Source: Afipia sp. (GTDB lineage: Bacteria; Pseudomonadota; Alphaproteobacteria; Rhizobiales; Xanthobacteraceae). From it: a DNA stretch of 41,513 bases. A model generated the notes under the pieces. That model did not search any database and was not told the DNA's origin. It worked only from the letters and a program-made list of their open reading frames with translations. Each line of letters starts with the position of its first letter. Position 1 is the first letter of the stretch. Position numbers and translations under genes: made by a program. Positions 1 through 41,513 of this stretch are shown here, in pieces. The stretch covers positions 1 to 41,513 of the forward strand of contig JAFVHU010000142.1 in the NCBI GenBank assembly GCA_017474385.1, written 5' to 3'.

Positions 1-136
1 AAAAACGCTATTGTCGCTGCCCGGCTGGGGCTGCGCTGTTTTTGGCGAAGACCTCCGCCTACCGCTGTCGCAACGATGGCTTTCAGCTCGCGGCCAGTTG
101 CTTCGAGGCCGCAACGATCAGGTTTCCGGGACGCTT
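1..136. other. Left edge, no gene assigned
   Basis: The plsX reading frame stays open upstream of the chosen start, but this stretch translates to residues unlike any PlsX N-terminus. It is probably the intergenic space after an upstream gene lying outside the window. I see no RNA gene or clear promoter in it. Confidence 0.5.
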
Positions 137-1198
137 ATGCCTCAAAAGGTTCGAATCGCGCTTGACGCCATGGGCGGCGATTTCGGTGCATCGGTGATTG
201 TTCCGGGCGCAGCGCTCGCCTTGATGCGGCACACCGACGTCGAATTTCTGCTGTTCGGCAACAGCGCCTTGATTAACGAGCAGCTTGATTCTCACCCTGC
301 GCTGAAAGCCGTCTCGCGGGTCTTTCATGCCGACATTGCGATCAGCATGGATGAAAAGCCGAGCCAGGCCCTGCGCCGGGGCCGCAAGTCATCCTCGATG
401 TGGCTGGCAATCGACGCCGTCAAAAAGGGTGAGGCAGACGTCGCCGTCTCCGCCGGCAACACCGGCGCGCTGATGGCGATGTCGCGGCTACACCTGCATA
501 TGATGCCCGGCATCGACCGTCCGGCCATTGCTGCGGTGTGGCCGACCGTGCGTGGCGAGTCGGTTGTGCTCGACGTCGGCGCCTCGATCGGCGGCGATGC
601 CCGGCATCTCGCGTCGCTGGCCATCATGGGAAGCGCCATGGCGCGCGTCCTGTTCGATCTCGAACGGCCGACGGTGGGTCTGCTCAACATCGGCGTCGAG
701 GAAGTGAAGGGCGTCGAGGCCGTCCGCGGAGCCGCCGAGCTGCTCCGGGCAATGAACCTGCCGCAGCTCGACTTCATAGGCTTCGTCGAAGGTGACGGCA
801 TCGGCAAGGGTGCTGCCGACGTCATCGTCACCGAAGGCTTTAGCGGCAACATCGCCCTGAAGACCGCCGAGGGAACGGCACGGCAGATCGCGGAGTATCT
901 GCGCAGCGCGATGAGCCGGACCTGGCGCTCCAAGCTTGGCTACATTTTTGCGCGCGGCGCCTTTAACGCCTTGCGTGACAAGATGGACCCCCGCAAGGTC
1001 AATGGCGGCGTCTTCCTCGGGTTGAACGGCGTGGTCATCAAGAGCCATGGCGGCACCGATGCCGAGGGCTTTGCGTCGGCAGTTGACGTTGGCTATGACA
1101 TGGTTCGCTACGATCTCCTGCCCAAGATCAATCAAACACTCAACCGCGACGGCCACGCTCTTTCGATCGTGCCCAACGCGCAGGAGGCTGTCTCGTGA
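137..1198 (+). CDS. plsX: Phosphate acyltransferase PlsX
   Basis: PlsX makes acyl-phosphate from acyl-ACP, the first step of the PlsX/PlsY route to phosphatidic acid; it is a peripheral membrane enzyme. The protein is 353 residues, the usual length. It opens with the family signature [10 protein letters not shown] at about residues 8-17 and carries SAGNTGALM and [12 protein letters not shown] further on. The frame is open back to position 11, but the ATG at 137 has a GGGA ribosome-binding site 7 bases upstream and gives the canonical N-terminus. It overlaps fabH by 4 bases (GTGA), so the two are translationally coupled, the standard plsX-fabH operon. Confidence 0.96.
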
Positions 1199-2172
1199 CT
1201 GTGATGCGTTCGGTTGTGCTCGGCTATGGCGCTTACTTGCCGGAGCGCGTTTTGACCAACGCCGAACTGGCGAAGATGGTCGACACCTCGGACGAATGGA
1301 TCGTTCAGCGCACCGGCATCAAGCAGCGCCATATCGCGGCGGAGGGTGAGTTCACCTCGCATCTCGGTCTGAAGGCGGCACAGGCGGCGATCGCCAATGC
1401 CGGGATCGACACGCAGTCGATCGACCTGATCGTGCTGGCGACCTCGACACCCGACAACACCTTCCCGGCGACGGCCGTTGCGATCCAGAACGGTCTGGGC
1501 ATCAACCACGGCGCTGCATTCGATTTGCAGGCGGTCTGCTCGGGCTTCATTTTCGCGCTGGCGGCTGCCGACAATTTTCTGCGAAGCGGTGCGTTCAAGC
1601 GGGCATTGGTGATCGGGGCGGAAACTTTCTCGCGCATCCTGGACTGGAACGACCGTGGAACCTGCGTGCTCTTCGGCGACGGCGCGGGCGCAGTGGTGCT
1701 TGAGGCTCAGCCGCAGGCGGGAACCTCCGCCGACCGTGGCATCCTGACCACGCACCTGCGTTCCGACGGCCGTCACAAGGACAAGTTGTTCGTCGATGGC
1801 GGACCGTCGAGCACTCAGACCGTCGGCCATCTGCGGATGGAAGGCCGTGAAGTGTTCAAGCACGCGGTTGGCATGATCACCGATGTCATCGTCGATGCGT
1901 TTGAGGCGACGGGTACGACGGCGGATGACATCGACTGGCTGGTTCCGCACCAGGCCAACAAGCGCATCATCGATGCATCTGCGAAGAAGCTGCATATTGC
2001 GCCGCAGAAAGTGGTGCTCACCGTTGATCGTCACGGAAACACCTCGGCGGCATCGATTCCCCTGGCGCTCGCGGCTGCGGTCAGCGACGGGCGCATCAAG
2101 AGGAACGATCTTTTGATGCTGGAAGCCATGGGCGGCGGCTTCACCTGGGGATCAGCGCTATTGCGCTGGTGA
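1195..2172 (+). CDS. fabH: Beta-ketoacyl-ACP synthase III FabH
   Basis: FabH condenses acetyl-CoA with malonyl-ACP to begin type II fatty acid synthesis. The thiolase-fold protein of 325 residues has the full catalytic triad: Cys115 in AVCSGF, His252 in VPHQANKRI and Asn282 in HGNTSAAS. The [10 protein letters not shown] motif of the family is also present. Start is the GTG overlapping the plsX stop; an ATG three codons later (1204) is the alternative. It is the second gene of the plsX-fabH pair, followed by a gap of about 130 bases before ihfA. Confidence 0.97.
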
Positions 2173-2235
2173 GTCTTTTGCTAAAGTCTGTCGATAATTG
2201 AAAACAATTTCATGCTGTTGCATCGATGAGCATGG

Positions 2236-2262
2236 TTGACCCTCGGTCGCTAAGCTCATAAT
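2236..2262 (+). promoter_or_regulatory. Candidate promoter for ihfA
   Basis: TTGACC (2236-2241) and CATAAT (2257-2262) resemble sigma-70 boxes, with a rather short 15-base spacer. They lie in the only sizeable gap upstream of ihfA. Weak evidence from the sequence alone. Confidence 0.3.
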
Positions 2263-2300
2263 TTCAGAACATAAATTTTTCGCCGTGAGCGGGGCAGGCG

Positions 2301-2636
2301 ATGACCGGAACCGGGAAGACAGTCACACGAGTTGATCTGTGCGAAGCCGTCTACCAAAAGGTAGGACTGTCGCGCACGGAGTCGTCTGCGTTCGTTGAGC
2401 TGGTGTTGAAAGAGATCACCGACTGCCTCGAGAAGGGCGAGACGGTGAAACTGTCGTCGTTCGGTTCCTTCATGGTGCGCAAGAAGGGCCAGCGTATCGG
2501 CCGCAACCCGAAGACCGGAACGGAAGTGCCGATTTCTCCGCGACGGGTTATGGTGTTCAAGCCGTCAGCGATTCTCAAGCAGCGTATCAACGGCAACGGC
2601 ACTGGTGGCGGCAGCGCCGATAGCGCCGACGACTGA
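2301..2636 (+). CDS. ihfA: Integration host factor alpha subunit
   Basis: IHF alpha forms a heterodimer with IHF beta that bends DNA sharply at specific sites and supports transcription, replication and site-specific recombination. The 111-residue protein has the HU/IHF fold throughout, with [21 protein letters not shown] and the DNA-arm stretch that follows ([17 protein letters not shown]). The C-terminus ends in a Gly/Ser/Asp tail, seen in alphaproteobacterial IHF alpha. It stands between fabH and a MerR-type gene, an order conserved in Rhizobiales. Confidence 0.95.
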
Positions 2637-2692
2637 CTGACTTAGGACGAAGACGGACCTAGGACGGCGGCTTTCAACGGGGAGCCAGCATT

Positions 2693-3346
2693 TTGGACAA
2701 AGCGCCGGATGCGTTTCGGACAATCAGCGAGGTCGCTGATGACCTTGATGTGCCGCAGCACGTCCTGAGGTTCTGGGAAACGCGCTTCAACCAGATCAAG
2801 CCGATGAAGCGGAGCGGGGGACGCCGCTATTACCGCCCCGATGACGTCAGTCTGTTGCGGGGTATCCGTCGTCTGCTCTACGGCGAGGGCTACACCATCC
2901 GCGGCGTCCAGCGCATTCTGCGCGAGCATGGCGTGAAATCGGTCCAGAGTCTGACCGACGGGTCGGCCGATCATGCCTCCGCGTTGTTCGATGGACCGTC
3001 GTTCGGGCCGGAGAAGGACGAGCACGCTCCGCACCTGGCAGCCGACGAGATCGACATCGAGGACGAACTCGCCGCCGACGAGCCTGATGCCCACGCAGAG
3101 GACTATCCGTCCACACTGTCGCTGCGTGACCTCGGGCCTCCGCTCGCGGACATCGCACCGCCGAAAGCGGTCATGCCGAAGCCGGTGCAACCGGTTCCCT
3201 TGAACGGGCCATCCGGTGCCGAGGCCTATGCTCCGCCGAATATCCGGAAAAATGCGAGGCCGATGGATCGCGGCAAGCTTCAGGCGGCGCTGGACGATCT
3301 GATCGGCGCGCGGGCGCTGATCGATCAGGTCCTGAAGGACGGTTAG
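2693..3346 (+). CDS. MerR-family transcriptional regulator
   Basis: Residues 8-76 form a MerR-type winged helix-turn-helix: [19 protein letters not shown], then [11 protein letters not shown] and a helical segment with [15 protein letters not shown]. The remaining 140 or so residues are acidic and proline-rich with no cysteine-based metal site, so it is not a classical metal sensor. A short helical C-terminus ([16 protein letters not shown]) may help dimerisation. The start is TTG at 2693, 57 bases after ihfA. Its position directly after ihfA is typical of the Rhizobiales. The regulated genes cannot be told from sequence. Confidence 0.88.
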
Positions 3347-3487
3347 GCTGCCTTGGCCGCAGGGCGCTCGGTACCGGCGGGTTTGTCGGCTGGTCCGCCT
3401 TGGAATGAAGGCATTCCGACCCGGGGCAGCCCCTTCTTGCACCACGGCGCGAACGGGGCTACAGGATCGGTGCCTCGTGGCACGGTT

Positions 3488-3565
3488 CGGAGCGTAGCGC
3501 AGCCCGGTTAGCGCACTAGTCTGGGGGACTAGGGGTCGGAGGTTCGAATCCTCTCGCTCCGACCA
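3488..3565 (+). tRNA. tRNA-Pro (anticodon GGG)
   Basis: A full cloverleaf is visible. The acceptor stem pairs CGGAGCG with CGCTCCG, followed by discriminator A and an encoded CCA. The D stem is GCGC/GCGC. The anticodon stem is CTAGT/ACTAG around the loop CTGGGGG, giving anticodon GGG at 3523-3525. The T loop is GGTTCGAATCC. tRNA genes are common integration sites, and the sugar-gene cluster begins shortly after it, but I found no second copy of its 3' end in the window. Confidence 0.97.
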
Positions 3566-3597
3566 TTCAGGCTCCTGACAAGCGAATGAGCTAGAAT

Positions 3598-3618
3598 CTC
3601 CGGGCGATTCGCCGGGAG
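3598..3618 (+). terminator. Hairpin after tRNA-Pro overlapping next RBS
   Basis: CTCCGGGCG and CGCCGGGAG form an inverted repeat with one G-G mismatch and a very short loop. Only a few T residues follow. It could be the tRNA terminator, but its right arm (GGGAG) is also the ribosome-binding site of the gene starting at 3624, so it may instead limit translation of that gene. Confidence 0.35.
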
Positions 3619-3623
3619 CTTTC

Positions 3624-3908
3624 ATGAACGAGACGCTGATTTCCGCCTGCCAGATGTTCCTCATTCCGGCAACACTCCTCTTCGCCGCGGTCGGCGTTGC
3701 GAACAGCCAGGGCATCAAGCTGCTGATTTGCCTTCTCGGCGTTGCGACCGCGGGGCTGTGGATCTACCGCGTCTGGTATTGGACGGGGCTGTCGCTGATG
3801 GACCGAAGGACGGCGCTGGGGCTGGCCGGTCTCTACGCACTCGCGTGGGTGTTTACGTTCCTGGTTCAACTCAAGAACATGTTCTCGCGCGGATATAGCG
3901 GACGCTGA
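3624..3908 (+). CDS. Small hypothetical inner-membrane protein
   Basis: A 94-residue protein with three hydrophobic helices, at about residues 9-27, 31-50 and 64-84, and a basic C-terminus (KNMFSRGYSGR). GGGAG lies 6 bases before the ATG. I do not recognise a family. It sits alone between tRNA-Pro and rfbB, so context gives no function. A real gene is supported by the good ribosome-binding site and coherent membrane topology. Confidence 0.65.
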   Translation: MNETLISACQMFLIPATLLFAAVGVANSQGIKLLICLLGVATAGLWIYRVWYWTGLSLMDRRTALGLAGLYALAWVFTFLVQLKNMFSRGYSGR

Positions 3909-4072
3909 TCTGACGTTACACGGAATAGGGAAAAGCCTTCGCAGCATCGAAGACGCCGGCAGATGAGCGCCTTCGCCCAAAGGCGGTCGCGCGAGATATA
4001 CATGGGTAGCGTTGTCTGTTAATTGCCGGCGACATACACGCGTGGCTCGCAGCAATTGCGCGAAAATTCCAG

Positions 4073-5173
4073 ATGACGGTTTCGTCCATCAATTCTCACG
4101 ACAAGGAGCGCCCGATCCTGGTGACCGGGGGCGCAGGATTTATCGGAACGAACTTCATTCTCGATTGGCTGAAAACTGAAAAAGCACCGATCATCAATCT
4201 GGATAAGCTGACATACGCCGGTAACCTCGACAATTTCAGTGCGATCTCTCCGGACTCGATGATCGAGTTCATCCACGGCGATATTGGCGACACCGAACTG
4301 GTCCGGGCGCTTCTGGAACGTGCGAGGCCGCAGGCGATATTGAACTTTGCGGCGGAGTCTCACGTTGATCGTTCAATACGTGATCCCGCTGAGTTCATAG
4401 ACACGAACATTGTCGGCACATTTAAACTGCTCGAATGCGCGAGAGATCATTGGGAGCGGTTAAGGGGTGAAGAGGGAAGGGCGTTCCGTTTCCTTCAAGT
4501 ATCGACGGACGAGGTGTACGGCTCACTGCAGCCTTCGCAAGATCCGTTCCGGGAAGAAAATGCGTTCGTCCCAAGCAGTCCCTACGCGGCTTCAAAGGCA
4601 GCCGCCGATCATCTCGTGCGCGCCTGGCACAAAACCTATGGACTGCCGGTCCTGACTACCAACTGCTCCAACAACTACGGACCATACCAATTCCCGGAAA
4701 AGCTCATTCCGCTGATGATCATTCAGGCGTTGAGCGGCAAGCAATTGCCGATCTATGGCGACGGGATGCACAGCCGCGACTGGCTCTACGTTGCCGATCA
4801 CTGCTCCGCGGTCCGGACGGTGTTGCAGGCGGGCCGGATGGGCGAGGTCTACAATGTCGGAGGCCGGAATGAGAAAACCAACCGGGATATCGTTCTCGCG
4901 ATTTGCGCTGTGCTCGACGCCGAGGTCCCGCGCGTGGACGGGGAATCCTATTGCGAGCAGATAGGTTCGGTTCAGGATCGGCCTGGGCATGATCGCCGCT
5001 ATGCGATCGATTCTTCCAAGATCGAGAGCGAATTGGGGTGGTCGCCGCAGGAGACTTTTGAATCCGGCCTGCGCAAAACCGTGCGCTGGTATCTTTCCAA
5101 TCGCGACTGGCTGGCAGGATCACGTCAGGCCCCTACCGGGACTGAGGTAAATTTCAACGGCTTGCAAATCTGA
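4073..5173 (+). CDS. rfbB: dTDP-glucose 4,6-dehydratase RfbB/RmlB
   Basis: RmlB converts dTDP-glucose to dTDP-4-keto-6-deoxyglucose, an intermediate for dTDP-rhamnose and other deoxysugars. The 366-residue protein is an extended short-chain dehydrogenase: NAD-binding TGGAGFIG at 18-25, catalytic Thr145-Asp146-Glu147 in STDEVYG, and Tyr171/Lys175 in SPYAASK. LTTNCSNNYGPYQFPEKLIP is highly characteristic of RmlB. The partners rfbA, rfbC and rfbD are absent from this window, so the rest of the pathway must lie elsewhere or the product feeds another sugar. It ends 13 bases before the convergent PLP enzyme gene. Confidence 0.94.
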   Translation: MTVSSINSHDKERPILVTGGAGFIGTNFILDWLKTEKAPIINLDKLTYAGNLDNFSAISPDSMIEFIHGDIGDTELVRALLERARPQAILNFAAESHVDRSIRDPAEFIDTNIVGTFKLLECARDHWERLRGEEGRAFRFLQVSTDEVYGSLQPSQDPFREENAFVPSSPYAASKAAADHLVRAWHKTYGLPVLTTNCSNNYGPYQFPEKLIPLMIIQALSGKQLPIYGDGMHSRDWLYVADHCSAVRTVLQAGRMGEVYNVGGRNEKTNRDIVLAICAVLDAEVPRVDGESYCEQIGSVQDRPGHDRRYAIDSSKIESELGWSPQETFESGLRKTVRWYLSNRDWLAGSRQAPTGTEVNFNGLQI

Positions 5174-5186
5174 CGGCGAGACGTCG

Positions 5187-6266
5187 CTATCGCAACTTGC
5201 CTCGCGCTGCGACGGGGAGGATGCCCACGATCTCGTCGCCGCGAACCATCACGACTTCATCGCTCATGTTCACTACGACGCAGACATGGTTCGGTACGAT
5301 GCGGACCACATCGCCCACTGCTGGCCGCGTGTTGCTTTTTGTCAGGTCGAGAAAGCCATGCTCCTCTGCGAAGCGGGCGATCCTGGCTTCGGGGTGCTCG
5401 AGGATCAGGCCGTAGCCGTCGAGCCCACCTGTGTCGGCGGTCAGGGTTTTCGAGCCTGCGTCGAGTATGCCGCGATCCGGCGCGGCGTGGCTGACCACAG
5501 TGGAGTAGACGTGCAGGGCGCAGTCGTCCCACGTCGCGACGCCGGCGGCGACCTGCATGCGGTCATTGTAGATGTAGGTGCCCGGCCGGTGCTCGGTGGC
5601 GCCTTTGAGCTTTCCGACGTTCTTCAGGTTTGGCGATCCACCGGTCGAGACGATCGCGGGATCGAGGCCCAGTTGGCGCAGGCCAGCCAGAGCTTCGTCG
5701 TAAAATCGCTGGGCCTCGCTCCAGCCTGTCTCGGTTGGATACATCAGGAGCCCCGCGAACGAGAGCCCCGGAGCGCTGAGGATTTGGCCGGCGAGAGCGA
5801 TGACTTCGGCTGGTGTTTCGACACCGGCACGCTTGCGGCCGGTATCGCACTCGATCACGACAGGCAGGGCGCGCCCAGCGGCCGCTGCCGCAGCCGGTAA
5901 CCCGGCGATGACGACCGGGTTGTCTGCGGCGACCGTGACATTCGTCTTTGCCAACAGGGCACCAAGGCGCGCCATCTTTTCATCGCCGATCAGGTTGTAG
6001 CTGATGAGGATGTCGTCGATCCCGCCCTCGGCCATCACTTCCGCCTCGCCCAGTTTCTGGCAGGTAATGCCCTTTGCGCCGACCTTGATCTGGAGCTGAG
6101 CGAGGAAGGGACTTTTATGTGTTTTGATATGAGGCCTGTTGGCGACGCCTGCGTCGTCGCAGATTTTTTGAACGCGCGCGATGTTGCGCTCCACGCGATC
6201 CATATCGATGACGAGTGCCGGCGTTCCGTATTCGCGGGCGATTTTTGCGGCAAGCGGGCTGGTCAA
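5187..6266 (-). CDS. D-threonine aldolase/D-serine dehydratase-like PLP enzyme
   Basis: Fold-type III (alanine racemase-like) PLP enzyme of 359 residues. The PLP lysine is most likely Lys48 in RPHIKTHK. His327 and Cys329 in PNHVC match the metal site near the C-terminus of this family; a His/Cys pair is more like eukaryotic-type D-serine dehydratase than His/Asp of D-threonine aldolase. Likely substrates are therefore D-3-hydroxy amino acids such as D-serine or D-threonine, which is inferred. It is transcribed alone, convergent with rfbB, and has no obvious link to the polysaccharide genes. Confidence 0.85.
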   Translation of the reverse strand: MTSPLAAKIAREYGTPALVIDMDRVERNIARVQKICDDAGVANRPHIKTHKSPFLAQLQIKVGAKGITCQKLGEAEVMAEGGIDDILISYNLIGDEKMARLGALLAKTNVTVAADNPVVIAGLPAAAAAAGRALPVVIECDTGRKRAGVETPAEVIALAGQILSAPGLSFAGLLMYPTETGWSEAQRFYDEALAGLRQLGLDPAIVSTGGSPNLKNVGKLKGATEHRPGTYIYNDRMQVAAGVATWDDCALHVYSTVVSHAAPDRGILDAGSKTLTADTGGLDGYGLILEHPEARIARFAEEHGFLDLTKSNTRPAVGDVVRIVPNHVCVVVNMSDEVVMVRGDEIVGILPVAARGKLR

Positions 6267-6512
6267 CGGGTTTTCCTTCCTGGCGGCGCGTGAATCGAAT
6301 GTTCTTATCGTGATCCCGATGATTTCAACTTTGCCTGTATCAGCAGCAGTTTCACAAGAGATTGATCCGGTTCAGAAACCTTGGTTGTCCAAATTCACCC
6401 TTATTCCGGTCCGATGATGGGGAACTGTTGTCGCTCCTGCGAAGTTGTGCAGGCGATCCGGATTTCCGTCCCCGCTCGCTTCTAACGCGGGTCTGTCCAC
6501 ATGTGAGGTACA

Positions 6513-7010
6513 ATGTTTTCGTTTGAATCAATCAGCCGGCGGCTGGTCGTCGCTGCCGTTTTGGGGTTGTCATTTGTCTCCGTGGAATCGATGGCCCAGT
6601 CGGCGCAGCCGTTCGCCGGCATGTCAGGCGTATGGTCAGGAAAGGGGTCCATATCGCTCGAAGGCGGGGCCAAGGAGGCCATCCGCTGCCGGGCGACCTA
6701 TTCCGTCAGAAGCGATGGCAATGCCCTCCAGCAGACGCTGCGTTGTGCAAGCGACAGCTACAAGATCGAACTCACGAGCAATGTCGTGTCCGATGGCGGC
6801 AAGTTGACCGGGACCTGGAGTGAGGCGACCCGCAATGTCAGCGGCGACGTCCAGGGGGCGACATCCGGCGGACGCTTTCAGGTCGTGGTGAGTGCCGGTA
6901 CGTTTTCTGCGGACCTCGTGCTGAACACCCGCGGCAACTCCCAGTCGGTCGTCATCCGCTCGACGGGTGGGGAATTCAAGGGTGCCAACATCACGCTGAC
7001 GCGCACTTAG
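6513..7010 (+). CDS. Hypothetical secreted protein
   Basis: A 165-residue protein with a Sec signal peptide (basic SRR, hydrophobic core at about 10-24, likely cleavage near SMA-QS). The mature part is small, with two cysteines and many alternating polar/hydrophobic stretches (GVWSGKGSISL, GKLTGTWSE) suggesting a beta-barrel or lipocalin-like fold. GAGG stands 4 bases before the ATG. I do not recognise a named family; similar short exported proteins are common in Bradyrhizobium relatives. It converges on the ligase gene with only 5 bases between stops. Confidence 0.75.
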   Translation: MFSFESISRRLVVAAVLGLSFVSVESMAQSAQPFAGMSGVWSGKGSISLEGGAKEAIRCRATYSVRSDGNALQQTLRCASDSYKIELTSNVVSDGGKLTGTWSEATRNVSGDVQGATSGGRFQVVVSAGTFSADLVLNTRGNSQSVVIRSTGGEFKGANITLTRT

Positions 7011-7015
7011 GCCGT

Positions 7016-8332
7016 TCAAGAACGATTCAGGCTGAGAACAGCAGATACTCCTTGAGGGTATGCTGTTTTCGTTATCGTCCCTGCAGCAATCCCGACGGCA
7101 AGAACATAGAGCCAGCCCTGATAAAAATCGCTCAGATGCGAATTGAAAAGCGAACTCAGGATGTTCTGCACGACTGCCACTAAACCGATCCATGCGATGA
7201 TCCCTTCGCCACGAAACGTCAGCAGATGAACACTCCACATTGCGTAAAGCGCCAATACGCCAAGCAGCCCCCACTGAATAGCAAACAGAAGGGTTTGATT
7301 GTGAGGGTTGCCGATTGCATTCGCGGGTGAGCCGGTTCTCTTCGGGATGTCGCGGGTCAGCAGGGTTTTGGCTGATCCGGTCCCGTGACCGATGATGGGA
7401 GCCGTCTTGAAGAGTTCGATCGATTTATTCCATAGCTCCAGCCGCTGCCCCACAGACGTGGTTCCTGGCTCCTTTTGAGCGGCGCGATACTCGCTGAATG
7501 CTGCTGAAACTTTGTGCTGCAGGTTTGAAGAAACCGTCCAAAGCCCGGCGATAGCGACAAGGAGGGCGAGGCATGCGATCCAGAATTGTCTGCGATCAAG
7601 GTAGCGATATGCAAAAAACACCGCGAGGACGGGACAGTACACGAGGGCGGTCCGCGAAACGTTGACGAAGGCAAGATTGGCCAGCAACGCGGTAGCGACT
7701 ATCGCGGCCGAAAGTGCGATTGCCCGTTGCTGCCGCCGCAAGCCTTCGACCGCCACAGCGGCGAGTGCGAACGCGCAAAACGCCAGGCCCTGACTTTGGT
7801 CGATATAGTTTTTCACGGGGACGCCGGGCTGGTCGGACTTGTAGTGGATGGAAAGAGCCGGCCAGTACAGAGCAACCCACGAGTACAGCATCAAAACGAT
7901 GCAGGAGGCGACAAAAGCGTAGAAGACATATCTGCCGCGATCAGACTGGCTGAAGTAGTAGATCAGTATCGGGATTCCCAGAAGCTTCGCCATGGGGGTC
8001 AATCCGCGAAGCCTCTCAGGCCAGGACATGCCATCGGCCCAAAAGACGCCAAGCACGGCAACGAAACACAGGGCCAACGCCGCCAGGCTCGCAGGGTGCT
8101 TGAGTGAGCTAAAGAACGCAGCGGGTTTTACCGTGCTGAGAAAGCCGAGCAGAAAGATCAGCCCACAGGCCGATGTAAGGGATGTTGACCAGGGCAATCC
8201 GGCGGCCGCAATAATTGCGAAATTTTCCGTGCCTTTCTGCCGCGCGGCCTGTGCGAGTGGCCGATTTGGCCCGGTCCAAACGAAGAAGCCGAGCCAGACA
8301 TCGGCCAATTCTCGCTTTATTGCGGCGTACAT
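7016..8332 (-). CDS. O-antigen ligase/polymerase (WaaL/Wzy_C family)
   Basis: Polytopic membrane protein of 438 residues with about ten to twelve hydrophobic helices. The region from about residue 290 to 370 fits the Wzy_C/WaaL domain: RLELWNKSIELFKTAPIIGHG, then a periplasmic loop ending in NPHNQTLLFAIQWGLLG, where the conserved His of ligases lies. WaaL moves O-antigen from undecaprenyl diphosphate to lipid A-core in the periplasm. An ABC-exported O-antigen needs a ligase but no Wzy polymerase, so ligase is the better call given the wzm/wzt genes nearby. It is divergent from the LptF-like gene with a 119-base gap. Confidence 0.85.
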   Translation of the reverse strand: MYAAIKRELADVWLGFFVWTGPNRPLAQAARQKGTENFAIIAAAGLPWSTSLTSACGLIFLLGFLSTVKPAAFFSSLKHPASLAALALCFVAVLGVFWADGMSWPERLRGLTPMAKLLGIPILIYYFSQSDRGRYVFYAFVASCIVLMLYSWVALYWPALSIHYKSDQPGVPVKNYIDQSQGLAFCAFALAAVAVEGLRRQQRAIALSAAIVATALLANLAFVNVSRTALVYCPVLAVFFAYRYLDRRQFWIACLALLVAIAGLWTVSSNLQHKVSAAFSEYRAAQKEPGTTSVGQRLELWNKSIELFKTAPIIGHGTGSAKTLLTRDIPKRTGSPANAIGNPHNQTLLFAIQWGLLGVLALYAMWSVHLLTFRGEGIIAWIGLVAVVQNILSSLFNSHLSDFYQGWLYVLAVGIAAGTITKTAYPQGVSAVLSLNRS

Positions 8333-8451
8333 TAGTCCTCGACGGCGCTGTTTTTAGGTGCGAACAGCGGAAAATATGCGATATAGGTCAAGATGATAAC
8401 CCCATCGAGCGGCCGCGGCCGCTTTCGAATCGGACTGTACCCGGAAGTTGG

Positions 8452-9606
8452 ATGAGCGCAATCGACGGCTATATCGTGAGAACGACGTTGCTGGCGTTCC
8501 TGTTGATTCTCGTCTCGTTGACGGGGGTCATCTGGATCACGCAGGCGTTGCGCGGCATCGATTTGATGACAGGGCAGGGCCAGTCGATACTGGTCTTTCT
8601 CGGGGTCACGGGGTTGGCTATCCCGCTGCTGGCGATGATCATCGCGCCGATCGCTTTGCTGATCGCAGTGATGCACACACTCAACAGGCTCGCGACAGAT
8701 TCCGAAATCATTGTGATGAACGCGGCCGGTCTCTCGCCGGGCAGATTTCTCCGCCCGTTTCTGTTTGCGACCTGCGTGGTCAGTATGCTTGTCGCCTTTC
8801 TTTCGATTTATTTCGCGCCGGAATGTTTGCGCGCCCTGCGGCGATGGCAGACGGAGATCGGTGCTGACGTGCTCACCAACATCCTGCGTCCCGGTGAATT
8901 TCAGAAACTGGGCCCGCTGACGATCCGAATTCAAGGTCGGCAACCGGGAGGACTCCTTGTCGGGATTTTTATCGACGATCAGCGCAATCCGGCAGAGCGC
9001 ATCGATATTCTCGCGGATCGCGGCACGGTTCAGAAGAACGAGCGTGGCTCGTTCCTGATCCTTCAGGACGGAAACCTTCAGCGCTTCGAAACCAGCAAGA
9101 AGGATCCTGCGCTCGTCGCGTTCAACAGCTACGCCTTCGATCTGTCGCAGTTTTCCAATGTCGTTCAGAGCGTGACCTATGGCCCGCGCGAGAGATCGAT
9201 GGGGGATTTGATATCGCCGCCGCCTGATGATCCAATCTTCAAGCGGGTTCCCGGCGAATTCCGGGCCGAATTGCATGATCGGATTTTCGCCCCGATCTAT
9301 CCCTTCGTTTTCATTTTGATGGCATTCGCCATCCTTGGCGCACCTCGTACCACGCGTCAAAATCGTAACTTTGCCATAGCGGTTCTTATTGTTGGCATAC
9401 TCGTGCTGCGTATCGCCGGGTTCGGTCTTTCGACAGCATCCACGTCCAAACCATTCGCGATTCCCGCTCAGTACCTCTTGTTGGCGATGGTAAGTGCAGG
9501 GAGTTTCTGGATGATTGTGCGGGGCGTGATTATCGATGCGCCGGCAAATCTGCTGGGCGCAGTCAACGGGCTCTTCAACCGTGTGGCAGCTCTGCGGACG
9601 AGATAA
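8452..9606 (+). CDS. LptF/LptG-family permease (LptF-like)
   Basis: LptF and LptG form the membrane part of the LptB2FG transporter that extracts LPS from the inner membrane. This 384-residue protein has the family layout: helices in the first 110 residues (YIVRTTLLAFLLILVSLTGV, then LNRLATDSEIIVMNAAGLSP), a periplasmic beta-jellyroll domain in the middle, and three helices at the C-terminus. The frame is open from 8215, but the ATG at 8452 gives the family N-terminus. LptF normally sits with LptG; no LptG follows here, as gmd is the next gene. It may be a second copy or a separated one. Confidence 0.88.
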   Translation: MSAIDGYIVRTTLLAFLLILVSLTGVIWITQALRGIDLMTGQGQSILVFLGVTGLAIPLLAMIIAPIALLIAVMHTLNRLATDSEIIVMNAAGLSPGRFLRPFLFATCVVSMLVAFLSIYFAPECLRALRRWQTEIGADVLTNILRPGEFQKLGPLTIRIQGRQPGGLLVGIFIDDQRNPAERIDILADRGTVQKNERGSFLILQDGNLQRFETSKKDPALVAFNSYAFDLSQFSNVVQSVTYGPRERSMGDLISPPPDDPIFKRVPGEFRAELHDRIFAPIYPFVFILMAFAILGAPRTTRQNRNFAIAVLIVGILVLRIAGFGLSTASTSKPFAIPAQYLLLAMVSAGSFWMIVRGVIIDAPANLLGAVNGLFNRVAALRTR

Positions 9607-9792
9607 CTCTTTCGTCTCGAAAGCTCCCTCTCGAAATGGGTGCAAAAGTACTGATCTTGGCGAGAAGATTGTCTATACAGGGAGGAGTAGTTTGGGGCAG
9701 CGCCGTGGGGCGCCTTAAAATTGTTTGCGTTTTCAAGAAGTTATAGTCTTCAGAAACGCGACAGGTTTGTGAAATGAGTGAAAGTCGAGTTG

Positions 9793-10881
9793 ATGAAAAA
9801 GACGGCACTGATAACCGGGGTTACTGGCCAGGACGGGGCATACCTAGCGGAATTGCTGTTATCCAAAGGTTATTCTGTGCACGGGATCAAGCGACGTACG
9901 TCGCTTTTCAACACCGATCGTATCGATCATCTGTATCATGACCCTCACGACAAGGGTTACGACCTGACGCTCCATCATGGCGATTTGACCGATTCCTCGA
10001 GCCTTATTCGCATCGTTCAGGAAGTTCAGCCTGACGAGATCTACAATCTCGCGGCGCAGAGCCATGTTGCTGTGTCCTTCGAGGAGCCGGAGTATACGGC
10101 AAATTCCGACGCGCTCGGCCCGTTGCGTATTCTTGAAGCGATCCGCATTCTCGGACTTGAGAAAAAAACCCGATTCTATCAAGCCTCGACCTCGGAACTG
10201 TATGGGCTTGTTCAGGAAACACCTCAGAAGGAGACGACGCCCTTCTATCCTCGGTCGCCGTATGCGGTTGCGAAGCTATACGCATACTGGATTACGGTGA
10301 ACTATCGCGAGGCATACGGGCTGTTTGCCTGCAACGGCATCCTGTTCAATCATGAATCACCAATTCGCGGCGAGACATTCGTCACCAGAAAGATCACGCG
10401 CGCACTGGCTCGTATCAAACTTGGTCTTCAGGAGAAGGTTTATCTAGGGAACCTGAATGCGCTTCGCGATTGGGGGCATGCCCGCGATTATGTAGAGATG
10501 CAGTGGATGATGCTGCAGCAAGACGTACCGGAGGATTACGTCATAGCAACAGGCGAACAACACTCAGTTCGCGAATTCCTTGAAGTCGCTGCGAAGGAAG
10601 TCAACATCGCCATTCGCTGGGAAGGAGAGGGGGTCAATGAAAAGGGATACGATAGGGCCACGGGACAATGTATTGTCGAGGTCGACCCGCGCTACTTCCG
10701 GCCAGCCGAGGTCGAGACGCTTTTGGGAGATCCTGCGAAGGCGTATCGTCAACTCGGATGGTCACCGAAGACATCCTTTGCCGAATTGGTGACAGAGATG
10801 ATGCGAGAAGATTTGAAGGTTGCTCAGCGAGACGAGCTCGTGAAGCAGCATGGTTTTAAACATTTCAATTATAACGAATAA
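9793..10881 (+). CDS. gmd: GDP-mannose 4,6-dehydratase
   Basis: Gmd makes GDP-4-keto-6-deoxy-D-mannose from GDP-mannose, the branch point to GDP-fucose, GDP-D-rhamnose and perosamine. At 362 residues it follows the E. coli enzyme closely: NADP-binding [12 protein letters not shown] near the N-terminus, [10 protein letters not shown] catalytic segment, [12 protein letters not shown] with the Tyr/Lys pair, [19 protein letters not shown], and [17 protein letters not shown]. The frame extends to a GTG at 9778, but ATG 9793 gives the family N-terminus MKKTALITG. First of a run of plus-strand genes that continues through wzm/wzt. Confidence 0.96.
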
Positions 10882-10994
10882 ATTAGAGATGCATCACCGG
10901 CCACTACTACCCAAGCGGGCGGCCCTCAAAGACGTTTTTTTGATGTCTGATTGAGGTTGCTGCCGCTATAGTGGGTCCGGAATATGGGGATGCT

Positions 10995-12038
10995 GTGAAA
11001 AGAAAAATACTGGTGACCGGAGCCTCCGGCCAAGACGGCTTTTACCTTATCGATTTACTCCGCAAGCAGGGGTGCGTCGTACACGCTCAGTCGCGCCGCC
11101 AAACACATCCGAATCTTCATCAGGATGGGACGCATTGGCATGTCGGCGATCCGACCGATGGCGACTTTCTTGATTCGCTAATTGCGAGCGTGATGCCTGA
11201 CGAGATCTACAACTTTGCTGCAATCTCTCGACCAGTCTTGAGCTGGGGGTTGCCGCGGGAGACAGCCGAAGTGAATGCATTTTTGCCCCAGCAGATTTGC
11301 GAACTGTTGCTCAAGCACAAACCAGGCTGCCGGCTATTCCAGGCTTCATCGTCTGAGATTTTTGGAGACAGTGCCGACCGCGTCCAGGATGAGCAGACAT
11401 TGTGCGTTCCGAAATCTCCGTACGGTACTGCGAAGCTTTATGCCCATCGCATCATCGGTGCATATCGGACGCAATACGGTCTTCACGCTTCGACGGGGAT
11501 TTTGTTCAATCACGAAAGCCCGCAGCGTCCTCTTTCGTTTGTGTCGCAGAAAATTGCCTATGCTGCGGCCGCAATCTCGGTCGGCTTGACCCATACATCC
11601 GAGACTGACGAACGAGGTCAGCCGATACTGCGCGATGGAAAAATCGCATTGGGAGATCTGAGCGTTCGGCGTGATTTTGGCTTTGCAGGTGACTACGTGG
11701 AGGCGATGCGGTTAATCGTCCAACACCATACGGCGGATGACTACGTTATCGGCACTGGTGAAGACCACTCGATCGAAGAATTTTGCAACGAGGCATTCAG
11801 CTTGGTTGGCCACAAATGGACGGACCATGTCAGTGTCGATCCAGGTCTGCTGCGAAAAGTCGACAGTCACTATACGCACGCTAACGCTGCTAAGATTCGC
11901 TCCGTGCTGAACTGGCGGCCAAAGATCGGTTTTCGCGAACTTGTTTCCATAATGGTCAAGGCGCAGATCAATTTCATCCAGAGCAACGCGCCACTGAGCG
12001 GAGAGCCCATTATAGGTCACCGCAGCGTTGAATGCTGA
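10995..12038 (+). CDS. GDP-mannose 4,6-dehydratase paralog (NAD-sugar dehydratase)
   Basis: Extended SDR of 347 residues, clearly related to Gmd: TGASGQDGFYL nucleotide loop, MPDEIYNFAA, QASSSEIFG, SPYGTAKLYAH (Tyr/Lys pair kept) and [19 protein letters not shown]. It lacks the Gmd block around [13 protein letters not shown] and has an insertion near TSETDERGQPILRDGK, so its substrate may differ; it could act on another nucleotide sugar or make the next conversion after Gmd. Start chosen is GTG 10995, preceded by GGGGA; the frame opens at GTG 10971. It ends one base into the following GT4 start (TGATG). Confidence 0.8.
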   Translation: MKRKILVTGASGQDGFYLIDLLRKQGCVVHAQSRRQTHPNLHQDGTHWHVGDPTDGDFLDSLIASVMPDEIYNFAAISRPVLSWGLPRETAEVNAFLPQQICELLLKHKPGCRLFQASSSEIFGDSADRVQDEQTLCVPKSPYGTAKLYAHRIIGAYRTQYGLHASTGILFNHESPQRPLSFVSQKIAYAAAAISVGLTHTSETDERGQPILRDGKIALGDLSVRRDFGFAGDYVEAMRLIVQHHTADDYVIGTGEDHSIEEFCNEAFSLVGHKWTDHVSVDPGLLRKVDSHYTHANAAKIRSVLNWRPKIGFRELVSIMVKAQINFIQSNAPLSGEPIIGHRSVEC

Positions 12039-13171
12039 TGCGGGTTCTGCACGCCTACAAAGTTTATCTACCGGGCGCTTATGGCGGCATTCCCTCTGTC
12101 ATAGCGATGCTGGCAAGACTCTCGCGATCGGATTTTACAACAGAGATCCTTGTTGCACGGGAGTGCGGCTTCGCACGCAAATATAGTTTCGAAGGAGTGG
12201 AAGTTGAGGCCGTCTCATCCATCGGGATGGCTATGTCGACGCCGCTGGCTCCAGCTTACCCGTTCAGGTTCGTCAAGCGGGCAAAGGCCTCTGACATTGT
12301 CGTTCACCATGCTCCCTTTCCGTTAACGGATTTGGGAGTTTTGCTGATGCCAAAAGAGCCGGTTCTTATCGTTCACTGGCATGCGGAAGTGATCGGTCGT
12401 CTTCGTCTGATGCGACTGTTAAAGCCGTTCATCCGCCACTCACTGAAGCGCGCGGATACGATTGTGGTTTCCGATCAGGCTATCGTCGAGAAATCCCCCT
12501 TTTTGAAGGATTTTTCCGACAAGTGCGTCGTTATTCCTTATGGATGCGACGTAACGTACTGGGGGGAATTGAGTTCAGCGCAGCGAGAAGTCGTCGATAG
12601 CTTGCAAAAGCAACACCCGAGGCTTGTGGTCGCGGTCGGCAGGCTCGTCAGTTACAAGGGTTATGAGGTCTTTCTGCGCGCAATGCAGAACGTCGATGCT
12701 TACGCGGTTATAATTGGGGAAGGTCAGCTCAAGGCCGATCTCAACAGACTTGCGGCAGAACTCGACATTCTTGATCGGGTGAAATTTCTGGGCGTCCTTC
12801 ATCCGCACGAAGTTAAACAGTACATTCATGCTGCCAAGGTGCTGGCATTCCCCTCAGTGACGGAAGCCGAGGCGTTTGGGATCGTTCAACTGGAAGCGAT
12901 GGCTGCCGGCAAACCCGTCGTGAACACAAATCTTGCGACGGCAGTGCCGAACGTGGCGCGCGACGGCCGGGAGGGGTTGACCGTTCCGCCAAGCCAGCCG
13001 GTCGAATTTGCAGAAGCACTTCGCCGTTTGTTGGATCAGCCTGACTTCGCCGCCCGGCTAGGCGCAGCGGGAAAAGAACGCGCTTATGCTGAATTCAGCC
13101 AGCCGTTGTTTTTGTCGCGCATGCAAGACGTCTATAGAGACGCCGTTCGGCGACGCCGATCGACTCGGTGA
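12038..13171 (+). CDS. GT4-family glycosyltransferase
   Basis: Retaining GT-B glycosyltransferase of about 377 residues, cytoplasmic and membrane-associated. N-terminal loop LPGAYGGIPSVI is the acceptor-side glycine-rich loop; the C-terminal donor domain has VAVGRLVSYKGYEVFLRA and the EX7E motif in EAFGIVQLEAMA. The family resembles WbpZ/WbaZ-type mannosyl, rhamnosyl or fucosyl transferases, which fits the adjoining gmd genes, but donor and linkage cannot be read. ATG 12038 overlaps the upstream stop by one base; ATG 12032 is the alternative. It probably builds the O-antigen backbone or its adaptor. Confidence 0.9.
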   Translation: MRVLHAYKVYLPGAYGGIPSVIAMLARLSRSDFTTEILVARECGFARKYSFEGVEVEAVSSIGMAMSTPLAPAYPFRFVKRAKASDIVVHHAPFPLTDLGVLLMPKEPVLIVHWHAEVIGRLRLMRLLKPFIRHSLKRADTIVVSDQAIVEKSPFLKDFSDKCVVIPYGCDVTYWGELSSAQREVVDSLQKQHPRLVVAVGRLVSYKGYEVFLRAMQNVDAYAVIIGEGQLKADLNRLAAELDILDRVKFLGVLHPHEVKQYIHAAKVLAFPSVTEAEAFGIVQLEAMAAGKPVVNTNLATAVPNVARDGREGLTVPPSQPVEFAEALRRLLDQPDFAARLGAAGKERAYAEFSQPLFLSRMQDVYRDAVRRRRSTR

Positions 13172-13266
13172 GCGATGGCTGGCGAAGTGCTATAAACCGC
13201 GGAGCGCGACTCTGTAATGACCATATGTTCTTCAGCGGCTGAACAAATTTCTGAGATAAGTTGTTA

Positions 13267-14076
13267 ATGATGGCTGATCTCTTACGAAGAAGCGCACGGC
13301 TGCATCTCGCGATGCGCGATGTTCTCGATGGTGCGAAGCTATGGCCGTTATGGGGAAAGCTGGGCTGGAACGATATTCTGCAACGTTATCGGCGGTCGTT
13401 TCTCGGACCGTTCTGGCTCACTGTCAGCATGGCCGTGATGGTAATCGCGCTCGGTATTGTGTATTCGCAGATATTCAAGACTCCCATAAACGATTTTATG
13501 CCGTTCCTTTGTCTGGGTCTGCTTATCTGGAATTTCATCAATACGGTCCTGAACAATGCTGGCGCCTTGTTCACTGGTGCCGAATCCTACGTCAAGCAAA
13601 TCAGGCTGCCATACTCGATCTACCTGTATCGGTTCATTTGGAGCAATGTCATTGTCTTCGCCCACAATGCCGTCATCTATCTGGGCGTCATGATCTACTA
13701 CGAGGTCTGGCCGGAAACGTTTCTTTACGCCATTCCGGGGCTTTTGCTTCTGGTGCTTAACGGCGCTCTCGCTAGCCTGTACATTGGCATTATCTCGGCG
13801 AGGTTCCGCGATATTCCGCAGATCATCGTGAGCCTTACCCAGATTGCATTCTACGTCACTCCGATCATCTGGAAGCCTGAAATTCTTGGGTCGCGTTCCG
13901 CTATCCTGCTGTTCAATCCCTTTCATCATCTGATCGAGATTGTCCGCGGACCATTGTTGGGACAGTTGCCTTCGTTGGAGTCGTATACAGCGGTAGGCAT
14001 CATTACGGCGGTCAATCTGGCGGCCGCCGCCGCCTTCTTCATTCGCTTCCGGGCACGTATCTCATATTGGGTCTAG
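13267..14076 (+). CDS. wzm: Polysaccharide ABC transporter permease (Wzm)
   Basis: ABC-2 type membrane subunit of about 269 residues with six hydrophobic helices, exporting lipid-linked O-antigen across the inner membrane together with Wzt. Signature features are the amphipathic N-terminal segment with ILQRYRRSFLGPFWLT, then FKTPINDFMPFLCLGLLIWNF and the C-terminal YVTPIIWKPE and LFNPFHHLIEIVRGPLLG. The frame opens at TTG 13261; ATG 13267 has GAGAT 9 bases upstream. It lies 3 bases before wzt, the usual wzm-wzt pair. Confidence 0.93.
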   Translation: MMADLLRRSARLHLAMRDVLDGAKLWPLWGKLGWNDILQRYRRSFLGPFWLTVSMAVMVIALGIVYSQIFKTPINDFMPFLCLGLLIWNFINTVLNNAGALFTGAESYVKQIRLPYSIYLYRFIWSNVIVFAHNAVIYLGVMIYYEVWPETFLYAIPGLLLLVLNGALASLYIGIISARFRDIPQIIVSLTQIAFYVTPIIWKPEILGSRSAILLFNPFHHLIEIVRGPLLGQLPSLESYTAVGIITAVNLAAAAAFFIRFRARISYWV

Positions 14077-14079
14077 GCG

Positions 14080-14838
14080 ATGTCAGAAACAGCTCTCGGC
14101 CTTGACAGGGTTTACGTCTCATTCCCGATTTATCAAACCGGATCGCGTTCCCTTAAAAAGAATCTGCTTTCACTTGGCTCCGCGGGGCGGATCGCCCGCG
14201 ATGCAAACGATCACATCACCATCGATGCACTGCGCAACATCTCGCTGAAGATCGAAACCGGCGACCGTTTGGCGCTGGTCGGTGCGAACGGCGCGGGGAA
14301 AACCACGCTGCTCCGCGTCATGGCGGGAATTTACGAACCTATTTCCGGAACCGTGACTGTCGAGGGCCGCATTTCGCCGATGTTCGACATCGGTCTTGGC
14401 ATGGACATGGATCTCAATGGGTATGATAACATTCGGCTGCGGGGCTTGTTGCTGGGCTTGCCCTCGGCACAGATTGAGAAGCTGATGTCAGAGATCGCCG
14501 AGTTCACCGAGCTCGGTGATTACCTCAACATGCCGGTGCGGACTTATTCGTCGGGCATGATCCTACGGTTGACGTTCTCGGTGGCAACAAGTTTTCGGCC
14601 GGAAATTCTGTTGATGGACGAATGGATTTTGGCTGGCGACGGGGGTTTTCTTGCCAAAGCGGAAGGGCGCATCAACGCCTTGATCAGCAATGCGAGCATT
14701 CTGGTGCTGGCTTCGCACAATCTCAAGGTTTGCCGCAAATGGTGCAACAAGGCGTTGTGGCTCAACAACGGAGAAATACAAGCGTTCGGATCGTCAGCGG
14801 ATGTCATCGATGCGTTTGAAGCGACTATGAAAGTCTGA
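14080..14838 (+). CDS. wzt: Polysaccharide ABC transporter ATPase (Wzt), short form
   Basis: Nucleotide-binding subunit that powers glycan export with Wzm. Walker A is GANGAGKTT at 68-76, the signature TYSSGM at 155-160, Walker B ILLMDE at 176-181, and the switch His213 in ASHN. It is only 252 residues and ends about 35 residues after the switch histidine. Wzt proteins of capped O-antigens (E. coli O9a type) run past 400 residues because of a C-terminal carbohydrate-binding domain, which is missing here. No frameshift is needed to explain the end, so this looks like a genuine short form. Confidence 0.93.
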
Positions 14839-14958
14839 TTAGCATAAGAATATGCAATGAATTGGGCCTGCGGTTGACTCAATAGTTGCTTTACGACAGA
14901 GATGGCCGGCTTCATCCTTGCTCATTTGTTGAGACGAAGCGGACGCATCAGTGACACA

Positions 14959-16059
14959 ATGGTATTAGCTTTTGAAACCAAGCTCCGCGGCAAACGCGTA
15001 TTTGTGACGGGCCACTCGGGGTTCACTGGGAGCTGGCTTTGTACATGGCTGTCGCGAGCAGGGGTCGAATTGTTCGGCTATTCGCTGCTGCCTGACAGCA
15101 CTCAGCCACTCTTCAGTTTGATTGGTACCGACGTTCCGGCGGTCTACGACGACATCATGAACTTTGAATCGTTGCATGACGCCATGCAGACGTTTCAGCC
15201 GGACATCGTCATTCATCTCGCGGCCCAGCCGCTTGTCCGCCTGTCGTATCGTGAGCCGCGACGAACCTTCGCGGTCAATGCTATGGGGACAGCCAATGTG
15301 CTGGAAGCGGCGCGGCTCACACCGTCGGCGTGTGGTGTCGTCTGCATCACGACCGACAAGGTGTACGACAATCGTGAATGGGAATGGGCTTATCGCGAAA
15401 ATGATCCGCTGGGCGGCAAAGATCCTTACAGCGCATCCAAGGCCGCGGCCGAGATGATTATCAAGGGATATGCGAGCTCATTTTCGGGTTCTGGAAAAGG
15501 GCCTTACATCGCAACGGCGAGAGGCGGAAACATTATCGGAGGGGGGGACTGGTCCGAAGACCGGCTCATACCAGATTTTGTGCGCGCTTTGGTCTCAGGC
15601 AATCCTTTGACCCTTCGGTTTCCTGATGCCACGCGTCCGTGGCAGCATGTGCTGGCGCTGGTTCAGGGTTACGCGATGCTGGCCGCTGGACTTTTGTCCG
15701 ACGATCCACGCCCGTTTGCACGTGCATGGAACCTCGGCCCCGCCGATCCTGTTCAGTATTCCGTCAGACAGGTCACGGACCTTCTGGCTACCCATTGGTC
15801 GCGGCCTGATCTCAGATATCTTGATGAACCAATGCCTGAAGCGCGTGCTCTCGCACTGGATAGTAGGCTTGCACACAATGCACTGGATTGGCGCTCGCCC
15901 TGGACCGTCCCGACCATGATTCAAAAGACGGCAGAATGGTATCGTGCTCACTATGCCAACACGCCGCCGGGTTCAAATCTGCCGGGCTCAATGCATGATT
16001 TTACCCTCGGCCAGATCGATGAATGGCGAGACGGCCTGAAACGCATTGAGCTATCCTGA
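14959..16059 (+). CDS. rfbG: CDP-glucose 4,6-dehydratase
   Basis: Turns CDP-glucose into CDP-4-keto-6-deoxyglucose, the entry to CDP-dideoxy and branched sugars such as abequose, tyvelose and yersiniose. Extended SDR of 366 residues: GHSGFTG at 18-24, ITTDKVYDN catalytic segment, DPYSASKAAAE with Tyr/Lys, and the diagnostic ARGGNIIGGGDWSEDRLIPD and RPWQHVL. Start uncertain: ATG 14959 matches the family N-terminus (LRGKRVFVTG), while the frame opens at ATG 14902. Its partner rfbF is about 15 kb away on the other strand (31535-32305), an unusual separation. Confidence 0.93.
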   Translation: MVLAFETKLRGKRVFVTGHSGFTGSWLCTWLSRAGVELFGYSLLPDSTQPLFSLIGTDVPAVYDDIMNFESLHDAMQTFQPDIVIHLAAQPLVRLSYREPRRTFAVNAMGTANVLEAARLTPSACGVVCITTDKVYDNREWEWAYRENDPLGGKDPYSASKAAAEMIIKGYASSFSGSGKGPYIATARGGNIIGGGDWSEDRLIPDFVRALVSGNPLTLRFPDATRPWQHVLALVQGYAMLAAGLLSDDPRPFARAWNLGPADPVQYSVRQVTDLLATHWSRPDLRYLDEPMPEARALALDSRLAHNALDWRSPWTVPTMIQKTAEWYRAHYANTPPGSNLPGSMHDFTLGQIDEWRDGLKRIELS

Positions 16060-16181
16060 GGTGCGTTATCTCGCTACGGGTGCCACCGACTTCGTTGAAC
16101 AGCTGGCTCCGTATTTGGTGGTAAAGGACTCTATCTGCGCAAGGCCCGCCGCGACCGCACTTTGAGAGAGAAGCTACAACA

Positions 16182-18773
16182 ATGACAACACTTCGGCGCC
16201 GTTCCGCGGCTGCACTGTTTTTTGCGGCCCTGAGCGGAGCAATGATCGCGTTTCTCATTTTCCCCGTTGACATGTTGCTCGGAGCGCAGCGCTATTGGAA
16301 CAGTATTGCAGGTGACAACGGTACCAGCTTGATTGGCTTCTACGCCCTCGCGCACGATAGATGGTCGTGGCCCGTTCTGTATACTCAACTGAGCAATTTT
16401 CCTGGCGGCGCGAATATCTATTACTCCGATGCGATACCGGTGCTCGCGGTTTTTTTTAAAGCGATTTACAAGGTTTCTGGCATTCTCTTTCCTTACTTTG
16501 GTCTTTGGCTTCTCCTTTCATACATTCTGATGGCAGTTGCTGCCTTTCTAACCTTGCGTGAATTGAGAGTACCCGTGTTGGCCAGTTGCTTGGCCTCACT
16601 TCTGTTTGTTTTGTTGCCGGAATTCATATTCCGCTACGTACACATCGGACTTGTTGCTCAGTTCTTCGTCGTTTTCGCTATCTTATTTTATCTCCGTTTC
16701 GTGAGGATATCGTCCCCATCTGAATTGATCTTGGTCTGCGTCGCTGGCGGGATGATCACATGGATCAACCCATACTTGCTTGCGATGAGTTCATCGTTGC
16801 TGTTGGCAGGCTTACTTGACGCCTGGTTCCGGGGCCGCATCACAATCAAGGTTGCGGCACTTTGCTGTGGTGTTTTACTAAGTTCCATTCTGTTCTGCGC
16901 CTTCTTTGCCGGGCTCATTGAAGGCGGGAGCCTACCTACGACAGGTGGCTTCGGCATCTACTCAATGAATCTGCTATCGCCGATTTTGCCCGAGCGAAGT
17001 CTGCTTTCCTTCGGACCTATATTCGCAGATAGCACTGGAGGCCAATACGAAGGTTTCAATTATCTCGGAGCTGGTGTGATTCTGCTTGTATTGATCGCAC
17101 TCTGTGCTGGCTGGCGGGATATTTCAGGTATCATCAAGGCCAGACCGTTCCTCTTTCTGATCTTGGTTCTTTTTATTCTGTTCTCACTTTCGAACGTAAT
17201 TTATGCCGGTCCTTATAAGCTGATTTCCATTCCTTTTCATAAGCTCCCCATCATTGATCGAATTACATCGACTTTCCGTTCTAGCGGACGTTTCTTCTGG
17301 CCTGTCGCATTCTGCATTCTGTTTGGATCCATCACTATTCTGGCCCGAAGATTTCGGCCGGCTGCAACATTAGCGCTTGTTTTGGCTGCTTTGGTTCTTC
17401 AGGCGTTGGATGTGTTTCCGCAAATGAAGGAAGTGGGTCGTGCAGCAAGTCCCAGGATTTCGAGCCAGTCGAGCTTCGAAGAATTAGTGAAGCTAAGTGA
17501 CGTTGTACTTTTCGAACCTGGTTTTCTGTGTAGCAATCGTCAGGATTTTCAGCCCATTCTTGATATTCAGCTAATCGCCGCTCGGTTGAACCGTCCCTTT
17601 GACGGCGCTTACATAAATAGAGGAGATCCGCTGTGCGTTGAGCGGGCGTTTCAATTTGAGCACCAGCCGTTCGGCGCAAATGCCGAGCGCCCATTGCTGA
17701 TTATGATGAAGCGATCGATATCTCCCGCTCGGGTTCTCGCAGCGACAAGCAGATTGAGGGATGCTGAATGTCGCGATTTGGATGTCGCTTTCGTTTGCGG
17801 CAAAGGAGAAATCGCGGCAAAGATCGCAAAGATGGGTACTTCCATAACTGCGCCTACAATACCCTTAGATCAAGTGCTCTCACCCAACATCAATGCGCGA
17901 CCTTTTCTTGGATATGGGTGGACACCAAACACGGACGGTGATTTTCGATGGGCTGAAGGTAAACATGTGAGTATAGCCGGCATACTTCCTCAACCTATTT
18001 GCCGCGACATTGAATTTGCGGTTGAATTGATTCCTCTTTCTTTCACGGATTATTTCACCGATCACGCCAGTGTTAACCTCAATGGTGGCCCCGAGATACC
18101 GATGCAATTGTCAGGACGCGGCCGTCAGACCATCAGGGCCGTGATTCCGCTCGCGCATTGCATCGATAAGCTTAATTTACAAATCAGGTTCGATAATCCA
18201 AAATCACCGTTTGAGATTGGATTGAATACCGATACCCGACGATTGACGTGGGGTGTCTACAACATCACCATCAAGTGCGCGGTCGGCGCGAAGGAGGGGC
18301 TTTCGACCATTCCTGCAGAATGTTTGGCAGAAATGAAAATGGGGAATCCCATCAAGTTTGGTGTTGGCGACGATGGCACCCGCTACCTTGCCACCGGCTG
18401 GCACTCCCCGGAGTCATGGGGGGTCTGGGGAAGCGAACTTCCAATTGTGAAAATGAATTTGAAAAAACGAGACTATTTGCTAACGGCGACCGTCGGGGCC
18501 TTTCTGCCTCCAGGTCACGAAAAGCGTGATTTCGATGTGAGCGTGAATGGTACTAAGGTGGCGACTTGGGGCTTTACAGCGGAAAAATCTGGTGGGAGCC
18601 GGATCGCGAATATTCCAGCGAGCGCTATTACTGAGGATATGCCAACCGAAATATCATTCGTGTCAACCACGCCGCTCATCAGCCCAAAATCTCTTGGACT
18701 GAACAGTGCTGATACGCGCAGGATGGGTATCGGGCTTCAGAACATTCTCATAGAGAATGTTGCGAGGCCTTAG
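16182..18773 (+). CDS. Large membrane protein, GT-C-like, with duplicated C-terminal beta domain
   Basis: An 863-residue protein. About residues 10-410 contain some ten to eleven membrane helices with a first periplasmic loop carrying GDNGTSLIGFYALAHDRW and FPGGANIYYSDAIPV, the layout of GT-C transferases (compare DUF6311-type proteins; name from memory, unverified). Residues 420-560 form a soluble region. Residues 575-697 and 735-858 look like two copies of one beta-sandwich domain, sharing ATGW/GYGW-type openings, a VNLNG/VSVNG strand, an SPxxxGLN turn and DTRR near the end. A periplasmic sugar transfer or glycan-modifying role is likely but unproven. Base composition is A+T-richer than the flanking genes, a sign of transfer. 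Confidence 0.75.
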   Translation: MTTLRRRSAAALFFAALSGAMIAFLIFPVDMLLGAQRYWNSIAGDNGTSLIGFYALAHDRWSWPVLYTQLSNFPGGANIYYSDAIPVLAVFFKAIYKVSGILFPYFGLWLLLSYILMAVAAFLTLRELRVPVLASCLASLLFVLLPEFIFRYVHIGLVAQFFVVFAILFYLRFVRISSPSELILVCVAGGMITWINPYLLAMSSSLLLAGLLDAWFRGRITIKVAALCCGVLLSSILFCAFFAGLIEGGSLPTTGGFGIYSMNLLSPILPERSLLSFGPIFADSTGGQYEGFNYLGAGVILLVLIALCAGWRDISGIIKARPFLFLILVLFILFSLSNVIYAGPYKLISIPFHKLPIIDRITSTFRSSGRFFWPVAFCILFGSITILARRFRPAATLALVLAALVLQALDVFPQMKEVGRAASPRISSQSSFEELVKLSDVVLFEPGFLCSNRQDFQPILDIQLIAARLNRPFDGAYINRGDPLCVERAFQFEHQPFGANAERPLLIMMKRSISPARVLAATSRLRDAECRDLDVAFVCGKGEIAAKIAKMGTSITAPTIPLDQVLSPNINARPFLGYGWTPNTDGDFRWAEGKHVSIAGILPQPICRDIEFAVELIPLSFTDYFTDHASVNLNGGPEIPMQLSGRGRQTIRAVIPLAHCIDKLNLQIRFDNPKSPFEIGLNTDTRRLTWGVYNITIKCAVGAKEGLSTIPAECLAEMKMGNPIKFGVGDDGTRYLATGWHSPESWGVWGSELPIVKMNLKKRDYLLTATVGAFLPPGHEKRDFDVSVNGTKVATWGFTAEKSGGSRIANIPASAITEDMPTEISFVSTTPLISPKSLGLNSADTRRMGIGLQNILIENVARP

Positions 18774-18805
18774 AAGTAAAGAAGCCGTGCCGCATCGAGG
18801 GTTGA

Positions 18806-18839
18806 TTCATAACGACAGCCGCCACGGCAGCGTTATGAA
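18806..18839. terminator. Inverted repeat between convergent genes
   Basis: Arms TTCATAACG (18806-18814) and CGTTATGAA (18831-18839) are perfectly complementary, and an inner GCCG/CGGC pair (18818-18821 with 18825-18828) extends the stem. It lies between the converging ends of the 863-residue membrane protein and the 1608-residue protein and includes the stop codon of the latter. Placement suggests a bidirectional terminator, though no T-run follows. Confidence 0.5.
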
Positions 18840-21800
18840 GGAATGTCGATACAGTCGTGCTTGGCGCATTCGCTGGCTAGAAGAATCTCTTTTAATCGCT
18901 TGACGTTTTCTTCCCATGTCAGCCATCGAATCTTGCTAGAATCGGGGCAGCATCCGCTGTCGCGTAAATCCAACCATGACCGAATTGCTTCGGCCAGATC
19001 GGCACCCTCACTTCCCTTAAAGTAGGCAGCGAAGTCGCCAGCTACTTCACGAAACACCGGGATATCTCGCGCGATTATGGGGAGGCCGTGTCGGGCAGCT
19101 TCGATGAGCGGAAGTCCAAATCCTTCATCATCTGAGGCCGCGATTAGGCAGACGCATACGGCGTAAATCTTTTCAAGATACTCGTCGCTAACACTATCCA
19201 GCCAGATCAAGCGGCGACCACGTTCCGGATGGTTCTTCAATCGCTTTATAATGAGTGGAATGTTGCGTGCTTCATTGTCCGGCAAGCCCTTCCACCCCCT
19301 AGCACCGACAACTACCAATTTGACGTCTATGCCCCCTTGCCAAAGTTCCTCGAACGCATCCAAGGTCTGAAGATGACCCTTTCGAGGCTCGATCGTTCCA
19401 ACCATCAGAAAACATTTGCTGCTCGTGATGCTGTCGAGCGTTGTTGCGGCATCGTCAGGCAGTCCTAAGGTGGGCGAGGATGCATCGATGTCTCCGCCCA
19501 ACGGGCAGGAGACGACGGCAAGCTGGCTTGACGTCGATATTTTGTGAGAAATCAGCCATTTTTGGGTTTCGACCGCCACGGATTCCGATATGCAAACCAA
19601 GGCATCCGCGACACGCGCAATTGTCGATAGCCACTCGGCGTGAATCGGCTCAGCGAATGTTGGGAAGCGGTGAGGTAACGTTAAAGGAAGAATGTCGTAC
19701 ACGGTAAAGTAAATCCTTATACCTCGGGCGCGCCATTCATCATAAAGCCCCAACCTCGCCGCTCCAATGACTCCTGCTGTAAAGAAGTCGGCTCCTAGAA
19801 AGACATCGCCTTCGCCGACTTCGATGGGCTCGTCTGAGAGCATGTCTTGCGCGAGCCCAAAAATTCCAAGCATGTAGTTTCGTGCATAAAGATAGCGCCA
19901 TGTACCAAAGTCGTTGTGGAGCCAAATCGGTTCGATCCGATAACCCAGGGGCGGAGATTTCAGCAATTCTATCAATTGGGCTCTCACCACCCTTTGAATG
20001 CCAGTTCTGAAGTCGTTATTCACGATAACAGAGATGTCGACGAAGAGTCTCTTCGCGGCGCGCTTAATTGGCGTGTGTCGTCGCAATTCACGAGAGTGGT
20101 CGAGGATTTTCTCAGTATCTGAAGTTTGCAAGGTATTGCTTCGCGCGTATTCGACCAGCAAAGGGAAGCTGTCGACGATCCGGTTCGTACTCGCAAACTT
20201 CTCGATTGCATTGAAATATTTCTTTGCTACTAGGCCCGGCGCATAACACTCCTCAATTAGCTTCTGTCCCGCCTGGCCAACTTTGGAGCGAAGGCTCTCA
20301 TTGCTCCAAAGATCATTCAATGCGTTTGTAAGATCATCGTCGCTGAAGTTATCCTGCAAGCAAATAGTCGCTCTATGGGGCAACTCTGCCATCGATCCAT
20401 GCGCGTTAATGATTGTTGGAATGCCGTGCGCCAGACAGTCAAGTACGGCTGCCGAGGTTTCGCCTCGCGACTGCGCTCGCAATTGCACGGCTATATCGGC
20501 CGCCTGAAGGTAGTCTTCATAGGTTTCCGACGGCACGAATCCAGTGATTTGAACGCGCCCGCTTGTCAAGAGAGAGCGTATGTTTCTTTGCAATTCTTCG
20601 CCATAGGCTCCTTCGGAGATACCGCCCACGAAAACGAGATAGCACTCGGCGTTGTCTGCCAGGGACGACGCTAGCCATGCGTTGAGCAAGCGATCATTAA
20701 GTTTGGTGCTCTGGGCAAAACCAAATGAGCAAACCAAAAAGGCATTTTGCGGCAGACCAAGCTTGATGCGTGCAATCTCTCGTCCGGTAGCGCTATTGGG
20801 TGATTTGGCTAGCGGGAGAACCTTCCAGTCATTTGCATCGTAGGATGGATAAAATTCTGCGCAAAGTTTACGAGCGTGCTCGTTGTGGACAATGATGCCT
20901 TGGGCATTGTCAAGCACGGAGAAATTAGTTGGATAATTCCAGGTTGCTCCCAATCTGTTTTCCAAAGTCAAGAGTAATTTAATCGCTGAGTATCCATGTG
21001 AATGAACCAATCTGGTGGTCCAGAAGTTCGTCCAGCCACCGTGCGTTTGTAGGTACTCAACAACATTACCAAGATAAAAGTCATGAAGCACGACCACACC
21101 TGGAATCTTCTCCAGTAGAGGGAACATGTGACCGTGAAAATTAGAATTTCCAAAGTGATAAAGGATGCGATCATACCGATGCGCATTCCGTTCAAACCAA
21201 GCAACATCTCGCACAGAGCAATTGGCCAGGATCCAGTCGTCGCTCACGGCGCCTTGTGATGAAATAACGTCGATCTGGTAATATTCTGAAAGACTGGGGA
21301 GAAACTGTGCGCTGAAGTCAGCGATCCCGCTTTGTACTGACGGCAAAGGTGACAAATAAGCCAACCTCGGCTTGGAACTGTCCGTTTGCAGTTCGAGCGA
21401 ATCGGATTCACCGACACATTTGGTTGCATGAAGAAGCCTGTTATAGACAAGCTTCACATCATAGGGCTGTGGAATGTGTTCGACTTTACCACTCCACCGC
21501 GGAGGAGTGATCGCCGTCATAAACGGCCTCATCGGATCGGCTGCGGCCTGAAGCCGTTGCCTCAGAGGCGGCGCCAACACGAGTATTGCTTTTGTCAGAC
21601 CGAGGAGCCGGGGACGGGATCGGATAACGTCGAAAAGCCGGTTGACTGCGCGTCGGACTATACGACGCGGGCGCGAGTCCGACTTAAGCATAATCCACGC
21701 GCGCGCACCAGCTGTCATCCAGCGAGCGGTGCGGCGAATGCCTCGCATAGGAGCGGTCAACCGCCACGAGGAAGAGGTATAAATCGCTCGCATTCGCGCA

Positions 21801-23659
21801 TTACTTTCGATCAAATCTTCCTCCAGGGAGGCCGCCCACGAGACGTTTCTGGCCAAAGCCTGTGAGAGGTCCGCCGAGCGTGAATGCTCTGTAGCTAGCT
21901 CGCGGTCCCGCGCAGCGACCTTTTCCTCAAGCTGTTTTGCATCCGCTTCAAGCGCTTTTGCCCAAACGTCCGTTTTGGTGAGTTGGTCTCTCATCTGCGA
22001 CAACTCGGAATCGCGCTTGGTTAGAAAGTCATTTCTCAACGCAACTTCATTCGCTAGTGCCTTACGGGTAGTTGCAAGCGCACTCGTCGTCAGGCTCAGC
22101 TCTTCTTTCAGGGCAGTAGCTTCACTCTGGTATACCTGCAGAAGTTTTGAAAGCCTTGCAGCCTCTTCCCTTTGCGCCGCACCAGTTGTTTCAAGAGACG
22201 CGATATGACTATAAAGCTGGGAATACTTGTGTTGGAAAACTTGAACAATGCTTGAGACGCCTGCGGGCGCAGTAGTTGATTGAAGCCGCCCCTCATTCTT
22301 TGCTAGCGTTTTCTCCAGCTCTGCAAAGCTCCATTTTTCTTTCGGTAGTTGGAGCATTTTCCAAACGGAGCGCCTATAGGGTTCAGGCAGTGCATCAGGA
22401 TCAAGCCATGGCGATCGCGGGGCAGGGTTCGCTGCCTCGCCACAAACAACCTCCCTCAAGAAAATTAGGAAAGCGAGAAAGACATCGTTTGGCCAATCGA
22501 TGTCCTCGCGGCTTTTGGTGATTGCGCCATAGTCAATAAGGGATACTCGTCCTTCAGTGTCGATCAGGACATTCCAGGTGCGAACATCGTTGTGATAAAG
22601 ATCGTGTGCTTCAAGCTTTACAAGCTGTTGAAGAATGTCTCGCAAGACCTTGTGTGGATCATAGTCTGTCGCACATTTTGCCAGCTTTCGGTCGAGACTT
22701 TCGCCGGGTAGGCTTTCTCGCAAGAGCCATGCGTCTGTCGAATTCTTGCCGAATTCTATTAGCTTCGGAAGGTCCATACCTCTTGGTGGCGTACGCAGAA
22801 ACTCGATCTCGTTTCGCCATTCATTGTCGTTGTAGTGCCCGCGCACGGCATGATCGAGACGGAATTGCTTTATGAGCAACCCATTACCGAAGAAGAAGCG
22901 CCGCGTGCCTTCGTGTGTGTCACCGGCCGATTCGTTGGAGGCCGTCGTCCAGCGGTCGAATACTCCCGCGGCCTTGCCAAAAAACCAACACTCGTTGCTT
23001 GCGAAATAGAGAGGTCGCTGAATCTGAGATAGGTGGGTTTCGATCTGGGAGACTTCATGAACAAACGCGAAATCTTCGAGCTGTTGTCGAGGCGATGCGG
23101 GTTGCGATGGGCCCCAATATAGGGGCTCTTCCGCAAGACCGAGTTCGAATAAACATGCGAGTGTTTTTCGCGCCAATCCGCGATATATTTCTCTGACGTG
23201 TTCAAAACCTTTCTCGTAGATGAGGTGATGGAAAACGCTTAATCCAAGAACGAGGTCGCATTCGCCCATTTTAAGTTCTGCGAGGGTATCGTCGATGGTT
23301 TTTGTTTCGAAAATGCTTATGGCATCTCCGCGCTCGTCGGCGAGCGCCTGGCAAACGGCGATGTTTGCATTCAGAAAGTCAATCCCGTGCACTACAGCGC
23401 CGTGAGAGGCGAGGTGGTGGCTGAAATATCCTTGGGAGCAGCCTAGATCAAGCACGCGAATGGGCCGATTGAGCATCGCTTTGAGCGCATCGTGAGCGGC
23501 TAATATATGCGCAAGACGATCGTCGGACGATCGCGAGACTTTGATCGACAGTTCTGGATGTCCAAAAATGGGTTGATAGATTTCGGGGAGTTCGGCCACG
23601 AGAATCGGGAGAGGTTTGTTCTTTTTTTTCTCAGAATCAGGATGCATCGCTATCGTCAA
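18833..23659 (-). CDS. Methyltransferase-kinase-coiled coil-double GT4 fusion (WbdD/WbdA-like)
   Basis: A 1608-residue protein read as five parts. (1) About 40-230: class I SAM methyltransferase, motif LDLGCSQGYFS at 70-80, acidic HGIDF at 91-95. (2) About 250-450: kinase, catalytic HND at 356-358, Asn363 and DYG at 376-378. (3) About 475-628: long coiled coil. (4) After the junction motif SSSWRLTAPMRGIRR (629-643) and basic amphipathic helices to about 705 that may bind membrane, a GT4 domain at about 764-1160; its EX7E motif is changed to Glu1067 followed by Asp1074. (5) About 1205-1595: second GT4 domain, GTIEPRKGHLQ at 1421-1431 and a normal EX7E at Glu1512/Glu1520. Parts 1-3 match the order in E. 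coli O9a WbdD, the chain-capping methyltransferase-kinase and ruler; parts 4-5 match the paired GT4 domains of the polymerase WbdA. It is likely the O-antigen polymerase and its terminator in one chain; sugar and cap are unknown. Confidence 0.88.
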   Translation of the reverse strand: MTIAMHPDSEKKKNKPLPILVAELPEIYQPIFGHPELSIKVSRSSDDRLAHILAAHDALKAMLNRPIRVLDLGCSQGYFSHHLASHGAVVHGIDFLNANIAVCQALADERGDAISIFETKTIDDTLAELKMGECDLVLGLSVFHHLIYEKGFEHVREIYRGLARKTLACLFELGLAEEPLYWGPSQPASPRQQLEDFAFVHEVSQIETHLSQIQRPLYFASNECWFFGKAAGVFDRWTTASNESAGDTHEGTRRFFFGNGLLIKQFRLDHAVRGHYNDNEWRNEIEFLRTPPRGMDLPKLIEFGKNSTDAWLLRESLPGESLDRKLAKCATDYDPHKVLRDILQQLVKLEAHDLYHNDVRTWNVLIDTEGRVSLIDYGAITKSREDIDWPNDVFLAFLIFLREVVCGEAANPAPRSPWLDPDALPEPYRRSVWKMLQLPKEKWSFAELEKTLAKNEGRLQSTTAPAGVSSIVQVFQHKYSQLYSHIASLETTGAAQREEAARLSKLLQVYQSEATALKEELSLTTSALATTRKALANEVALRNDFLTKRDSELSQMRDQLTKTDVWAKALEADAKQLEEKVAARDRELATEHSRSADLSQALARNVSWAASLEEDLIESNARMRAIYTSSSWRLTAPMRGIRRTARWMTAGARAWIMLKSDSRPRRIVRRAVNRLFDVIRSRPRLLGLTKAILVLAPPLRQRLQAAADPMRPFMTAITPPRWSGKVEHIPQPYDVKLVYNRLLHATKCVGESDSLELQTDSSKPRLAYLSPLPSVQSGIADFSAQFLPSLSEYYQIDVISSQGAVSDDWILANCSVRDVAWFERNAHRYDRILYHFGNSNFHGHMFPLLEKIPGVVVLHDFYLGNVVEYLQTHGGWTNFWTTRLVHSHGYSAIKLLLTLENRLGATWNYPTNFSVLDNAQGIIVHNEHARKLCAEFYPSYDANDWKVLPLAKSPNSATGREIARIKLGLPQNAFLVCSFGFAQSTKLNDRLLNAWLASSLADNAECYLVFVGGISEGAYGEELQRNIRSLLTSGRVQITGFVPSETYEDYLQAADIAVQLRAQSRGETSAAVLDCLAHGIPTIINAHGSMAELPHRATICLQDNFSDDDLTNALNDLWSNESLRSKVGQAGQKLIEECYAPGLVAKKYFNAIEKFASTNRIVDSFPLLVEYARSNTLQTSDTEKILDHSRELRRHTPIKRAAKRLFVDISVIVNNDFRTGIQRVVRAQLIELLKSPPLGYRIEPIWLHNDFGTWRYLYARNYMLGIFGLAQDMLSDEPIEVGEGDVFLGADFFTAGVIGAARLGLYDEWRARGIRIYFTVYDILPLTLPHRFPTFAEPIHAEWLSTIARVADALVCISESVAVETQKWLISHKISTSSQLAVVSCPLGGDIDASSPTLGLPDDAATTLDSITSSKCFLMVGTIEPRKGHLQTLDAFEELWQGGIDVKLVVVGARGWKGLPDNEARNIPLIIKRLKNHPERGRRLIWLDSVSDEYLEKIYAVCVCLIAASDDEGFGLPLIEAARHGLPIIARDIPVFREVAGDFAAYFKGSEGADLAEAIRSWLDLRDSGCCPDSSKIRWLTWEENVKRLKEILLASECAKHDCIDIPS

Positions 23660-23712
23660 TCAGGTCAAACCGGTTCGCTGGATATTACAGAAGCATGCGT
23701 GCCGTTGCAGGT

Positions 23713-24951
23713 TCATCTCAAACTAATCGCCGGTTCAGGAAAGTTTCTGTAGAGTTGCCCGATTGCTTCTGCACTATGCTGCCAATTGAACCTTCGCGAT
23801 CGCGCTATTCTGAGTTCACGATCGCCCGCGCCATGCATGGGATTTTCGGATATGTCCTGGAGAGCGATAGTCCAGGCGGTAACATCCATCGGTGGCACGT
23901 TCCGAGATGTTCCTTCGGTAATTTCGTCCATTGACGTGCCGCTGCTATGAACTACCTCCGTGCCACACGCCAGCGCCTCAACGGCGGGCATTCCAAAGCC
24001 TTCATATATTGATGGAAATAGCAGCGCTCGCGCGCCTTCGTACAAACTGCGCAGTATCGGGTTGGATACCGTGCCCAGAAAGCGCAGGCTCCCATCGCTC
24101 ATCATGCGATCCGCGGAGGACGGCAATTTGAGATCGCCCCAGCCGGCCCCGCCGGCGATAATAAGCGGAATGCGGCGGCGTATCCGGGAGGAGAGTCCAG
24201 AATAAGCAGTTATGAGCGTGCGGAGGTTTTTCCGCGGCTCAAGGGTTCCAACCGCCAGAAAATAATAGCCCGGAACGACGTCAAAGGAAGCGATGTCTTT
24301 TTGCGTGATCTCCTGACCAAGTGGCCTGAAGATCGCGCTGGCGGCTGGAGGAGCAACGACAATTCGCTCACGGGGATACCCGTAGACAGTGGCGATCTCA
24401 GCCTTGCTGAATTCGGAGATCGTATGGACAAACGGTGCGCGCGAAACGACGGCTGGCAATCGTTCAAGCTCTTGCAAGCGTTGCTTGGGATGGGTTTCGG
24501 GAAACCTCACGAATGAAAGATCGTAAACTACAGGTAAAATCGGAATAGCGAGATCAACCGGGGGAAGATACTTAAAGGCGTGGAATAGACTGAGGTTCTT
24601 GAGCGTGTCGCCTTGCCGAAACCGCGCCATGCGCATATGTCGATAAATGCGTCGCGCGAGATCGATACGAGCAGCTGCCGCTCGAAGCGATTGTTGGACT
24701 TGTCGCGTCTTTGAACGAGTGGTGGGCGCAGCCAAGTACAGGTCAGTCTTGCCATAAGCACGATCGACTTGACGCAAGTGCTCAAGGCCGAACGGTTCCC
24801 ACGTTAGCTGGGAAAACCCCGAGAACTGAAAGTCCGGGTGGCTTGCCATCAGCGCCGTCAAAAGATGGAAGCAATAATTTCCCACTCCGGTCATCGGACC
24901 GTTCAGGAAATCCGTTTCAAGTCCGATCCGGACAGCTCGCCCAGAAGGCAT
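23713..24951 (-). CDS. GT4-family glycosyltransferase (mannosyltransferase-like)
   Basis: Retaining GT-B enzyme of about 412 residues. The N-terminal loop NGPMTGVGNYCFHLL, the mid region HAFKYLPP with VVYDLSFVRFPE, and the donor domain with VGTLEPRKNLRTLI and YEGFGMPAVEALACG (EX7E) place it with WbdB/WbdC/MtfB-type mannosyl or rhamnosyl transferases. Start: ATG 24951 with AAAGG upstream; TTG 24960 is also in frame. It lies 53 bases upstream of the 1608-residue protein in the same direction, so the two probably form a transcription unit in which this enzyme adds the first or adaptor residues before the fused polymerase acts. Confidence 0.9.
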   Translation of the reverse strand: MPSGRAVRIGLETDFLNGPMTGVGNYCFHLLTALMASHPDFQFSGFSQLTWEPFGLEHLRQVDRAYGKTDLYLAAPTTRSKTRQVQQSLRAAAARIDLARRIYRHMRMARFRQGDTLKNLSLFHAFKYLPPVDLAIPILPVVYDLSFVRFPETHPKQRLQELERLPAVVSRAPFVHTISEFSKAEIATVYGYPRERIVVAPPAASAIFRPLGQEITQKDIASFDVVPGYYFLAVGTLEPRKNLRTLITAYSGLSSRIRRRIPLIIAGGAGWGDLKLPSSADRMMSDGSLRFLGTVSNPILRSLYEGARALLFPSIYEGFGMPAVEALACGTEVVHSSGTSMDEITEGTSRNVPPMDVTAWTIALQDISENPMHGAGDRELRIARSRRFNWQHSAEAIGQLYRNFPEPAISLR

Positions 24952-25061
24952 TTCTATCAACCTTTCAACGCGCCGTGAAGCAGAAGAAAATACTCCATAA
25001 AACCACAGTCGGGAACAGACACGCGCGTGGAATCAAGTTTCGACGTTCAAGAAAAATTAGC

Positions 25062-26015
25062 CTAAGAATCCTTCGGCCCGAAATTGATCCGCTCGCGCTC
25101 GAAGACCGCCGGCTTTTCCCGTACCTGTCCATAAATCGCCAGAATGTATTCTCCGATCATCCCCATGAAGAACAGCTGAACGCCGCCGAAAAAGAACAGG
25201 GCGACGATAATGGTCATGATGCCGGGTTCGGCGATGTTGCCGCGCAACGCGAACCCCAGAATGAGATTGAAGAACGCGTAGCCGAGGCTAAGCAGCGACA
25301 GAATAAAGCCCGCGAATAGGCCGAGCCGCAGCGGTGCCGTCGTGAAGGAAACAAGGCCATTGAGACCCTGATCGAACAGCGCAGTCAGCCGGTTCTTCGA
25401 TAGGCCCTTGGCCCGCGCACGCCAGGTATAGGGCACGCCCACTGCCTTACCGCCGCACTCGAACGTCATCATCCGCATGAACGGATACGAGTCGCGCACC
25501 TGCCGCATCGCGTTGAGGACGCGTTTGTCGACAAGCTGGAAGTCGCCCACGCCCGGCGGCACCGAGACTTCGGCGAAGCGGGTCAACATCCGGTAATACA
25601 GCCCGCGCGTCTTGCGCATCAGCCAGCCTTCCTCGCGCACGGCGCGAATGCCGTAGACAATTTCGTAGCCCTGCTCCCAGAGTTTGACGAAGTCGGGCAG
25701 CAGTTCTGGAGGGTCTTGCAGATCGGCGGGCAGGAACAATAGCACCGCATCGCCGGAGGCCGTCATCGCGCCGTTGAACGTATTCTTGAGCGGTCCGAAA
25801 TTTCGCGCGTTAATGATCACCTTGACATCGTTGTCCTCGGCGGCGATGCGGCGCAAGATCTCGACCGTCGAGTCCGTCGAGGCGTTATCGCAGAAAATAT
25901 GCTCGCGCCGGTAGCCGGGTAGATGATCGCGAAAGACCTGCCGGATCGCCTCGTAGCAATCCTGCACGTTGAGTTCCTCGTTGTAGCAGGGCGTCACAAC
26001 TGAGATCGTTTTCAT
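25062..26015 (-). CDS. GT2 polyprenyl-phosphate sugar transferase (GtrB/DPM1-like)
   Basis: Transfers a sugar from a nucleotide donor to undecaprenyl phosphate on the cytoplasmic side. Of 317 residues, the first 215 are a GT-A domain: VVTPCYNEELNV, FCDNASTDST, NARNFGPLKNTFNGA and the metal site LPADLQDPPELLP. Two C-terminal membrane helices (about 230-255 and 265-290) follow, as in GtrB and ArnC. The sugar could be glucose, mannose or a modified sugar made by the neighbouring genes. Its ATG overlaps the opposing open frame of the GtrA-like gene, so the two face away from each other. Confidence 0.9.
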   Translation of the reverse strand: MKTISVVTPCYNEELNVQDCYEAIRQVFRDHLPGYRREHIFCDNASTDSTVEILRRIAAEDNDVKVIINARNFGPLKNTFNGAMTASGDAVLLFLPADLQDPPELLPDFVKLWEQGYEIVYGIRAVREEGWLMRKTRGLYYRMLTRFAEVSVPPGVGDFQLVDKRVLNAMRQVRDSYPFMRMMTFECGGKAVGVPYTWRARAKGLSKNRLTALFDQGLNGLVSFTTAPLRLGLFAGFILSLLSLGYAFFNLILGFALRGNIAEPGIMTIIVALFFFGGVQLFFMGMIGEYILAIYGQVREKPAVFERERINFGPKDS

Positions 26016-26175
26016 GGTCAGCCGCGTCCTCGGAACTCTTGCGCGGGCCCGTAGGCCGCAAATTGGGATATCTACCAGATGGGGTTATTTACAATGTGGC
26101 TGCGCTCTGGCACAGCTTTTCCTCACTCCGCTCTTCGCCAAAATGCGCGCGGGCGAACAGTTTGATGGAGATTCG

Positions 26176-26592
26176 GTGCGGATATCGGCCGCCGATCGCT
26201 TGACGCCGCAGTTCTTTCGGTTCCTGGCCGTCGGGGTTCTCAACACCCTGTTCGGCCAGGGCGTGTGTGCTGCGCTCTTCCTCGCGGGGCTGCATCCGCA
26301 AATTTCGCTGCTGCTCGCGACGATCAGCGGCATTCTATTCAATTTTCAGTCGATCGGCTGGCTCGTTTTCCGGGACAAGGGCTGTCTGCTGCCGTTCGTC
26401 GCGTGTTACGGCGTGACCTATGCAGTCAATGCGCTGGCGCTCGGCCTGCTCATTCGTGTTGGCCTTTCGCCCATCGTGGCGCAGTCGTGTCTGATCCTGC
26501 CCGTCGCTGTGCTGACATTTGTCTTGAGCCGCAAGTATGTTTTCGGGGCAGGGGACCGCGGCACCCGTTCGGATCACGCAGCTCGCGAGTGA
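26176..26592 (+). CDS. GtrA-family membrane protein
   Basis: GtrA proteins have four membrane helices and are thought to flip polyprenyl-phosphate sugars to the periplasm. The characteristic FFRFLAVGVLNTLFGQGV and the ending FVLSRKYVFG are present. The frame is open from ATG 26014, but that extension is not GtrA-like. GTG 26176 has GGAG 5 bases upstream and gives a normal 138-residue protein; ATG 26143 is a third choice. Paired with the divergent GtrB-like gene it would form the carrier-lipid part of a periplasmic decoration system. Confidence 0.82.
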   Translation: MRISAADRLTPQFFRFLAVGVLNTLFGQGVCAALFLAGLHPQISLLLATISGILFNFQSIGWLVFRDKGCLLPFVACYGVTYAVNALALGLLIRVGLSPIVAQSCLILPVAVLTFVLSRKYVFGAGDRGTRSDHAARE

Positions 26593-26600
26593 TGGAAGCT

Positions 26601-27536
26601 TCAGCGGCGTGCTGTTGATGCGACGACGCCGCGCACCTTATCGACAATCGCGCGAACTGATAGTCCAGCCTCCGCGAGCAGCGTGTCCCGATCTCCGGCT
26701 TTAGAAATTTTGCCGGCGGCTTCCGGAATGCCCAGTCCGACTACAGGTGGGCGGCCTGGCAGTGATGCCAATGATCCGGCGACCGCCGTGAATAAACCGC
26801 CGCGCAGAATATGTTCCTCCACGGTGACGATCGGGCGGCCGGTACTCGCAAGATCAGTAACACCCGTCTCATCGAGCGGCTTGAGGCAGGGGACGGTGAC
26901 GACCGCAGCCTCGATGAAGGATGCCGCCAGTTGCTTGGCAGCGTCGAGGCACAGTGACGCCACGGGTCCGCTGGTCATCAATGTCACGTCCTTACCCTGC
27001 CGAAGCACCGAGATTTTACGCAGGTCCGCGGGCTCGCTCTCGTGCAGCACCGGCTCACCGGCGCGGCTGAGCCGCAGATAGGACGGTTGCCCACTCGCAG
27101 CGATCAGCGTGGTGGCGAGCCGGACCTCGAGCGGATCGCACGGCGCGAATACTTCCATACCGGGCAGCGCCGACATCACGGCGACATCCTCGATCGCGTG
27201 ATGCGTGTAACCCTGACTGCCATAGGCGAAGCCGGCGCCGACCGCGACCACCTTGACGTCCGCGCCGTGATAGCAGACGTCGTTACGCAACTGCTCGAGG
27301 CAACGTAGCGTCGGAAAATTGCCGATCGAGTAGATAAAAACGGTCTTGCCGGTGAGCGCGAGGCCGGCCGCCATGCCGGCGAGGTTCTGCTCCGCGACTC
27401 CGACATTGATGTAACGATCTGGATGGTGCGTGGCGAATTGTTCGAGCACCGAATAGCCGAGATCGCCGCACAGCAGCCAGATATCAGGATTGCGATCGGC
27501 GAGTTCGGTCAGCGTCTTGATGAATGTGGTTCTCAC
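26601..27536 (-). CDS. Transketolase, C-terminal subunit
   Basis: A 311-residue half-transketolase covering the pyrimidine-binding and C-terminal domains. INVGVAEQNLAGMAAGLAL carries the catalytic Glu that activates thiamine diphosphate; GSQGYTHHAIEDVAVMSALP is also typical. It overlaps the N-terminal subunit by 4 bases and both should form one enzyme moving two-carbon ketol units. Housekeeping transketolase is a single chain of about 660 residues, so this split pair inside a sugar cluster probably serves a dedicated biosynthetic step, possibly building a branched or chain-extended sugar. Confidence 0.9.
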   Translation of the reverse strand: MRTTFIKTLTELADRNPDIWLLCGDLGYSVLEQFATHHPDRYINVGVAEQNLAGMAAGLALTGKTVFIYSIGNFPTLRCLEQLRNDVCYHGADVKVVAVGAGFAYGSQGYTHHAIEDVAVMSALPGMEVFAPCDPLEVRLATTLIAASGQPSYLRLSRAGEPVLHESEPADLRKISVLRQGKDVTLMTSGPVASLCLDAAKQLAASFIEAAVVTVPCLKPLDETGVTDLASTGRPIVTVEEHILRGGLFTAVAGSLASLPGRPPVVGLGIPEAAGKISKAGDRDTLLAEAGLSVRAIVDKVRGVVASTARR

Positions 27537-28345
27537 AGCTTGAGCTCCGCGAGTGCCTGCTGGAGCTGCTCATCGCTCGGCGACTTGTAGTGCCATTCGA
27601 GCTTGTCTTCCATGTAGCTCACGCCTTTGCCCTTGATGGTATGCGCGATCACCACGGTGGGCTGTCCGAGCTTGGCGGGCTCGGCGAACGTGCGCGACAA
27701 CGCGTCGACGTCGTGTCCATCAACCTCGACAACGTTCCAGCGGAAGGCGCGCCACTTGTCGGCGAAAGGCTCGAGCTCCAGCACCTCCGATACTCGGCCG
27801 AAGCTTTGTATTTTGTTGAAGTCCACGATCGCGACAAGATTGTCGAGTTTGTGGTGTGGGGCGAACAGGATTGCTTCCCAGTTCGAGCCTTCGTCGCACT
27901 CGCCATCGCTGAGAAGGCAGAACACGCGCGCACCGGACGCTTGCGCGCGCACGCCGAGGGCTATGCCAACTGCGATTGGCAGTCCATGGCCCAGCGAACC
28001 GGTGGACACCTCGACGCCCGGCACTCCATGGCTGACATGACCCGTGAGGCGCGAGCCACTTTCACAATAGCTTTCAAGCTCTGTGATCGGGAAAAAGCCG
28101 CGCTCGGCGAGCGTCGCATAGAGGATGGCAGCGGCGTGACCCTTGCTTAGAATAAAGCGATCACGAGTCGGATCACTCGGTCGCAACGGATCGATCCGCA
28201 TCGTTTGCGTATAAAGCGTTGCGAGAATGTCGGCCATCGACAGACAGCTGCCGATGTGAGACGCCTTGGCGCGAAATACCATGCGTAAGGCATGTGCGCG
28301 GATGCGCGCGGCGAAATCCCGCGTATTAATTGCGTTTGGAAGCAT
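27533..28345 (-). CDS. Transketolase, N-terminal subunit
   Basis: The thiamine diphosphate pyrophosphate-binding half, about 270 residues. SKGHAAAILYATLAERG, STGSLGHGLPIAVGIALG and the ThDP motif SDGECDEGSNWEA followed by VDFNK are all present, so metal and cofactor ligands look intact. The frame opens at 28375; ATG 28345 matches related N-termini and overlaps the upstream SDR gene by 20 bases. Operon order on this strand is SDR, N-subunit, C-subunit, which suggests the SDR acts on the same intermediate. Confidence 0.9.
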   Translation of the reverse strand: MLPNAINTRDFAARIRAHALRMVFRAKASHIGSCLSMADILATLYTQTMRIDPLRPSDPTRDRFILSKGHAAAILYATLAERGFFPITELESYCESGSRLTGHVSHGVPGVEVSTGSLGHGLPIAVGIALGVRAQASGARVFCLLSDGECDEGSNWEAILFAPHHKLDNLVAIVDFNKIQSFGRVSEVLELEPFADKWRAFRWNVVEVDGHDVDALSRTFAEPAKLGQPTVVIAHTIKGKGVSYMEDKLEWHYKSPSDEQLQQALAELKL

Positions 28346-29240
28346 GGTGCCAGGCGATTGTTTCACGGAGCCCATCTTCGATGTTGATGCGGGGTTTCCA
28401 GCCGAGTTCGGTCAGCCGTGCGACATCCGCTTGAAGGACCATTACTTGATCCGGACGATAGGGAATGTCGCCAAACCCCAAAACCGCGTCAGGATTAATC
28501 AAGTCGCGAAGCCGGGTCAACGTATCGCGCAGCGTGGGACCGTCGGGATGACCGACATTGAAATATCCGCTCGCCCGCGCATCGGTAAGCGCGATGCGGA
28601 AGGCGGCAGCAGCGTCGCGCGCATGCAGGAATCCCCAGCGCTGTTCACAGTCGGTGAGCGACATTCGCTCGCCCTTTGCCACGGTCTTGATGAAGTTCGG
28701 GATCAGCCAATATTCGTGATCCCTTGGACCGTAAGTCGAGAAAATACGCAGCCACGCAAAGCGCATGCTCGCCTCGGCGGCGATCTGCTCGCACATGGAG
28801 CCGGCGGCCAGCTTGGCTTTCCCATAAAGTGTGGTGGGGAGGGTGGTATCGTCAGGTGCAATCGGCCTATTGAGCGGACCATATTCGGCCTGTGAACCAG
28901 CGCCCACAAAAGTTGCAACCTTTAGTTCAGCGCACAGCGCAGCCAATTCCGCTGCGTCCCAGACATTGCGGCCCTGCAGAGGGCTGTTGCGATCCATGTT
29001 GCCGACGCCGCGCCAGGCCATATGAGCGACGGCATCAGGCGCGAACGCTTTGAGACGATCGCGCAGCGCCGTCACGTCATCGAGGGATCCAGCGATGGGG
29101 GTAATGCGGTCGATCGCATCCGCTAGCCGCCAGGGTGTGTCGCCACGAACCAAAACGGCTACGTCGTGGCCCTGCTCGAGCAGATCAGCAACGAGATAGG
29201 ACCCCAGAAATCCGCTCGCACCGGTCACAAGGATACGCAT
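28326..29240 (-). CDS. NAD-dependent epimerase/dehydratase (SDR), nucleotide-sugar type
   Basis: Extended SDR of 304 residues. The nucleotide loop VTGASGFLGSYL is at 5-16, and the Tyr/Lys pair lies in TTLYGKAKLAAGSM at about 136-149. A substrate-side RIFSTYGPRDHEYWLIP and a C-terminal TELGWKPRINIEDGLRETI are typical of nucleotide-sugar reductases and epimerases. The family includes CDP-paratose/abequose synthases and 4-ketoreductases. Given rfbF, rfbG and the transketolase, a reductase acting on a CDP-4-keto sugar is plausible but inferred. First gene of the minus-strand trio with the transketolase halves. Confidence 0.85.
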   Translation of the reverse strand: MRILVTGASGFLGSYLVADLLEQGHDVAVLVRGDTPWRLADAIDRITPIAGSLDDVTALRDRLKAFAPDAVAHMAWRGVGNMDRNSPLQGRNVWDAAELAALCAELKVATFVGAGSQAEYGPLNRPIAPDDTTLPTTLYGKAKLAAGSMCEQIAAEASMRFAWLRIFSTYGPRDHEYWLIPNFIKTVAKGERMSLTDCEQRWGFLHARDAAAAFRIALTDARASGYFNVGHPDGPTLRDTLTRLRDLINPDAVLGFGDIPYRPDQVMVLQADVARLTELGWKPRINIEDGLRETIAWHHASKRN

Positions 29241-29552
29241 GGGAATCGTCTAAAGCTACGATGCCGGTTCGTCAACGCCTTGATCCGGCGTCAACCGCCC
29301 CGGCGTTACTCGGCGCTTTTTCCTGCATCGTTCCACGCCGATGAAGGGTTTGCACGCGGCCATTTGCAGAATATAAAGCGGCGTCGCTATATCCGGCCCA
29401 ACCGGACAGTACCGACAGCAATGTTCCAAGGGATCAGCACACCGCATCGGCGCGCCATTCATGGTCGCCCAATCCGCCGCCGCACTGGATTATCTCTGCC
29501 GCACGCAGGTATGGAAGCGCGGCTTCAGTGAATGATAGAGGACGTTTTGACA
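29241..29552. other. Divergent intergenic region, 312 bases
   Basis: This gap lies between the minus-strand SDR operon and the plus-strand sulfotransferase-like gene, so promoters for both must be here or overlap it. Short open frames exist but none has a ribosome-binding site or recognisable product. I saw no clear sigma-70 pair, tRNA or repeat. Confidence 0.5.
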
Positions 29553-30500
29553 ATGAGCGATTTCAGATTGGCCATGATCTCGGCGGGCTTCGAGCACGGC
29601 GGAAACGTCACCCACCGTCATTTCGATGGTCATCCCGATATCCTCGTCTATCCGTTTGAATCGCAGTTAGGTAATCGCAATTTTAACGATTTCCTCGCGT
29701 CGGTGGAGCGTGTCCAATACCGCTATCCCGAGTTTCCGGAAGGTCTGACCGCGGCCGAACTTTACGAACAGATCATCGACGAAGAGATGAAGACCTTTCT
29801 GCGCAAGCGCAACGGTTCCAAGTTCAAGGATGCCGACTGCGTGCTTGACGAAAAGAAAAGGCTTGCGGAATTTGTCCGTCTCCTTGGCGAACCGCCGTTT
29901 CGCCGCAGGCAGGTGATTGAAGCCTTCTTCCGATCGACCTTCACCGCTTGGGAGAACTATTACACCAGGCCGCGAGCTGACATGGTCTATATGGGTTATT
30001 CGCCGGCGATCGGCATCGATGCCGATCGGATGGTCCGCGACTTTCCGAACATCCGCATTCTGCACATCGTGCGCAATCCGTTCTCAGCCTATCGCGACAC
30101 GAAGCGCCGTCCGTTCCCGCAGCCGCTGACGAAGTATCTCATCACCTGGAACGTCTACCACTCGACCGTGGAGATGTTCGCGAAGATGTATCCGCAAAAC
30201 GTGCGTGTGTTCCGCTACGAGGATCTCGTCGAAGACAAGACCAAGTTCATGACCGACGCAGCCGCGTTCATCGGCGTTCCGTTTGCTGAAACCATGCTCT
30301 ATCCGAGCTGGAATGCCGCCGAGATTAAGGATGCCATTGCGCCCTGGGGAACGGTTCTCAAGAGCACCAAGCAGTACAACGAGGACGTCATCAAGGAATT
30401 GTCGAACGAGGAGCGCGAGCAGATCGCCCAAGGCACAGCAGCCCTCGCGCGTCATTTCGGCTACGACCGGATCGACTACCTGAGCTCTCTTTATAAATAA
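29553..30500 (+). CDS. Sulfotransferase-family protein
   Basis: About 315 residues. The PAPS 3'-phosphate motif is clear: IRILHIVRNPFSAYRDTKR with the conserved Arg and Ser, and VRVFRYEDLVEDKTKFM matches the YEDL segment of sulfotransferases. The N-terminal 5'-phosphosulfate loop is unusual: where the family has PRSGTT this protein has FEHGGNVTHRHFDGHPDI, so the key Lys/Arg-Ser-Gly-Thr-Thr pattern is gone. It may use another donor or have an altered site. Start ATG 29553 has AGAGGA 9 bases upstream; ATG 29532 is upstream in frame. It overlaps the next gene by one base, so it works with the kinase. Confidence 0.8.
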   Translation: MSDFRLAMISAGFEHGGNVTHRHFDGHPDILVYPFESQLGNRNFNDFLASVERVQYRYPEFPEGLTAAELYEQIIDEEMKTFLRKRNGSKFKDADCVLDEKKRLAEFVRLLGEPPFRRRQVIEAFFRSTFTAWENYYTRPRADMVYMGYSPAIGIDADRMVRDFPNIRILHIVRNPFSAYRDTKRRPFPQPLTKYLITWNVYHSTVEMFAKMYPQNVRVFRYEDLVEDKTKFMTDAAAFIGVPFAETMLYPSWNAAEIKDAIAPWGTVLKSTKQYNEDVIKELSNEEREQIAQGTAALARHFGYDRIDYLSSLYK

Positions 30501-31399
30501 TGCTGAGCAAGCTTGAATTTTTCGAGTCAAATACCGGCCAGCCGGAAAGGCCGGTCGAGCACAACGCGCTGCAAATTGCGATTGAGAAACATCTTCACGC
30601 CTTCGGCGGCACGGGCAGGATAGAGCCAGCCACTGAGGGAACGCTGGGTGTCTGCTTCCATGCAGACATCGCGGGCACGCGCCGCTTTGTGAAGACTCAT
30701 ATGTCAGCTGCGCAGGCCCGCGCCAACCTCACCAAAGAAGCCGACATCCTGCTTCGACTCTATGGCGATGCGGTGATCATCGACCGCTTCGAGGTGCAAG
30801 CGGCCGATGGGACAAACCGGCTCTGCCTCGTCATGGCGGAACTCGCCCCACTGCGAGCGCCGATGAATGCCGATGAAGCAGAGGAACTGGCACGAGGCAA
30901 CATCGAACGATTGACGGGCTACCGGCCGGCGAGTCTCGCGCCGTCGTGGGATTTTGAACGTTATATCGCATGCGGGCTGCGCGCCGTTGTACTGCTTTCG
31001 GATGCTGGGTTGCTAGAGAATTATGTAGGCGCCGAGCTGAACCAGATACTGGTGGGGCTCAGCTACAAACTCGGCGCGCTACCGCGTGCACTATGTCATG
31101 GCGATTTCGGGCCGAAGAACATCATGAGGGATGGGGCACGGCCGATTGCTATCGATTGGGAGGACGCCTTTTGGGGGGTAGCGGGTTATGACTATTTGTA
31201 CTGGCTGACCTTCATGGATAATCGGCCATTTCTGCACAGTGCAGCATTTGGGCGGACCGGGCTTCATCGCGACGATGAACGCGCGATCCTCGCGCTCGTC
31301 GTGCTGTTGAAATCTTTCCTCGCGTTCCGCTCTGGCGCTTACCTGCGCCACGCTGTTTCGATCAATGCGCGCACTGCCGAGGTCCTCGACCTGCCTTAA
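30500..31399 (+). CDS. APH-family phosphotransferase
   Basis: A 299-residue small-molecule kinase of the aminoglycoside phosphotransferase/choline kinase fold. Lys65 (RRFVKTHM) is the likely ATP lysine; the catalytic loop is CHGDFGPKN with Asp202 and Asn207, and the metal motif is IDWEDAF at 218-224. The ATG shares one base with the sulfotransferase stop. Substrate is unknown: a free sugar or a phosphoglycan group are both possible. In this setting it may supply a sugar phosphate or decorate the glycan together with the sulfotransferase-like protein. Confidence 0.85.
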   Translation: MLSKLEFFESNTGQPERPVEHNALQIAIEKHLHAFGGTGRIEPATEGTLGVCFHADIAGTRRFVKTHMSAAQARANLTKEADILLRLYGDAVIIDRFEVQAADGTNRLCLVMAELAPLRAPMNADEAEELARGNIERLTGYRPASLAPSWDFERYIACGLRAVVLLSDAGLLENYVGAELNQILVGLSYKLGALPRALCHGDFGPKNIMRDGARPIAIDWEDAFWGVAGYDYLYWLTFMDNRPFLHSAAFGRTGLHRDDERAILALVVLLKSFLAFRSGAYLRHAVSINARTAEVLDLP

Positions 31400-31534
31400 G
31401 AAGGTCCACCGCCGTCACGGCAACCCGTGTCAAGAACATACGCCGGGTCTAGACCGACGAGACCGTCCGCATATGTTGGCGCTAGCACCGGAATCCACGA
31501 GATCAATCGACGCGCATTTGCTTGATTAAACGGA

Positions 31535-32305
31535 TCACCAGCTTTTCCACTTTGCCCGACCACTCGCCCATTCATCCTCGAGGAAAGTCTTGTCGCGGAT
31601 GGTGTCCATCGGGTGCCAGAAGCCGTGATGAGTGAAGGCGCGAAGCTGGTCATGGTTCGCGAGCGCTTCCATCGGTTCGCGCTCCCAAACGGTTTCATCG
31701 CCTTTGATTAGATCGCCGACCGAGGGGGACAAGAGAAAGAACCCGCCATTGATCCAGCCGCCATCGTCGTCGGGTTTTTCCTTGAAGGATGCGACTTTGT
31801 CCCCCTCGATCGCAATCGCGCCAAACCGCTTCGCAGGCCGCACCGCAGTGACTGTCGCCTTGCGGCCGTGGGCGCGGTGAAATGCGAGCTGGTCGGCGAG
31901 ATTTATGTCAGCGACACCATCGCCATAGGTCAGTGCGAAGACCTCTTCGTCACGCAGATAAGGCATCACCCGTTTCAGCCGGCCGCCCGTCATGGTTTCT
32001 TCGCCGGTGTCGACAAGCGTAACGCGCCACGGCTCCGCGGTTTCACGGTGCACTTCCATGCGGTTTTCGGCCATATGGAAAGTGACGTCAGACATATGAA
32101 GGAAATAATTGGCGAAGTATTCCTTGATGACATAGCCCTTGTAGCCGAGACAAACGATGAAGTCGGTCAGCCCATAGTGGCTGTAGATTTTCATGATGTG
32201 CCAGAGAATCGGCCGGCCACCGATTTCTACCATCGGCTTCGGTTTCACCGTGGTTTCTTCGGCCAAACGTGTACCGAGACCACCTGCGAGTATAACGACT
32301 TTCAT
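31535..32305 (-). CDS. rfbF: Glucose-1-phosphate cytidylyltransferase
   Basis: RfbF joins CTP and glucose 1-phosphate to give CDP-glucose, the substrate of the rfbG product. The protein is 256 residues, the normal length. It begins with the nucleotidyltransferase signature LAGGLGTRLAEET followed by KPKPMVEIGGRPILWHIM, and has LTYGDGVADIN with the metal aspartate and GGWINGGFFLLSP. It is transcribed alone on the minus strand, far from rfbG (14959-16059), instead of in the usual rfbF-rfbG operon. The region between it and the upstream convergent kinase gene holds no clear terminator. Confidence 0.96.
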   Translation of the reverse strand: MKVVILAGGLGTRLAEETTVKPKPMVEIGGRPILWHIMKIYSHYGLTDFIVCLGYKGYVIKEYFANYFLHMSDVTFHMAENRMEVHRETAEPWRVTLVDTGEETMTGGRLKRVMPYLRDEEVFALTYGDGVADINLADQLAFHRAHGRKATVTAVRPAKRFGAIAIEGDKVASFKEKPDDDGGWINGGFFLLSPSVGDLIKGDETVWEREPMEALANHDQLRAFTHHGFWHPMDTIRDKTFLEDEWASGRAKWKSW

Positions 32306-32524
32306 GGGAACAATACGCCGAATGGAATATATAGAAGCCCGTTTGCAGGTCGGTTTAGAGGGCCGCAGCTAGCTTGGCAAGGCCGCCTGACAAGGGACTG
32401 CGTAACGTTCGCGTATACCCTGTTAGGTCTCGCGGTATTGTTCGGCCAGCGTCGACGGGATCGCGGAGCGCATAAATTGCGCCATTCTGCTGAAGAGGAT
32501 TTATCGACGCATCTCAGTCAGGCC

Positions 32525-34015
32525 TCAGTGTAAACATCCCTGTGGCACGATGAAACGATAGGGAAAGGTGAACTGCTTTCCAGTCCATGTTCGCTTGAGC
32601 GGAATAGTGACTCGGCTCTCGGCCGAATAAGTTTTCCCCGGCAGGAATCTCGCCATTCGCTCCTTGAATTCGGGATCGGTGTCCATCACGACGGCACCGC
32701 CCTTGCGAAGCTTGTTGTCGTCGTACCAGGTTGCGCCGGCGATTTCCCGGTAAGCGAGCGCGGTCACGTTACGTCCGGCTTCGATCCCGACTCCATAGGT
32801 GGTCTGCCGGCCGCCGACGAAATAGGCGGGTCCGCAGGTGTACTTGCTGTCCCAATCCTTGAGGATCAGACGCGCTGCTTCAGCGGTGGGCTCCTGCATC
32901 GCGCTGTGGCTTGCGAATGTCGTAAAGACCACGGCAACGGCGATGCCTGCGACGAGATAAAGTCCGGCGATGAAAGGCACCACGCTGCGCTTAACCCAGC
33001 TTTTGCCGCGTTCGCTCCATTCCATGAGTGGCGCGACGGCGAGGAACGTCAGCATGATGTAGGGCGCAGCGAACCGCGCCAGAAAGTTGAGCCCGGTGAT
33101 CATCACCAGGACAACGAGGGCGATGTGTGCAGACACCGTCGTGAAAAGCAGAAACCGGGACGCGGAAGATTGATCGGGCTCCGGGACGTGGATTTTCAGG
33201 AAGCCTTTCCACAGGCCGATCGCGATAATCAAATATCCAGGAATTGCGAAGGTGAGATAACCCGCGAGAAGCTCCGCAACACCGGCCAACCGTTGCGAGA
33301 GCGGATTTTGAAAGTCGAAATGGTCGAGGCCATATTCGAACGCAGCACTATGTCTCAGGACGGCGACGATGTGAGGAAGGATCAGCACCACGCCCGTGGC
33401 GATCGCAGCGTAAAAACCGGGACGCTTCAACACCTGCCGGCAGGCTGGCAAAAGCAGAATGCTGCTCGCCATTCCGAAGAACAGAACCACAGCATTGTAT
33501 TTTGTTAGCACGGCCACGGCCGACCAGAAGCCGAACGCAATCCAGTCACGCATGCGATTGGATTGGACCGCGCGAAGAAAGTGAAAGACAACAGCGGGCC
33601 ACGATGTGAGCTGAAGGATGTCGGCGTTGAGCGCAAAGGAGAGGGGCGCGAAGATCGTGTAGGACGATGTGCCGTACAGGAACGTGAAGAGCAGGGCGTT
33701 GTCGCGCGTCGTGGCCAGCCGAAGGGTGCGATAGAAATAAACCAGTCCGACCGCGATCAAGAGTTGTCCGGTCAGGATCATGACCGCGGCGGACGTGCCG
33801 AAGAGCCTGTCAACGATCCCGCCAATCCAGACCATCATCGGAGGATGAAATGGTGTGACGATCGGAAATTCGCGGCCCCACGCGATCAACTCGCGGGTAT
33901 CGTACATCGCGGTGGGAAAGACGATGATGGCGAGCAGCACCGGCAGCAGAAGCGCAAGCCCAAGAACGGCGAGCGCAGGGCCGCGCCGTAGGCGGGAATG
34001 ATCCTCACTGGGCAT
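32525..34015 (-). CDS. ArnT/PMT-like membrane glycosyltransferase (GT39/GT83)
   Basis: Polytopic GT-C protein of about 496 residues with roughly eleven hydrophobic helices and a soluble C-terminal periplasmic part. The first periplasmic loop has MYDTRELIAWGREFP and TPFHPPMMVW, the acidic and HPP motifs of PMT_2-type enzymes that use polyprenyl-phosphate sugars. ATG 34015 is chosen; the frame extends to 34102 but those residues are polar and not family-like. Together with the GtrA/GtrB-like pair it could attach a side sugar to LPS in the periplasm. It is divergent from two more genes of the same class. Confidence 0.85.
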   Translation of the reverse strand: MPSEDHSRLRRGPALAVLGLALLLPVLLAIIVFPTAMYDTRELIAWGREFPIVTPFHPPMMVWIGGIVDRLFGTSAAVMILTGQLLIAVGLVYFYRTLRLATTRDNALLFTFLYGTSSYTIFAPLSFALNADILQLTSWPAVVFHFLRAVQSNRMRDWIAFGFWSAVAVLTKYNAVVLFFGMASSILLLPACRQVLKRPGFYAAIATGVVLILPHIVAVLRHSAAFEYGLDHFDFQNPLSQRLAGVAELLAGYLTFAIPGYLIIAIGLWKGFLKIHVPEPDQSSASRFLLFTTVSAHIALVVLVMITGLNFLARFAAPYIMLTFLAVAPLMEWSERGKSWVKRSVVPFIAGLYLVAGIAVAVVFTTFASHSAMQEPTAEAARLILKDWDSKYTCGPAYFVGGRQTTYGVGIEAGRNVTALAYREIAGATWYDDNKLRKGGAVVMDTDPEFKERMARFLPGKTYSAESRVTIPLKRTWTGKQFTFPYRFIVPQGCLH

Positions 34016-34208
34016 GACGTTAGTGTGCCTCGATGCCGTATAGATTCGCGGTCGGTCGCGGAGATAAATATAGCAATCAAAGCCGCGTGTCGGGCCTCCC
34101 AAGCCCGGACAACTCAGAAGTTCTGCGCGTATTGACCCTCACGGGAATAGTCGGATACGGCTAGGGGCCGCGGCTGAACGCCGCCGCAGCAGGTGAGATG
34201 ACGCCGCC

Positions 34209-35717
34209 ATGGCCTCGTTTCTCGATACGTGGCTTGACGGTGTGGAGGAAGGCTGGGGGATTCCGGCTCTCCTTGCGCTCTTCGTCATTTTGTGGACCGC
34301 GTTTCTTGGCATTGCGTATCTGAACGCGGATCTGCATCCGGACGTCATAGAAGCCTGGGCAATCGGGCGAACGCTGGACTGGGGCGGCGCCAAGCATCCG
34401 CCCTTGATGGGCTGGGTGACCCACGCGTGGACAATGGTTTTCCCGGTCCGCGATTGGTCGTTTCACCTTCTGGCGATGACAAATTCCGCCGTTGCGCTCT
34501 GGATCATCGACCTTACGACACGCCGGTTTGCAAAAGGCGACAAGCGCGCGATCGTCCTGCTGCTGCTCATGCTGCTGCCGGTCTATCAATTCCAGGCGCA
34601 GCGCTTCAATGCGAACTCGGTGTTGTTCGCAGTCTGGCCGCTTGCGATCTATTGCTTCCTGCGGTCGTTTGAGACGCGGCATGCCGGCTGGGCCGTGGCA
34701 GCGGGGCTGGCCGGTGCTCTGGCGATCCTCGGAAAGTACTATTCCGTGTTCCTGGTGTTCGGCTTCGTTTTCGCCGCCATCTGTCACCCGGCGCGCCGGG
34801 CCTACTTTGCGTCACCGGCGCCCTGGATATCCGCTGGCGCCGGCCTGCTGCTCCTGGCGCCTCACATTCACTGGATGCTGAGTTCTGGGGTCAGTCCCTT
34901 TGGCTACGCGCTGGCAACCCATGGCGGCCTCACCACGGGCCGCGCCTTCCTGTCCGGCCTGACCTTCCTGCTGGGGCTCGCAGCCACTCTGGCTCTGCCG
35001 GGGCTGATCTGGGCCGTCATGATCCGCACCGGAGCCGGGGACTATCTCAAGGGGCTGAGGCCGCTGGATCCGGGCCTGCTGTTGCTTCTTTTGGTGGCAA
35101 TCGGGGCGATCATTTCCCCGCCTGCGGTCAGCCTGATCCTCGGAAACTCGCTGAGCGCTGTCTGGGCCTCGCCGGGGCTGTTTGTGTTCGTGCTGGTCGC
35201 GGTCTGCGCGGCGAGATTCCCTGTCGATCGGACCGAGACACGGAGGCTGGCCGCGGGCGTCCTTGCGCTGACCGTGATCGCGGTTCTGCTGGCGCCTGCG
35301 CACGCCTATTACCGGAACCGGCATCCGTTCAGCGAGGGGCGCAATTACTACAGTCCCGCCGCGGCCGAGGTAATGAAGCGCTGGCGTGAGGTATCGCCCG
35401 GCCCGCTGAAAACCGTCAGCGGCGACAAACTGGCAATGGCTCTTGCATTCTACGCCCCAGACCATCCTGCCTTCGTCATTCCCTTCAACCAGCAATACGT
35501 CTGGCAAACGCCGTCCGAGGCTGCGCTGCGGGAGGGCTGGGCGACGATATGCCTTCCGGACGAGGAAACCTGTCAGGTCTGGCTGAAGCATCAGGTCGCG
35601 CCGGCCGCGCCAGGGGCCATCAGCTTCGATTTCGTTGTCCAGCCGCAGTGGTGGGGGTCAGCAGGCGTCCCGGCGCGGATTACCGGGCTTCTTGTTCCGC
35701 CGCGTACGACCCGCTGA
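34209..35717 (+). CDS. ArnT/PMT-like membrane glycosyltransferase
   Basis: A 502-residue GT-C membrane protein. The first loop carries NADLHPDVIEAWAIGRTL and AKHPPLMGWV, equivalent to the acidic and HPP motifs of PMT_2 enzymes, followed by about ten helices and a C-terminal periplasmic region. It resembles the neighbouring minus-strand gene in this loop, so the two are probably distant paralogs. It stops one base before the next gene starts, indicating translational coupling. Donor probably a polyprenyl-phosphate sugar; acceptor unknown. Confidence 0.85.
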   Translation: MASFLDTWLDGVEEGWGIPALLALFVILWTAFLGIAYLNADLHPDVIEAWAIGRTLDWGGAKHPPLMGWVTHAWTMVFPVRDWSFHLLAMTNSAVALWIIDLTTRRFAKGDKRAIVLLLLMLLPVYQFQAQRFNANSVLFAVWPLAIYCFLRSFETRHAGWAVAAGLAGALAILGKYYSVFLVFGFVFAAICHPARRAYFASPAPWISAGAGLLLLAPHIHWMLSSGVSPFGYALATHGGLTTGRAFLSGLTFLLGLAATLALPGLIWAVMIRTGAGDYLKGLRPLDPGLLLLLLVAIGAIISPPAVSLILGNSLSAVWASPGLFVFVLVAVCAARFPVDRTETRRLAAGVLALTVIAVLLAPAHAYYRNRHPFSEGRNYYSPAAAEVMKRWREVSPGPLKTVSGDKLAMALAFYAPDHPAFVIPFNQQYVWQTPSEAALREGWATICLPDEETCQVWLKHQVAPAAPGAISFDFVVQPQWWGSAGVPARITGLLVPPRTTR

Positions 35718-35718
35718 G

Positions 35719-37140
35719 ATGCAAACCATGACCGCACGATTGTCCTCGCTGATGACAAGGCGAGGGGCCGTCCCCCTGCTGATCATCTGTCTCTGGGCAA
35801 TCGCGGTATTTCCGAACCTTTCGGTGCGATCGTTCATCTGGGAAGAAGGGACGAATGCCGAGATCGCGCGGGACATTCTGTCCAACGGCAACCTGCTTCA
35901 GCCCGAGGTCTATGGAGTTCGCTGGAATGAGAAGCCCTCGCTGCTGCCGTGGCTGATCGCCGGAGTTTCGAAAGTCACGGGCGAGGTCAACGAGTTTTCC
36001 GCGCGGCTGCCTGCGATGATTGCAGTGGTGCTGACTGCGCTGCTGGTTCAGTCGCTGACGCGGCGCTACGCGAGCCTGAACGCATCGCTGCTCGCGGCGT
36101 TGCTGTTCATGTTTTCACCTATGCTGTTGCAGAAGCTTGCGATCGCCGAGCCGGATACGCTGGTGACGCTGTTTTCGTTTGCCGCCTTTGTTGTCTGGTG
36201 GAACGGCGTTGAGGCCAGTGACGTCGGTTGGTGGCGCTGGATCGGATGCGGGTTGCTGCTTGCGGTCCTTGCCATGGCGAAAGGACCGCAGCCGGTCGGC
36301 TATTTTGCGCTCGGCGTTTCGGCTTATGTCGTCGTAACACGCCGATGGCGCGATGTTCCTGGGCTGTTCGTCTGTTTGCTGATCCCTGCTGGAGCAACGA
36401 TTGCATGGGCCGCAGCGGTGTACCGGCCCGGCGACGAAGCGACATGGATCAGCTACGCACGCTTGCGTTCAGTCCCAAATGTCACCGACTACTTCGTTCG
36501 AAACACACACGTCTTTCTCAACCTCGTTGCGGAATTGATGCCGGCGATCCTGTTGGTGCCTTTGCTCTGGCGTGCAAGAGACGCGGAATGGAATATCCCA
36601 CCCGTCGCACTTCCGCTCGTGCTCTATGCCGGCCTTTGCACCATCGCGGTGGTGGTTTGGCCAGGCTCGAACAGCCGCTACGCCATGCCGTGCGCACCTG
36701 CGATCGCGGTGCTTGCCGGATTCGCGTGGGACGCAATTGCGGGAACGAAGTATGCGTGGCTGCGGCGTATGACTGTAGCGATCGCATGTGTATTGACCGC
36801 TTTCCAGATTGTGCTTGCGAATGCGGTCTTGCCTCTATTCGCTGACAGGTTTGGAGGTTCACGGATCGCAGGTCAGAGTATCGAGCGCGCGATCCGCGCC
36901 AATCCGGCACCCGCGTTTTGCACGGACCTCGCGACGAACCAGCTCTTCTATATGAGGGCAGGGCCGATCCGCTGCGTTGATCCAGCGGACTTGGGTTCGA
37001 TTGCTGCACCTGCGTGGCTGATCATGCCGCGCGAACAAGCACCGCTGTTGGCACGATTGAATCATGATCTCAGCATGCGCGCCGCTGTGGAAACGGACAC
37101 CGGCTCTCGGTTGTCGGCTATAAGGCTCGACAAGCAATAA
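35719..37140 (+). CDS. ArnT-like membrane glycosyltransferase
   Basis: About 473 residues with some ten membrane helices. It is closer to ArnT proper: the first loop has WEEGTNAEIARDIL and then RWNEKPSLLPWLIA, matching the acidic pair and the conserved Lys-Pro of ArnT-type enzymes. ArnT adds 4-amino-arabinose to lipid A from undecaprenyl phosphate, but related proteins use other sugars and no arn genes are near. The frame opens at 35635; ATG 35719 follows the upstream stop by one base and gives a sensible N-terminus (MQTMTARLSS). Confidence 0.86.
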   Translation: MQTMTARLSSLMTRRGAVPLLIICLWAIAVFPNLSVRSFIWEEGTNAEIARDILSNGNLLQPEVYGVRWNEKPSLLPWLIAGVSKVTGEVNEFSARLPAMIAVVLTALLVQSLTRRYASLNASLLAALLFMFSPMLLQKLAIAEPDTLVTLFSFAAFVVWWNGVEASDVGWWRWIGCGLLLAVLAMAKGPQPVGYFALGVSAYVVVTRRWRDVPGLFVCLLIPAGATIAWAAAVYRPGDEATWISYARLRSVPNVTDYFVRNTHVFLNLVAELMPAILLVPLLWRARDAEWNIPPVALPLVLYAGLCTIAVVVWPGSNSRYAMPCAPAIAVLAGFAWDAIAGTKYAWLRRMTVAIACVLTAFQIVLANAVLPLFADRFGGSRIAGQSIERAIRANPAPAFCTDLATNQLFYMRAGPIRCVDPADLGSIAAPAWLIMPREQAPLLARLNHDLSMRAAVETDTGSRLSAIRLDKQ

Positions 37141-37158
37141 CGCGAGCGGCCGCGTTTT
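37140..37158 (+). terminator. Candidate intrinsic terminator
   Basis: ACGCG and CGCGT pair around the six-base loop AGCGGC, followed by TTTTA. It directly follows the stop of the ArnT-like gene and separates the sugar locus from the convergent XRE gene. The stem is short, so support is modest. Confidence 0.45.
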
Positions 37159-37175
37159 ATCGCAGTCAGAGATGA

Positions 37176-37418
37176 TTATTTGCGCAACCGCACGCCGGTA
37201 CCGGCGCTTCCTTCAAGAAATTCGATCCCAGCGGCTTGAAGCGCTGCACGTAGTTTGCGGGCCGTCTCTTCGCGGCCCTTCAGATCACCATCATCCGATT
37301 CCAATCGTTTAACGGTGGCAATTGAAACGTTTGCTTCATCTGCCAAATCTTGCTGAGACCAGTTCAAAAGGGCTCTCGCCGCCTTCACTTGGCGTGTTGA
37401 TACTTTTAGTATTGACAC
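37176..37418 (-). CDS. XRE-family transcriptional regulator
   Basis: An 80-residue HTH protein: VKAARALLNWSQQDLADEA, VSIATVKRLESDDGD and a C-terminal strand part (GIEFLEGSAGTGVRLRK). It starts with GTG (37418), with GAGAA upstream. Small phage-type repressors of this kind usually control the divergent genes of a mobile element. A 16-base repeat occurs twice in the divergent region, and the first copy lies inside its own first codons, suggesting autoregulation and control of the recombination genes beside it. Confidence 0.88.
   Translation of the reverse strand: MSILKVSTRQVKAARALLNWSQQDLADEANVSIATVKRLESDDGDLKGREETARKLRAALQAAGIEFLEGSAGTGVRLRK
37397..37412. promoter_or_regulatory. Operator-like repeat 1
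   Basis: TTGATACTTTTAGTAT, an imperfect inverted repeat (GATAC/GTATT around TTTTA). An identical copy occurs at 37431-37446, 34 bases away. This copy overlaps codons 3-7 of the XRE gene and abuts the -35 box of the divergent promoter. Confidence 0.6.
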
Positions 37419-37440
37419 AGGATTCTCATTTTGATACTTT
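37412..37440 (+). promoter_or_regulatory. Promoter for the YqaJ-ERF genes
   Basis: TTGACA (37412-37417) is a perfect -35 box. With the optimal 17-base spacer, TACTTT (37435-37440) serves as -10. The -10 lies inside operator copy 2 and the -35 overlaps the end of copy 1, so a repressor bound to either would block RNA polymerase. Confidence 0.6.
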
Positions 37441-37447
37441 TAGTATC
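37431..37447. promoter_or_regulatory. Operator-like repeat 2
   Basis: Second copy of TTGATACTTTTAGTAT; here the 15-base core GATACTTTTAGTATC is a perfect inverted repeat of GATAC/GTATC. It covers the -10 region of the plus-strand promoter. Probably the binding site of the XRE protein. Confidence 0.6.
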
Positions 37448-37468
37448 GAATCGATCGAGGGTCCGAAG

Positions 37469-38293
37469 ATGCCAAGTAAACAAGAATCTAAAGGATACGA
37501 TAGACGATACTTTATCGGCGGCTCAGATGCCCGTGTCATTATGGGTAAGGACGAGAAGGCGCTGATCCGTTTGTGGAAGGAGAAACGAGGTGAAGGAGGC
37601 GGGTTAGATCTCTCCGGTGAACTTATTGTGCAATTGGGCCTCGTTACCGAAGACCTCAATCGGCTTTGGTTTGAGCGCCAGTCGGGGCACCGCGTCATAG
37701 CCGTCCAGCGCCACACCATCCACCGGACATTTACCTGGATGGCGGCCACCTTGGATGGGATTGTTGAGGCGACTGGCGCGGTATTCGAAGCCAAATTCAT
37801 GTTGCCCTGGTCGTTTTCGGAGGCGGCGGCGGCGGCGAAGCACATGGCCCAACTCCAACACAACATGTTGGTGGCGAACACAAAGAAATCGATTCTTTCT
37901 ATCATCAATGGTGGCGGCAAATGGATCGAACTCTCGATCGAAGCCGATCCGATTTACCAAACTGTCTTAATAGCCGCTGAGAAGGCCTTTTGGCGCGCAG
38001 TCAAAAGCGGGGAGCCGCCCGCGTTATTTGATTGCGAACCACCGAAGCCGCGTATCGAGGCCATTCGCGTTGTCGATATGAATGCTTCAAACTCATGGGC
38101 GGAGTTTGCCTCCCTCTACCTCGAAACTCGAGCAGCCCACCTCGATCATGAGCGAGCCAAGAGTGAGCTCAAGATGTTGATGCCGGAGGATGCCAAGGAA
38201 GCCATGGGCCATGGTATTCGAGCGAAGCGGTCCAAATCAGGCGCGGTTAGTTTCGATCTGATGGAAATGGAGAGCGATCATGCATCGCTGTAG
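37469..38293 (+). CDS. YqaJ-like exonuclease (viral recombinase family)
   Basis: About 274 residues of the lambda-exonuclease-like nuclease fold used by phages with an annealing protein. Features: [11 protein letters not shown] at 16-26, Glu61 in [12 protein letters not shown], Asp96 in TLDG, and Glu107-x-Lys109 in VFEAKFM, the nuclease core. The frame opens earlier at 37322, but ATG 37469 has GAGGG upstream and the upstream part would overlap the repressor and operators. It overlaps the ERF gene by 14 bases, so exonuclease and annealing protein are made together. Confidence 0.87.
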
Positions 38294-39473
38294 CGAAAGT
38301 GTAGCTGCCATCGCAACCGCATTAGCCAAGGCTCAGACCGAGTTGTCGAATCCCGAAAAATCTATGATCGGAACGATCAATCACATTAACCGAGATGAAA
38401 ATCCCCAAACATTTCGCTATGCACCGCTTGCTAGCGGCCTTGAAATCGTACGCAAGACGTTGGGTGGACAGCAGATTGCAGTTGCGCAGACAACAGATAT
38501 TGATCGCGCAAATGGATTGATCAACCTCACCACAATTTTGATGCACACATCGGGTGAGTGGATTGCTTCTGATTGGCCGGTCTGTGCGCTATCTGAAGCA
38601 TCCGCACCACGAAGAATGGGAGCCGCCCTCACTTACGCGCGCCGTTATGCGCTTTTCACCCTAGTGGGCATCGCCGGAGAGGACGATCTCGACGCTCCGG
38701 ATTCCCAACCTGATATCAGTGGGGGGTCGACCAAACGCGAGGACAGCATTTCGCATCAGGCCTCTCGGTCAATCTCCGCCCAGACGGAGACCATGTCTGC
38801 GGGTTCGGCAAAGTCGCCAAAACCGCTCGTATCGATATCCGCGATACAGTCTGATATCGAGGCGTGTACAAACGTCGAGAATCTTACTTCGATCGCAAGC
38901 AAAATTCTGCAAGCGAAAAACCATCTTTCTGCGGACGAATCGAAATCAATCGAAGATTTATTCGCCAGAAGAATGACGGAGCTGGCTGAAAAAGAGGCGC
39001 CAGAATTCTTGGCTGACTCGCTCAACGAGTCAAAGTTGCATAGCAAGGGCCCAAAGAACACTGAGCAACAAACTACAAGAATAAAACGAGTCGCAAAGAA
39101 TAGAAGACCAACTGAGGACGATCCATCCGCTGCTTCAAACAGTATCGCACTGAAAATTGACAAAAGCGAGTTAGCGCTTGGCGAGCCACGACGTCTTCGA
39201 GACAAAAACCACCTGCGCTTTGTCGCATCTAAACCTTGCTTGATATGCGAGCGAACACCGACCGACGCGCATCACTTGCGGTTTGCGCAACCTCGCGCGA
39301 TGGGAAAGAAAACTAGCGATGAGTTCACGGTGCCACTCTGCCGCGCACATCACAGAGAAAATCACCAGGTAGGTAGAGAAGAGCTATGGTGGAAGGCGCA
39401 AAAGATAGACCCGCTAGAAACCGCTGCTCTGTTGTGGCGTACCTCGCGCGGGGGAGACCTCAAGTTGGGTTGA
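38280..39473 (+). CDS. ERF-type single-strand annealing protein fused to HNH domain
   Basis: Residues 1-140 are ERF-like: [19 protein letters not shown], then [20 protein letters not shown] and [13 protein letters not shown] low-complexity linker rich in Ser/Lys covers about 145-300. Residues about 309-365 form a zinc HNH nuclease: Cys320-x2-Cys323, His331-His332, Cys354, His357-His358 and His362. The ERF part anneals single strands made by the YqaJ exonuclease, and the HNH part may cut DNA. Single-strand annealing plus exonuclease is a typical phage recombination pair; the HNH fusion is less usual. Confidence 0.85.
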
Positions 39474-39643
39474 TGGTGCCGCAAATGTTCGACTCGGGCT
39501 CTTATCGATCGTCAACTTCGGTTTTGGATTGAGCTACTGAGTTGAGCTTGGTGAGCCTTACAGATTGCTATTTAGGAAATCTGTCGTCCATTCTTTATGA
39601 GTTAATTTCCTTCTACTTCATACGCACTCGTTCTACTGCGCGA

Positions 39644-41143
39644 ATGTCTTTAAACGACAAAAGCGCGGCGCAGTACGTTCGCATGTCTACCGACCTGCAA
39701 AAATACTCCATTGAAAATCAGGCGGCGGCAATTGCGCTTTACGCAGCGCAAAACGGAATTGAGATTGTTCGGAGCTACGAAGACGTCGGAAAAAGCGGAC
39801 TTCGAATAGATCGGCGAGAGGGTCTCAAGCGACTTCTAAGCGATGTGGTGGCTGGTAGCGTCAATTTCACAAAGATCCTCGTTTACGATGTGAGTCGATG
39901 GGGCCGCTTTCAAGATAATGATGAAAGCGCGCATTACGAATTCATCTGCAGAGAAGCTGGCGTGAACGTCGAATACTGCGCCGAGCAGTTTTCTAATGAT
40001 GGAAGTGTCGCTGCCTCGCTATTGAAGAATTTGAAGCGGGCAATGGCTGGAGAATTTAGTCGTGAGCTATCTGCAAAGGTATTTGCGGGGCAATGCAGGA
40101 TCGTTAGTCTTGGATATAGAAATGGATCAACTCCCGGATACGGTCTTCGTCGTCGCTTGATCGATGAGCGCGGTAATCCAAAGATGGTGCTGGCGCACGG
40201 CGAGCGGAAAAGTATCGCCACAGACAGAATTGTTCTGGTGCCAGGCCCGGCGGACGAAGTGCTGACCGTGCATCGTGTGTATTCGCTCTTCATTGATGAA
40301 AAAATGCGACCTCAGCAGATTGCCGATAGGTTGAACGTTGAGAATGTTCCATCTGTCAATGGAGAATTGTGGAATTACTACATGATCCGGCAGCTTCTGA
40401 TAAACGAAAAATATATCGGAAATAGCATCTACAACAGAACGTCCCAGAAGCTCGGTGCAAATCCGTCTCGCAATGCGGAGCACGAGTGGGTGAGAAAGAT
40501 TGGCGCATTTGAACCAATCGTTTCCCGTAAGCAATTTCACGATGCGGGTGAACGCATCCAGAGTAATTCGAGGCGGTATCCGAAAAATTTCATGCTTGAC
40601 GTTCTGACGTCGATTTGGTGCTCCAAGAAGCGGCTTACAATTTATGAAATAGATGCTTGTGAGCAGTCACCCTGCCGGAAAACATTTGAGTACCATTTTG
40701 GTAGCATTGGAGCCGCGTACCGTTTAATTGGCTTCCGCGGGCGGGCGCATCACTCTGCGAACATGAATGTGCGACAATCGATCTCGAAGTTGATGGGGGA
40801 TAGAATCAGGAGTTACGGTGGAACGTTCAGTCCTATCCGTTGGAGCAGTCTTTTCACCGTCAACAGTGAATTCACCATCGCGATCGTAGTCGCGAGGGAA
40901 TTCGCTAAGCGAAAGTACAATGATTGGAGGTTTAGCTACAAATCTCGCCAGAAGCCGGATTTACTCATCGTCGCTAGGGTCGATAATGATGCGCGCATTA
41001 AGGACTATTATACCTTGCCGTATTGCTATCTACCGCGCGGCACGTGGTTGACTGTAAGTGGCTTAAATTACAAGCGCCTTGAATCGTTTCGCTCAGAAGC
41101 GCTGGAGCCGTTCTTTCAGCTTTGCGCGAGGAAGAGCACATGA
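39644..41143 (+). CDS. Large serine recombinase
   Basis: A 499-residue site-specific recombinase. The resolvase domain begins AQYVRMSTDLQKYSIENQ, with nucleophile Ser15 and Arg13, and continues with VYDVSRWGRFQD and KRAMAGEFSRELSAKV. A recombinase domain follows (PGPADEVLTVHRVYSLF, then NEKYIGNSIYN). The last 200 residues do not show the usual zinc ribbon and coiled coil of phage integrases. TTG 39542 is in frame upstream, but ATG 39644 gives the standard N-terminus. It ends in an ATGA overlap with the small gene that follows. Confidence 0.9.
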   Translation: MSLNDKSAAQYVRMSTDLQKYSIENQAAAIALYAAQNGIEIVRSYEDVGKSGLRIDRREGLKRLLSDVVAGSVNFTKILVYDVSRWGRFQDNDESAHYEFICREAGVNVEYCAEQFSNDGSVAASLLKNLKRAMAGEFSRELSAKVFAGQCRIVSLGYRNGSTPGYGLRRRLIDERGNPKMVLAHGERKSIATDRIVLVPGPADEVLTVHRVYSLFIDEKMRPQQIADRLNVENVPSVNGELWNYYMIRQLLINEKYIGNSIYNRTSQKLGANPSRNAEHEWVRKIGAFEPIVSRKQFHDAGERIQSNSRRYPKNFMLDVLTSIWCSKKRLTIYEIDACEQSPCRKTFEYHFGSIGAAYRLIGFRGRAHHSANMNVRQSISKLMGDRIRSYGGTFSPIRWSSLFTVNSEFTIAIVVAREFAKRKYNDWRFSYKSRQKPDLLIVARVDNDARIKDYYTLPYCYLPRGTWLTVSGLNYKRLESFRSEALEPFFQLCARKST

Positions 41144-41376
41144 GGGCGAACAGGCGTTTAGTGGCGAGAACAAAAGCTCAGTTGCATCGCGCAGAACTAA
41201 GAAAAATAGCAGAACAGAAGGATGAAAGGACCGAAGCTTGTGTAAATGCTGTTTTGCTTAAAGTAAGAGATCTTTTGCAAAGCCCCGAGTTTATTCGCGC
41301 AGCAAGCGAAGTCGGTGTTCGAAGCATTCCAGCATTTAGGGAGGCATCTCCCGATGTTCGGAGCGAGGAGGGGTGA
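41140..41376 (+). CDS. Small hypothetical protein coupled to recombinase
   Basis: A 78-residue, highly charged and mainly helical protein that starts within the recombinase stop (ATGA), with strong GAGGAAGAG upstream. I do not recognise the family. The tight coupling suggests it assists the recombinase, for example as a directionality factor, but this is inference. It ends right before the IS-derived sequence. Confidence 0.6.
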   Translation: MRANRRLVARTKAQLHRAELRKIAEQKDERTEACVNAVLLKVRDLLQSPEFIRAASEVGVRSIPAFREASPDVRSEEG

Positions 41377-41381
41377 GCTGC

Positions 41382-41513
41382 TGCCGGTTTAGTGGACGGC
41401 TAGTTAAGCTAATCCCAGCTTCCGTTCGAACTCAACAGGGCTGAGGTATCCGATCGTCGAATGACGTCGGGTCGCATTGTAGAACCGCTCGATGTAGTCG
41501 AACACATCTGCCC
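41382..41513 (-). mobile_element. IS3-family insertion sequence, partial
   Basis: The right edge holds the 3' end of an IS element whose remainder lies beyond the window. The noncoding stretch TGCTGCCGGTTTAGTGGACG (from 41382) precedes the transposase stop and is probably at or near the terminal inverted repeat; the exact end cannot be fixed without the other end. Confidence 0.6.
41404..41513 (-). CDS. IS3-family transposase OrfB, C-terminal fragment
   Basis: Read on the minus strand the last 35 residues include FDYIERFYNATRRHSTIGYL followed by SPVEFERKLGLA and a stop. This is the conserved C-terminus of IS3-family OrfB, a DDE transposase, after the catalytic Glu. The gene is cut by the window edge, not necessarily broken in the genome. 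Confidence 0.88.
   Translation of the reverse strand, partial: ADVFDYIERFYNATRRHSTIGYLSPVEFERKLGLA

What the first reader, a model, noticed from the sequence alone, without database searches (positions are those of the whole stretch)
18833..23659. Single-chain O-antigen terminator, ruler and polymerase
One 1608-residue protein joins a SAM methyltransferase, a kinase, about 150 residues of coiled coil and two GT4 domains. In E. coli O9a the first three form WbdD, which caps the chain and sets its length through the coiled coil, while the two GT4 domains belong to the separate polymerase WbdA. Joining them would fix the polymerase:terminator ratio at 1:1 and could give an unusually narrow chain-length range. 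Coil of about 150 residues would be roughly 20 nm if continuous.
Basis: partly seen in the sequence, partly recalled or inferred. Interest (0 to 1): 0.85.

Follow-up and report, generated by a model that had tools for sequence, protein, structure and literature searches.

The report
Fused O-antigen cap, ruler and polymerase
One bacterial protein joins the enzyme that caps a surface sugar chain, a long rod that can measure the chain, and the enzymes that build it, and its gene lies beside an export pump that lacks the usual part for recognising the cap, which may let chain-length control and export be studied apart.

Summary
ORF 18833-23659 (minus, 1608 aa) is a true WbdD (methyltransferase, kinase, long helix, amphipathic region) that continues in frame into two GT4 modules. 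The catalytic half matches solved E. coli WbdD at E 3.6e-103 with its catalytic residues kept. Only the second GT4 module is WbdA-like (40% to WbdA's C-terminal half); the first is absent from WbdA, and WbdA's N-terminal module is absent here. Related polymerases have three modules; here WbdD takes the place of the first.

Single-chain terminator-ruler-polymerases are published (K. pneumoniae O12 and O7), O7 even with a methyltransferase-kinase, but of another kinase type and with GT2 modules. The format is known; I did not find this combination elsewhere.

More surprising, and outside the given coordinates: the cluster's Wzt has no cap-reading module and none was found in the 84%-complete genome; the transporter resembles the cap-independent O2a type. 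In 11 of 12 other WbdD loci Wzt has that module (the twelfth shows no Wzt). Best reading: WbdD-type capping and length control, fused to a probably D-rhamnose-based polymerase, with export not gated by the cap. The predicted narrow chain length is untested.

The parts
18833..23659 (-). Fused WbdD-GT4-GT4 gene, 1608 aa
22970..23659 (-). SAM methyltransferase domain, residues 1-230 (Y28, H144, H145, R215 = WbdD Y16, H132, H133, R203)
22280..22969 (-). Kinase domain, residues 231-460 (E280, H356, D358, W362, N363, D376 kept; N242, Y276, N357 replace WbdD Y230, R270, D350)
21782..22258 (-). Predicted coiled coil (ruler), residues 468-626
21392..21781 (-). Membrane-proximal region and linker, residues 627-756: SxSWRxT motif and cationic amphipathic stretch 663-680, as in WbdD 591-680
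20165..21391 (-). GT4 module 1, residues 757-1165; 42-47% identical to modules of five other polymerases (four alphaproteobacterial), no match in E. coli WbdA
18857..20068 (-). GT4 module 2, residues 1198-1601; homologue of the C-terminal half of WbdA (40%)
23713..24960 (-). WbdB-like adaptor GT4 (29% to E. coli WbdB), directly upstream
12032..13171 (+). WbdC-like adaptor GT4 (28% to E. coli WbdC)
13261..14076 (+). Wzm permease; only NCBIfam match is the galactan transporter permease, below its cut-off
14080..14838 (+). Wzt ATPase, 252 aa, no carbohydrate-binding module
9778..10881 (+). gmd, GDP-mannose 4,6-dehydratase
10971..12038 (+). Second dehydratase/reductase of the GMD/RMD kind (gmd model below cut-off), probably the reductase to GDP-D-rhamnose (inferred)
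7016..8332 (-). O-antigen ligase-like membrane protein (Wzy_C)

Best explanation
A single-chain chain-length machine for an ABC-transporter-exported O-antigen. (1) WbdC-like and WbdB-like enzymes make an adaptor on a lipid-linked primer. (2) The two C-terminal GT4 modules, held at the membrane by the cationic amphipathic region, extend the chain, most likely with GDP-D-rhamnose and/or GDP-mannose. (3) When the free end is long enough to reach the N-terminal domains at the far end of the 468-626 coil, the kinase phosphorylates the terminal sugar and the methyltransferase methylates the phosphate, which stops growth. (4) Because this Wzt lacks the cap-reading module, the cap acts as a stop signal but is probably not the export ticket; holding polymerase and terminator in one chain may stand in for that lost checkpoint. 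Shown by sequence: the modules, their order, kept catalytic residues, the Wzt without a CBM. Inferred: the sugar, the cap, the oligomeric state, the ruler action, and export without cap reading.
For: WbdD match (residues 15-469 to crystal sequences; blastp 15-685 to E. coli HS WbdD; fold). Of 17 functional or motif positions tabulated, 14 are identical in all 15 WbdDs compared, window included; the other three (230, 270, 350) vary. Coil and amphipathic region; kinase bundle to SxSW motif is 186 residues, inside the 132-294 range of the 8 others measurable (motif not found in 2 of 11 rows). Module 2 is WbdA-C; the module 1+2 pair is shared with the 4 of 4 three-module polymerases examined, and gmd is annotated beside 3 of the 3 annotated relatives fetched. 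gmd and a second enzyme of that kind lie in the window. Wzt is 252 aa; no Wzt_C family and no match to the E. coli CBM itself in the genome, and no other O-antigen-type Wzt; the same Pfam model finds the CBM in 9 of 9 control Wzts. The 11 nearest Wzt relatives in the family also stop 1-7 codons after the match; best NCBIfam models are the galactan transporter pair, below cut-off. An O2a transporter can export a terminated O3a glycan in a recombinant (PMC10629545, passage; PMC11231755, passage).
Against: No activity, glycan or length data. The genome is 84% complete, so a separate cap-reading protein could lie in the missing part; the CBM works in trans in a tested system (PMC9445017, section 4). 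PMC11231755 says that all terminated examples known have the CBM, so this would be an exception. WbdD Y230, whose change to Phe abolished activity in vitro (PMC3482155), is Asn here; it is His in 10 of the other 14, so it probably tracks the acceptor, but Asn occurs in the window alone. The fusion is seen once: no second copy in the collections searched. The coil model is of low to moderate confidence and the GT half did not fold with confidence (mean pLDDT 48.9).
Confidence: 0.62

Rival explanations
1. Cap-gated export as in E. coli O9a: termination and export are still coupled, but the cap is read by a separate or unrelated protein not recognised here.
For: PMC11231755 states that in all terminated examples known Wzt carries a CBM (passage); the CBM can work in trans (PMC9445017); the genome is incomplete.
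Against: No Wzt_C match at E up to 1 in the genome (in the same search 4 of 14 control genomes rang, 2 over the cut-off), and no match to the E. coli CBM (an empty answer without its own positive control); the Wzt is a full-length member of a CBM-less group common in the family (43 of 198 genomes at E 1e-45, own included; 11 of 11 loci checked lack a C-terminal extension).
Confidence: 0.2
2. The WbdD half has lost or changed its kinase activity and serves mainly as a membrane scaffold and spacer; length is set by the balance of polymerisation and export, as in the O2a type.
For: Acceptor-contact positions 230, 270 and 350 differ from O9a; the transporter resembles the O2a type.
Against: All metal, ATP and catalytic residues tabulated are kept, and such residues usually drift when a domain is unused; position 350 is Asn in 9 other WbdDs and position 270 varies widely.
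Confidence: 0.13
3. Assembly or annotation artefact: two genes joined in the draft assembly, or two proteins made from internal starts.
For: Single occurrence in a 162-contig draft; internal start codons with ribosome-site-like matches exist at residues 616 (TTG, GGAGG upstream), 714, 766 and 769. Beyond residue 511 the WbdD homology rests on one blastp alignment with the low-complexity filter off; phmmer's stretch ends at 511.
Against: 4827 bases open in one frame; same GC and codon usage in both halves; the SxSW motif that ends the WbdD coil is present at 629, and polymerase homology begins near 757-762; the join lies where related polymerases carry their first module.
Confidence: 0.05

Closest known systems
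E. coli O9/O9a (K. pneumoniae O3) WbdD + WbdA
   Same: Same methyltransferase, kinase, coil and amphipathic region in the same order; second GT4 is WbdA-C; WbdB- and WbdC-like adaptors present
   Different: There terminator and polymerase are two proteins and Wzt reads the cap; here one chain, other first GT module, acceptor-contact residues changed, Wzt without CBM
K. pneumoniae O7 ORF6 (PMC11231755)
   Same: One chain: methyltransferase-kinase, coil, two polymerising GT modules; methyl-phosphate cap shown there
   Different: O7 kinase is AmiN-like with an extra Ig-like domain, and its GT modules are GT2; here a WbdD-type kinase and GT4 modules. The paper says a CBM is on Wzt in all terminated examples
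K. pneumoniae O12 WbbB
   Same: Terminator, coil ruler and polymerase in one chain (as described in PMC11231755)
   Different: Terminator is a Kdo transferase, not a methyltransferase-kinase
Citrobacter youngae O1/O2 cluster (PMC11127046)
   Same: gmd/rmd, WbdB- and WbdC-like adaptors, WbdD-like terminator, multi-module polymerase, a three-component side-chain system
   Different: WbdD and polymerase separate; Wzt has a predicted CBM
K. pneumoniae O2a Wzm-Wzt
   Same: CBM-less transporter; the galactan transporter models are the best NCBIfam matches for this Wzm and Wzt (below cut-off)
   Different: In O2a growth and export are obligatorily coupled and length does not depend on a coil terminator

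Membership tests
WbdD chain terminator (O9a type) | Sequence and fold match to WbdD over methyltransferase and kinase | tested here: met
WbdD chain terminator (O9a type) | Catalytic residues Y16, H132, H133, R203, E274, D351, N356, D369 kept | tested here: met
   residue roles from PMC3482155
WbdD chain terminator (O9a type) | Acceptor-contact residues Y230, R270 | tested here: not met
   N242 and Y276; both positions also differ in 10 of the other 14, so they mark the O9a acceptor rather than the wider family
WbdD chain terminator (O9a type) | Coiled coil followed by a membrane-binding amphipathic region | tested here: met
   by prediction only, coil at low to moderate confidence:
WbdD chain terminator (O9a type) | Trimeric coil that sets chain length | not testable with these tools
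   known for E. coli from PMC5082667 (passages)
WbdD chain terminator (O9a type) | Partner Wzt carries a cap-reading CBM | tested here: not met
WbdD chain terminator (O9a type) | Methyl-phosphate transfer | not testable with these tools
   needs biochemistry
WbdA polymerase | C-terminal GT4 module | tested here: met
   40% over 1198-1601, E 1e-82
WbdA polymerase | N-terminal GT4 module | tested here: not met
   module 2 matches WbdA-N only weakly (26%, E 9e-10) and module 1 not at all; best in the genome is the WbdB-like gene at 25%
Single-chain terminator-ruler-polymerase (O12/O7 format) | Terminator at the N-terminus, coil, polymerising GT modules at the C-terminus of one chain | tested here: met
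   that the GT modules polymerise is inferred from their relatives
O7 ORF6 type terminator | AmiN-like kinase plus Ig-like domain | tested here: not met
   kinase is WbdD-type; no Ig-like domain in Pfam; the O7 sequence itself was not fetched

The most novel reading that the evidence does not exclude
A natural hybrid of the two export strategies: O9a-type termination and ruler working with a cap-blind O2a-like transporter, the covalent fusion of terminator to polymerase replacing the CBM checkpoint by keeping the chain in the complex until it is capped. The cap would then be a pure stop signal, never read.
Probability: 0.4. Interest if true: 0.72.

Novelty: new variant of a known kind. Interest (0 to 1): 0.55.

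Why it matters
In the studied capped systems, making the cap, measuring the chain and licensing export cannot be separated, because a chain without a cap is not exported. A native system with a WbdD terminator but a transporter without the cap reader would let the ruler be tested alone. It also fixes the polymerase:terminator ratio; in O9a, occupancy of the recruitment site and coil length are the two stated determinants of size (PMC11231755), so coil length becomes the single variable. The fusion point also suggests how these machines evolve: a WbdD stands where related polymerases carry their first GT module.

Tried and rejected
Rejected: two WbdA modules (only one is). Rejected: O7-type kinase (WbdD-type instead). 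Rejected: a Wzt that lost its CBM by recent decay; its 11 nearest relatives checked are equally short. Rejected as evidence: the AlphaFold2 model of the GT half, mean pLDDT 48.9. Weak: the first periodicity test of the coil (P 0.063). Led nowhere: single-sequence scan of genome contigs (0 of 4 candidates), viral contigs (0 of 30), a class-wide search round G795 (0 of 321; the tool notes that an empty answer without a positive control shows nothing, as it also does).

Not counted or not examined: L045 runs off its contig end after 669 codons, so whether it is fused is unknown. L043 has no coil and no Wzt within 10 kb. Cronobacter and Apirhabdus WbdD reading frames are broken and were left out of every alignment. 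Further relatives of the GT pair at 32-34% identity (H13-H18) were not fetched. Pfam was run on 7 of the 11 CBM-type Wzts's loci; L046, L047, L048 and L054 rest on the alignment.

Full report
The frame. The interval holds one open frame of 1608 codons on the minus strand; the plus-strand frame has many stops. It is not explained by chance: residues 15-469 match WbdD crystal sequences at E 3.6e-103, a blastp match to E. coli HS WbdD (low-complexity filter off) runs from 15 to 685 at 32% identity and E 4e-103, and residues 1198-1601 match HS WbdA's C-terminal half at 40% and E 1e-82 (HS cluster). phmmer's WbdD stretch ends earlier, at 511. GC and codon usage do not change at the junction.

The terminator half. 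Against HS WbdD the identity is 40% over the catalytic part. Roles of residues were taken from PMC3482155 (passages; sections 7 and 9). Methyltransferase Y16, H132, H133, R203 and kinase E274, D351, W355, N356, D369 are all present, and all of these are identical in the 15 WbdDs compared: the window, 12 loci, E. coli HS and a Klebsiella plasmid copy. Three positions differ from O9a: Y230 is N242, R270 is Y276, D350 is N357. Position 230 is Tyr in the 4 enterobacterial sequences, His in 10 others and Asn only in the window; position 350 is Asn in 10 of 15, window included. Of the 10 His sequences 8 lie beside a gmd 53-54% identical to the window's. I read this as a change of acceptor sugar, probably to D-rhamnose. 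That is inference, and Y230F was inactive in O9a.

The ruler. AlphaFold2 with 13 sequences gives catalytic domains mostly at pLDDT 76-95 and helices 468-563 and 574-626 at 44-78; Foldseek places the model on WbdD (4ax8, E 2.3e-43). The 143-residue run without Pro or Gly was not reached in 5000 shuffles. Heptad enrichment is present but modest (P 0.015; a cruder test gave 0.063, and 0.32 for the E. coli WbdD coil). From the kinase bundle to the conserved SxSW motif the window has 186 residues, against 132-294 in 8 others. A cationic amphipathic stretch follows in both the window (663-680, moment 0.63) and E. coli (619-636, moment 0.63), above the 99th percentile of the window protein, 0.51. The review PMC5082667 (passages) gives E. 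coli WbdD as a trimer holding its active sites about 20 nm from the membrane; the oligomeric state here is untested.

The polymerase half. In 4 of 4 of these the pair is preceded by a module like WbdA's N-terminal one (35-38% identity), giving three modules. In the window that place is taken by WbdD, and no WbdA-N module was found elsewhere in the genome beyond 25% to the WbdB-like gene. A Pseudomonas plasmid protein has WbdA-N plus module 1 only. In 6 of 6 module-1 sequences a SRGExSA stretch stands where the usual EX7E motif would be (EX7E is recalled). The best solved relatives by profile are Tll1590 and then GDP-mannose-dependent mannosyltransferases. The GT half did not model with confidence.

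The surroundings. WbdC-like and WbdB-like adaptors, gmd and a second enzyme of that kind, Wzm and Wzt and a ligase-like protein make an ABC-transporter-dependent O-antigen locus. Wzt is 252 aa, stops at 14838, and the next gene opens at 14902 or later. No Wzt_C match was found in the whole genome at E up to 1, while the same search rang in 4 of 14 control genomes, 2 over the cut-off. The E. coli CBM itself finds nothing there (no positive control of its own). As a control, Pfam's Wzt_C is over its cut-off in 9 of 9 other Wzts scanned (E. coli HS, seven of the WbdD loci, one Pseudomonas plasmid) and not reported for the window's. The only O-antigen-type Wzt in the genome is this one, 41% to HS Wzt and E 6e-49; the next by E-value is 31%, E 4e-22. 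Forty-three of 198 genomes of the family, own included, hold a match at E 1e-45, and all 11 loci checked end 1-7 codons after the match. NCBIfam's best models are the galactan transporter pair, below their cut-offs.

How common. The scan of genome contigs with a three-row alignment gave 12 WbdD loci from 57 candidates: seven Xanthomonas, two Klebsiella, one each of Stenotrophomonas, Niveibacterium and an alphaproteobacterial MAG. It works through exact short patterns, so distant relatives are missed. Eleven of 12 end in a stop without a GT module; one (L045) runs off its contig. Eleven of 12 have a Wzt of 427-461 aa aligning through the CBM part of HS Wzt; the twelfth (L043) shows no Wzt. In whole genomes WbdD is rare: besides the own genome, one partial match (methyltransferase part only) in the 397 of the order, none in the 398 of the phylum and none in the 385 of the class (each number includes the own genome; searches used a two-row model at E 1e-25, thirteen rows at E 1e-40). 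In plasmids 0 of 151 matching records cover 80% of the fused protein in one place. In the tree the window's WbdD pairs with L043 at weak support, 82/75, with a long-branch warning.

Comparison with print. PMC11231755 (introduction part 1, sections 10, 11 part 1, 13 part 1, and passages) describes O12 WbbB and O7 ORF6 as single chains with terminator, coil and polymerase modules (in O7 one further GT is a separate protein), and states that all terminated examples have a CBM on Wzt, while the O1/O2 transporter lacks one and can export the O3a antigen in a recombinant. PMC10629545 (passages) says that recombinant glycan was terminated, and that systems without the cap-CBM mechanism typically show wide length ranges. 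PMC9445017 (passages; section 4) says CBM-truncated transporters fail but are restored in trans. PMC11127046 (passages; section 5) describes a Citrobacter locus with unfused counterparts. A search for WbdD listed 37 papers; I read parts of 5 of these, and no title or abstract start in that listing mentions a WbdD-GT4 fusion. The full texts of the rest were not read, and most subscription papers are not held.

Verdict. A new variant of a known kind. The single-chain format is published; the combination of a true WbdD with GT4 modules, in a locus whose transporter lacks the cap reader, was not found elsewhere in my searches. The strongest consequence is that this locus could separate chain-length control from export licensing.

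Noticed in passing
window 26014-26592 (+), 25062-26015 (-), 16182-18773 (+): GtrA-like protein, polyisoprenyl-phosphate-type GT2 and a DUF6311 membrane protein: looks like a three-component system adding a side-chain sugar in the periplasm.
   Followed up: partly
window 31535-32305 (-), 14902-16059 (+), 26601-28375 (-), 28326-29240 (-): Glucose-1-phosphate cytidylyltransferase, CDP-glucose 4,6-dehydratase, a split transketolase and an epimerase-like gene: a CDP-sugar pathway, possibly to a two-carbon-branched sugar; product unknown.
   Followed up: no
window 29532-31399 (+): Sulfotransferase-like gene next to an APH-family kinase-like gene inside the sugar cluster.
   Followed up: no
window 37322-41143 (+): YqaJ-like and ERF recombination genes followed by a large serine recombinase: edge of a mobile element beside the cluster.
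   Followed up: no
L043 9827-11527: Alphaproteobacterial MAG with a WbdD-like methyltransferase-kinase that has no coil and no recognised O-antigen partner genes within 10 kb, near a 3145-codon repeat-rich frame.
   Followed up: partly
L044, L046-L050, L054: Xanthomonas WbdDs: in the three measured (L044, L049, L050) the span from kinase bundle to SxSW motif is 259-294 residues, longer than in E. coli (155) or the window (186): natural candidates for ruler-length variants.
   Followed up: partly
L036 7935-10465; L037 5935-8300: Plasmid-borne O9-type clusters of Cronobacter and Apirhabdus in which the WbdD region falls in two overlapping frames; described only.
   Followed up: no
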